64,000 nt of DNA, from the NCBI GenBank assembly GCA_949152475.1, contig OX424561.1:28948481-29012480 (forward strand), read 5' to 3'. The translations under genes and the position numbers were made by a program. The notes under the pieces are model-generated. The model did no database searches. It saw only the letters and a program-made list of their open reading frames with translations, and was not told where the DNA came from. The DNA comes from Terebella lapidaria. Its lineage: Eukaryota; Annelida; Polychaeta; Terebellida; Terebellidae. This document shows positions 1-64,000 of the stretch, piece after piece. Positions within the stretch are counted from its first letter, which is position 1; each line of letters starts with the position of its first letter.

Positions 1-2021
1 CTTTATTGGAGAATAGATCTAATACTTCAAAGCCATCCGATTGTTCCAGGTTAATCTGATTTATAGGGCCTAAATGATCTACTTTTAGGCCTACTATATA
101 TAGTGATATATCGAATCAGTAAGCTATGCATTCCATCGTGACGGAATCACAATTTTAACTAGTGTTTACGGTAACTTGTAAATAGTCATTGCAGAAATCC
201 TGAAAGAGCAAGTGAACCAAATACAGGGCCTTTTTAAAAGCCTATGTATACATGGGATTCGAGAAACCCTTCAAAAGGCTCCTAATTGAGTCTGCGTACT
301 CCTTCGAAATGAACGCCATGAACTGCACTCATATTTGTCGTGACGGAATCACTATCTCCGGACAAACAAACATTAGTTATTAGTTGAGTTTTCTGTTCCG
401 AAAGAATAATAGTTTGACATTTTTGACTTCCCATGAGAGTATCACGCAGTAAGAATGGCAATTATGAACGTGTATATTAGAATTATTGAAGGTAACTGCT
501 ATTTTAGAAGCGTGTGGACGGAACCACATTTTAGTGTGAAGGAATCACGAGTCCGATTACCAACACTAGTGGATATCGGAGCGCCAAATAGCAAATCCCA
601 TGTCTATGACAGTAGTTAAAACGCCACTCAATTCAGCTCCACCAATGGTAAATTTTCAGCACGTAGTATAGGGATTCCATTCGACGAGGGTTTTAAGTGG
701 CCTCCGATTTAAAGTCCGATTGATTGACATAGACCTACAAGCATAGATCTGCATGGAGGTACAAGCCTAGTTTCGACGTCACTAGCCCACAACGTTTAAA
801 ACATCATAGAAGTGGAGGGGGCCCCCTCCACTTCTATGAAAACATAGGCTATTTACAGGGTTATTCGATAAAAAGTTTACCGAAACTTGTGTTTACAGGG
901 TAGTTTTCCTGGTCTAGTGATTATTCTGTCCTGATCATCATAGTAGGCTAGATGTAGGTTGAATTGAATACAAATGCGGTCGTTATTGGCAGTGTCATGA
1001 CACATTTGTTATCCCCACGGGAGGATGTAATAAATATATTGTTTTTCCTCATTGGGCAGATGAATAATCAAAAACAATAGTTTCACAACACTTTTTTCTG
1101 AATAACCATCACATATGGGTGCATTATGATATTACATCTATCAGCGTTCTATGTATTTTTTTTCGTTTCTTACTATATTTTTTTTCGTTTCTTACCATTT
1201 TAACAGTTTTTACAAAACTTTCATTTCATAAATTTGTATGACACCATGTTTCATGTTAGGTCACCACTAAATATGTAAATTTATTATTATCATTATTATT
1301 ATATTCTTGTCCCAGCCTTAGTTACATTTGCCATCCCATACATTCTGTCTCACCCTATTATTTTTGTGTTATCATGTGCCGCTTCCATTGCCGAACTTAC
1401 ATGAATGCTGGTATATGAGAAATATATAGGTCTATAGGCCTAAGAATGATCCTGGTTGCTCATTTATGAAATTTGGCCTAAACGCTTGCAGATATAGTCT
1501 AAATAAAATCGAACACTTTAGGAAGAAATATAATAACTATGTTCTTCAAAAATCAAAATGATGATCTTGAATTTGACGTGAATGATCTGAATGAACTTTA
1601 TAGGTTCAAAAGTAGCCTAAGTGCTTATAATTCTATACCTATGAACACACAGCCTTGGGGTTGTACCTGTCTCCTTGTGTGTTCATAATACACACATTAT
1701 AAGCACTATATTTTCCAAGTGTTTTTTTCTCCGGAAGCCAATTTCTCCATGTGTCAGACGTACAGACGTATCCTCGATATTGACCACAAAAAGTTATGTA
1801 AGATCAAACTCGAAGTTAGCACCGGAAGAATAAACCCATAATCTGACTTGCTATCCTACGCTAAGCTATCACATTTCTCATTAATATTTTCAAAGTAAAA
1901 TAAGTCCTTGTCCAAGTTTGAAAAAAAATGTATACATGTATTTGGGAACTGTCTCATAGTCTCACCATAGTTTCTCACCATAGTGTAGAAAATAGTGTTC
2001 TTGAGGAGAAAATCAATTTTG
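1..2021. other. Non-coding AT-rich stretch with short palindromes
   Basis: No exon-like reading frame is visible. The motif CGTGACGGAATCAC or a close variant recurs near 136, 338 and 530, suggesting a decayed repeat. A perfect 34-bp palindrome lies at 805-838. An imperfect hairpin lies near 1617-1707, where a GTGCTTATAA-type sequence faces TTATAAGCAC. The right part of that hairpin resembles 35264-35345, so it is probably a relic of the dispersed family seen at 35-36 kb. Confidence 0.6.
805..838. repeat. 34-bp perfect palindrome
   Basis: The 17-base half-site CATAGAAGTGGAGGGGG is followed at once by its exact reverse complement, with GGGGGCCCCC at the centre. There is no loop, so it could extrude as a cruciform. 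Its role is unknown. Confidence 0.9.
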
Positions 2022-3075
2022 CAGTAGCGGATTTAGAGGGTGTTACTGGGGTCAGGCCCCCCCCCCCTTTCGAAAAAAAACATATATATCAGAGTTTCCA
2101 GAGGCGGATTCAGGCCTCCTGCTCGAAAAAATTATGTCGAAATATCATGTTTGAGTTCAAGTTCATCATAGTGAGTTTGTGTGAAATGTATACTCAGGAG
2201 AGACCAGTATGCTCAGCTTCCACAGCACATAAAAAGAATTCTGGCTTATTGGGCCCTTCAGCGGACCCCAGACCCTCGGCCCAAATGTGCAGCTTCTTTT
2301 CTACATTTTTTACAAACTTTTCAGAACATGATAATCAATAATTTTCAAGTGCTAATTATTCCCAGGAAAGGTTACAAAATTGATTCAGAACATATTAAGC
2401 CCTTCAGCGGGCCCCAGACCCCCGGTCTAAATATGCAGCTCTTTTTTTACATTTTCTTAAACAAATTTTTCAGTACATGGTAATCAATAACTTTTAAGTT
2501 ATTCCCAGGAAAGGCCACAAAATTAATGCAGAACATAAAAAAGGCTATGACTTCTGGGGACCTTCAGCGGGCCCCAGAACCCTGGCACGAATGTGTAGCT
2601 TTCCTTCTACATTTTTTTTACAAACTTTTGAGAACATGTTCATCGATGAATTTTCAAGTGCAATTTATTTTTAGGAAAGGTTATAAAATTAATTCGGAGT
2701 ATAAAGAAGGCTCTGACTTCTGGGCCCTTCAGCAGGCCCCAGACCCCCAGCTGAGACGAGCTCGCTTTGTTTCTATTTTTAGTATTAAATATGAAAGAAG
2801 GGCGATCCATGGTATTCAAGTGGAAGTCACACCAAGGAGATGCCATCAACTTAACACTGAACATAAAAAAGACCTGCTTCGAGGTCTCTTGAGCGGCCCC
2901 AGATCCACACCCCGACCGGCTCGCTTCACTCCATAATTTTGTATATACCAGGGGCATGGCATGAAGTGGGATTTATACCAGGAAGCTACCACAGGACATA
3001 AAAAAGGATCTGGTTTCTGACCCCACGCCATATAATGTTGGACCCCCTCTTTTCAAATTCCTGGATCCGCCCCTG
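2022..3075. mobile_element. Non-autonomous repeat element with internal tandem units
   Basis: The left end CAGTAGCGGATTTAGAGGG and the reverse complement of the right end, CAGGGGCGGATCCAGG, are imperfect inverted termini. Between them a unit restarts at about 2255, 2401, 2561, 2726 and 2889, marked by CCTTCAGCGGGCCCCAGA. The period is therefore about 146-165 bp. Each unit also holds a TTTACAAACTTTT block and a TTCCCAGGAAAGG block. C-rich and G-rich tracts sit near 2057 and 3040. Short open frames inside are shadows of the repeat. No transposase is present. Confidence 0.7.
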
Positions 3076-3758
3076 TTTTGTTTCAGAACGACGACGGCTC
3101 GGGATAGACGTGGGAGCTGTGGGGAGGGGGAGGGGGGCAGTGTTACATTTGTCTTCTACATTATCTGAAATTTAGTTCTCAACCGTATCTTAATATGGTT
3201 TTTTTTGTAGCCTATAATAAGATGAACTTAAATTATTTCGCATTCGCCAAAGAATTATGGTAACGCGATCATTCTCTGTATTTTTCTGTTTATTGAAAAC
3301 CCTGCTTCATCGCGATGCAACAAACGATGTCGGTGTAATCACAGCCAATGCATGGTCCAGTTGAATAGTGAAATCTTGCAACCTTCATTCCAAAAATATG
3401 TTTGTTAGTCGATCATTGTAGATATGATTAATATTAACATCCGCATCATATAGTTTTCTGTTTACATACAATATTCTTTAAATATATACGTACAAAGCAT
3501 GTTTAATCATAGTTTCCACCAGTCTTGCTTTATCAAAAAAAAGGAAGTAATGAAAAAATAAAGTAGACTTAATTAGCCTAAGAGCCTGTAAGCTTAAAGC
3601 TAAGCCTGAGAGCTAACCAATTACATGTATACATGAAAAGGCATCAATGCATAACAAATTCCCCATATTCAATGCACAAAAAGCACCCTCAAGTCAACCC
3701 GCCAATGCAGAAGTAGTATAGTAGTCACATTTGACGCCCAACTAAACGCCTATAGTAG
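3076..3758. other. Non-coding; likely 3' UTR of the minus-strand peptidase gene
   Basis: No coding signal. On the minus strand an AATAAA polyadenylation hexamer lies at 3289-3294, about 465 bp beyond the stop codon at 3759. A G-rich run lies near 3121-3140. Confidence 0.4.
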
Positions 3759-6700
3759 TCATATTTGACGCCCAACTAGACGCCTAACGACCGCCATACA
3801 GACGAACGCCGTAACCATGACAACAAGCACGTGACCAGCACCTCCCCCCGGCTGCAGAGACGAGTGGGCCCCGCTGGGCGGCGGAGCAGGGTACTCGCCC
3901 GTCCTGGGAAGCTTGTCCTCCAGGCAAGCTACAACGTACGCCACGACCGTGAACACAATGGCACACTTGTCCAGGTCATCCGGGTCTTCCATGGTGATTG
4001 AATCGCCTGGAATTACAGTCGCACAGTTTTTTTATATACATAACTACATGAACGCTATTGTAGACGTTGTTGAGATATTGGTTTGAAGAATTGTGATATC
4101 AATATTTCATAATGTTCCCAGCATATTCCTCCTGTCAACCAAACCTATATTCTGAGACCTCACGTATTGGTCACACATGCATTCGTCAAAATCGCACTGA
4201 TCCAACCCCGCGTTATATATCGAAAAACGTAATATCGAGTTCCCTCTGTAACCAAGGCGCGGCGCACGCGTACCGTCAGAGTGATGGTAGAAAAAGTACT
4301 TGTCGTTGGCGTTCCACAAGTTGGCCCCCGGGACTCCGATGTCGAGCCACATCCCCGTGTCGGGCGAGCTGCCTCCCTCCTGGATCCTCGTGGCGTTGAT
4401 AGGCTCGAGTAGCGAGAGTATCTCAGTCAGAATGTCCCAGGCCTTGCCGCTACCTGAAGGGGTGAGGACTGAAGCGGTCACGTATTCAAGTAAAATTCTG
4501 AACACAGGAGATTAATGTGATAATGTGTTCGTCCTATTTATTTGATACAGACCTATGTTTGGTGGATCGAATATTTGACTATGTAATATATGTAATGGTA
4601 CTTAAATATATAATAGTCAATGTAAATCGTGTATATTGGCTTTTCAATAAAGGTACATCCCATTGACCTGTGAAACCCAGTCCAATTGGTGTGAACGTTC
4701 CGTAGTCGGATTCCATGATCAACGAAATATTACCCTCATTATCCTGAGAAGATTCCAAAAAGAAACAAACAATCTGATGTGAAATCTCCTTTGACATCCA
4801 TTTTAATTTGACATCCTCGTAATATGAAGTGTTTCACGGTGGATTTTCGATTAAAAAAAAATAATCATATGACTTCAAATACCTTGTGTGCATCAAAGTA
4901 CTGGTCTGCTCCAACCAAACCAATCTCCTAAAGATGAGTGGAAGACGATGACGTTGTTAACGTAAGCGATACTTTCGTTCATTTATATAGCAAATAAAAT
5001 GCCTGACACTGTTCTGTAGCTATGTAGCAATGTTAAGAAATTTTGAACATTGCATAGCGAGTTTACCTCAGCAGTCCAAAAGATAGCCCTGATAGTTCGT
5101 TTGGGGACCAGGTTCAGGTCCTTGAGATTCAGCAGTGCCTGTTGATGAAGAGAAAAGAAACGTTAGAAAATTCATTGATTGTGACGCTGGCAGAAGTTCC
5201 ACCGTTCGGAGTACGCTATGCTTCACTTGCCACAAGGACCGTGGGTCTCTTATCAAGAGATGACGATTCAACTCTCAAGAGACTACATGTATGACTTACC
5301 TGTCACGAGACAATGAATCACCCGCCAAGACCCCTTGACTAGCCTGAGAATATAGTCACCTGCATGGAGACCATGACTCAAACGCAAAGACATCATAATG
5401 CTCACCTGCCAAGAGATCATAACGCCACCGCCGTCGTCCATGACGCCAAAACCCACGTCCCAACTGTCGATATGACCTCCTATGATCACCACCTGCACAA
5501 TGCATATAAGACATGTACATGTAAGTTCCCCATGTCTAACTTTATTCGCCAAGGATGCTAGTTCAAGAGCCAATTGATGCCCGTGTGGTCAAATCTGCCA
5601 GTCCCTGACCTCCTCCGGTTTCTCAGACCCTCTGAGCTCCGCTATGACGTTTCGGGTTGTGATGGTTCCGTGGTTCTCACAAGTCATATTCAGCCGCACA
5701 GTCACGGACTCTCCTGCACAAGATGATAGATCCATACAATACATTGTTGGATAATCACTGCTGTGACAATGCAAAAAAAAAATGTTGGAAATGAACGCTC
5801 CAAATGGGTTCTTCTCTCTTGTTTTTGGTGTGACTGAAGTTATGTGAGGTACCTCGATCCGAGTAGCGTTGGATTTGATGAGCATCCTCCACAGTGATCG
5901 CGGCTATTGGGATCTCCTCGCTAGACACAGTCGAGTTGTATCTCTGCGTGGTTCGAAGATAAAATAGTTATCGTCTATACTGTTTTCAATGCTATACTCT
6001 GATTTTTCTAACTTGTTTACACCGGTTTTTGACAATAGTTTTGTGACGCTAAACTGTATCATTCTATAATTTGGCATACTTCAACTGGGAGTCAAACGGC
6101 AATTTTGTACCAAATTTCAGACTTCTATCGCAAAAATTGAAGAACTTAGCTATCTACCCCAATGTTAAAATATTTCAACCCAAAACGGGATCTCGAGAGT
6201 CTGAGCATAAGCGAGAATTTGGTCCTGTTAACATCCATCAGGATTCGGTGTATATTTATAATTTTGGACTGGAAACACATTGGGATGTATTCTACACAAA
6301 CATGTTGATTTCGAAAGATTTCACCGCGGCTACAAAACCGAGCAAATGCACGAAATTGTGTGCGGACCCAGAAATTAAATGACATGGTTGAATTTAACAT
6401 TGGTGTACATGTAGATTGCCAACTTTTTCAATTTTCGCGATAGAAGTCCGAAATTCGGTACTATTAAATTGCCGTTTGACTCCCATGTGAAGTATGCCAA
6501 GTTATAGGATTATACCATTTAGCATCGCAAAAATATCAGCAAAAAACAGTGTAAACGAGTTCGAAGAATCAGAGTATATGGTTTCTGTTATCAGTACTCC
6601 ATGCAACATGCATGATCAGTGTAAAACATCACTTTTCCTTTTTCTTTTGTTTGAAAAAATCCCTTGACGTACCTGTATACCTGTGTGCGGGCTGTAGATG

Positions 6701-9700
6701 GAGAAGTCTGTGACACTGCGGATCAGTGCGGCCGCGGCCCCGTGTTTGGCCGCGCGAGACGCCCCGTCATTCCGGTATATCACCGTGTCCGAGTACCCCA
6801 CCCACTCCATGTTGTACAGCACGATCTTGTCTCGGAACACATCAGGATTCTGGAAATAAATGGGGGTTTATACTTTATGTGTGCATTGCACTGTGTTGCA
6901 TATATTATGGTGCCGTTCATTGCAATTGTCACATTGAGAGAAATATGTTCAATGGTTTGTTCTTTTTTTATTACCGCCGCGGCTCTGGTGTCCAAGTCGG
7001 TGTAATCCTTCACGACCACGACCTCGGCCTCGATGTGACCACCGACGGAACTCCCCAAAGACATCAGCGCCATCTCGTGGTAGCGGGGAGTCAAAATGGC
7101 TGCCGTCTCCACGTTCCGCGTCCATTTGTTCGCCTAAAATCACATGTGGACATGATTGGTGCCGCAATTATTTAAGTGGGCAGGAAATACTCAAATTTCC
7201 CATCTGATTTCATATCCATCATAGCTTACGTCGGTTCATGAAATTACTTCTCAATTTTCATATTTTGCAGTGATTTCATTTTTAAAAAGCGACGTCGTTT
7301 TTCACATTGCATGTACATGTATAGTTATAATACTATAATAATGGGCATAATCCAATCGTTTTACCGTGACTTCCTCTGTATTCACTACAAATCCACCGTG
7401 ATTTTCCAGACTGTCAACGCTATAATCTGAAATTTTGACAAATAAAAAACATGTAACGTCAAATTTGGAGCATAAATACTATATACTCCGCTATAATAGT
7501 TTCATACAGTTCTCCGAGTAACCAACCAATGGCATCTTCGAGGGCCTGAGACCCCGTGAGTCTCGGTCCGAACTGGTCCGTCATCTCAGCAAGTCTTGTT
7601 ATTGCCTGATGTTTGCCATCGCCCGACAACACGTGGTTTATTATACGCGTGACGTCATCTGAAAAACCGGACTCGAATCTTCATATATCCCATTCTGTTG
7701 ACCTAATTAATTGTAGTCCGCTCCAAACAGTGAGGGGAGGGGGTCAAAGAGTTTTTTTTTTAAATAAACAACTGTGTCAACATAATCTAGAGCTTCAAAA
7801 TGATATATTTTATAGAGTAACTGTTCAGCATCCTAAACCCGGGGTTTTTAAATAGGGGGTCACCGTATCCGTTCGCATGGAAAACACAATGCAAGATGTG
7901 AATATGGACAATATTCATGTCATTTTAGTTAAATGTGTGTGATTTTGATCGAATATGTAGAAAAAACGAGCACGGTGACCCCCTATTTTCTTTTCAGTAT
8001 CAGGATGCTGATCATTTACTCTATAAAATATGTCATTTTGAAGAGATAATATTCAAGAAATGACTTTTAAATTATGACTCTTCCTTACCTCACTGTTTGT
8101 AGCGGACTACGTTTATGGTTTTAGCAGAATTTTTTTCTTCTTCTTTTTTTCCGCCGTTTTGGTTCCGACCGATAACTTTAGTTTGCCGCGATGTATCTTC
8201 GCCAAATTTTCAGCATTGGTCAGACATATTATGTGGAAGAACTCTATTGTTTTTCAGCCGGATCCGAGGTCCGTGAGGTCCGTGAGGATGAAATTAATTA
8301 ATTTATTTTTTTTTTTAGCACAAAAAAACATTTTTTGTTTAATGTTTGACTTTGTTTCCGCACGATAACTTATGTATGTAGGCAATGGCTGCAGAACTTT
8401 GCATGGAGGTTCATATATCAACAGGGAAGAACCCTATTGATTTTGAGATCAATCCGTCAAACGACCTTTGACCTAGAGGTCGGAAGAGTTTTCACCCAAT
8501 CATCCTTGAGGTTTTCTGCATATCTCGGAAACCGTGCGTCGTAGAGCGAAACGGACGTTATTTTCGGACTCGTGGCACTAGACAAACATGTTTAAGGGGT
8601 ATCATGGATGAACTTTGACCTTCACCTAAAATTTTTTCGCCGAGTAGGCATTTTTCGTTTTCGTCGGTATCTCGAAATACTGTGTCGTAGAGCGAAACGG
8701 ACGTTATTTTCGGACTCGTGGCACTAGACAAACATGTTTAAGGGGTATCATGGATGAACTTTGACCTTCACCTAAATTTTTTTCGCCGAGTAGGCATTTT
8801 TCGTTTTCTTCGATATATCGGAAATGGTGCGTCGTAGAGCGAAACAGACGTTATTTTCGGACTCGTCGCCCTAGACAAACATGTCTAAAGGGTATCATGG
8901 ATGAACTTTGACCTTGACCTGAATTTTTTTTCGCGAGTCGGCATTTTTTGTTTCCATCGATATCTCGGAAATGGTGCGTCGTAGAGCGAAACGGATGTTA
9001 TTTTCGGACTCGTGGCACTAGACAAACATGTCTAAAGGGTATCATGGATGAACTTTGACCTTGACCTGAATTTTTTTTCGCGAGTCGGCATTTTTGTTTT
9101 CGTCGATATCTCGAAAACGGTGCGTCGTAGAGCAAAACGAATGTTATTTTCGGACTCATGGCACTAGACAAACATGTCCAAGGGGTATTATGGATGAACT
9201 TTGATTCGGAAACGGTGCATCGTAGAGCGAAACGAACGTTATTTTCGGACTCGTGGCACTAGACAAACATGTCTATAAAGGGGTATTATGGATTAACTTT
9301 GACCTCGGCCTCAAATTTTTTTGCAGAGTCGACATTTTTTTTATTTTCGTCGATATCTTGGAAACAGTGTGTCGTAGAGCCCATGGTAAACATGTTATAA
9401 ATATTTGATTAGTCTTAACAACGAAATGCCTCCAAGGCATCTTTAGGCCTTGACGTCTAGTTGTAAACAGAATGCACTCGGCTCTTTAATATTTTGGGAA
9501 ATGTCATATGTATGTTACAAGTTACATATTCTAATCTGTAGATTGGGAACATCAAGCCCATTCTATTTTTGGCATACCGATATTTCACATGTCGAGATTA
9601 GTATTTAAGTGTCGAGATATTCACGCGTCGTGATTAATACAACTTATTTCTGTTATTTGAAGAAGTATATTCTGAGACCTTTGCGATTCTGGATTTCCTG

Positions 9701-9796
9701 TCGAATGGCGTCCGGAAGTTGACCGCACTGACAGCAGACCAACAGACACAGCAACAGTGTAACCGATACTGAGAAAGAGAATGAAGGTTTTTGCAT
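3759..9796 (-). CDS. CPQ: Carboxypeptidase Q-like M28 metallopeptidase with C-terminal hydrophobic tail
   Basis: Secreted M28 zinc dipeptidase resembling plasma glutamate carboxypeptidase, which hydrolyses circulating dipeptides. Exons by descending position: 9796-9679, 7658-7527, 7426-7365, 7133-6975, 6849-6673, 5943-5853, 5713-5610, 5492-5406, 5138-5067, 4927-4883, 4743-4668, 4453-4274, 4006-3759. Every junction is GT-AG and every phase closes, giving 1551 nt and 516 residues. The start is the ATG at 9796, which opens a hydrophobic signal peptide (VTLLLCLLVCC). Metal-site motifs are all present: GGHIDSWD (H288), MDDGGG (about 300), TAEE (334-335), ESDYGTF (D362) and YHHSDG (431-435). The human enzyme ends near residue 465 of this alignment. 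Here about 47 more residues follow, a Pro/Gly-rich linker and a hydrophobic segment at about 493-508 ending in RR. Intron 1 holds a MITE and a tandem array; intron 5 holds another MITE. No frameshift is seen, so the gene looks functional. Confidence 0.93.
5993..6579. mobile_element. MITE with long inverted repeats, in peptidase intron 5
   Basis: The arms run inward from TATACTCTGAT at 5993 and its complement at 6569-6579. They keep matching for about 110 bp, through TTGTTTACAC, GGCATACTTCA and GTCAAACGGCAATTT. The middle (about 6180-6400) is unique. A diverged second copy lies at about 48260-48722. No transposase is encoded. The open frames 6071-6382 and 6146-6400 fall on this element and are not genes. 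Confidence 0.85.
7713..8110. mobile_element. Foldback MITE, about 398 bp, in peptidase intron 1
   Basis: GTAGTCCGCTCCAAACAGTG at the left end is mirrored at the right end with one mismatch. Pairing continues inward over roughly 150 bp per arm: the TTTTATAGAGTAA block near 7810 faces TTACTCTATAAAA near 8020, and GGGGGTCACCGT near 7855 faces ACGGTGACCCCC near 7975. No target duplication could be identified with confidence. Confidence 0.85.
8500..9395. repeat. Tandem array of about 146-bp units
   Basis: The marker GTCGTAGAGCGAAAC recurs with GTAGAGC starting at 8541, 8687, 8834, 8981, 9127, 9222 and 9374. The spacings are 146, 147, 147, 146, 95 and 152 bp. Each unit also holds TTTTCGGACTCGTGGCACTA, ACAAACATGT, and GATGAACTTTGACC. 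The 95-bp step is one unit with an internal deletion. The array lies inside the first intron of the peptidase gene. No coding function is apparent. Confidence 0.92.
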
Positions 9797-11931
9797 TTCA
9801 TTAAATGTCATATTATGAGGTACTGATGGAGTATACATGTAATAAAACGTCATGAATTGAACACGATACTTCGCATGCATAAGATGTGGACTTTTCAAGT
9901 GTTGTTGAGTGCTTACGAGACTCACAACTTTCATCTCTTTATGCTATTCCATAAGAGTTACGGTGTGTGCTCTTCAGTTCTGTTCATTTGCTCCACCAAT
10001 TACCAGTGGAATACCCTGCCGCCAAGTAGCTTAGATTTAGTTTTCAGTTTTATGTCAAGAGGCGACTGTTCGTAGAAACATGAGATTTAGTTGTGTATAA
10101 TTCGTAGAACATAGGATGATTTTACAAGCAAATGCTTATAGAAGGGACGTATTGTTCACATGTGACCTCATTTCTGTTCATAATAGAACCCTAAGCATTT
10201 CGGGTTACATTTCAGGGGTGACCTTGAAATTTAAATTTAGTATCATTCGATATCAAGTTCAAGGTTACCAAAATATGCCCCAATGTGTGACTTGCTCACA
10301 GTATAATTGTATGCTCTATAGAATCTGTTCGACGATGTACCATGCAATTTTTATTTTGAAGATGTGATCATTTGTCCTTTGTTTTAAGTTACTATGATTA
10401 GTTTAAATTTTGAAATTTCAACATTTTCCTCATAACATTAAGAAAATATTTTGGAACTGGAGTATTATGAACAGATATTCCGTATCTATGTTCCTAGTAC
10501 AGGCACATTGAATTCATACACACACAAAACAAAAACAGCTGACGATTATGCATACAGAGTATCATTCAAAAGAAGATACCCTGCACCGCGAAAATCCCTC
10601 AATTTAGCTATCATGTATCTTAAATATATGCTTGAAGTATATATATTTCACTGATTTCACCCCAAGCCCAGTGCAAAGAGGTATTGACAAACGTTTACTA
10701 CATTACATTTGAATTGAATTATAATACCGTTTGTACATTTGCTAAATTCAGTCGGGTTACCTTACCTTTCATGTTCACACACTATCCCCAATCCCACACC
10801 AACACAGGTTTAAAACAAACAGTCGAATAAACTTGATCCCTCGGAACGTGTGTTATGTGTCTGCAGCCTCTACATTAAAGTTTGTCTCGTGCGCTGGTAC
10901 AACCAACAGACAGCAACATCCTATACATGTATGTGCACATGCAACACTGGCAGAAACCCAAGTATACCACTATGCAGTGACTAGTGTGATATTGAAATCC
11001 CCTACTATAGTCATCGCCAATGTACACACAAAAGTAGCGCATTATAAAACTTCATTTCAGGGCAATTTAAAGTCGACGTAAAACTTGATACGTAGTTAAC
11101 ATAGGCAAACATTCTTGAGTAAGAACGCAAACAAACTGGTGATATAGTTGTGTGTACCATTTGTTGGCACAACGTGATGTTAATAAAATGCATGCTATAA
11201 ACAATGCGATAAAACGTACAAACTCCGCATCCACCGAAGGGTCAATGCGATCTTATACACAGTGTCCATATTTTGTGTCATGTCCCTGCTTTTGATAATG
11301 ACCCCCACTTCACTGCAACTAATTGACGTTTCGCATCATCTCATCCGAAGCATATAAAATTTATATCGTCCATAAACAACATAGCATAAGACGTTCAATT
11401 GAACTTTAGATGATAAAAGTAACAAAATGCATGCAAATTCTAGCATATTTTTATTGATTTAAATTAGCAAAATGAATCTTGATTTTTTTCCCCCTCTGTT
11501 ATCCTATGTAAAGTGGTGTAGTGGTGTATTATGTTATTGTTATGTGGTTATTTCCAGCTCAATTTCCTGTTGATCACTTTCGATGATGTAAGTAATGGAT
11601 TCGAAGTGAACCAGGAACCTTTACTTGTCTGAAGACTATGATAAAGTTCTGTTTTACAGATGTATTCTGGTGTTGTGTGATGATATATACCATATATTTC
11701 TGCCAGAAACTTGACCATAATTTGTTCACAATTACGTCAGCGTTATATGCAGATTTGCAGGTTTGAACTGATATAATTTGCAGGTTTGAAAACGTTCACA
11801 TTATATCAGTTGTGTGCTATTTATCCTATTGTACTGATGTAGGCCTACTGATGTATGTCGATTAAAGTGCACGATTAGGCAAAGTGTTTTTATGCATCAA
11901 TGTACTTGATTGCATAGTCATAATGATGATC
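9797..11931. other. Non-coding stretch upstream of the peptidase gene
   Basis: This should hold the promoter of the minus-strand peptidase gene, but I see no convincing TATA box or initiator and no further 5' exon. Open frames here are short and lack splice or family support. AT-rich unique sequence predominates. Confidence 0.5.
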
Positions 11932-12122
11932 TACGGAGCCCCTGAGGTGACATACCAAAAATATTTTTTAACCCGTGGGCACGATTTGACAATTCGTGGG
12001 CACGAAATACTAATTCGTGAGCACGAAATAGCAATTCGTGGGCACGGAATAGAAATTTGGGTTATTGAGTCGTGCGCACGCCTTAAAAAATATTTTTGGT
12101 ATGTCACATGAGGGGCTCCGTA
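11932..12122. mobile_element. MITE A: TACGGAGCC termini with 21-bp palindrome array
   Basis: Left end TACGGAGCCCCTGAGGTGAC; the right end is its near-perfect complement, both followed inward by an AAAAATATTTTT tract. The 6-bp target duplication ATGATC is present on both sides (11926-11931 and 12123-12128). The interior holds five tandem units of about 21 bp with a CGTG..CACG core (for example CGTGGGCACG) separated by AT-rich 11-mers. Same terminal family as the element at 37937-38558, but with a different interior unit. Confidence 0.9.
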
Positions 12123-12128
12123 ATGATC

Positions 12129-13617
12129 TAGTATCTTGATACACAGATTCATAAAAATCAAATCACATTACCTATTGACATTAAATACCTTAGCGGTCTG
12201 TTGCATCCAGTTATCTATGGTTTTCTGATTTCCGTGTTTGTTTATTTTGGCATGATGTTTGAAAGCAAACACTCGTGCACCAAGGGTGTGATTATGGGGT
12301 TCTCTAAGAAGAAGAGGCTAAGGTACAGTACACTGAACTTTGGACAGTAGTATATAATACCATCGCACATTGACTAGGTAATAGTGAGTCTTCTCTCGAT
12401 GCCAGAACTCCTCGATAAAATTAGCAGACAGGACAACTCTTTCTCCATTATGTTCTCTGGTGTTTACACACAAACCGATTTTTTATGACTGTTGTCGTTT
12501 TCCTGAGATTATTTTTTTTTTCGAAAAAAGAAAAATCTTCCAAACTAATCAATCAAGCTTCGAAATATGTTTTAAAAAATCACGGCAGACCAATATCCCA
12601 ATAAATTCACTGATTATAATAACTCATTCCTTTAAAAACAATATCACATAGTTATAAAAAAACACCCTTTTGTGGACATATCCTTAACGTTTCATTTCGC
12701 ACTGCATATAATTTCGAGTTTTGGAGAAAAGCTTGTTATTTGAAGAAGAGTTTTTTTTTCGGAATGTGTGTATTTTCGGCTACAGGGGTATCATATATCG
12801 GTCACTATACCATGGCCTGCTGCAATATCATGGATGGAATAGGCCTGGATTTGATATTTGGCCTTTCGGTACAGTGTCATTCATTTTAGAAGCATACAAC
12901 ATGAATATAGATCGACCGAGCCATTGAGCTCGATTTCCACGTTCGCTGTATAATGAATAGGTCTATATTAAATGACTGTTCAAACGCTAAAAATCGTCAG
13001 TGGCATAGCATCGCTTGTTCAATTTTTTGTTTCTTGTACAATATGTATTGTCTAACGTGGTAATTAGATTACAGCCCAATGAACCAGTTATTCACCGAAT
13101 TATATTACAAAAAATAAAAAAGTATATCATTAAATTCATCCAAATGTTCAGCGCAGGTGTCATACATGCACAGATCTCGTCCTTAACTCAGTGTAAAGTT
13201 CGGCGACCCCACGATAAAGAGGTATATCCCATTACTGGAATGTCATCGAATTGTCTTATTAACGTGATATTGGCAGGAATATTATTTTCCCAAATCAATT
13301 ACATATGCCTGTGGTCTCACAAAAATAGGTCACAAAACAAACTATGCTTGATCAAATAGATAAATCAGGCATTTGACAGTACTAGTAGCCGCTTTTGTTT
13401 TGTTTTGTGCGCCACTCAGAGTTACTCTGACCTAACCTATTTCACACTCGATTGGCTCGAACATTTACGAATAAGCTGGAATCGCTTTGCATAAAGGGAT
13501 ACAAAGCGCCGAGAATGGCGGTAATGTAAACAAACTCAAAATATCTCTACCAGAAACTCACAACGAAATCAACTTGAAAGGGGCGTCTGTTTGGATATAC
13601 AAGTGCAGATATATAGC
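12129..13617. other. Non-coding stretch with one dispersed repeat
   Basis: No exon-like signal. 13197-13270 resembles 22335-22400, on the other side of the Gypsy insertion, sharing ATCGAATTGTCTTATTAAC with small changes. Otherwise the sequence looks unique and AT-rich. Confidence 0.5.
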
Positions 13618-13903
13618 TGTAGCATTTTTAGATGACTGTAACGACCCGTCCCTCCCGCGCACCACATTTCCATGACAACACAGACTCTCTACATGACTTT
13701 ACACGCGGTACATAAGCACTATACGATCAATACACAATCAATATACAAGTAGGTCAGCTCACACACACCCTCGGCCCCGTCCAATCAAATAATTCGGCTC
13801 AGTGCAGCGGCCTTGACCTTCATACACCTATACTTCACCACATGGAAAATAACATGCACCGCACCCAGAACACGTGAACAGTACATGAACCGGGGAAACC
13901 CAC
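13618..13903 (+). repeat. 5' LTR fragment of the Gypsy element
   Basis: Begins TGTAGCATTTTTAG and matches 21279-21563 nearly base for base, ending at CGGGGAAACCCAC. Beyond that base the left copy continues into pol while the right copy continues as LTR. This marks a deletion breakpoint rather than a natural LTR end. Confidence 0.93.
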
Positions 13904-15517
13904 GGAGCCCTACCAGGACCCGGAGAGGAGCCCGACCCGTCCACGGTGGACGCCAGTCATTATGGCGACCTGCCTCCACATCTGCAAGAGATGGTGGACC
14001 GCGCTGGACTCGCACCAGAACAGCACCGGCGCTGTGCCAAACTTGTCCATCAATACCAGGACACGTTCATGCATCCGGAAGGACAGCTGGGACGAACTCA
14101 AGTCGTCCAACACAGGATCGACACTGGCACCTCGGCCCCGATTCGGCAACGGCAACGATCCGTCCCCCAGGCCCAGCAAAGCTTCATCGGTGAGGAGATC
14201 GACAAGATGCTACACTTGGGGTGTATAGAGCTGTCTGATTCGCCCTGGAGCTCACAGGTGGTGCTCATGCGTAAAAAGAACGGCCAAGTGCGATTTTGCG
14301 TCGACTATTGGCTCCTGAATGACGTCACTCGCAAGGATTCATATCCTTTGCCCAATATTCAGGACACTCACGACGACCTGGCGGGCGCTACATACTTTTC
14401 GGCCCTGGACTTGGCCTCTGGTTACTGGCAGGTCGAAGTCGACCCAACTGACAAGCCGAAAACTGCCTTTGCCACAAGGAAAGGACTGTATCAGTTTAAG
14501 GTCATGCCATTCGGCCTTAGTAATGCACCGGCAACATTCGAACGGCTAATGGAAACCATACTTTGTGGATACTTGTGTACACGGTGTATGTGTTATCTGG
14601 ATGACGTCATCGCTTACGGCAGAACATTTGATCAGGCACTCGCAAACTTGGAAGCGGTCCTGGATCGAATCAGATCGGCAGGCCTGAAACTGCAACCCAA
14701 AAAGTGCGAACTGTTTCAGAGAGAAATCTTGTACTTGGGGTTCATAGTTAGCAGCCAAGGAATACGAGTCGACCCAAGTAAAGTCAAAGCCATTAGAGAA
14801 TGGCCGACTCCATGCGAGATCACCGACGTCAGGGCTTTCCTTGGTTTTGCCAACTACCACAGGTGATTCATTAAGGACTATGCTGAGATTGCTGAACCGC
14901 TGGTAGCTCTCACCCGAGGTGAATGTCATTTCACTTGGGGACCGGCCCAACGACAAGCTTTCCAGCGACTCTGTGATGCCCTCATCAAGGCGCCCAAGCT
15001 CGCTCACCCGACCCAGAACCCGGACGACTATTTCATCCTCGACACGGATGCAAGTGGCTTTGCTGTGGGAGGCGCACTCTCACGAAGGGTTAACAGGAAA
15101 GAAATTCCCATCGGGTTTGCCAGCAAAACCCTATCCCGAACCCAACTGAACTATTGCACCACCTATCGGGAACTACTGGCAGTAGTTGAAATGGTACAGC
15201 ACTATCGGCACTATCTCTGGAGTAGGGAATTCCTCCTCCGGACCGACCACAGCTCCTTGAGGTGGCTCAAGAACTATAGCGACGCCGACGGCATGCTCGC
15301 CAGGTGGCTCGCTAAGTTGCAGCAGTACGACTCCAGGATAGAGCATCGACCCGGTAAACTACACGGCAACGCTGACGGCCTGTCACGGTGTCACAGTTGT
15401 AAACACCAAGACTGTCCCGGACGACTCGTCATGCCTCCAACCGACCCAGAAACCAGTTCTGGAGAACTTCCAGTTCGTCGGATAACTGTTGACAAGGGCA
15501 GACCTCCTGGACAGTGA
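13904..15517 (+). pseudogene. pol: Gypsy pol: reverse transcriptase and RNase H, one nonsense codon
   Basis: The frame runs through a reverse-transcriptase domain (LRKKNGQ-like VLMRKKNGQVRFCVDY, SALDLASGYWQ, MPFGLSNAPATF, catalytic CYLDDV near 14597) to LGFANYHR. It is then interrupted by TGA at 14864-14866, which looks like a CpG-to-TpG change of an arginine codon. The same frame resumes and carries an RNase H-like domain (LDTDASGFAVGG, RELLAVVEMVQHY, RTDHSSLRWL, GNADGLSR) to a stop at 15517. Protease and gag are absent, so the first coding base after the LTR is a breakpoint, not a start. The element cannot make a normal polyprotein from this copy. Confidence 0.92.
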
Positions 15518-17340
15518 TTCAATAATATCACCGGTCTCGCCCCGACTAATTTCGGCACGTCAAGTTGTTCGAGTCAGTGCCTTGCACGCCACACTGGATG
15601 GTCAAAAGTGGCTATCGGACTACATGACTCAGGACATTGTCGCTGCACAGCAAGCCGACCCCAGCGTCGGAAAAGTGCGACAGTGTATACTAGCCGGCAC
15701 AAAACCAGACTCGAGGGAAGTTGCACGCCACGGAGAGGAGGTAAAGACACTTGTTTCTCGCTGGAACCTCCTGGCGCTTCAAGACGGAGTACTGGTACGA
15801 AACACAAAACCTGACCCCGCTGGACGAACCGTGGTGCAAACTGTGCTTCCTGTCGCACTCAGGACTCAGGTTCTGCACCAACTTCACGACCTGAAGATTG
15901 TCGGACATCTCGGCATACAGCGTACCATCGAAAGAGTCAGGCGCCGCTTCTACTGGCCCGGCTTGGCGTTGGACGTCGCCCGCTGGTGTGCCCGTTGCCC
16001 ACAATATGTGACCCGCAAGGGTAAACCGACCCCAAAAGATCGCCCCTGACACAGTTGCCAACAGGAGCTATTTCGACAGGATAACGATGGACAATCTTGA
16101 CACTCATAAAGTCATCGGAAGAGGCCATCGGTACATACTTGTCGTGTCGGACTACTTCTCGAAGTACATGGACGCCTTCCCGCTACGGCGACATACGGCC
16201 AAAAATGTTGCCGACATCTTGGTGAACAGGTGGATAGTTTACCATGGTGTACCAAAGGCTTTTCATAGCGACCAAGGTACCGAGTTCGAGTCGTCCCTGT
16301 TCCGCAATGTCGTGCGTCTCCTGGGCGCCAAGAAAATTCGTACGACCCCATATCGACCTCAGAGTGACGGCCAAGTCGATCGTTTTAATAGGACATTGCT
16401 AAACATGCTGAGTGCATTTGTCAGCGACCGTGCAAACAACTGGGACTTGCACCTACCATATGTGTTAATAGCCTATAGAACCTCGGTACACTCGTCCACG
16501 GGATGCACCCCGCATCTGATGGTGTATGGACACGAGTGTAATCTGCCAGTCGACCTGGTGTTCCCGACCTACGACCCCGAGCCTCTACCTCCGTGTGGTC
16601 CGGAGTATGTCGAGTATCTGCGGCAAGCCATCAGAACCGCCCATGGTTTCGCCCAAGACCATCTCGAGAAAGCAGCAATCCGGCAAAAGATGGGTTATAA
16701 CGCCCACGCAAAACCACGACCCCAGTTTCAACCAGGAGAACTGGTCCGGTATTATTATCTGCCTCTCACGCAGAATAATAAGTTCGCTCGACCCTGGACT
16801 GGTCCTTGGAGGATCATCGACCGTGTGACTGAGGTAGATTATCGTATCGCCTTGGTTTCCAACCCCCGAAACACTCGAGTTGTTCATCTGGATGTGTTAA
16901 AACCATACGAAGGTGACAACCAAGCGGCTCACATCTACTCCGACCCTGTACGACCTACACAGTCGTCAAGCAAGTCCGACCCGGAACACTCACCCAACCC
17001 CATGGGACTTCTCAAGGAATTCTATTACCCTTGGGAGGTTACAGTACAAGATCGGCATACTGATTCAGACCAAACTGCTGAGTCTGACTCACCAACGACC
17101 AAGAATCGTCAGTCACGACCTCCGACCTCATCCGGCTCAAGCCGACATCGACAAAAGAAAAGATCGCGCAAATCAAGTTCGGACATGCCAAACTGGCATG
17201 CAAACCACGTGGACAAAAGCCCGCGAAATCTTCCGACCCTGAAACAAGTGAGGCTACGCCCCTGCCTGCTCGACCCAGTCGACCCAAACGCCACGCGCGC
17301 AGACAGGCCCGATACAGATAACACCGGCCTAGTTATCTGA
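15489..17340 (+). pseudogene. Gypsy integrase, frameshifted, catalytic Glu replaced
   Basis: The zinc-binding N-terminus (H..H near GHLGIQRTIERVRRRFYWPG and WCARCPQ) reads in one frame to a stop at 16049. The core domain reads in another frame from about 16087 to 17340, so at least two indels separate RNase H, the zinc finger and the core. The core shows GHRYILVVSDYFSKY, HSDQGTEFES and RPQSDGQVDRFNR. In Ty3 integrases the last motif is normally GQVERFNR with the third catalytic acid; here the codon at 16378-16380 is GAT, giving Asp. A GPF-like WTGPWRIIDR segment and a polar tail of about 130 residues follow. Confidence 0.9.
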
Positions 17341-17935
17341 TTGATCTCATTGATGATCAAATATGCATGTTCAATGGACTATGATGTCATGTCATTCCTT
17401 ATAAATAATATATTATATTACAATATTCATATATGCATATAACACTGTTTTACCATGTACAAGATGTCAGTGAGGCAATTTCGGTATATATACATTTGAT
17501 ATGATATTATGATTACGATGCTGGTGAATAATTGGTTGCATTATGATGTGTGCTTCGACCCCGTATAACATATACTATTGTTCCGCGTGTGTTACGCAAT
17601 GACTAAATATGTCATGTCAAGCTTCAATCCATGTGTCAGCCGAAGAGGATAATTCATGAGTCACGCCGTGAGTAAGGCCACTCAGTTGTCGAAGAGGTGA
17701 TAGAGTGATTTGTTCTGGGGTATGCGTCGATATAGCCTCTACCCACTCTATGTAACATTCAGAGGAACGGCCTATTGGTACGAGAACTAATCACAGAACA
17801 AGGGCCACTGGCCTCAAAGGAAGAGCTTCGGAAATGTTTGCACAGAACTATTCAAAAATCCTTGAATACTGTATTTGATTTGGTACATATATGTTGTGGC
17901 CAAATTGTAACTGTACTGGGCAGAATCTATATGTT

Positions 17936-18554
17936 GTTGGGCCAATAAATGTTTCCTGTATTAACTATTTTTCATTGTGGTCAATAATTGACTTAACTAG
18001 TAAAAGTAATGATAACCTATCCGGTTACAGCCATGATTGGATAGAACTTTTTAGGGCCCGGACGAGTCAGAAATTTCCGACCCGAGTACCTGTGTGGTCT
18101 GACCCAATCCGTCCAAATATATAACAAAATTCGAATGATACTCACTGGAGCAATTTATAACACGTAAACGCCAGACATAGATCTTTGACACCTTTTTTTC
18201 TCAGTTTTTTTTTTTTTGCAAAGTTTGAAAAAGATCACAATGTCATGACCTCATAAAACTATACTTCGTTTTTTTTTCCCCGATGATTTCCTTGTCATTC
18301 TTGGATTTTAATACTGTTTATCATAAATATTCAAAAATTTATCTTTATTCGTTCTCGGTTATGGATAACGAAATTCCGACCCAGATTATTGTATATGACT
18401 CACCCCGAATTTGGGTACCTGTCGACTCTTCCGGGCCCTGAACCTTCACATTGTTGAACCCAATAATAAATGTTTCTTGTCATAACTATTTTCATTGTGG
18501 CCAATAAGACTTAATTAGTTAAACTAGTGTTACCTTATTCAGTTACAGCCATGA
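17936..18554. repeat. Pair of diverged direct repeats about 515 bp apart
   Basis: 17936-18034 and 18452-18554 share AATAAATGTTTC, TAACTATTTT, CATTGTGG.CAATAA and GTTACAGCCATGA in the same order. Each copy is near a CC-rich TACCTGT..TC block. They look like two units of an old tandem duplication inside the Gypsy 3' region. Confidence 0.7.
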
Positions 18555-21142
18555 AATCTCTACAATTCAGAAGCTTTACCTTATTGAGCCCGTATAAAAA
18601 TCACCTAAGTATTATTTGGACCAATGTGTAAGATTTTCAAGGTTCTGAATATGTTTCTCTTATTTAGGAGGCACAATGCTTTTTTAGCTAGATTTAGATC
18701 AGACTTTTTCATGGTTTTTTTTTTTTTAGTGTTTTGATTTATACTGCAGAGACATTTCAACAACTTATTTGCATCTCCAATAATTTATGACATGCATGAA
18801 AGCTTTTTTCATCACTGCTAAAAATTTGCGATCATGTTTTTCTTTGCCCAAATGCTGGTTTGAAGATTATCGTATATGTGAGTGAATGAGTGTCACTGTC
18901 AGCAAAGACCGTCGACCTGTCAAACAACCAAAATTGCCGCTAGCGTGACTGCTATCAAAATCAGCACTGACAATTTTCGTCGGCAATATAAAACTATCAT
19001 AAACATGATAAATGAGCTAGTATCCATTTGTTTCTGCTTATTTCAGGAGGAAACTAAGTTTTTTCCCCCGACAAAGTGTACTGTAAAAGTTCGGCAAATC
19101 TGCCAAGTTTTGTTGTTTCTCTGGTTGTTTCCGACTGCTGAGTCTGTTCATAGATCTAGTCAAATCTCGTGAAATCTCGCTTCACTTCAGTAGGTATTTC
19201 TGAATAAATTTCCCCATAAACAAGCTTTGTATGGTGATATTTTTACGAAGTATTCCCAGTGAAGTAGGAATGAGTCATAGAAAAAAACATTTATTTGGGT
19301 CGAAACAAGTATTTCCACAAATACCGCACCCAGTAGATTCCACGATCTCGTGGAAGCTTATGACCTTGACCCCAATGCGTCAGTATTTATCGCTAATTGG
19401 CGGGATTTGCTCACGTGATAAATTGCATATAATTATATCCACGTGTAAATCATAAACATGTGGGTGTGTCCGTCAAGACAGCTTCCTGATTGGACAATTC
19501 AGTGACTATCTGGCTGGCTGGCTGGCTGGCTGACTGGCTCGGGGGCCACAGGCTGATAGAATTTGCCTACTGGAATATGGAATACCACCACTAAAACGAT
19601 AATTATTATGTTGCCGTATCAACTTGTTTTTCATTTTTGCAATAGCATACTGTATCTATTTATTGTGCGGAATGTATATTCAGAACTTCTTGCATATGAT
19701 TGCAAGAAAGCACTGTTTCAGTGAAGATCAAAACGGGAGTGGTGATGGGTATGAAACGGTGACATACAAAAAAAAACGGTCGGAACACACGTCTCCTGGG
19801 ATCATTATCGCTAATAACTTATTACATTAACCATGATTAGGTATACGGGCGTCATTTTCCTCCCAACGGGCCCCGGGCCCTCCCAATTGGCCACAGTTGA
19901 ATGGCCTGTTGTGGTTCCAAGTGGCACTTTCAAGAATGTAAACAAAAGAAAAATTTCAAAAAAAAAAAAAAAAACCAACATCATAAAGGAAGAGCCCTGC
20001 TCTTCCTAAAAATCTATCATACCAAGATGCGGCCTGTCACCAAATCCATCACACAGAAATTCATAGCGCCACGGTGTGACCGACCCAGTTCATTACATCT
20101 GCGACCCCTACAATATTTGAGGCCCCGTCGTCTTGTGAACAAGCTGAAAATGAACGGAACGATGTCCGCCCCTGTGAGTGATTGATATTCATATCTCAGC
20201 CTGTAATAACTGTGTATCGTCTGTGAAATAACAATTCGACCCCGCTAGTTTATTGTGCGCTAACTTGTGGGAAAAGGAACGATTAGCTGTGATAGTTCAC
20301 AAGGTACGCACGAGCGCTAATAAGCTTTTTACAGCGCCCAGTGCACATGAACTTTCCCTTGATAAAGACTATAGAGTATCGTCGGGCAAAAAGAGCCCCG
20401 TAATAATGAACAGTCGAACAGTATACTAGTATTCAGAATATGTCTTGGAGTGTGTTATCCAGGGGACGGCAGACGGACATATGGAAATCTGGACAATGTG
20501 AGGACCCCCCTACTGTCATAATGGACTGGCCTAGTAGGCCAACGAAAGATCGCACCCACGTTTCCCTGACGACGGCCCCGCCTTGCGGCTACACACTTGG
20601 AACAATGACACGCTGCGTGAAATCGGATTCGTACAAATATAATGCCATACTCCAGAAAACATGGCAGAAGTTGACCTTGAATACACTCGGACTATTACTA
20701 CAGTCGATCGACCCAGTGAACTTGTCGACCTTATATTACAGCGGCCCCGCCATCTCTCGCCAGCAAACGTGGTCGGGAGTGGTAATTACGACCCTGAACT
20801 GTCGGCCCAATAACATGCCGGCCCTGTGGTGACACGGGAAAAATCCTGGTCACAGTGTAAATATTTGTATATAGTAGAAATAGTTATCCTGTTCACGGCT
20901 TAAATGTTGTAAATAATTAAGGCTAATCCAGTACCTTATTTTTCAGCAATAGACTCTAAATGAATTTCCATTCTATTCGAGAATGTCGAGGAAAGTTTTA
21001 TTTTATCATATCATTTCACCATTCGTTGTGTTGCATGTATTTGTATATGTATCATCGTAGTGACTGTTGACGGACTGACAGCTGACGTTTATTTTGACAG
21101 TTAGGATCTTTTTATTGTATATAGTGCTTTCTCATTGTCGCG

Positions 21143-21168
21143 GTGTGTGTGTGTGTGTGTGTGTGTGT
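21143..21168. repeat. (GT)n microsatellite
   Basis: Thirteen GT dinucleotides in a row inside the Gypsy 3' region. Confidence 0.95.
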
Positions 21169-21278
21169 TGGGTTTTTTTACCTTTTAGGACTTTCTTAGC
21201 TTTTCATGTTTAGTTTTTGGCGACGGTAGAGTCCGGGGAGGGTAACCCCGAGGGCGTAGGATTAATGAAGGGGTGTAA

Positions 21279-22017
21279 TGTAGCATTTTTAGTGACTGTA
21301 ACGACCCGTCCCTCCCGCGCACCACATTTCCATGACAACACAGACTCTCTACATGACTTTACACGCGGTACATAGGCACTATACGATCAATACACAATCA
21401 ATATACAAGTAGGTCAGCTCGCACACATCCCCGGCCCCGTCCAGTCAAATAATTCGGCTCAGTGCAGCGGCCTTGACCTTCATACACCTATACTTCACCA
21501 CATGGAAAATAACATGCACCGCACCCAGAACACGTGAACAGTACATGAACCGGGGAAACCCACTTTCCCGGTGAGATCAGCACATACATAGCCAATCCAT
21601 AGGTCCATGGCCAATCACACAACACCGTATACTTTAGGCGGGAAAATACACCACATGGTCCCTCGGCCCCGCAGCTCTTTGTAGTCTGGTGAATGTCGTC
21701 GATACGAATAGACGCATTTGAAGTTGAGTGAAAGATTCGAGTGTACAAGACGTGTATTTCGAAGTGGACTATATAGCCGTGATCGTATAAGAAGATATAC
21801 TAATAACTGGATATATAAATTGTCATATAAGAAGGACTATATAAGAAGGGATATTACTCAACTTAGAGTGTGAATCGGCCTGTTGGATGCGTGTGTCGCC
21901 ATTGAACATTACCATCTAATAAACAGTTGAAAAGAACACTGCCGGCTTGTTAATAACACAATGTCCCCGGAATATGTTTACGGCCTGATACCGGCCTGGT
22001 GAACGGTATTCGTTACA
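21279..22017 (+). repeat. 3' LTR of the Gypsy element
   Basis: Starts TGTAGCATTTTTAGTGACTG directly after GGGGTGTAA. It includes promoter-like CTATATAAGAAGG near 21839 and an AATAAA near 21918, as expected for U3 and R. The end is placed at TTACA (22017) only because LTRs usually end CA; the true end could lie further right, since TGTAGC/GCTACA pairs occur at 22130-22155 and 22438-22463. Confidence 0.7.
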
Positions 22018-22117
22018 TAACTGTTATGTTCTCTTCGTTCGATCAGAAAGGTGTGGAAAAATACATAACTGCCAATATCACTTTAACCTCAATAACAATA
22101 ACCAATAACTTATTATT

Positions 22118-22466
22118 GGTGTCACTACGATGTAGCCACCACGCCATAACGCTACAGTGTTTTCCCCTTTCGAAGAGACCTCGTCTCCGAAGTCAGCTAT
22201 ATCCCACTGCTGAGCCAGATCACAAGCCACACCAATCCACACAAATATGGCAGTTATGTGAGTCAACAGCGAGGGCCGACCCGGGTGCGACGCTGAGAGA
22301 ACCCAGTGGTTCGAAAGGTATGGCACCAATATAAAGTTCAGCAACCCCATGATAAAAAAATTATACCCCCGGAGTGTCACCGAATTGTCTTATTAACCTA
22401 CCAGCACGTTCACGCTATAACCGTGGTGTCACTACTATGTAGCCAACACGTCAAAACGCTACATGA
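22118..22466. repeat. Direct repeats ending in TGTAGC...GCTACA
   Basis: GGTGTCACTAC followed by TGTAGCCACCACG and AACGCTACA occurs at 22118-22155. A close copy occurs at 22424-22463. Each copy holds a TGTAGC/GCTACA inverted pair 26 bp long overall. The segment between includes 22335-22400, which resembles 13197-13270 on the other side of the Gypsy insertion. The nature of the block is unclear. Confidence 0.6.
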
Positions 22467-23565
22467 GTACAATCGGGTCCCCTGAATTACTAGTACAACG
22501 ACATGGTCCCTTTGGTCCTTCCGCACGCTCCCAACGTAGATACGAACAACCTTTAAATAGGTAACGACACATGGACGCGTTGGCGATCAGTAATTTTTTT
22601 TCTTTCTTTTTAGAGAGCGGATCCATGAATTATGAAAGAGCCGCAGAAGCTCTGATTTTTTTCTTCGGAAAGTCTGAATTAAGCCAGTATTAAACTCCCT
22701 TTCTAATGCGGAGTCAGGAGAAGAGATGACTGGAATCGAAAACACGTTCAAGTCTCTCACGTTTGAATGATATGACGTCATACAGTGCGGGATTGGTAGG
22801 TTCATTTCAACGTGGTTTCGATTTCAGCCGTCTCTTTTATGTTCTCATATTCAGGTTTTATGGCATATGCCATTTTTGAAAGTATCCAACAGCCTGGAAT
22901 ATGACTTCATGCACATTCATGAAAAAAAAAACCTAACGAAATCCCTACAATTTCCAGTGATGAATAGATATCTAAGTGAAATAAAACAACTGGAAGTAAA
23001 GAAGTGGCTAGAAATGATATTTGAAAAGTTGGAAATAGTGATAACAATGAGTGTAGGTTTTTTTTTTTTTTATCTACGGTAGTCATTTACACACGGAACA
23101 ATTTCACTGAAGTATCTACATCTAGGTAAACTAATAAATAACATAGTATGATACTATTAAATGTGCATGCTCATACATGTAATTCTTTCCTTGTAGAGTA
23201 TTACGTTGTTAGATATATTCAATTGAATGCTCTTGAGCATTTTTCGTGAGAGAAAAAAAAACGTACTATTGAATAACCAATGGTCGCAAACTTATATGGG
23301 TGTCGTAATTGTATTGTCAGCAACCAGCAATATGTATAGGCCTACTACGTATGTAAATAGAATATTTAATCTGGTACCTCTACACAGCTACGCTTTGATT
23401 ATTGGCTCAGTATGGATAAAAATTTTCCCTCCTCCATTTGGATACCTGTCGGGTTTTGTCCACTAAAAAAATCCAAAAGTAAAAACCCGAATCAAAATGC
23501 AAACACCGTTCAGTGGACGAACAAAGCATTACGTCATATACTTCAGATGTTGAATTTCTACTTAC
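22467..23565. other. Non-coding stretch
   Basis: No supported exon. T- and A-runs occur near 22594, 22922 and 23058. The motif GGATACCTGTCGGG near 23440 resembles GGGTACCTGTCGAC near 18412, another hint of dispersed repeat. Confidence 0.45.
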
Positions 23566-23634
23566 TCATTATGTTCGCGTAAGCCAGGAGATTTTTCATA
23601 GTATCTGCTTCAATGAAGGGATCGTTTGGCAATC
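23566..23634 (-). CDS. Possible orphan exon, 23 codons, phase 1-1
   Basis: On the minus strand a pyrimidine-rich TTTACACTTCAG acceptor is followed by 69 nt reading LPNDPFIEADTMKNLLAYAN, then a strong GA|GTAAGT donor at 23566. Entry and exit phases are both 1, so the exon is symmetric. I do not recognise the peptide and found no convincing partner exon on either side. It could be an exon of an unmodelled gene or chance. Confidence 0.3.
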
Positions 23635-23869
23635 CTGAAGTGTAAACTTCATACGGAAAAATACACAATTGTGAACAAACAACGACTTGAAAACACATTG
23701 TATGTAAAACATACACGACAATGACGAAAGCGTGAGATATTTTGTTTGAATTGCAATTGGCAGGCCTACCTCCAAAACATCTTCTGACTGAAACACAACC
23801 GAGGAAAAATATACGACAAAATATTGTGTGGCGAACTCTCCCAAATTCTAGACTTTCAATCAATACCAC

Positions 23870-26226
23870 AATTAGTTATCTCAACTTTAAAGATGTAAAG
23901 TTTCAATAATTGTATTATACCGCCCCTTTTCTGGAGAACAAGTTACTGTACTTCAAATTACAAGGCACTACCCTGCGAAACAAGATAGATGATTATCCGA
24001 GGAAACGCATCGATAGTAATAACGATAGTTAGTTATATCGGTCGATAGTGCTAGTATCAATTAATTAAACCGGGGGCCAGAAGCGCGGCCATTTTATTTG
24101 CCGACCTTCAGAATATCAAAATGGCCGCCACACATGGACCGGCGAATCTGGAACAACAAAACTTCGACTGATGAGTACGGGTTTCATTGTCATTTATGAA
24201 ATTATCAACAAGCAATACGGTCTCAGTCTCTGGACAAGATTCAACTCAGTGTAATTCCGGTTGTGTACCATGCATGTCTAGGAACATCATGTGGGAGCAG
24301 GGGTTCTTTCTCAGAGTTGTTCCTGTGTGTCTCACATTCCGTACAGTTATTATTAAATCACATCCTCAATGTCTTTGTTTATTCCACACACAATTTCTGT
24401 TATGTTTTTGACAAAGACTTGCTAGCATTATGCTACATGGCCTCTTGGTTGAAAACTTGACAGCTCCAAGCCCTCTCGGTGGTGCGTCTGTAGGGGTCGG
24501 TACTGCCGTGGTGCTGAAAAACAGGAGGTGATGAATTTGTTCAATGATACTTGATGTGTTGGCCCCCATCGAAACTATCTGGTTTGCTCAGGTCCCTCAA
24601 AGGTGCAGATTACTGTGGAGTAAATTTGCTCAGATCGTTTGCTAATGCAAGAAATGTCTCTAAATTCTTCAACTCACTCGGATTTCCCATGCTCTTTATG
24701 GCTTTTATCTTCAAAGAAATCTGTTTCTAAGCATTTGGATACAATCATGTTCCCGAAGAACAATTATTACCCCCGCCCCGATAGGGGGAGAGGGTATTGC
24801 ATTTGGGTCTGTCTCCCTGTCTGTCTGTGTCCCTGTCTCCCTGTCTGTTAACTCGGAAACAAATCGATGTGAAATTTATAGAGATGACGCACTATAGCAG
24901 TGGCTCGGTTCTCCTCAAATTTTGTCAAAATCAGATAAAAAACGGTTGCCATGGCAACGAAAAAAGTGGCAACGAAAAAAATCACATAATTGGCAATGAC
25001 TCCAGTTTTTTGTATTCTTCTATAGCCAATTCCCGACCATTTGATATATGACCAATTGTTGTATGACCATAATCCCCAATTATCACCCACCCATCATCCA
25101 AAATGTAGAGGTCATCAGGTTTAATTTTAGTGACTAAATCTGAAGGGCGAGGGTCTGCAATCTCTGATTGTCTCGTTGATAGTGGCGTTTGGTGGCTCGG
25201 TTGACATCCTCTGGATCCAGATACAGTGTGACCCAACCTTCGGCCTTGATATACACACTAAAGAGTTCACGAGTTCTGTTGGTTTATTCACTTTACTATG
25301 ATTTATTGTGATTCTAGATTTCGTAGCTCTGTTCTCATAGGCTTTCGTGGCGATACATGTATCTCTGGAGTACACCAGAATCCAGTCTGATATGATATAT
25401 AGCTATAAATGGCTGGAATCAAAACTGTCTGAGTTCTGTTTGAGAAGTTCTGAGTTTTTCTGACATGAAGCAAGTCCCAATATCATTGTCCCAGCATTAT
25501 CCCACGTCTCGAGAACTTTTCGAAATCGATAATCAACATAGAGACTGTAGTGCGAAAATGGCAATTTCAAATGGCTATAACTTTAAGGAGAAAAAAGAAT
25601 TGCCCATTTAATTGTACCTTAATAATAATCGAATATAGTGGAAGCATACAAAAGGAGCAAAAGAAGACCAAAAATGGACTGAAATTTGCATGTATAATTG
25701 AATGTGTACCGGTGTGTGTTCCTTCGTCAATCTGAACGACATTTCTCCTGTGTTTGTCATTTTTGCAGAAGGTTGCCCCGCCGAGTATTCTTTTCGGATA
25801 TGAGGCTATGAAAAGTCTCCATTTATATCAGGCTTGTGTAAATATCGTTTCCTATATCAAAATCGAACGCCTTTTGTCCGGCTACGAAGTGCGCCTACAA
25901 AAATTGGGCTATTTGTTCCATGTCTGTCTTTTTTTAACGAAGTGTCTATTTCCACGGTACTGTGGCAATAATATTGCACAGGCTATCGACACAGAACCAA
26001 TCAGATTGATCATTGCATAAGTTTTGTGGCGCATGCGCAGCCTACAATTTGTATCACGCGCGAGTGGAGCATTTTCAATGCAATCGAAGACGTCTACTAA
26101 TATTGCGAATTTCTCCAATCATCCCGCGTTTGAGGTCTCCTAGACCTAGACATTGTTTGCAGACCACTTAAGTGATGGTGAAAATGACTTCATGTCTTGA
26201 ACGGTGATCTGTGCATTGTATCAGGA
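23870..26226. other. Non-coding stretch with two dispersed repeats
   Basis: 24085-24170 (GGCCGCCACACATGGACCGG, then AACAAAAC) resembles 35955-36000 and 36395-36430 of the 35-36 kb element. 24768-24990 (CCCCGCCCCGATAGGGGGAG followed by runs of TGTCTCCCTGTCTG) looks like the edge of another invertebrate repeat. No exon is supported. The GT7 promoter should lie at the right end, but no clear TATA box is seen. Confidence 0.5.
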
Positions 26227-29200
26227 ATGTTATACAGATACGATATGGCTTCACGCTCGGTAGTCGCATGCTTTGTCCGGAGAGGAAAAATGATGTTGTC
26301 GTCGGTAGTAATGATTACCATGGTGATCAACTACATGTCGATCAGAGAGGCACCACCGGAGGAGCAATATTCTGTTCAGGATGAGCTATTTGGTAGAGAA
26401 CGCGGCGACGATTTTTGTAAGCTCACGAGGAAAGTTAAAAAAATGGACGCCAGGAATTTAACGAAAACTTGGGACGCTTACATTGGGCTCCTGGTCCGAG
26501 GGGGTGGAGAGGTCACCAGCGAGGAGGCCAGTCTTCTGGAGCGTGTGGAGGCCTTGGACAATCTCGAAGATATATTGGCCGGAAAGCCTCCCACCGTGGA
26601 GCAATACCTCTGTCACTTGTCGGACATATGTCGAGGGGATGAGATGAGGTTGTCGACTGCATCAACTGGCAGGCTCTCGACACTCTGTCCGTGCTTGCCA
26701 CCAGGCCTAGGTTCGAATTGTCAGGAAGTATATCATACGATTTTTATGAATTGATGATTTAATGTGAATGAATGAATGGAATCATTTTTTGTATTATGTA
26801 CAAATAACAAATCGTTAATACATGCAATATAATAGGCTTACACTCATTATAAATACAAGCGTTAGGCCTATATAGTTAAATAAAAGAAAAACATACTCAT
26901 TACAAAGATAAATCGCATGAAGATAATTACATGCAAAACATAATAATACAGTACATAATACAAAAACATAAAGTGAGGTCTACAGACTGTTTTGAAATAA
27001 CAAAGAAAGGGTGTAAGAAAAAAAGTGCAGTGAAATTACTTCGTGACTTTACAGGTAGAGAACTTAAAATTAAGGATTGAAGTTAGACAGAGAGAAAAAA
27101 AGGCTCAGAAACGTTACCGGAAAACTGTACAAGGCTGTCGAATTCTGAAGTGTTCATTTGTTTCGACAAAAATGACCGTTTTGGCCTTTTCAGATCATCG
27201 AAGGTCACCACTCAAATTATTATGTATGGCTTCCTTTTTGAACATACCAATAAGTAAGGCATCAGATCTCTCCGTGTTATAAATCCAGCCTTTTGGCATA
27301 GCATTGCGTCCGTCGTCCATCCTCGTTCTTCGCCCACATTTTCAATAGAATATTTCTGAATTTTGCACAAAAAAAGAGGGAGGTATTCTTCACTTTTATA
27401 TTTTTTGTCCAAAACCATTGTAGCGGCCGTTTTCGACGAAAATTCTGAAATTTCTGACGTTCGTGGCCATTTTCTCAAAGATTGTTCAGAATGAGAAATT
27501 AAGTCACTATGTGTTTTGAGCCATTTCCCGCCCCTCAAGAAATAAATATTTTTTTTGCCATTGAATTTTTTTTTTCGAGAATTTCATCCACTTTTTTACT
27601 TGATAGTGAGAGTTGTATACACGTAGAGTAAACTCTAGACGATAGAGCTTATATATTGTCATATTGGCGCACTCTCGTTTTGATATCTAACTGCAGAGGG
27701 ACCCTTGAAACTGAACACGAAGAATCTACTGAACACGTCCTGGACTTCACTGGCAGACATGTGTGAGCAATCGGATATCAAACCCGGGGGTCACTGGGTC
27801 CCGACGTCGTGCGTTGCTAGGAGACGCGTGGCCGTCATCGTGCCTTACAGGGACAGGGAGCGGCACTTGCGAGCTTTCCTGAGTCACATGCACCCCATAC
27901 TGCAGCGCCAGCTGGTCGAGTACAGGATTTTCGTTGTGGAACAGGTACATGGTCATATTTACCGTGGGTTCACATCTACTGATATGATCGTATTGCAGGG
28001 AGGGGGAGAGAGACAAACGGGTTGTAAAATGATATGTTTTTGATAAGTATCTCGACTCGATTGAAGTACTAGTATCTGGAATATTGATGGGATTTTAGCA
28101 GTATTTGGTTTGCTCTTTCAAGTCAACACATTGAAGAATGAACTCACCATAACCATTGTGTCATTTGCATTTTAGCGGTCAATTTGTACATATTTGATGC
28201 CATTCTTAGAGGCCAATTCGTACATATCAAGTCATTTTGGGCCGTTCTGGCATGTGGTACGGGGCCTTATGAGGAAGTTCTTGCGCTGCATCATTCAATG
28301 CAACATCCAGTATCCCAAAATGACATGTTCTGAAATGAAAATCTCGAAACTGGTCAGACAGTTTTTGAGAAAAGACAGACAAATTGCAAAATTGGGCATT
28401 TCTCGACATAACCCCCCAAAAATCGAAAAAAAACCAGGGACAAATTTTCATACTATCTGCCAGCACTGAGCATATTTTATTACATATCCGCTCCACTGCT
28501 TATTTCGAGAACACAACACTTTCACCTATGCACTATTGTGTTCGTACGTTCTTACGCAATACTGAATCGAAGCCGTGTGCAGATTTACCACCATACATAC
28601 TGACTGATAATCCACCGCAGAACCTGCCGTATATGTTCAACAAGGCGGTCATGATGAACGCGGGATATCTGGAGGCCAAGAGGCTGTTTGATCCCGACTG
28701 TGTCCTGTTCCACGACGTGGACACTCTGACTGAGAATGACGACAACATGGCGGCATGTGGTCAGCAGCCGGTACACTGGGGCGGTTACAACGATCGGTAC
28801 AACTACACGTAAGTACAATTCTTGAGTCATGAAAAACATGTCAAATAGGCTTGGTGCTGTCTTACTCGACAGCAATGTCAGCTTGTCACGCCAGCGCTGG
28901 ATCATACTGACAAGATGCGGTTCAAGTTTGGTACCGTTTGGTTATCAAGTTTGGTAAGCCTGAGTCACATATGGACCGGTCATTGGCCAATGTGGGGACA
29001 TCGTGTTTTTTACCGATGTTCCGGCCGCCGGTGAGGTTTTGCAGATATCTTTTTCATATCTTTTGCGTGGTCTTCAAACCTCGGGACATTGCCCACCAAT
29101 GACTTGTCAATGCCGGCTGTTGGCCGCAAAGGCAAAAACAAAATCGAGTCTTGACCGTGTCCATGGATGTCCAAAAAGTTCAAGAAAGACTGGCCAACCA

Positions 29201-32200
29201 ATGATGCCCTACCAGAGACCGAACAATATCCTACCGATACCTGCCAGGTGACCATCCCAAATGTTCAAATCGGTTGAAAAGAGCATTTTCCAGACACCGA
29301 CCGGAGCCCGGCAGGATACCATGCGGTGATCCCTTGGTGAGCTACGCACATTGGTGGGCCGAAAACTTCGGTTGGTTCCCTCGGCTCCTGGTGGGCATCT
29401 GGAGGGCCTCAGATTGGTCGCCGGCAGGCATGCTAGCAATTCATTGCCGATGTCAATTATTCCGTTGGTCACCGCAAGAAAATAACTCTGCGTTATTTTC
29501 TTCCACAGCCTATATCGATGTCCAAACAATATCCAATTGTTGCCCGATGGTCACTGATGACCCTCCGGCGCTCGGTAGGTGACCGATTTCATCGTATCGG
29601 ATGTATGCTCATCGGCGGAAGCATCGGTGCAAATGTGACTGAGGTATTAACCACTATTCACATACATGGTTACAACTCAGTCATGTCGCCTGTTGCGATT
29701 GCTCACTAAGGTCACTCAGAAGTCTCTGCATAAAGCGACCCATCACGGGACTCATGTCAAAAGCCCCTCCGGTCAATTTCGTTCGGTCATTATCCCCTCG
29801 GTGAAAAAAAAAAACGCAGGTGAAAGTCCCCGTGGGTCAGAATCTACTCCGGTGAAAGCCCTCTTTTGTACGGTGTATATTATAGTGTATAGGTCTGATG
29901 AACATCTGAAGGTGTCAAGAGGTGTTATTGAGTATTATCACAAGTAATTTTGAGACACATTCAACTCTCATTGTGATTAAGAAATTCAGTTGTTTCGTTT
30001 GGTGTGATTACTGTGTGGTGACCGAGTGTTTTGTTAACAAACTTGGCCTAATAAAGCTGGTAAGTCACGGGATGTCATGGTGTGATTTCCGGTGGCAAAT
30101 AAGCATACACCTTTTGTTTAATATGAGTAGGACTCCATTCAAAACTCAAATTACTCAAAAGGTGTATGTTTGTTTGCTACCAGAATCACATCGTAACGGC
30201 ACGTGACTTACACGCCCTATTGTTTCCTGGTGCTAGGGCAAGATTTCCCTCGGTGAAAATGTCAGCACGCTTTTGTCCACTTGGGTGGTAGTCACTGTGG
30301 TGAGACTGGATGCACTAACGATCGTTAGTGCATCCCGCAATGGCGAACCCACTCGCGGTTCGTTTGAATTTTCTTCATTTTCCCGATAATTACGATTGTG
30401 ATCGGTACACACATACATCTGCTGATTCTTATGCGCACGAAACAACCGTTCGTTGCAAAAACATGGCGATTTATGTTGGTTTGAGCATGAAAAACTCGTC
30501 TGAAAAAAAGCCGAAAGATTCCCGAACGATTGTTTTTGCAAAATCGAAGATTCCCTAACGAACATGTGAAGATTCCCTAACGATCTTTTCTATATTAATT
30601 CAAATCTACGTTATTTAAATGTTGAACGTGAAATAAAGTACCAATTGACATGTATTGATGTGTATAGATGATCTTCTAATACAGATTTCCTATTTTTGAT
30701 GTGACATTCGCTAATTTCTGTCGCATAAATCAACGAGTTCACAATGGTGTATGATATGGACGTATTACAATATCCAGGTATTAGGCCTGTATCGTTAAGG
30801 AATCTCACTTTTGTCGTTGGTGAATCTTATCGCTAATTCTTTTCCTCAACATATCTAAACAAAGAAGCGTGATCTGTTTGAAATAACTACGCATGTCTTT
30901 GACCAAAAACACTAAGCTACCTTCAGAGTGTCCATTTATCACAAATGGACCTGTCATTTGATAGAATACGGTTAAAAACCAAACTGATCGTGTTGAGGGA
31001 TGCACTAACGATCGTTTCAGGATTAAGTTAGTTTTTGTTTAATTTTAATCAGAATTCAATTAAAATATGGTTAACTGTTCATCAATTTCACTGAGTTATT
31101 AAGTGCAGTGATGATATTTTGACATTTCATTCGGTTGTATGAGATAACGCATTGGCCGTTGAACAATAGCTTCATTTGGCTCATCATCCACTTCAGCGTG
31201 ACTGGTCAGTTCCAGCTGTACAGTTAACCTTTCTGGTTCTGCAGGCTCATCAGTAAACATGCTCTCCATGCTAAGGATGATTCAGGTTGCTTCTTACCAC
31301 CAGGTGTGGACTCCTTGAAGATGACATCACGACTAACAATGATCTTGTTTCGTTTGCACATCATACAGCGCAAAGAGCCTAAGAGCGGGCAAGAGCGGGC
31401 ACTCAGCCTTATTTCCGAACTGACCAATCCTCCAGTGGCGATTCACAATATGTATAACTCACAAGATATTGCCCGCTAGAACAGTCATGAGCAGTGAGTG
31501 AGCAGGTCGCTCCTTCACTGGCGATGTTGGTCTTTTGTTTTATTTGTCACCATGTGGTCGAATGGAAGGAATATGCACTTCCTTGCTTTGGAGTCAAGTT
31601 TTTTTCGCTCGTCCTTGGGTATATGTACGTACGCTAGACAGCCAATCACTCTGAGTGTGTCAACAGCAGATTTCTCACCCGTCAGTACTCGATATGGTGT
31701 CATTCACTAGAGTGAAGTGGTAGGGCTCTCGTTCCCCATGTACACAGCAGTTGTCACAGCCTCCGCACAGAAAAGTCGATTCTGTATTCTGCTACTCCAT
31801 TTTGCTCAGGGGTTTTTGGAACATTCATTTCATGTTTGATGCCTGCTTTCCTGAGGTAATTCTCGGTCTCATTTCACGTGTATTCACCACCGTTGTCCGT
31901 TTTATAAGCTTTCACTTCTTTGTCAGTTGATTTCTCGACCAGTGCTTCCTACTCGAGAAAGCTTTCAAACACCTAGTCTTTCCAATTCAGGCCGTACACC
32001 CACAGTGCACTAAAACAAGGACCGAATCACTTCACTTTACTCCACTGATTGAGAAACTGGCTCGCTTGTGCTTCCCTTCAACACATGGTTCACACACTCA
32101 TATGTCATCCCACATGTTACAGTTCAGACCTGTCACCAGTTTTTCCGCAGCAATTTTCTTCAAGTTGTTCATTCCGAGGTTTCCAAATCTTCTGTTCCAA

Positions 32201-35200
32201 CGTTCCTCAGAAGGTATGTCATTCCCGTCCGCTGTTGAGGCGGCATGGTGATCTTCGACACAGTTCAGATGATACAGCTGGCCAATTTTTGTCCCTGTGG
32301 CCACTGTATTTCCAGTCGCATTCAGAAGCTGGCAGCCAGACTCAGTGTCGTTTTTACGGCATCTGTTGCTTTCAACACGCTAAGTAAATTTATGACATTA
32401 TGTGATACACACATTACATCACTGAGTTGGCAATTCTTGGTTTTTCCTTCTGATAGTTCCACGTCGACAGCAACATTTCCCCGGCCGATAGTTGAATCTA
32501 ATAGCTGATCCAATCAGTGAATCGTGACTTCTCATTACACATGCTGCATGTAGCACCAGAGTCAATGATCCACATTCGGGAGCCCACACCAAAGGCTGAC
32601 AAGGCATGACACACAGTCAGACCAATACAATCATCGTCATAGCCATTTAGATTCTGCGCAGGCTGTGTGCGGCTAGTGTTGTGTGCCTTGTGTGATATAG
32701 ATTTTTATTAAGTTTCCTGCGTTTAGAATTCCAAATCTGTTCACATCAGGGATTACGTAGTCTCGTTTTACGTGGTCAACTTACTTGCAGTGAAAGCACA
32801 TCAGTATTCTGTCCCTTTTCACCATCAGAATCTTAACTAGAGTCGTTTTCATTATTTTTCCGCTCTTCGTGTAGTACGTAGACATTCAGTCACAAGTTCC
32901 ATTTCCGGCAGCTCTGCGCTTGCCTCCAGTGGAGTGACAAGCCTGTTGTATGAGTCCGGTAAGCTGGCCATCAGATGCACGACACGATCCTCCTCTGAGA
33001 TTGTGACTTCAATGGCTGATAGAGTGTTAAAGTATCTGTCATGGCTCGTATGTGCTCATGTATGGACTCACCATCCATGTAACGCAGTGAGTGCAGCTTG
33101 CTTGCCCAAGTTCTCTTCTGAGATTAGTCCTGCAGCTGTTTCCAGACTTAAATGGCTGGTAGGCTCACCCAGCAGGTACAACAACGACGGATCAACAGAC
33201 AGCTTTTTAGTAGTGAGGGCCTTGTCTCAATGCATAATGAAATTCGCCAACTTATCTGTCTCTGTTTCAAATGGCCTCGTTTCAGTCCCAATGACGATAT
33301 TGCACAGTCCATCCTTCACCAGGGTCACCTACGCCTGATATATTCCACATCGGGTAGTCCATCCCGTTCAATAGCAAGCCAGTCTGGCCAACAACCTATG
33401 CCGCCATCTTGAATTATATCCATTTCTTGTCAACAACTTCTAAGTCGCATAGAAAGTTCACACTGATACAAAGCATGCTGTTCCAGTCAACGACAAAAGA
33501 CACCGGGGTCTTCATACTACAAATTATACCGTGCGTGACTTGGCCCATAACCTGTTGAAAAGTTTATAACTTATCTTGTTTTGTAAGTTTTGTTTTTGTT
33601 TGTATAATGAACGGGGCCGTCAGAGAAGCTGAACGACATCCAGTTTAGTTTTAATACCAAAACACCGACAGTAAATTAAAACAAATCACACAATGTAAAA
33701 GAGTGCAGAATTTTTCAACAGGGAAAATTAAAACCAAGAAGCTATCGATCGAGAGGCTTTTGACCACGGGGATTTCGACTGAGGCGATTTTGACCAAAGG
33801 GGCTTTTGACCATACAGGACCGATTTCGCAAAACCTCTCCACTGACCATGCGGATGCTACATGCTAATTGCTAGCCCGTGTGCGTGCGACTTGATGCTAG
33901 CATCAGTTCGCACGGTACGACCAGTGGGCACGATGCCATCGCATCAGGCGACCGTCTTAGTTGTACAGGCGAGCATTTTCTCGCACAGATGTGTGCATCC
34001 TTGGTTTCGGACGCAAATACAGACTCTAATATGAACTGAACTTAACTCTAATATGAACTGAACTTGGACTTAGAGGCAGACTCGGGTTTGATCGCTCAGA
34101 ATAAATTAGTACTTTATACTTGATATCACACCATATCCATGAATTATATGCTTTATTCATTGCTTCGGTCATCAGCAAATATAACTACTGCATGTCTTCA
34201 CCCAGCCCCAGCGCTCAGTTTTCCAACTCAGTCGCTGTCCCAGACGAACATGTTTTAGAGTATTCTGGGTAAATTCAGTCCTCAGTGAAAATGTGTTAGA
34301 AATTGATGTTTGAACTGAAATACCTCTCAGTCAACACGTTTCCGTTTTCTTCGGGCCTTGGCGTCTACGTGTAGTTCTTACTATGATTTGTATTATATAT
34401 TCGTTCAGATTCAAGAAGAGAATGTTTGGCTCCGCAGTCCTTCTTCAACCTCAAACCTTTGAACAGGTGAACGGTTTCACAAATCTCTTCTTTGGATGGG
34501 GCGCAGAAGACGATAACTTCAAGCAAAGGTATTTTTCACATCTGTTTCATATCCCTGAAGCGTGACATGATGAAACTCTTTGGTCTAAATTCTAGTTATT
34601 CTAACTTGCGGTGTCGCTCAGAACAATGTACCCTCTGACAAATTGTCGTCTAGCACAAACTTCATCCATTTTCGAATGACAGACGATCTCACAGCAAGAA
34701 CTTTGGCTAACGCATTTGTTCAATGCGGCGATCACTTTTGTCATTTTCAATTCCTGCCACTTACTTGTACGATTTTACAGTATATAATTTCTTTTCCTTT
34801 CATGACAGGATTCTGAAGAAACGAATCAGAATTTATCGAGGACCACTGAATATTGCACGCAGTAAACTGCTCAAACACAGGCGAGATGTTTTGTTCTGGC
34901 TTGGAAAAAAGACAGCGTGTTCAAGAGGAAAATGTGAGTAAATGATGAAGGACGGCATAGTCAGTGTAACCATGTAGGCCATGGACCAATGTGTGTGTGT
35001 GTGTGTGTGTGTGGAGGGGGGGGGGAGATGGGTTGGTCACCGTGTACCCTCAATCCTTCCCCCACCCCTCTGCAAAATTATGTTTTTTAGGCCCTTGAAT
35101 TTACTGAATACGAATGAGAACGTTAACATAGAAAAAAATTAACCCGATAGGTTACCGGACAATTTTGGCTCAAAGCATTGCAAGTGACATATGACTTTGA

Positions 35201-38200
35201 TATTTTCCAATCAAGGTCATCTTTGTGAACTGCAATATCACCATTAGGTATGCTGCATATGACTTCATATATGTTCATAATACAAACATATAAGCTCTAT
35301 CAACAAGTATTTTGTCTGTAGAGGCCAATTTACACATGTCAGGTCAGGCAAGGTTGCGAGATTTGGATTTCAAGGTCATATATAAAGTCAAATTCAAGGT
35401 CTCCAAGAGATGTGCTATAAATACATGACTTCTTGTAAGCTTATACACAATCCTAACCCATACGTGCAAGTGTTTAAGCCTCGGTGGCTTATTTTAATCA
35501 TTTCACATCGGACATTTAGCACTTAAAGTCATCTGAGGTCAAGGTCAAGGTCATCATCAGTTGTTCCATATATGACTTCCTATATGCTCATAATGCCAAC
35601 TTAAGCTCTATCTACGAGCATTTCATGTGTAGAGGCAAATCTGGGCATTTTTTTACCCCAAAATGGCTGTTTTGACCTTTCAAGGTCATCAAAGGTCAAA
35701 TTCAAGGTCACCACACAAGTCGCCATATATGACTTTCCATTTGAAAGTGCCATTTTCTAAGCTCTATCTTCAAGCGTTCTATGAGTACAGTCCTGGCAGC
35801 TCCCATTATGAAGGAAAAAAGTGACGAAAATTTTCCAAGTCCAAAATTTTTTTCAAAGGGTGAACATTTTTTTTTGCCTAGAAATGGCCCAAAATGGAGG
35901 GTAATGCGATTTGAGGCGAAAAAAATCATTTTTCGCCGACCCGTCAAAAATTCAAAAAGGCTGCCACACGGAGACCGGCGATTCAAGGGCAACAAAACTT
36001 ATACACATAGTAAAGGTACATAAGGGGAATATTTTGAAACAACAATCTCAAAACTGATCAGACAGTTTTCGAGAAAAGACACAAGGTGCAAATTTGGGCA
36101 TTTTTCGACCAAAAAATGACTGTTTTGACCTTTCAAGGTCATCCAAGGTCAAATTCAAGGTCACCACACAAGTCGCCATATATGACTCCCCATTTGAAAG
36201 TGCCAATTTCTAAGCTCTATTTTCAGGCGTTCTATGAGTACAGTTCTGGCAGCTCCCATTATGAAGGAAAAAAAGTCCAAAATTTTTTTCAAAGGGTGAA
36301 AAAAATTTTTTTGTCTAGAAATGGCCCAAAATGGATAGTAATGCGATTTGGGGCGAAAAAAAATTTTTTCGTCGACCCGTCGAAAATTCAAAATGACCGC
36401 CATACGCAGACCGGCGATTCAAGGGCAACCAAACTTATACACATCACAGAGGTACATAACAAGAATCTTTTGGAACAAAAATCTCAAATCTGATCAGTTT
36501 TTGAGAAAATGGCCGCCAAAGTTCAAAATTGACCGTTTTTCGACAAAAACGGCCGCCATTTTTAAAAAAAAATAAAAAATCACAAAACTAAAAAATACCT
36601 CCTCAAATTATTTTAAGGTATCTTTTCCCAAATTTTCAGAAAGATTGGACCATAAACTTTAAAGATAAAAATGTGGACGGACGATGACGACGACGCCGAC
36701 GACGACGACGACGGACGGACGGACGGACGGACGGACGGACGGACGCCCGACGCAACGCCACGGCAATAGGTTATCGGATCATAGGTCCGGTAACCTAATA
36801 TAGGGAGGCACTCCCTGTTCTTAACACTTTGGTAAGGGTACCTTGTATGGCATTTTATGGCACACGCGCCGAGTGACTCCTGGGAGGGGGGGGGGGGAAG
36901 GGTGTTATCTTTCTGCATACCATATTCATTCTATTGGAACTATAGAATGCAGCAAATATGTCTCAAAATACCAAAAAGATTGTGAATTTGGTGGAATGAA
37001 ACGTTTGAATTAAAAGGAAGAAATTGATATGGTGCATGTTTTAATGCCGCAAACATAAAAAAAATTCTGCAGTCACCATCTGGTCACATGAGATGATTTC
37101 CACTAGATTTGTTGGGTATTCTGGGCGGTTAGTCAGTATTTGAAGACATTTTTCAATGTTTTTCAAACATCAAGACCATATTTTTGCAAGTTCCTTTCCA
37201 GTAAACACGAAGGCTCTGGTACATGGCTGTCATGCTGCAGCAGTTGGTGGTACTATTTACAATGCAGAAGTGCTCTATTCGACTTTGCCACCAATTTTAC
37301 CACCGGCATTTCAAGCTCACCATCTTCAGAACCTCCCAACAATGATACCAATGCTTTCTTTCCAATGTATTTCTGTGTTTGATTCGGAGTGGTGAATATT
37401 TTCGCTTGCTACATATGAACAACATATGGTAGCATATTCATGTAATTGGACCCAACAACTCTGGAGAATGTTGCATGGACCGGAGTTGATTGTCTTGTGC
37501 TGGCTCCTTGGGTTCTGGTATCATGAGGTCTTGTTCATCCATCCTCTCAAGCTTTTGGTTGAGCTGTCAGTGTATCTGCATCGTGACTGCATGATGTATG
37601 CTGCAACCAACTCTCAGTTAATCATGGGATGTATGAATGGCAGCTTGTTACCGGGATTTTTCAAGAATTCCTCATCTTTCGACTGGTTGATTATTCCTTC
37701 ATCAAAATGCATTGACACAGTACCTATTGCATGAGTAGCAGCTTTAATAACATCTGGTTCGTAATTATCGAACATAACAACGGCAGATTCATGCTTTTAG
37801 TAACGTACCAGGCAAGACCATCAGATGTGGAACATTGAGGCCAGGGTAAATTATGGAATACAACACCTTTCAGTTCAGTTCACTTATTAAATAATCGAAC
37901 AAATACTGATCAGGAGTGTAAAGACACTCTGAGGTCTACGGAGCCTCTGAGAGGACATGGAAGAAATATTTTTAGCACATTGTTATTGCGTTCCCTCGCA
38001 ATATTATCGCGTTCCCTCGCAATAATATTGCGTTCCCTCGCAATATTATCGCGTTCCCTCGCATTCCGGATCGCGTTCCCTCGCGATCTTATTGCGTTCC
38101 CTCGCAATCCGGATCGCGTTCCCTCGCAATCCAGATCGCGTTCCCTTGCGATATTATCGCGTTCCCTCGCGATCTTATTGCGTTCCCTCGCATTCTGGAT

Positions 38201-41200
38201 CGCGTTCCCTCGCATTGTGCTGACGCCAATGACTTCTGAGAAGGTTATTCTACAAGATCGCGAGGGAACGCGATCCGGAATGCGAGGGAACGCGATATTA
38301 TCGCGAGGGAACGCGATAATATCGCGAGGGAACGCGATAATATCGCGAGGGAACGCGATCTGGATTGCGAGGGAACGCAATAAGATCGCGAGGGAACGCG
38401 ATCCGGATTGCGAGGGAACGCAATAAGATCGCGAGGGAACGCGATCCGGATTGCGAGGGAACGCGATAATATTGCGAGGGAACGCAATATTATTGCGAGG
38501 GAACGCAATAACCGTATGTCAAAAAATATTTCTTCCATGTCCTTTCAGCGGCTCCGTAGAGGTCAGAATCGAGGCAGGGGCATTAACAAGACCCAGCACT
38601 TTCTGTGGGTTATATTCATGTCGGCCATGTGTAACCATCAATTCAGCAGTAACCAGATGAAACTAGTGGTCAACACAAGGGCACTTCAGAGTCTAGACAA
38701 AGGGGATGTCTGAGATTGATTATCTCAGAAACAGGGATCCGATCACTTGCAATACATCATTGTTCAACATTGGTATGGGATGACAGCTAGAGATGAGATC
38801 ATTGTTGGAAAATCAAGAGAAATTGTTAGAAAATTCTGAACTCGATGGTTTGGAAAGTCAGTGAAGAGAAAGATGGTGATCAAATCAGGAGAATTGTATC
38901 TCAAACAACCTTGAAGAGCAAGGATGGGATCAGTATGGTTGGCCAAACTGGTCACAAGTAAATTTTGTTGCGCGGAGTGAATATGCAATTATATCGCGCA
39001 ATAAATTAACCAATCATAGACAGTGTTTTATGACGCGATCAAAATATATTTATATATATCGCGCATTAATTCAACCATTCATATACCGTCTCTTCATGCG
39101 CGACACATTTAAGGATACTTATTGCGCGCATTAAATCAGCAATTGTATCGCGCAGTAAACCAGCCAATCATGTGAGGTGTTTTATGTCACGGTACAATTT
39201 GATTTAGATCGCGGAATACATCATCCAATGACAACTTGAGATTTCATGCCCGCAATAAATATCATTTGAAATGCATCGCGCATTGAAAGACAGGTTATGA
39301 ATGGTTGACATAAAGCGCGACATAAATATATTTAGATCGCGATATAAAACGCCCCACCTGATTGGCTGATTTGCTGCTCGACAAAATTCCTTATTTATCG
39401 CGCGCAACAAACTTTACTTCTGACCAGTTTGGCCAACCATAGATCAGAGACTGGTTACTCTAGGGGAATGCACAGAAGAGCATCAACAAGCAGCGTTTCA
39501 TACATTTTCTATCTATTGGTAGCACATGTGTAGCTGGTTGCAATCCTCGATGCAATTACTCTGATAACTGCAATAGCAATTTCTACAGCTCGAGAACAGG
39601 ACTAGTAGCACTACCAGGGGATGACACGTTTTGATTCTCTTGCTTTGTCATGCTGAAATATATTTGAAATAGACTTGATGATATTACACATGATTTATTC
39701 ATGGTAGCAGAACGCGATAAGCCAGCACATACATGTAAGGAATGGGCCATTGTTAGAAAGTTTGGAGAGCTGCTGGGTCCGAATCCAACTTATAGTGTTC
39801 ATCCGCTCAATATAAGGATGTGGCTGGAAGTCAAGAAGTCAAATAACCTATATGACAGTTTGGGTGAGCAATTGAAGATATTCACCAATCTGGACCAAAC
39901 AAAGGAAGCCATAACAATTAAAGGAGAGAAAGCCTTGATGTTTTTATACAGCCTTGATGTCATTGTATGGAGATCTGAAGATTGACAACTTGGAAATCCC
40001 ACGGTTTTGTGACAAGGTAAGAGGGAGCATTTCTGCATTGGAACCACAAATGCTACCACCAACTGCTGCATCTAAATACCACAGCCTTCGTATGTACTAT
40101 CAAGTAATAGAATGGACAGGAAATTGTAAACTAAATTTCAACTGCTAAAACATAATTTTAATTGAATTGTTATGCTATAGGGTTATAGGGTTTTTTTTTC
40201 TGATCAGATTTGACATTTGATCTGCCCTGTAGAGATGAATGTCCATTGAACTGAAACGAGTTTTTATACATTATTGAAAGAGTGATTCAGAGTACTTTCC
40301 AACGTTATATATATTTCGTTTCTTAATAGGTCAATGGGGAATGACATCTACTCATTAAACAGGTGCCAGCATTGTAATTGAGGTAATTTTTTGGCACCGA
40401 ATCACTAACAAAAATCGTCTGTAATCAATAATGGCATAAATGATGTCGGTTGAATTACGTTTATATTGATAACGCCGGAAAAACAGAATAGTGACGTCAT
40501 GTTTACCCCCTGAAACAGTGCTGCCAGCTGGCGATTGCAGATATGCACTAAACATCCCCATTAAAATGGAAATGGTATGCCAAAAACTAACCATATTAAC
40601 CCCCCAGGAGTGACCAAAAACGCGATAGAGGAAATAGGAAGTGCATCCCTACATTTTAAACGTTAACACTCCTATTCGTTTTCTGTGTATCATAATTTCC
40701 CTGATAGGTGGGGTGGTGCACAGTGACTCCCACTGGCCCATGGCGTAATGTGCTTTGAAACTTTTGCTAGTGTCAACTTTGCGCAGGAAATGTGCAGCAC
40801 TCGTTTGACAGACATAAAAACCAAGACTCCGATGCACTTTCGTTAATGGTATTCATATTTTAAAAATATAAATATTTATCAAATAATATCACATTTTCAT
40901 ATACAATATAGAAGTAGTTTTGGGAAGTTTCAATGGATTTACACGATGTGGAATCGAAAAACAGTTTGAATTTTGATCTAGACCACAACTGGCAGGGAAT
41001 TTCTTCACTCAATTTGACCAATATATATAGATGTAGGCAATGAATTCATAATAAACGTGCCCAATATATTGATATATGCTGATATCATTGAAATAAAAAT
41101 GTCTCATGTTGGTTAATATATATGTACGTCGCATCATCTTGGGTAACAATATCAATTTAAAAACCGGTTTTACGGATGTCTTACATATTTGCAGATTTTT

Positions 41201-42117
41201 GAAAATGTTGGTTGATCCAGTATGGCAAGAGATTGACGGACTTGATCACGTGGCATATGACGTCATACAGGAGCGAGAATTCCCATCACATACTCTTATC
41301 ATGGTCGACATCAAACGTGAGATTTATCATAACATGTATGATTATTGTGTCTCAGTTCTCTTTCCGACGTTTAGCATAATGATAATTACGGTGCAGAATT
41401 ATCTATTATATTACAAAAGCGAAAATTTGTGTTTCGGGCAAGCTGTTTGTTATCACTGATAGGTCCTGTAATGGCTGCAGACATACCACTGGATTATCTG
41501 ACGACTGGTAAAAAAATATATCATTCTGACGCATCAGTAGTTCCACTTGGTATATTTAAAAAAAACCTGGATTAAGATTTCTTATTTTGATGTGTTTTTG
41601 CATACGTAATTACATGTATCAGAATAAAAAGTGTATTTTGAAACTTTGCAAATGCCATGCTTTAATGTCGTACAAAGATCGACATTGCATTGACGATAGT
41701 TTCAAGCGAATGTTGCTTCATTTTATGTGACTTTTTATACCGAACATTTAAGTTACACTTAATCCACGACAAGAAATGAATTTGAAAGTCTTTGATCCCT
41801 TTTTTTCAGCGCAGACGCTGATTGATATGGGTTTCGCATATTCGCCCCAGGATTACTCAGTGATATATACAAACTTCCGGTCTCAGGCTTTCCCTGGTGA
41901 ACGTCAATTCCTGTCACGTGTCACGTGCAGGTACAAGTGCGACAAGAGTGAAGCGTGTACGGGATTCGAATATTACCCTGCAACTGAGTGGGAACCGGAT
42001 TCGTACTGTATATTCCAAGAAAAACCTGTTTTACAGAGGACCATTGCAAAAACAAATACAACCGTTGAGATATTCACAAAATGTTTCAAAAACCAGATAG
42101 ATTGTCACAATAACTAG
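26227..42117 (+). CDS. GT7 beta-1,4-galactosyltransferase-like enzyme with C-terminal PAN-like domain
   Basis: Type II Golgi glycosyltransferase moving Gal or GalNAc from UDP-sugar to GlcNAc-type acceptors. Exons: 26227-26710, 27697-27944, 28621-28808, 34409-34528, 34809-34933, 41195-41316, 41810-42117. Start is the first in-frame ATG; ATG 26245 is also possible. A short signal anchor (MMLSSVVMITMVINY) precedes the stem. Family motifs: GGHWVPTSCV, VPYRDRERHLRAFL, HPILQRQ, FHDVDTL (DxD, D276/D278), FGWGAEDDN, LLKHRRD. Against bovine enzyme the Tyr289 position is Met (312) and the metal-ligand Met344 position is Leu (367); His347 is kept (370). Phases agree except between exons five and six (1 versus 2), so a small exon is probably missing in 34934-41194. 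The last exon adds about 100 residues with six cysteines (CRYKCDKSEACTGFEYY). AATAAA lies at 42305. Intron three carries an antisense Copia relic. Confidence 0.85.
27130..28470. repeat. Fragments of the dispersed AAGGTCA repeat family within GT7 introns
   Basis: Pieces at 27170-27260, 27410-27480 and 28190-28470 resemble the element at 35148-36797. Shared blocks include TGACCGTTTTGGCCTTTTCA, AACTGGTCAGACAGTTTTTG, GAGAAAAGACA and GGGCATTT.TCGAC. They are intronic and diverged; overlapping open frames are shadows. GT7 exons at 27697-27944 lie between the fragments. Confidence 0.6.
28809..30060. other. Intron sequence, no feature recognised
   Basis: Part of the 5.6-kb third intron of the GT7 gene. 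It contains many short GTGACC/GGTCACC and CCGGTGAAA motifs, but I could not define a repeat unit or an exon. Open frames on both strands lack support. Confidence 0.4.
30061..30210. mobile_element. Foldback MITE, 150 bp
   Basis: TAAGTCACGG at the left end faces ACGTGACTTA at the right end. Inner blocks also pair: ATGGTGTGATTTCCGGTGGC faces a GCTACCAGAATCACATCGT-type sequence, and AAGCATACACCTTTTG faces AAAAGGTGTATGTTTG. It lies in the third GT7 intron. Confidence 0.75.
30308..30335. repeat. 28-bp perfect palindrome, hAT-like terminus
   Basis: GGATGCACTAACGA is followed directly by its complement TCGTTAGTGCATCC. The same half-site, preceded by GAG, recurs at 30997-31014. GGGATGCAC-type ends are known from some hAT transposons, so these could be two fused ends and a lone end of one family. 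That link is inference. Confidence 0.7.
31100..33423 (-). pseudogene. Ty1/Copia retrotransposon relic (gag, protease, integrase), antisense in GT7 intron
   Basis: Reading down from 33423, a gag-like start (MDIIQDGGIGCWPDWLAIER) is followed by a broken CFHCK..H zinc knuckle near 32785. Then come a protease tail (HNVINLLSVLKAT), a GAG-pre-integrase block (GQLYHLNC and RWNRRFGNLGMNNLKK near 32180) and an integrase core (KTDNGGEYT, GIKHEMNVPKTPEQNGVAE near 31800-31900). The TPYRVLTG..LRVIGCLAYVHIPK..KARKCIFL stretch (31515-31700) and a KIIVSRDVIF block (near 31340) complete it. Frames are broken by many stops. Reverse transcriptase and LTRs are not seen, so this is an old truncated copy. Confidence 0.85.
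33424..34408. other. Intron remainder, no feature recognised
   Basis: Sequence between the Copia relic and the fourth GT7 exon. A CTCTAATATGAACTGAACTT duplication occurs near 34022-34065. Nothing else is identified. Confidence 0.4.
34990..35012. repeat. (GT)n microsatellite followed by G-tract
   Basis: A GT run is followed by GGAGGGGGGGGGGAG. It sits in the fifth GT7 intron, about 60 bp past the exon donor. Confidence 0.85.
35148..36797. mobile_element. TIR element with 452-bp internal duplication
   Basis: Ends TAGGTTACCGGAC and GTCCGGTAACCTA; if TA is the target duplication, the repeats are GGTTACCGGAC. Inside, a block with CAAGGTCACCACACAAGTCG, CTAAGCTCTAT, GAGTACAG and GGCAGCTCCCATTATGAAGG occurs at about 35675-35830 and again at 36127-36280, offset 452 bp. 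Many AAGGTCA motifs are present. It ends in GAC/GGAC microsatellites (36680-36745). It has no transposase. Diverged fragments lie at 1.7, 24.1, 27.2 and 28.3 kb. Confidence 0.75.
36680..36745. repeat. GAC and GGAC simple repeats
   Basis: GACGACGACGACGACGG passes into seven GGAC tetramers near the right end of the TIR element. Confidence 0.9.
37156..37800 (-). pseudogene. Degenerate copy of a dispersed LPPT-type ORF family
   Basis: On the minus strand 37160-37390 reads GKKALVSLLGGSEDGELEMP, VKLVAKSNRALLHC, then, with a frame change, PPTAAA and a SLRVYW-like end. This matches the plus-strand copy at 39701-40148 at DNA level (ACCACCAACTGCTGCA and AGCCTTCGT). Similar C-termini (LPPT..A..YHSLRVYYQ) recur in many invertebrate repeat-derived predicted proteins of unknown function. 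Stops and shifts make this non-functional. Confidence 0.5.
37937..38558. mobile_element. MITE B: TACGGAGCC termini with large 21-bp palindrome arrays
   Basis: Termini TACGGAGCCTCTGAGAGGAC and its near complement, then AAATATTTTT tracts, flanked by the 6-bp target duplication GAGGTC (37931-37936 and 38559-38564). The left half holds about eleven tandem 21-22 bp units with the core GCGTTCCCTCGC. The right half holds about twelve units of the complement GCGAGGGAACGC. A 40-bp unique spacer (near 38215-38255) lies between. The 9-bp linkers vary (AATATTATC, AATCCGGATC, GATCTTATT). Long open frames rich in RSLAI/RERD are artefacts of the array. Confidence 0.93.
38934..39441. mobile_element. MITE C: TATGGTTGGCC termini, CGCG-rich interior
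   Basis: Ends TATGGTTGGCCAAACTGGTC and complement, then AGTAAA.TTTGTTGCGCG on both sides. The 6-bp target duplication GATCAG is at 38928-38933 and 39442-39447. The interior repeats ATCGCGC/GCGCGAT palindromes with CAATCAT and TTTTATG blocks at roughly 62-65 bp spacing. Confidence 0.88.
39701..40148 (+). pseudogene. Second degenerate copy of the LPPT-type ORF family
   Basis: 39701-39985 reads AHTCKEWAIVRKFGELLGP, TNLDQTKEAITIKGEKALMF. After a frameshift near 39955, a second frame reads DLKIDNLEIPRFCDKVRGS and LEPQMLPPTAASKYHSLRMY. The pattern (GEKAL..LY, RFCDKV, LPPTAA..YHSLR.YYQ) is a recurrent invertebrate repeat-associated protein end of unknown function. It is inverted relative to 37156-37800, and two MITEs lie between the copies. 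Confidence 0.55.
40149..41194. other. Intron sequence, no feature recognised
   Basis: Last part of the long GT7 intron. The missing small GT7 exon predicted by phase could lie here or further left, but I could not identify it. Confidence 0.4.
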
Positions 42118-42304
42118 ATACTGCACGAAACTCGGAAATGACCCCCCGATATAGTCTGTTTGAATTTGGCTTATACTAAAGTAAATCCCCCAGTGCAGTG
42201 CGTATGAACTTGATATATATCCTGACACAGCATGTTTGAATTCGCGTTGGAATTCCCATATATCTAAGAAATAATGGGTGACATTTAGAACTTCGTCTTT
42301 CTCT

Positions 42305-42310
42305 AATAAA
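42305..42310 (+). terminator. Polyadenylation signal for the GT7 gene
   Basis: AATAAA on the plus strand, about 190 bp after the GT7 stop codon at 42117 and before the non-LTR relic. Confidence 0.5.
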
Positions 42311-42431
42311 ATGAATGCTTTTGCCGATATTTTTCGTCTCTCCCCAGTGTGCACACGACAGTTCGCAACCTCACTGTGATATAAACAGTCGTTTTTAAAC
42401 AGTCATTTTCACATACTATCAGATGAATATT

Positions 42432-43365
42432 GTATTTTGTTCAACTTAATATTAGATACAGGTATCTTTCCTAGCCAGTGGTCAAAGGCATTTATTACCC
42501 CTTTGTTTAAAGAAGGGGCAAAAGATGATACTAACAATTATCGTGGTATTTCCCTGTCGTGTTGTATTGGAAAGATGTTCACAAAAGTGTTGAACACTAG
42601 ATTAACTTTGTGGGCAGACATTAATAACAAATTAGACGATAGCCAAGGAGCTTATCGAACGGTTCGGTCAACTATAGATCAGATTTTTGGTCTTTACTCG
42701 ATTGTAAATAAATATCTCCGCAGACGGGGCGGCCGTTTCTACTGTGCTTTCGTAGACTTCTCAAAAGCTTTTGATTCTGTACCTCACTCTTTGTTACATT
42801 ATAGATTGATACAAAACAATGTGAATGGTAAAATTTTAAAAATCATGAAATCTATGTACACCCAACTACAATCTGCTGTTAAAACGCCACAAGGCTTAAC
42901 TGGATTTTTTCAGTGTAGTATTGGCACACGCCAGGGCTGTATGTTGAGTCCGTTTCTCTTTGCCCTGTACATAAATGAGTTGATCAACAAATGTAAATTT
43001 GTGAATTGTCCAGCTGTCTGTGTGGATGGCGACTTTCAGGAACTACACATGCTTATGTACGCAGACGACATCTGTATCATAAATGACACAGTGGACAGGC
43101 TACAAAAACATGTGTATGCTTTGGAATCTTTTTTCATTAAAAATGGATTATCCATTAATATATTAAAAACAAAAATTGTTATCTTCAGAAATGGTGGAGG
43201 TTTGAAACAAAATGAGTGCTTCCTCTTCTGTGGTAAAAAAAACTTGTATGGAGCTGAAATTTGGGGTACACACAAAAGGGAGACTGTGTAATTAATCCAC
43301 CGTAAATTCTGCAAATATATGTTGAAAGTTTCTTATTCTACATCCAATTCAGCTGTATTAGGTAT
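42432..43365 (+). pseudogene. Non-LTR retrotransposon reverse transcriptase, truncated
   Basis: Open frame with reverse-transcriptase blocks FPSQWSKAFITPLFKEGAKD, NNYRGISLSCCIGKMF, SQGAYRTVRSTIDQI, FVDFSKAFDSVPHSLL, TRQGCMLSPFLFALYINEL and catalytic MYADDICII (near 43054). It stops at 43291 after YGAEIWGTHKRETV, but IHRKFCKYMLK continues in the same frame past the stop. Endonuclease and ORF1 are missing, so the copy is 5' truncated and has nonsense codons at its 3' end. It lies just downstream of the GT7 gene in the same orientation. Confidence 0.88.
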
Positions 43366-43555
43366 GTGAGAAACATTGTATAGCCTTGACTCGATTTCGA
43401 TGTAGTAACCATAATCTTCGAATAGAAACAGGTAGACAACAAAATGTAGACAAACAGCTCAGAATATGCTTATATTGTAAGTCAAGAAATGATGTTGGCC
43501 TTTTATGAATAAATAAAGACAATATCACACGCACACATCTCACACCTTTGATTTC

Positions 43556-44590
43556 CTATTTATGGCTGCCGCATGGATGGATACATTTATATTCCATCAT
43601 ATACTTTAGTTTGGTGACTGGGTCCGAAATATTAGGATAAGTAGGTTCATTTCGTTCAAATATACTATCTCTAAACTTGGAATATGCTTCACAATCAAAT
43701 ATAAAATGTAATTCATCCTCTATTGATTTTTTACTACATAACTTACAAATTCTTTCATCTATGCGAAACGTTCTTAATTTGCCAGTATCGGTATCTCTGA
43801 CATCATAGTATCGTCCAGTTTCTATATGTAAGCCTAATACACCACATCTAAGTTGAGCATATAGAGATCTTTTATATCTTGGAATACACCTGGTCACATA
43901 TATTTCTATCCCAAATTCAGGCTTGAGCTTACAATATAATCTTAATTTTGGCTTTGCAGCAACTGACACTTTCCATTCTTGAGCCATTATATGAATGAAT
44001 TTGTTTTTTACACTGTCAATATTAAATAATTGTCTACGTTTATACACATTAGTCATATCAAGTATAGCACCGATTTGTTGTATATCTTCACACCAATTAC
44101 CAATCTGTTTACAATACATATACTGGAACACTATTTTAGTTAACCTAGTCATATCCATTTTAATAAGGCGATTCCAGAACCTCAACATCGAGATATAACT
44201 TTTTTTTCGAAAGTGTACAATGTTCGTCTTGCTAACATTTACTGTAATTCTCCATTTTCTTGTCCATTCATACAAACTGTTTAACAATATCTGCCTAGGT
44301 TTAGAGCTTTCACTGTAATAGCTAGATTATTAATAAACAAAGCAAAAAGAGTAGGTGACAGATTGTCACCTTGTTTTACACCATTTAATACTTGAAACCA
44401 ATCAGTGTAATCATTATTTACCTTCAAACATGAGAAGGTATTTTTATACATATCTTTGAGACAATTGTAAACATTACCATCTATATTACACAATAATAAC
44501 CTATACAATAATAAGTCTCTGTCTACCAGATCAAATGCTTTTTCCAAATCAATAAATGCAGCAAAGGTAGACTGGTACCCAGCCACCCCT
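43556..44590 (-). pseudogene. Second non-LTR retrotransposon relic lacking the YADD block
   Basis: Minus strand. 44586-44281 reads STFAAFIDLEKAFDLVDRDL and VKQGDNLSPTLFALFINNLA. The next frame (44287-43556) resumes at MLNSLYEWTRKWRITVNVSK and carries the long C-terminal region with a CKLC..K..DELHFIFDC zinc-ribbon-like end. The catalytic YADD segment that belongs between them is deleted at about 44285. Tail-to-tail with the plus-strand relic at 42432-43365; the two belong to similar clades. Confidence 0.85.
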
Positions 44591-45287
44591 CCTGTACCAG
44601 TCTGACGAGTAAGTGGGACGTTCCACGAGGACCCAAAATTAAATCTGAGCCAGTGACTCAGATGACAATATCAAACCCCACCAACTTGAAAAGAAAAAGA
44701 ATGCCACTGACTGCAGTTTTTAATGACAACAGGTAAATTGAACTCCATGTCAGATATATACTAGTATCATAATTTACACATACGGTAATGTGATTTGCAA
44801 TTTGACAGTGTTGATATTGGAACTGTATACATGTTAGGGACAATTGAGACAACAAGCATATAGAGCACTCACAAAACCCAATATGTTTTTTTATGAATTC
44901 CGATAAAATTTTCCTATTAATTACAGAAATCTGAGCACTGAAGATTGTGTGAAACAAAGAGAGATGCTGCTGGGGTTCCATGCTGCATCAGCAAGCTACC
45001 AAGCATCGAGCACACCCATTTTGATTGGGACCAGCTGTGGAGAAGTTCCACTAGGATGTGCTCTAGTGTATAAGGTACTCATATTTTTCATGGTTATAAA
45101 CCTGAACTACCAGAATCCATAAACATTGTGCAGTGTATCACATGAACAATTCATATTTCAGTCATAAACTTACACATGTTACATGTAATTACCTTTATAC
45201 AAAATTGTTATAGTCAGTCAATTTGATCCAAGAAGGGTAATACTCCCATGTGTCAAAATATACTTGATTTCATTGGGCAGTGTGTGA
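44591..45287. other. Non-coding, flank of the Harbinger-like element
   Basis: No gene or clear terminal inverted repeat identified. Confidence 0.4.
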
Positions 45288-46361
45288 TTACTTACTGATT
45301 AGGGGAGGCATGAAATTTGTAAGAGCAGCGCATACGAACCAAATCTGATCAATGCTTTTGAACGAAGTTAGTTCAACTTTCTGTCCAACAATTCTGAACT
45401 TTTTGATTCTAGAAATTGCTCTTTCTACATGAACTCTGTGTCTGGCGATTTTCCGTGTTGCTTCAACGTCCTTCTCACTAAGTTGTGATCCATCATGTGC
45501 GAAAGGTGGTATATGTAATTTCAGTCCGAGTCCCTCTATCTCCTCTCGGATATGAAAACCCTTGTCAACCATCACACCATCTCCTTTCTGCAGAAACTTT
45601 TTTTCCAACATTATTTTCAAATGTGTCAAAAGTCTGCTTCTGTTTGTGAGCTCCTTGTCTGAGATGGATCCTCCAAACAAAGTCGAGATGAAGGTGATGG
45701 CACCACTTGGATCATTACCTATCAGGCCCTTCAATGTTGTGCTTGATTTATATTGCGAGTACAGTTAACTCTGCGTTCTCGAGGATGCAGGTTTTTGAGT
45801 AGGCAGTTCTGTTGCATCCAGGATGAGTAGGGTGTTCGGAAAATCCTGTCTGAATAGTGCTGGCATCTGTTCTTGGATGGTTTGTCTCTGGGGCCATATG
45901 GGTAATGAGGCGAGGGTGAAAAAAATATAGTTGATCCAGTCATTAAAAAGGTTACTAGCATCTTGTGGGGATACTTCAAACAAATTGGATATGTGCACGA
46001 AATCAAAAATCAACCGTAGCTTCACAAAAGTCATAAGCATCTGATTCTGTGGGGACATTTCGGAGGCAGCTGCTTTCGATTTTGCATAAACCAGTGGTGC
46101 AGCGTCTTTGTTAGGAACAAAAAAATTTAGTAGAAAGCTGAAACGATTGAAATCAAATCCTGTGTTGTAAGGAAATAAATGTTTTTTCATAAGCAAGGTT
46201 TCGAAGCTAACAGATGGCAACTGTTTGGGATGTGCATTGTGATTTTTACAGACGTCCTTCGAATGCTCCTCAGCCTTGAAGCGTTGTAGCTGATTTCGTG
46301 GCTCTTCATTCTGTTTTACAAGTCTTTGGATGATGGTTTCGTAATCTGAAAAAAATGACAT
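45288..46361 (-). pseudogene. PIF/Harbinger-like DDE transposase (HTH_Tnp_4/DDE_Tnp_4 type), one nonsense codon
   Basis: DDE transposase of the DDE_4 type. The single frame from 46361 to 45288 is broken only by TAA at 45765-45767, in a spot where relatives carry a sense codon; the same frame continues on both sides. N-terminal half: acidic/basic linker, helix-turn-helix region (LLMKKHLFPYNTGFDFNRFS, FDFVHISNLFEVSPQDASN), then FPNTLLILDATEL with the first catalytic Asp. C-terminal half: GLIGNDPSGAITFISTLFGG, GDGVMVDKGF with the second Asp, and HRVHVERAISRIKKF with the Glu. About 357 residues in all, near full length. A zinc-finger domain often found upstream in relatives is not seen. Confidence 0.88.
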
Positions 46362-46698
46362 GTGTATGAAATATGAAATGAGTCATGTATTATAGGATGT
46401 GATCATCTGCATGTATGCAATAATATTAAGATGGATACATCAAGAACATGTTCATGCATGAATTGAATAGAGGTGTATGATTGCTGTTTGATGTGATGTG
46501 CGTGTACACTGGGGAAGAACCCCCTCGATTTTAGAATCATTATAGTAAACACACCAAACACATGATGTTTCATGATGGGATACAAATACATTTCATGTGT
46601 GTTTATTTTTAACGTGCCCCACTGATGGCACAGCAGAGAGCTCCAACGCTTCAAGAGACCTTCTGCGGGGTCACAGCCCTACCCCTGTCTGCACCTGT
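46362..46698. other. Non-coding gap
   Basis: Nothing recognised between the transposase and the ORF1-like fragment. Confidence 0.4.
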
Positions 46699-47061
46699 TC
46701 ATCTGACCGAGGAACAAGCTGTAAAGTCGAGCCTGTGGAAGCATTTGCAGATGGCCTCTATCTTCAGATCCTGCGAACTGAAACGTATCTTTACCAAGCC
46801 GGGCTGCTTGGTTTTCGACTGAAGGCGCAATGAGGCTAGTACACTGTCACCGTTCATACCTAACCCGTGCTCGACTAAGTCTCTCACTTGCATGTCAAGG
46901 TTGGACGCATGTTTTAACCCCGTGTATACCACTGTTGTTTCGTACGGGAAATCGTCTGGCACTGGAATATTGCTCAGCATTCTCTGGCAATTCTGCACAT
47001 GGTCATCTATCTCATCTTCTAGTTTGCACAGTTGCATGCAATGTTCACTACGATCTTTCAT
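46699..47061 (-). pseudogene. LINE ORF1-like fragment
   Basis: The 120-codon frame begins with a charged helical segment (CKLEDEIDDHVQNCQRML), then a pattern like the RNA-binding fold of some ORF1 proteins: TTVVYTGLKHASNLD, VRDLVEHGLGMNGDSV, LRLQSKTKQPGLVKIRFSS. There is no splice support and no family-level certainty. It could instead be part of the nearby Harbinger-like element. Confidence 0.35.
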
Positions 47062-47306
47062 AGTACTACCTGTTTCTGTGTTGACTAATAATTCAAAGTC
47101 CGTAAACTAATAATATGCGAGTTACACCCAAGTCACGCCCAAGTAGCATCCAAAAAGGCGAAAGTCAACACAAATTGCGACATAGAAAAACCCCAACATA
47201 ATAACGTTTGATATAAGTGGTCAATCCGCCTTTGTGTGACCGATGTATGACTGATGGTCGTACGACCAAAATTTTCTTATTATTGACCAAAGCCAAAAAA
47301 GTAAAC

Positions 47307-48189
47307 GCCCAGTCACACTGACGATACGACCAAGATACGACCTTGCTGCGACCTAAAATTTTTGTAATCGAGGACAAATCGTGACACGAACGTACGACTG
47401 GTAGTACAGGTCGTGAATGGTCGCAAACAAGAAACTAGTCGCAGCAAGGTCGATGGACATGTTCAAAACTTCCAACCTACGATCTCTGGTCGCACGTCGG
47501 TCTTGCACAATCGTGTCACTAGTCGGGAAATGTGGTACCACCAATCGGACATTGTCGCACGATACTGACTAGCCAAAATGGTCGTGCTACTAGTCGTACA
47601 ACCTGGCGACTACTGGTGCAATCAGTCATACAACTTCATGATCAGTGGTGCGATTATTCACGACCTGTGCCGACTGGTAGTACGACCTTACGATTGGTGG
47701 TACCACCCATTTGAAGCTTCCCGAAAGGAGGATAAAGCGTGCAATGAAAAATATTTTACCCAACACAACAAAACTTTTCAGCATTTTTTCTAAACTATAA
47801 AATTGCACGTTTCTGGTTTCTGTGCCCTTCAAGTTTTGTGCCCTTCTGTCTAATCAGGTGGACGGTCGTGCGTCAGGTCGCGATTTATCGTACGACTGGT
47901 CATTGATTGCAACGACTGGTTGTACGACAGATCGGTGGTCGCTACGACTGAAGGTGTGACAGGTATGTGGTCGCTACGACTGAAGACACGACAGGTCGGT
48001 GGTCGCTGCGACGTGGTCGTACAAGTGCTTGCTATCAATCTTTTCCATTCTTTCCGCGATCGTGCGACCAATCGTATGAACAGTCGCTACTTGCGATTGC
48101 AGTGGCGATCACTGGTGACCAGTCGTAACTCAGCAAATTTGAACCTGTTCGTGCGACCATAAAAACGTACGACTCAGTGTGACTGGGCC
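47307..48189. mobile_element. MITE D: GCCCAGTCACACTGA termini, GTCGTACGAC-rich interior
   Basis: GCCCAGTCACACTGA at 47307-47321 faces its complement at 48175-48189. The interior is packed with variants of the palindrome GTCGTACGAC and of CGACTGGT. Some 32-bp units (GTGGTCGCTACGACTGAAG) are tandem near 47935-48010. Central unique part near 47700-47850. Target duplication not found. Confidence 0.8.
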
Positions 48190-48259
48190 TTAAGGGAGAT
48201 CAGCTTTAACGTTAGTGACTTTACTGAGGTATAGTCACTATACCTGACTAATCTGAAGT

Positions 48260-48722
48260 ACGGTATCGTTCTGTCACTTGGCATACTTCACTTGAGAATC
48301 AAACACGGCAATTTTCTAAACGTTGGAAACGTTGGCAATCTACCCCAATGTTCAGTTTAGCCATGCCATTTATTTTTTTGGTGTGTGCACAATATTGTAC
48401 ACTTGCTCGGTTTTGTAGCAATGTAATCTTTCGAAATTAACATGTATGTGTGTAGAATACACCCCCATTGTGTCTTCTGATACAAAATGACAATAATACT
48501 TCGAATCATGATGGATGTGAACAGGACCAGATACTTGAATACCCTCAAAAATCCCGTTTAGGGCTAAAGTTTAACATTGGGGTAGAATTCGGTAGGGAAT
48601 CCCGTTTGACTCTCAGGTGAAGTAGTTCCCCCCCCCCCCTATGCAAGGTTATAAAACGATAATATTTAGCATCGAAAACTGTCGTCAAAAACGGGTGTAA
48701 ACAAGCTAGAAAAATAAGAGTA
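48260..48722. mobile_element. Diverged second copy of the long-TIR MITE
   Basis: Shares CTTGGCATACTTCA, GGCAATTT, TTTGTAGC, AATCTTTCGAAAT, CAACATG-like, GTAGAATACA, CCGTTTGACTC and the outer GTTTTTGAC..GTGTAAAC..AGTAT ends with 5993-6579. The left end is not well defined. A C-run interrupts the right arm near 48632. Confidence 0.75.
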
Positions 48723-49397
48723 TGAATCTATGAGACGCGGGTTTGCAATCTTTGTCTCGACGTTCAACAATCGAATGAATTTTTTTTCTCTCTGTCTCAC
48801 AACCAGCCACTTTTTCGCACGCAAAGCACGGAATGTTCGGATCCGTGGTATTGATGGGTGACAATCTGTAAAATACGGAATGGGTTCCGAGTTCAACACA
48901 ATCGACCTATATAGTGATAGTTCCGTGCTTGTATAACTATTCCGACGGTATTCGAATTTTGTAGACACTTGTCATATGGGCATATACAATCGTCCAGGCC
49001 TATTTGTACAATATTACCCAAGATCAACTCGACGAATATATTTAATTCCGAGCCATATTTAAAACGGTGCTGCATTTTATTGACACCTTGGTATTTTTAA
49101 AGGATGTTCCCTCGATCACGGATCATTATTCATATAAACTACCATTCCTTCTACACCGATATTCGTCCTGCACTGACATCGTATATAAGCACAACATTGA
49201 ATCGAAAACAGTGCTAGAAATGATCGCGCTATTGAATCTTTTTCCCTGGGGAGATCTGGTGCTCTGCACCAGGAATGATTCTTGGTAAATGGATTGAATG
49301 AACGCACAAAAACATTATAGATTGAATGTATTCGTCAATATTACTTAAACAACATTTTCCGGAGAAAAAAAAAACCCAATCAAAAATTCACAGTACA
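48723..49397. other. Non-coding stretch
   Basis: No exon or repeat recognised. Confidence 0.4.
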
Positions 49398-50197
49398 GTG
49401 CCCCTGATAGGATATGGTGAAGAAAAAACTACTTCCTTCACAAGAAGTACTACTCCGGTCGCACGAAGTTCTAAGTCATCTGCACAAAGTAGTGAGTCGT
49501 TTGCACGAAGTACTAAGTCTTTCATACGAAGGACCACTTCCTTACTAAGTCGTTTGCACAAAGTAATAATCGTTTGCACGAAATACTAAGTCGTTTGCAC
49601 GATAAAAATGTACATAGTTGACAAACCCATCTACATCATCTTCTTATTGATTCTGATGTTACCAATTAAAATTTTATTTACCACAGTCAGTTTTCAGGGT
49701 CCTCCCCATGACCTAAGTCTGCATACCCCTATTTACATTTTTTAAAAAACCTTTTAGAATAATGATTTGTTTATCGATACACATAAGTTTACCTCAAATT
49801 ATAGCAATAGATTGCAGTCAGTAATATCTGATTGATCAGGAAAAATTTAGGATATTATGACCAAATTCTTGCCAGTAGAAGCATAGGATTCAGAGCGCCA
49901 TGTGGTGCTTATGGACATATATGGCACCAAATTTGGAGCGCCATGTGGCGCTTGTTAGTTGAGCGGCTGAGATGATGTAGATTAGTTTGCCAACTTTGTA
50001 ACATTACATCGTGCAAATGATTTAGTATCATGCAAAGGACTTTATTACTTCGTGCAAACGACTTAGTACTTCGTGAGAATGATGTAGTAGGCTAATTTGT
50101 GCAAAAGATGTGGTACGAAATAGTACTTCATGTGAACGACTCAGTACTTCAGGCAAACAAAGTAGAATTCTTTTTCACCATTTCCTACCAGGGACAC
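49398..50197. mobile_element. MITE E: 21-bp TTTGCACGAAGTACTAAG units, head-to-head
   Basis: Termini GTGCCCCTGATAGGATATGG..GAAGAAAAAACTACTT and an imperfect complement. The left array (about 49435-49605) repeats the TTTGCACGAAGTACTAAG core at 21-bp steps. The right array (about 50005-50160) repeats the complement CTTAGTACTTCGTGCAAA, also at 21-bp steps. The spacer of about 400 bp contains a GAGCGCCATGTGG duplication (49896 and 49938). No coding capacity. Confidence 0.88.
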
Positions 50198-50658
50198 CGC
50201 ATCACAGTCATGGCGCCATAAGATAAGACAATGTGTGAAGATGTGTAGGTATTTCTACTGCACAGCTGATGGAGTTAGTATACAACCAGATGTTGGACAA
50301 AAAATCATGGACATCTGGCCTATCAGTTGTCAATGGAATCAATACCACAACAATTTTTTTTCATTTCTGTGCCTATACCAAGGCTGCACACTCGGGTTTA
50401 AAAGCCCTATATAAATCAATGTAAAATGTCCCACTCCCGACCCTCTTATCTCTATAAAAGAGGAAGAAACTAAACATATTGTTCATTTTTTCTGACCGCT
50501 ACATCACTAGGCAGTAATAAAAATGCCATTTCGTCATATGGTCACACGCTCGTTTTTTCGCTAAGTCTAAATGAAAAAAATCTCCAGTTTCCGACCGTTT
50601 TGCCGACGAGCGTTTGACAGCCGAGGTCCCCTCGAAACATGTGTGTTCGCTGTAGGTA
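50198..50658. other. Non-coding gap between MITEs E and F
   Basis: No feature recognised. Confidence 0.4.
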
Positions 50659-50982
50659 TATGGAACGCCGGTACGACATGCGAGAAGTGACAAGCGACAT
50701 GCGAGAAGTGACAAGTGAGAAGCGACATGCGACCTGCACACTATAAACTATGACTTATTCCGTATTAAACCATGGTTTAATACGAAAAATTGTGTAGGAT
50801 ATTCTAGTTGCATTTTGTTTCACGCAAGTCGCAGTTTGTAGAGTTAATTCGCATGTCGCATGTCACAGTTTTATAGGCTAACTCGCAGGTCATATGTTCG
50901 TGTGGGCAATATTTCTCGCTTCTCGCATGTCACGTGTCGCTTCTCACATGTCACTTCTCGCATGTCGCACCGGCTTTCCATA
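50659..50982. mobile_element. MITE F: CGACATGCGAGAAGTGACA units, head-to-head
   Basis: Ends TATGGAACGCCGGTACGACA and complement (two differences). The left array has 21-bp CGACATGCGAGAAGTGACA units. The right array has the complement with 21- and 14-bp steps. At the centre lies a perfect 24-bp palindrome (50761-50784), half-site CGTATTAAACCA. No clear 6-bp target duplication. Confidence 0.88.
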
Positions 50983-53008
50983 AATACCAGACATTTAATG
51001 TTTTGTCAAAACGACATGTAATGCAATGTTCGAAACCTTTTAGCTACAAAACACCATTAGTTGTATATTCAAAATCCACAAAGACTGCATACATGCCTGA
51101 AATCCAAGATCTTTTTAGGCATTATTCGATTGGGTACTCCGATGTTCATCGGAGGAATACCGGGTGTGATGCCTTAACGTGCCATCATATAATACTAATA
51201 TACACAGTATTGAAATTTTATTTTCGGGGAGGGCGTTGGGGGGTGGGGTGTTGGGATGAAAAAAGTCTCTGATGATATATGGCCTACCATGTGGCAGTTA
51301 TGATATTGGGTTTTTATTATGATTTTTTGCATTCATAATTGCAGGATATCGATGACTGTGTGTGTGCGTTTTCAGCGATACTACTGATAAAAAAGTCATT
51401 GGCTATTGACCAGTGTTGTCCACCTTCAGTAGCGCTCCCGTACTCTAAAATGGTATATCGATTAGTTGGTGATGCTTTTCGTTCATTCACAAATTACACC
51501 ATCACAATTGAAATATCCTGTGTTATCAACCATTATTTTGCAGGTGAAAATGTTGAGTTTGCACTGTTAAATGAACAAGTAATTGTTAAAAATATGAAAT
51601 AAAAAAAGTTTACAAATAAATAATATGAATTGTCCAGTAAAGAATGTCATGATGAACAAAATGTTCTGGATTTAATGTGGGAATGAACAATTAACTTTGA
51701 TAGGGATAAACATTTAACTTTGATAGGGATTAACATAATTTTGATAAGGATCACCTTTCATAATATACACATGAGAAACTTGAATTCATGTAGAGGCTGA
51801 GAAAATAATTGCTTGATTTGTATGTTAACTATGCTGTGTTTCTCATATATAGCCTAATAATTCATTGAGTCGAAAATCGGCTACGGTCGAGTGAGAGACA
51901 GGTGCTGGCAGCTTAAAGCCATCTCCGCGTATTATGCATGGACAAGACCTGACTTTATACCAGGTTCAAGTGATATTTCAAATCTTTCAAAGTACGTTAA
52001 ATCTGGTTCAAGCAGTCCTGTTAGGAAAAAAAACTTTCGTCATTTTTTGCCACGTGACTGACATAAGCTCAGAATCGTTAACAACTTCACCCCTATCGCA
52101 CGAAAATGATTGATCAAAATATAACGTAAAACAATTTGGAGAAAAGTCAATATGATATTGCAGATGTTGACTTTTCACCAAATCTCGTTGTCCCCTCGTT
52201 AGACAACTGGCCAGTTGACCACAAATCTGGTGTTAAAATCTTCACGTATTTCGGGTAGCGATTCATATTGCATCGCAGGAACTCAGTGTGTGGATCTCGT
52301 TGCCAAAGATTGTATTCCGTTGGCACATTACGTGGACATTACGGCATATTTATGTCTATATTTTCTTCATTCCCAAGTTATAGCTAGTATTTAATGGCAT
52401 GACAGTACCGATTATATGACGTCACATTCCTCACATTCAGAGGATTTCATATTCCTAAGGTCGGAGAAGCCCTGAACACGGATTAGGTTGGTGGGGGATA
52501 ATTTGCTTTTGTTGGTTATTTAACTATACTGGGTGACATTGCACAATGGCAGTTTTAAAGCTCATTGATGTGTCTGACTCAGCGTGAATGAATGGGAGTT
52601 ACTCATTTAAATTGCAGTTTTCAAAGGTATTTCCTAAATTTGGCCTGTAGCAAAAATTCAATGCATAACATTCTGATTTCCTTGCTGTGGTGAAATGAAT
52701 CATCCGTGAACAAAAAATGAATTAGCTGTGAACATTTGAATTGGGGCATTTTATCTAAGCTGCCCTAATCAGGTTACTTTGCTTATCGTGTTTTTTTTGT
52801 AGAATCAAATAGTATGACGTTTTTGTTTTTCATGCAACTTCTCTCCATTTTTATTTGAATAGTTTAACAATATTATATTATAGTCCGAATGAGTTTTAAC
52901 GAGACAGAATATGTTTTGCCGGCATAATGAAACAACTAAACAGTAACTAACAATGAAATCACTGAAATAAACACACAAAGGCCACCAATGCTTTTGACAC
53001 AATACTCG
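50983..53008. other. Non-coding stretch
   Basis: No supported gene. An 87-codon frame at 51339-51602 has no recognised domain. Short CTTTGATAGGGAT repeats lie near 51690-51745. The motif AGTATTGGTGTGTG-type G-rich run near 51225 is unremarkable. Confidence 0.4.
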
Positions 53009-53014
53009 TTTATT
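53009..53014 (-). terminator. Polyadenylation signal for the trefoil gene
   Basis: AATAAA on the minus strand, about 52 bp beyond the stop codon at 53066-53068. Confidence 0.7.
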
Positions 53015-53065
53015 GGTCAAATATTTCACATCGTTTTCAGGCAATAATATGGGAATGATCCATCT

Positions 53066-53418
53066 CTAGTCGTAGTAGTTTGGACAGTAGCACCAGTTGA
53101 AGCCTGTTTCCTTGTCATCCCAGCAGCAAAATTTGTCAGTACACTGTGCAGCTGTGATGAGGGGCCAGCCGCAATCCAATCTAAAGCTCTTCGGCTGAAT
53201 GTCGCAGATAGAGGGATGATGGAAGCACCAGTTGACGCCGCTCACAGAGGAATCCCAGCAGCACTTTTCCGTGGGTGTTGAATCCCGAGCTACACACTCT
53301 GCCTCTGTTATTTTGGGCCACCCACAATCTAAGCGGTTGTTGAGGGGGACATCAGCGCATGGGAACTGCCATGCACGGAGACTGCTAGAGCAGCGATGAC
53401 CACCATGAACATCAGCAT
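53066..53418 (-). CDS. Secreted protein with two trefoil (P-type) domains; signal peptide out of frame
   Basis: Trefoil proteins are small secreted mucin-associated factors. Two P-domains each show the six-cysteine pattern: domain one CADVPLNNRLDCGWPKITEA through EKCCWD and VNWC, domain two CDIQPKSFRLDCGWPLITAA through FCCWD and FNWC. The frame ends YCPNYYD at 53066. A typical signal peptide, MLMFMVVIAALAVSVHG, starts at ATG 53418 immediately upstream, but it reads one base off from the trefoil frame. The two frames must be joined near 53360-53370, with no obvious intron. Either a one-base indel has disabled the gene or the assembly lacks a base there. A polyadenylation signal follows closely. 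Confidence 0.85.
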
Positions 53419-53469
53419 GACAGTGATTTGATGTCGGTCTGTTTAATGAACAGAACAATATTAACTCCT

Positions 53470-56380
53470 ATCGATAACTTCTATTGGATATACAGATGAC
53501 ATGCGCTACATCCACTGATTTTTAATTTTATATAGCTCTTGCATAATTAGTATATAAGGTGATGTTAAAACTTGTTAAATGTGTTTCCCTGTCGTCCAGT
53601 GACAGTGCAAGTTATTATCATCTAATTTGGTACACTATCAAACTTCTACTAACTTTCATAACTTAAGGTTATCAGGATTTTTGAGAAAATTCAGAAATCT
53701 GGTCACATAATATCCATAAAGAGGGAAATTTCTGTGAACCAGAAGATATAAATTCTAGGCATTTCAGAGGATTGTTCACCTTAAGCATGAAGCAGTTGAA
53801 CAAAGTTTTATGCAGACCCAGATGACTTCATGGTGGGGTAAAATCAACATCAGGGGAGACTGCTAACGTGTCTATATTTTTAAGATAGTAATCTGAACAT
53901 TTCGCGAAAAACATGGTGTTTGACTCGTGATAACGTATGTCTATTAACGCTATCACACCATTTTAACACTTCTTTTCCTCGCTTAACCATTGCCAAAACA
54001 GGGTAATGACATTGTTCCGACACCACAATGGGATGTCGGAATATAGGGTAGGCCCCACCAAAAACATATGTCAGAAAAAGTCTGAGTATACTTGCAACAC
54101 CTCTTGCTAGATTTTATCGAAACCTTCTGATTATATGCATCAATTACAGTCATAAATTGTTCGCTCACAGGTCAGCTAATTATAAACTTATTTCAGCATT
54201 CTGAGCGAATCTTGCATGGATATGAGTTGACCACGACTCACTTTCTTGCTTGACTTCTAAATTTGATTTTAGGACGGAATACTTTGGGAATATTTGCATT
54301 AACAGTTTGGATCAATAGATTCCTCACAGGATGTCATGTGTGCGTTGAAGTTTTGAGGCGTGAACTTTATGAATCGATGGTGAACGTACAGGTCCATCCA
54401 AAGTGTTTAAAGTTCCAATAATAATAATCTCACTGATCTAAGCTAAAGTTGTGCAATGATAGTCTTTTCATCAGAGATTTCAGAGATACACACGAGCAAA
54501 AAAATACTCACATTCGATCGGTTCCTGTGGTTGAATTCTGTGGATTTCTCACTTTCTTTGATGTCGCTGTGGACTGGTAAAATGTGGAAGCAATACCTGG
54601 CTTATATTGATAAAAATCACATTATATCACAGACCTACGCAAGCAGGTTCTGGCAGCTTAATTCCTGCGCAACCAATGAGAATTTGCCGAGTCGAACCGA
54701 TCATGTTTTTCTACAAAAGACTTCGAAACGACGATAGTTATCTTGTTTTCAGGAGATCTCGACGGGAATCAACTACATGTATATCATATTACATATTTCA
54801 TGCGCAAAACATAGTCTCCATGCAATGGCTCAGCTTTTGTTTTTGAGGTATGGATTTACAAACAGTAGAAAATTGTACACCTCCAGCACATGTTTACGTA
54901 GTCATTAACCCAGCTCGTAAAACAACATGCACATAAAATATCAATAACAGGAGATGATGCAAGTTTTGTTGTTCGAAGAATAACAAAATACAATGGAATC
55001 CAAAACGCCATTCATCATTGGTTCATTTAGGTGTATCACCAAAATGCGATACAGTTAAATGTCTGTGTGCGTCATAAATTTTCGGTTAAACTATTCAATT
55101 AAATACAGGCAGTAAAAGAGAAATAAATTGAGAATAATGCACAGCTGGTGTGCGCATTTAGCGTCGGATAGTTTTACTTCGAGCTCGACGAATTTTCATT
55201 AAAAAACAATTTTAACATTTACAGAACTCCCCGTGAGCTTCAAAAGATACTACATACCTTACTCACAGTCAGAAATTGATATGATTCTAACATGTCCGCC
55301 ATATTATATGACAAGTGCGATAACTGAAAATAAATAAAATCAAAACTCCCTCCAAGTAGCAACCGTCTGATGTCGGTGGCAAATGTTTATTTCACAACTT
55401 ACAAGCTAAATTCCTGAGATAGTTGCAGATCTGAGGATTTGTTGACCGAGGTGCCCAGCAAGTCTGCTGTGACGAATACATATGATTATCAAGAATAGTG
55501 GCTGCCTGTAATAATGATAAACAGTATGGACGTAATCTCGAGCAGCTTGGTTATTACTACAAAGTTATGTCGAATATGCAGCAACATAGTTTTGCATTTT
55601 TTTAAAGTCAAATCCATGATTTTTCCACGTGTGAGGCAAGATATGCCCACTCTTGATTACAGGTATACACAATAAGTAGTCTACAATGTATTTTGATGAT
55701 GAAGCAAATAAACACTTTCTTTGATGAAATATATGAACTCACAAGGACCTTACAAAGTGAGAATAACTCCCAAAAATAATGACATTTGTGTTCTGCATGA
55801 GGACATTGTGTGCCTTGTGTGATATCTCTATGCCTTGTATCTAGTGTGTGAACCTTGGTTTCTCATTGCACAAGGTTTCCTCGTTTTAAATATCTAGTCT
55901 AATAGATTCATAATGTTATTAGGTTTGTCTGGTAACTACTGAGTCGCATTATCGATTGCTAACTAATTGGCACTGTTATTTTCAGCTGAATGGGTTTCGG
56001 CAGTGGGCGGCAAGTCGTTCATCAGCCCATCTTGATGGGATGTTTGCTCGCTACTGACCATGTGAGATTCATTAAGGAACGGTGAAAGAACAGGAATGGA
56101 TAAGATGGGCAAAGGACTACTGTAACACTGAAATTTGTGGAACATCGAATATGCACAACCATACAAGGACGAATCAGACAGACTACTGAACGACCTTTCT
56201 GCAACAACCGTTGGTAACACCTTATTTTTTCATTTGAGATTTTGGCATCCATTTGAGAAATAAGTATATTATCAGGAAAAAAAGTTTAACATGGATGTTC
56301 CTTGGTAAATTATTATCGACCATCAAGGTTGGGGGGTGAGCTTTCATCAGAAATAAACCCCAACACTAAGATGGATACAC
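53470..56380. other. Non-coding stretch upstream of the trefoil gene
   Basis: No supported exon. A minus-strand serine-rich frame (55963-56220) lacks family or splice evidence. The region should hold the trefoil promoter. I see no strong TATA box. Confidence 0.4.
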
Positions 56381-56384
56381 CATG

Positions 56385-57200
56385 TAAGTTTGAATAAAGA
56401 CGCCTCGTCAGTAATAGGAACAACATTGTGGTTTATACATCCTCTGAGGTTAGATGACCGTTCCCGCTCAGCAAAAGAAATGTATTATGGTATGCTCTAA
56501 GGTTAGGAAACTGAAAAATTACGATGGATACATCCTCCAAGGTTAGATGAGCGATTTTTCTCAGGAAAGAAATATATTATGTTGGATATATCCTCTGAAG
56601 CTAGAAGACTGGTCACTTGACCGAAAAAAAATTCAATATGATGGATACATCCTCTAAGGTTAGATGACCGTTCCCTCAGAAAAGAATTTTTTTATGGTGG
56701 ATATATCCTCTAAGGTTAGAAGGCTGATCCTTTTTTTTTTTGAAAAATATGATGGATACATCCTCTAAGCTTAGATGACCGTTCCCTCAGAAAAGAAGAA
56801 AAACTTATGATGGATATATCCTCTAAGGTTAGAAGGCTGATCCTTTTAAAAAATATGATGGATACATCCTCTAAGCTTAGATGACCGTCTCAGGTTATAC
56901 TACTGTTCCCTCTCAGAGAAGAAATATGATATGGTGCATATATCCTCTAAGGTTAGAAGGCTGATCCTTTTAAAAAATATGATGGATACATCCTCTAAGC
57001 TTAGATGACCGTCTCAGGTTATACTACTGTTCCCTCTCAGAGAAGAAATATGTTATGGTGCATATATCCTCTAAGGTTAGAAGGCTGATCCTTTTTAAAA
57101 AAATATATGATGGATACATCCTCTAAGCTTAGAGAACTGATTCATCGTCAGATCAAACGTTATGATGGATATATACTCTAAAGGTTAGAAGTCGGGTCCC
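56385..57200. repeat. Minisatellite with two alternating subunits
   Basis: Subunit one holds GATGGATACATCCTCTAAG, TTAGATGACCGTTCCCTC. Subunit two holds GGATATATCCTCTAAGGTTA, GAAGGCTGATCC. They alternate, so dimers start at about 56639, 56751, 56857, 56981 and 57109 with periods of 112, 106, 124 and 128 bp. The 56857 and 56981 units are almost identical, showing recent expansion. The left third is more degenerate. Confidence 0.9.
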
Positions 57201-59551
57201 TTGTAAAAAAAACACAGTACGTCGGACTTTATTCACGACGGACTTAGGACAAAAATATTACGTGTAATATTGTTTGCTTAAGAGACGGATCCTTTGTCTG
57301 AATGAATATAACACATAAGCTATAATAGCGGACTGTCAATAGCATTTATTCGGAAAACAACAATACAATTTACATTACGATTTCTCTTTTACAGTACATT
57401 TACCTTAAATTCAGAACAGACATGGAATCCAAATCATGCATTAAATCGGCATAATTCATTTCTGTTTATTTTTTTTTTATTGAAACTGGACATCATCTGC
57501 CTATATACTAGATAGTACAAAACATTGAACACTGATTGAGTTTTTGATTATTTTCGATAGAAACAATCCTCCTACAATCCTGATACATTTCACTGGAAAT
57601 CCACAGAGTTCAGTTAACAGTATATGGTATACTGAAGTAATTTAATTTTTGCATTTCAGCCCATCAGTACCACAGATATGAAAATATCACATACCAAATC
57701 AATTTTGTTTGTTTGTGTGGTACAAATATAAATACATGCAATTCGCAATGTATTCGGTGTATTTTCTGATGGATTACTACATGTAGTTTCAGTTCACCCA
57801 ATTGATGTTGAACAAATGAGTGTGACACATTCCACCCACAACTTGTAATACTTCAGTATCAGCAAAAATTTGACTGATTAGTTTAAACAAAATATTCTTA
57901 TGACGCCACGATTCATTGCTACTCTGCAATGTTACATTGTTCGAATACATGACGTGATTGGATGTTATGTTCCTGGCTGTCGCATGAAGTGCCATTCAAC
58001 CTCAATTGTCACTATAATCTAATTACATTATCCATAATGACGCGAAAATATGAAAAAAAGAAAAGAAATTGAGTGACTTGTGAGACATGTGATCCATAAT
58101 TGACTAACGGTACTTATTTGATAACATTCAGAAATAACTATGGCACATTACTGGTAGCAAATGTTAACGGATCGTTGCCAAATAATTTCGGAATATACTA
58201 GTATTCTTGTCGGAGTCATCGATGATTCCTATCCCGCATTCAATATTCTTAGTATGGGGGTCTTTGCACTGTATATACAAAAAAGTTATGGAGGAAAGAT
58301 TCTCAGATCAGGTAAAGCTAATTATTTTAGGATTCAATTATGGCCATTTATGGGCCATTGTGAATATTGATTCCAGTAAGCCAATGCACAATGGTAATTA
58401 AGAATTGTTTTTATACGAGGCAGACTACAGGCTGGTCAGATGCTGGCTGCTGAAGGTGACCCCTCTCCAGGGGTTCGGGTTGTAAATTGTACAGAGGCAC
58501 CCCAGATGCCTGGGATCCGGACCACGCGGTCACTCTCCCTGCAGCAGCCGCCGCTTCAATAAACCTGCATTCACTTTTTTTTGTATATACACCGTTCATC
58601 CGTTCATGTTTCACCAACTATAACAACAACCGAGTTTAACTCTATTGCCGTATAAACAAAGACGTCTTTGAGAAAATGTCGGACAACTGACAGGGATGCG
58701 GTGATGGTCATTGCATGGTTGCTGTAAATAAGTGGCACTTTATTACTGTGTCATAACAGGACAGACAGTACCTGGTTTATTTTGTCTCACAGTCGAGGGA
58801 TAATTAGTGACCGAGCCATCGCGTGAACACTACCGGACTGATCCCAGTTTCCCACATTCTATAATGTGTCCTGGGTATTAAACAAACGCTCCTTTATTGA
58901 GTGTGTACGATACGCTATCACCAAGGTCTTTGTATCATCTGTAGTAGACATACATGTACTATTAAAATCCAACCGGAGGTGAGGTCCTTTGTTTGAACGC
59001 TCCATTCTCAGTAGGGATTATTATCTAATAATCAATATTGGAATTATCAATATTATCGCCATGTGAACATATTTCGTATTAAAAGGAGAAAAGCCTCGCA
59101 ACTCTCCATTTCTTGCTTCAAATGAACCTCGACGCTTCGCGTATCGGTCCATTCTAAGCAAGGAATGGAGAGTTACTCGGCTTTTGTCCTTTTAATACGT
59201 AACATGTCCACATGGCGATTTCTCCAAGGAAACATGACCAAACATAACATAACCAAATGTTATTTTAGAAGTTTGTGGTCTGTCACGGTCCTCCCTATCG
59301 CCTCATCTAAATAAATAACTCGGTTTTATGGAATCATTGTCAAAACGAATCTGGCTTAAATTTCACAGAGAACTTGCCGCTGAACATTGTGTTCCCATAT
59401 CTTATCAATGTACAACGGGGGTAATATCATAATTTGAAATTCGACTTCCGATGTTCAGTCATAAACTCACTTTCAAGTCATCTAGATATGTTCTTCCACT
59501 GTCAACATTTTTTTTATACAATTCTATCCTTTTGTCTAACCGAAACTAAAG
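57201..59551. other. Non-coding stretch downstream of the DUF7869-type gene
   Basis: Contains the 59055-59219 foldback and otherwise no feature. Open frames at 57789-57995 and 58161-58617 lack support. Confidence 0.45.
59055..59219. mobile_element. Foldback element, 165 bp
   Basis: ATCGCCATGTG at the left faces CACATGGCGAT at the right. Inner segments also pair: CGTATTAAAAGGA faces TCCTTTTAATACG, and AACTCTCCATT..TTGC faces GCAAGGAATGGAGAGTT. No target duplication identified. Confidence 0.8.
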
Positions 59552-62500
59552 CTAGTCGTTGTTATATGCAGCAATCGAGTCTTTGACATATTTTGGAATG
59601 AAGTTTTTCCCGGTCAGTTCGAAGCCGTACTTCCATACCACCTGTCGGCTGATGTCTTCTGTCCATTCCACCAGTTCGCGGATGCCTTTCTTTCTGAGCA
59701 AGTGAGGCTTCCATGGTCCATTCAAGCTTCCGTTGTACCAGCTGACAGATATACGATCGCCCTGTAGTGACCGGATTTTAGCCATTTGAGGCCAATGGTC
59801 CGCGTACTGCAGCATGTCAGTCAGCACAAGATCTCCCACTTCCATTGGTCGGGTACAATCTTCACGGTTCTTTAATGGCTTTCGACCAATACAAACCTTG
59901 ATAAATGCAAGCATGAAAACAAGTTTATAACGAACCGCCCTCCAGCACCGGTCTGGTAAATAAGTGTATAATTAATCTACGAAAAATGGTTTTGTCTATG
60001 AATTACAAGGTTACGTGCATAGACATGTAGTTTACAGCAGTAAAGAGGGCTCAATAGTTTTTTTTTCATAACCATATTACGTTTAACAACGTAATTACCG
60101 GTGGTATCGGGTTGTCCTCGTCTGATATGTCGGAGAAGATTGGCGCATTTTCGCTGCTCTGTTCGGCAGATGGTCTCGACGATTGCGCCTGTTTGCAATG
60201 TAATTTTGGGAGGAACCACCCTTCCACGTTCTCCTCAAAAGCACCGTCATCGGAATCGTCTTTGAACATAACATATAACGGTCAACGGTGAACATATCAT
60301 ACTGTCTAGAAAATGAACAGGATGGCACTTTTTTATGAAAATGTTTGTTGCGAATTATTTCCATTTTCATCACATTCCCAACCAGATCGTGTCTTGTTAT
60401 TTCATTCGAACTTCAAAATCTACAACTAATTTTTTCTTTCGAACTGACTTACTTTCCACCTTGTCGGCCATATTCTGGAGCCAAGTGCGCCACCACTCTT
60501 TATCCGCCTCGATCTTCATGTATTTGAAAATCTAAATGATGTAAAGATGTTCATGTCATATTTCGAACGCAATGAAATCATAATCGATTATTGCCAAACA
60601 TATTTAATTGTTCATTTGTTACCTCAGGGACAGTTCGTTGTAAGTTCTCAACTTCTAGAGTCTCGTAACAAGGTCTGAGGAGTTTTGGAATTCCCTGTGG
60701 ATGAGATCGAAGGAGATGCTGGTCGTCGGGCCGACTTATGCACGACTGCCACTCACGGTCCGCCGACCATTTTTTTGTCCAGATGCAGGCCTTGCCATTT
60801 TCGCCCTTCACAATTTTAAATACATGCGGTTTACTGTGCATCGACAAGGCAGTGAGGTTAGGAATGAGCCAGTTACTGATGTCGTATAACTGTGACAGTT
60901 CAAATCCTTCAGGTTTGGGGTTGTAGCATTTCTCGAAACCGCACAATAACTTGTCAATTGTCATCGCAGTGTGTTTTGTCAACCACCTTGAAAATCTCGA
61001 AAACAACTGATCAACGTCCTCGTGGGTATGTCCAACCATCAGGAACCCTATCTTGATTTTCCGGAATATGTCAAGCTCGACCAAAAGGCAACAAAGGGCG
61101 AGGACGAAGCGGTTTTTATTTTCCCGGCCGCAATTGTCCATTTGGAGATACCAGACAGGAGGCAGAGGTGACTTCAACTCCAGTACCCTCAACAAAATGT
61201 TCATGGTTAAGTTGGAACCGTGGGGCCATTGGCATAAATCCAGAAAACCGTATACACCTGCACCGTGTACAATAACTCCCGTGAGGTGTGTTTTCAGTTT
61301 GTGGGTAGCAGCAATCATCTTTCCCACATCAACGAAATGTGGCAGGTCCGTTTTGGATTGATCCATGCCGTCGATGATACAGGATAGATATTTGTCTTTG
61401 TGATGTCTGGCCTTTTCAGCGTGCTTGTAGTACTTTTGACGTTCTTGGCTGAAATTTAAATTGATGTTATTTAATGATTGTACACGAGCAGGATATTTTT
61501 CGCGCCTAGGAATTATTGGAAAAAATATGTAATATTCACTTTTGCTTATTCAAATGCCTTTCACGACATTCTTTCAATGCTTTTCGCAATGTCTTGTCCT
61601 TAGTTTTCTCCAACTTTGCTTTGATCAATGTACACTTATCACATTTCGCAAATCTGTTGACCTGGAAATATAATATTATTTGTGTAAACATACATATTGA
61701 ATGAAAATAACACCAGATATTTCAAGTTTAACGTGATGTTGAGATTTCCCAGAAGAAAAAAGGAATACTGCTGAAACCATATTGACATTTCGTTAAAATG
61801 CCTCAATGCTTACCAGACTATTTTTTCTGATGAATTCTCCAAATAAAATTCTCAAAATGAATCATATATTCCGAATAATGTTCGAACAATTGATCTGATT
61901 AATTCTCTATTTAGTTTATATTTTCATAATTTTACAAACATTTAAGTGTATTAGTACTAAATATTGAATGAGATTTGTACACATAGTTCTTACTGGTGGT
62001 ATCGCCACGTGCTTGAAATACTTTTTCCACAGTCGGTAGAAGTAGGACATGGAACAAACTGTGACGCCCTTCTCTTGCAATTCCATCTCCATTTGTGTGT
62101 ATATCTCGAGCTGTGTCAGACATGACGGTAGATAGAGTCGAGTTGTGTTCGGTAGTTTGTCAGCGAACAACGTTACATACGAACGGATCCACGCAATACT
62201 CTGTTGAACAGACGCCGAATGTAATCCGCGCTTGCTGCTGTTTGGCGTCACAGCGGTCACGCACCCAGCTGCAAAGCAGAACATTCCCCCGCATACAGTT
62301 TTAAAATTAGAACATTTGGATTTCATGATTGCTGTAACTAGGTTACATTTTCTTCCACATCCTCTGTAACCCCTTGTATAATGTCATGCTAATGCGTGTT
62401 CCAACGAAATGACAAAGTGCGATTTCATATCATTATAGCTTACATTCAAAAGCACGCCTGATCCTATAGACAGTTGCCCGTGATGAACCGATAACCAACT

Positions 62501-63965
62501 GCCAGGCCGTGAAACACACAGTCATCGTACCTGGAAATAGGTGAGAAAATGACAACCAACCCTGTGCCAAAAGTGACTGTCATAGTGTGAAAGCTTATTT
62601 TATAATATTTTAGGTGGGAAATCTGATGAGAAATAATGATACAAAAATTCGATATTTATATATTTATATACATGCATATGTATATGCAATTTTTGGTACA
62701 CAAAGTCGATAGCAACTCTCATTCACACACGTTTCGTATTCACTGGGTGGGAGCTTGCCCATGATTCTCGACGAGTCAACTCGGTAAAAATCTTTCCTCG
62801 CAGGGGCTTTGCTCGGCAAAAATCTTTTGTCGCATGGGCTTTCAGATGCCCCTGTGATTGAAGATTTTTGCCGAGCAATGCCCCTGCGTAGAAAGATTTT
62901 TACCGAGTTGACTCGTCAAGAATCATGGGCAAGCTCCCACTCAGTGGTATTGTTCCCAAAATAAATCAATAGCAAATCTCTATTTTATTTGGGCAGACCG
63001 CACTCTCCCACCGCACCCCGAACCCCCGCTCCACCACTCCCATCTAACCGTATGCCAGGGACAACGCCCCAAGCATGGCAGCAGATTATAAAATGTAACA
63101 GATCGTCAGACAGACAAGTTGTACCTGCCGACAGAGGGCGATCCATCTATATTACATACCGATAACGAACGTGTAGGTGAAGTCTCCATCCATATCTTTA
63201 TTGGAATGCGTGCAAAAGTAGTCGAGTATCCATTTTCTCTGTTGACTTTTCGTCATGTCTTGGAATTCTTTCCTCACCCGTGTGATAGTGTCGTAGCATT
63301 CAATGTTGGCCGCAGCCAGACATAACCAACTACAACACATCACTGCTGCAAGCTGGGTAGTTGCGACGCAACCTCGTTTCACTGCAAAATGAATGGACGT
63401 TTGGATAACATAATTATTGCAAGTACAAACATCAGACCTGAGGTTATGTTTTGTCAACATCATTTACATTGTGAAATATTTGAGAACAATCGATACTGAA
63501 CAATATACCATAGCACTTGCCTTTCTTATGAGATTTCTGATGTGCTGGCACATTCCCATCTCCTGATTCAGGCGAACTATCATTCCTTCTTTTCCCTGAA
63601 CCAATCGGCCTGCCGCGGCGAGCTAATTCTGGAAACATAAACCACAACGTTTAAAGTTTAGGTGACAAATGAAACAGATATAAATTGAAGGCCCGAAATG
63701 TTCATCGGTATACAAAAGACTTATAATCTGATACCCTCCAGCAGCTTCACTGAGACTTAAATGTTTTTAAACTTCACTTACGATTGTGTCTGTTGCTGTC
63801 CTTTGATGCTTGACCCGGTTCTGCAGCCTCAGAATCACTGGATAGACTCTCGCTCGTGTCGTCGTCAGATAACCCATCGAATTCTTGGGCCCATTGTTTA
63901 CCAAACAGAACTCGTCTGCTAGATGTATCATGGTCTGTGCCCCACAAATCGAATAATGGAATTTA
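59552..63965 (-). CDS. DUF7869-type multi-exon gene (5' end unresolved)
   Basis: Family widespread in invertebrates and some fungi, which I recall as DUF7869; function unknown, RNase H-like fold suspected. Exons by descending position: first exon ending 63782 (start unresolved), 63628-63521, 63381-63160, 62530-62444, 62268-61994, 61661-61540, 61448-60623, 60531-60453, 60259-60099, 59896-59552. All phases agree. The N-terminus is acidic (LSDDDTSESLSSDSE). Later segments: FTAWQLVIGSSRATVYRIR, LYLPSCLTQLEIYTQ, a zinc-like RFAKCDKCTLI, then the core IIDGMDQSKTDLPHF, WYLQMDNCGRENKNR, GFLMVGHTHEDVDQLFSRFS and ADKEWWRTWL. The C-terminal exon shows VGDLVLTDMLQYADHWPQM, SVSWYNGSLNGPW and KYGFELTGKNFIPKYV. 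One intron has a GC donor (63520-63519). The absence of stops or shifts over 740 residues argues for a live gene rather than a relic. Confidence 0.8.
62741..62946. mobile_element. Foldback MITE with 5-bp target duplication
   Basis: Arms of about 90 bp: CACTGGGTGGGAGCTTGCCC at left faces its near complement at right, continuing through GACGAGTCAACTCGGTAAAA and GGGGC..TGCTCGGCAAAAATC. GTATT is duplicated on both flanks (62736-62740 and 62947-62951). It lies in an intron of the DUF7869-type gene. Confidence 0.9.
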
Positions 63966-64000
63966 GCATACGATAAGTCGAAATTACATCGGGGTTTAAA

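Follow-up and report, generated by a model that had tools for sequence, protein, structure and literature searches.

Foldback-like elements with subterminal arrays of 21- to 22-bp units in Terebella lapidaria and their probable affinity with IS3EU

Why should several mobile elements in one stretch of an annelid genome be built of tandem units of nearly the same length? The window analyzed here, 64,000 nucleotides of contig OX424561.1 of Terebella lapidaria, contains four elements, A, B, E and F, that are small, non-coding, mobile DNA elements. The initial annotation described them as MITE-like, with interiors composed of palindromic units of unrelated sequence at a common step of 21 bp, and proposed a mechanism that counts length.

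Elements and arrays in the window

Autocorrelation against 100 dinucleotide shuffles places lag 21 first in A, B and E (z = 7.1, 14.5 and 6.7) and second in F (z = 6.7), after a 7-bp sub-repeat. All nine period-21 rows among the 49 that TRF reports for the window lie inside A, B, E or F, and its rows with periods of 15 to 23 outside these elements have periods of 15, 16, 22 or 23. MITE-like elements with arrays of about 21 bp inside them are present as annotated, with tandem units at lag 21 in all four, but the step is not strictly 21, being 21 or 22 in B and irregular in E and F. Left and right arrays are mirrored, as described, in B, E and F, whereas A has a single array and, toward the opposite end, an isolated unit; inverted arms of 128 nt (98% complementary) in B, 67 nt (85%) in F and 59 nt (81%) in E are among the 25 longest of 65 pairs. 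Within the 64-kb window no arrays of these units occur outside the elements, only single inexact matches.

Element A (11932 to 12122, 191 bp) has the ends TACGGAG..CTCCGTA and is flanked on both sides by the 6-bp target duplication ATGATC. Four forward-strand units, AATTCGTGGGCACGAAATACT, occupy 11970 to 12053 at steps of 21, 21 and 21 (TRF places the array at 11974 to 12057), and an isolated fifth, with the core CGTGCGCACG and matches at 13 of 21 positions, lies on the same strand at 12067 to 12087. The first unit starts 38 bp from the element end, with its matching TCGT position at 41; the cores of the first and the fifth unit lie 42 bp from the left and the right end, respectively.

Element B (37937 to 38558, 622 bp) has the same ends, TACGGAG..CTCCGTA, with the target duplication GAGGTC on both flanks. 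A left conserved terminal segment (37937 to 37974, forward strand), homologous with its counterparts in A and E, is followed by 11 forward-strand units with the core GCGTTCCCTCGC at a step of 21 or 22 (37983 to 38214), a central spacer between the two arrays (38215 to 38253), 12 reverse-strand units that mirror the left array (38254 to 38511), and the right conserved terminal segment (38521 to 38558, reverse strand). Steps of 21 account for 13 of 21 and steps of 22 for the other 8, and in the alignment the two arms are separated by a unit-sized gap of 22 nt. The 12-bp core is conserved, with 1 deviating cell in 276 as against 60 in 230 in its flanks, and the unpaired loop of the unit, TTCCCT, reads the same in all 23 units; this conserved core could be the product of recent amplification or homogenization. 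The first cores lie 51 to 52 bp from the ends, about 10 bp deeper than in A and E. One pair of arm positions shows suggestive covariation (T-A in 8, C-G in 9, C-A in 6 and T-G in none of 23 units; Fisher P = 0.007, the units not being independent), on which we do not rely, since the two arrays are copies of each other and, taken separately, neither reaches significance (0.24 for the left and 0.06 for the right). A search with the open frames of B (7005 candidates) yielded two public predicted proteins with B-like repeats of a 7-residue (21-bp) period, in one of which the repeats come after the translated end TEPLKGH; protein searches using the open frames of A and E gave no candidates.

Element E had been delimited at 49398 to 50197, but its best limits are 49394 to 50201 (808 bp, TACAGTG..CACCGCA), with the target duplication TCACAG on both sides; these limits were picked by eye so as to show a duplication, and the ends so defined are homologous to those of B and A. 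The left array (49434 to 49611, forward strand) contains eight degenerate units of TCGTTTGCACGAAGTACTAAG, homologous to the A unit, and the right array (50000 to 50160, reverse strand) six. First units start 40 bp from the left end and 41 bp from the right, and among units with at least 12 of 21 matches the steps are 20, 21, 26, 31, 32 and 41, with 21 in 7 of 12.

Element F (50659 to 50982, 324 bp, TATGGAA..TTCCATA) has no target duplication (flanks TAGGTA and AATACC) and consists of arrayed 7-bp sub-repeats, which are in part grouped into blocks of 21 bp. The dominant period of F is 7 (z = 9.0), so that the 21 represents 3 x 7, and steps on its right side, again among units with at least 12 of 21 matches, are 34, 35 and 67. 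A fifth element, D (38934 to 39441, 508 bp, TATGGTTGGCC..GGCCAACCATA), has the target duplication GATCAG and the terminal signature of A, B and F without a 21-bp period, its top lags being 61 and 65. With up to 3 mismatches allowed, its motif TATCGCGCANTAAA occurs 28 times in the window, including 15 times in D; 18 occurrences are expected, and 2 of 100 shuffles reach 28. Three other candidates (5993 to 6578, 7714 to 8109 and 48284 to 48624) were rejected; they lack a 6-bp duplication, lag 21 has a z of 1.4 in each of the first two, and it falls outside the top eight lags in the third.

The palindromic character ascribed to the units is clear in A and B, but not in E and F when hairpin folding is compared with shuffles. 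With one unit folded per element, the DNA hairpin of B exceeds all 200 shuffles and that of A 199 of 200, while that of E is equalled by 26 of 200 and that of F, for which 42 nt were folded, by 43 of 200. By a cyclic pairing score, which ignores loops and takes genomic 21-mers as its reference, A alone stands out, with 8 of 9 pairs (0.8% of genomic 21-mers); B and E have 6 of 9 (31%) and F 4 of 9 (97%), the low score of B arising because six central bases of its unit are unpaired.

Kinship of ends and units

Homology links the 40-bp ends of A, B and E (z = 3.6 to 8.9, with 0 of 1000 shuffles in each of 12 cross-element comparisons). The units had been read as unrelated, which holds for F, whose unit is unrelated to those of A, B and E, but is wrong for A and E and probably wrong for A and B. 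The units of A and E are identical at 17 of 21 positions, a score reached by none of 4000 shuffles and by none of 6000 genomic 21-mers, and are to be regarded as homologous; those of A and B agree at 14 of 21 (P = 0.0018 to 0.0043) and are probably so, and B and E compared alone agree at 12 of 21, which is not significant (P = 0.055 to 0.075). Overall the consensus units of A, B and E share 57 to 81% identity. The B unit matches that of A on the opposite strand, and this, together with the deeper position of its first cores, places the B array out of register with those of A and E. Comparison of repeat units thus needs every rotation and both strands.

Termini, target duplications and superfamily

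Inverted TAYGG..CCRTA pairs, allowing up to 5 mismatches in 20 and a distance of 80 to 3000 bp, number only four in the window, and these are A, B, D and F; three of the four have a perfect 6-bp duplication. Sixty first-order simulated windows had on average 0.13 pairs, at most 2, and never a duplication. Excerpts of PMC10045372 give TA..TA termini and usually 6-bp duplications for IS3EU, with 45 families in Repbase, and those of PMC12730594 give TAYGG..CCRTA, terminal inverted repeats (TIRs) over 30 bp and 6-bp duplications for fungal families. The elements here resemble IS3EU (IS3EU/GingerRoot) in all three respects. The TA..TA and TAYGG..CCRTA termini are exact at both ends of A, B, D and F, four of the five elements; E has TACAG at its left end and TGCGG at its right, where the TG is taken as decay. 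A 6-bp target duplication is likewise found in four of five, exact in A, B and D and, with limits set by eye, in E, and left and right 40-bp ends match in all five (z = 8.8 to 13.3). The elements differ from IS3EU in having no recognized transposase and in their subterminal arrays of 21 to 22 bp.

Of the 35 ORFs in the window with 120 or more amino acids, 9 were scanned with Pfam, and no IS3EU transposase with these ends was found, so the placement rests on termini and target duplications; the single rve integrase among the scanned frames adjoins reverse-transcriptase frames and is read as belonging to a retrotransposon. We infer from these features that A, B and E, and possibly also F, belong to the IS3EU superfamily. 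Long inverted repeats made of tandem repeats, as in foldback-like elements, are found in B, E and F. The duplications of A, B, D and E are 6 bp rather than the 8 to 10 bp of the foldback elements of the Mutator superfamily. Rfam gave no match in the window at gathering score, the literature on the five unit cores yielded nothing beyond unrelated aptamer work, and unit and end patterns in viral contigs and the unit pattern in prokaryotic genome contigs had no match, which is weak evidence because these collections are viral and prokaryotic.

Origin of the shared step

The explanation that we favor, with rather better than even confidence, is that A, B and E, and possibly F, are non-autonomous, foldback-like elements of IS3EU type, and that A, B and E have shared ends, family-specific arrays descended from one array, and units that act as accessory sites. 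Given homologous ends in A, B and E, and homologous units in A and E (probably also in A and B), their shared period needs only common descent; most simply, the three inherited one architecture, and with it a unit length of about 21. Each of the three has a conserved end of about 40 bp and, further inward, a family-specific subterminal array of 21- to 22-bp units. These arrays would derive from one ancestral array, whose unit sequence drifted or tracked the binding specificity of its protein. The step would have remained near 21 because substitutions outnumber indels within units and homogenization removes the indels. Slippage or unequal exchange may add or remove whole units, the two arms of B would be copies of each other, and each unit is a putative accessory site, to which the DNA-binding domain of a transposase supplied in trans would most likely bind. 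Against this explanation stand the missing target duplication of F and its unrelated unit, and our confidence is lowered because the limits of E were set by eye and because of the register of B.

The length-counting mechanism first proposed is not supported, given the homologies among A, B and E, the 7-bp sub-repeats of F and the absence of a 21-bp period from D. Recast as the requirement of some protein or higher-order complex for sites spaced by two helical turns, which would make independent families converge on about 21 bp whatever their unit sequence, it seems unlikely to us. Two turns of B-DNA are a possible cause of the step: the steps in B, those of the A array and 7 of 12 in E come close to that length, F shows lag 21 with an unrelated unit, period 21 is confined to these four elements within the window, the B array is shifted by about one turn (10 bp) relative to A and E, and the step is kept though the consensus units of A, B and E differ. 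However, A, B and E are not independent, the first period of F is 7, D shares the terminal signature without the period, B tolerates 22, and E has steps from 20 to 41. A related and similarly doubtful proposal is that elements of IS3EU type have subterminal operators in helical phase, in which palindromic units spaced by two turns each bind a transposase dimer and the spacing is under selection. If so, unit sequence would turn over with transposase specificity while selection kept the 21-bp spacing, families would be defined by spacing and not by sequence, the B array would sit one turn deeper, and F would be convergent.

The arrays may instead be functionless, short palindromic units forming hairpins at replication that are amplified by slippage and template switching, a possibility we consider rather unlikely. 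It is favored by the strong single-unit hairpins of B and A, the covarying pair and unit-sized gap in B, and stem-loop models for MITE tandem repeats in the excerpted PMC8268682 and PMC12628747. Yet the folded stretches of E and F form arrays without being detectably hairpin-prone, the invariant loop of B does not pair, and hairpins explain neither a fixed step nor first units at 38 to 41 bp in A and E. Capture by MITEs of an ordinary dispersed satellite, also occurring outside the ends, is improbable; many satellites of the oyster C. gigas are annotated as mobile-element parts, but no free arrays of these units occur in the window, and the arrays lie close to each end, in mirrored orientation in B, E and F. 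Of the oyster satellites in the excerpted text (PMC8268682), two, of 129 and 690 bp, are annotated IS3EU, and one of 21 bp has no mobile-element annotation. Least credible, and very improbable, is the idea that a hairpin transcript diced into 21-nt pieces shapes the DNA period: beyond the number 21 and the ability of the B arms to pair in a transcript the sequence offers no evidence for it, and steps of 22 in B and the sub-repeat of F speak against it. We know of no step by which a dicing length becomes a DNA repeat period.

Tandem repeats within mirrored terminal inverted repeats are already known in the foldback-like Galileo, Tetris and Tm1. Galileo, of the P superfamily in Drosophila, is described in source excerpts as having an end of about 40 bp that is conserved between families and, beyond it, a family-specific TIR with internal tandem repeats; the first THAP site lies outside the conserved end, and the tandem repeats of the long TIRs contain further THAP binding sites (PMC3688188, excerpts). 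By this analogy a transposase probably uses the subterminal units of A, B and E as accessory binding sites, although Galileo has a transposase of another superfamily and TIRs over 1 kb, and binding has been tested there (according to excerpts) whereas here it is predicted. The Mutator-type foldback elements Tetris (D. virilis) and Tm1 (Meloidogyne) likewise have TIRs of modular build in which the number of tandem repeats varies, and Tm1 has MITE-like forms, but their target duplications are 8 to 10 and 9 bp and their units about 220 and 13 to 15 bp, respectively. Internal tandem arrays also occur in a Donax trunculus MITE and in Xenopus Xstir, according to citations and summaries in the excerpted PMC8268682 and PMC12628747.

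No subterminal 21- to 22-bp arrays are described for IS3EU in the excerpts of PMC10045372, PMC12730594 and PMC8268682, nor is a foldback-type architecture in these or among the literature matches listed, including the best 10 of 2,867. If the assignment to IS3EU is true, the superfamily gains a foldback-type architecture. A single window presents related families in which the ends are kept and the array units diverge, and the families of A, B and E are well suited to the question of whether a transposase binds such subterminal arrays and the binding sites co-evolve with it.

Termini and target duplications

Four MITE-like elements, A (11932-12122), B (37937-38558), E (49394-50201) and F (50659-50982), contain internal arrays of ~21-bp units. 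The window was scanned for TA..TA inverted pairs, with six flanking bases compared, and for TAYGG..CCRTA pairs with no more than 5 mismatches in 20 bases and 80-3000 bp apart. There were 90 left and 85 right pentamers, and just four TAYGG..CCRTA pairs passed: A, B and F, plus a further element, D (38934-39441). Exact 6-bp duplications flank A (ATGATC), B (GAGGTC) and D (GATCAG), and F is without a 6-bp duplication in the six flanking bases compared; 60 simulated first-order windows gave a mean of 0.13 pairs, a largest count of 2, and zero duplications. The left end of E is TACAGTG and its right end, as the reverse complement, is TGCGGTG, with an exact duplication, TCACAG, at limits set by eye.

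IS3EU families are described as having TA..TA termini and usually 6-bp duplications (PMC10045372), and one group of fungal IS3EU families as having TIRs >30 bp, TAYGG..CCRTA ends and 6-bp duplications (PMC12730594). On this basis the elements are filed as IS3EU-type MITEs, by termini and duplications only; no IS3EU transposase turned up in the 9 ORFs scanned out of the window's 35 listed. D, the fifth such MITE, lies 375 bp from B, has a perfect duplication and repeated TATCGCGCANTAAA-like motifs, and its top lags are 61 and 65.

The window also contains frames of LTR-retrotransposon type that encode reverse transcriptase and integrase domains (13889-17340, forward strand), and two adjoining reverse-strand frames with DDE_Tnp_4 and HTH_Tnp_4 domains (45288-46382) that are fragments of a DNA transposon of a different kind. 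A 323-residue frame at 60578-61549 (reverse strand) matches DUF7869 (E 5.9e-73), and a reverse-strand frame containing two stretches of trefoil (P-type) domain (53066-53467) is perhaps a host gene exon. A tandem array at 8520-9204 has 4.7 copies of a 147-bp unit (92% matches).

The 21-bp period and its arrays

Autocorrelation against 100 shuffles per element places lag 21 at the top in A (z 7.1), B (z 14.5) and E (z 6.7); in F it scores z 6.7, second to lag 7 (z 9.0). Because of these scores, and because all nine TRF rows of period exactly 21 (among 49 in the window) fall within A, B, E or F, the shared period reported in the initial annotation is sound, with a reservation on F. Lags 43 and 64 come next in B because its steps mix 21 bp (13 of 21) and 22 bp (8 of 21), the longer step accompanying a 10-base spacer whose centre is CCGG or a close variant, and the shorter a 9-base AT-type spacer.

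When one unit per element was folded, the hairpin outdid 200 of 200 shuffles in B and 199 of 200 in A, whereas those of E and F (a 42-nt stretch in F) were matched by 26 and 43 of 200; by a cyclic pairing score A alone stands out. The 12-base core of B, GCGTTCCCTCGC, recurs unchanged in 22 of 23 units, with 1 of 276 cells deviating versus 60 of 230 in ten flanking columns. One pair of arm positions reads T-A in 8, C-G in 9, C-A in 6 and T-G in 0 of these non-independent units (Fisher P 0.007; P 0.24 and 0.06 for the arrays separately), a pattern that may reflect conversion between arms or selection acting on the palindrome.

An inverted-repeat finder gives B outer arms of 128 nt at 98% complementarity. 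Whole-arm alignment has one unit-sized gap of 22 nt (11 versus 12 units), one-base gaps close to the end and within the array, and an unlike centre. The two arms are probably copies of each other, and array size probably shifts by whole units. Other inverted repeats lie at 62741-62946 (99-nt arms, 90%, 8 nt between) and 59055-59219 (81-nt arms, 83%, 3 nt between).

Kinship of units and ends

The units had been described as unrelated. Comparing six pairs in all rotations and on both strands shows that this fails for the A unit TTCGTGGGCACGAAATACTAA and the E unit GCACGAAGTACTAAGTCGTTT, which agree at 17 of 21 positions, a score that 4000 shuffles, 4000 palindrome-keeping shuffles and 6000 genomic 21-mers (best 16) all fall short of. 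It probably fails for B as well: the A and B units agree at 14 of 21 on opposite strands (P 0.0018-0.0043, passing sixfold correction only narrowly), and B and E at 12 of 21 (P 0.055-0.075). The description stands for F, whose unit matches none of the other three.

The 40-bp ends, compared with shuffles that kept the first two bases fixed, agree independently of the units in pointing to kinship of A, B and E (A/B z 7.3-8.9, B/E 4.8-6.1, A/E 3.6-4.3; 0 of 1000 shuffles each). Against these three, the ends of D score z <=2.4; those of F score 2.1-3.9 against A and B and 0.5-2.8 against E, with the shared start accounting for part. First units start 38 bp from the element ends in A and 40 and 41 bp in E, and the first and last cores of A are each 42 bp in. 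A single ancestral array is the simplest account for A and E, and the array of B likely derives from it too, although its first cores lie 51-52 bp in, about one helical turn deeper, which counts against a shared array.

When a chance open frame of B was used as a protein query, two predicted proteins matched, P0001 and P0002, both with a 7-residue period equal to 21 bp (z 7.3 and 4.0); in P0002 the match opens with the translation of the end segment (TEPLKGH) and continues into B-like units. Two other public contigs thus appear to carry arrays resembling those of B, with an identical step. Searches with frames of A and E gave zero candidates, and viral and prokaryotic collections scanned for patterns gave no match, as expected for an animal element.

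Possible accessory sites or inheritance

The nearest tested precedent for a mechanism is Galileo, where the first THAP-domain binding site is reported to lie outside the ~40-bp end common to families and inside family-specific long TIRs, with additional sites within tandem repeats (PMC3688188); the Tetris authors propose a comparable scenario (PMC4079207). By analogy, the array units may be accessory transposase binding sites, and a 21-22-bp step would place them on one helix face, fitting that role; inheritance alone also accounts for the step. The literature documents tandem repeats within MITEs and within foldback TIRs well, and an oyster satellitome lists, by length and label, two satellites of 129 and 690 bp labelled IS3EU and one 21-bp satellite without that label (PMC8268682).

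The structure noticed initially is thus real, and the independence of its cases was overstated, A and E, and probably B, being related. Rather than a transposon class defined by length, the elements most likely represent a foldback-type variant within the IS3EU-type MITEs.
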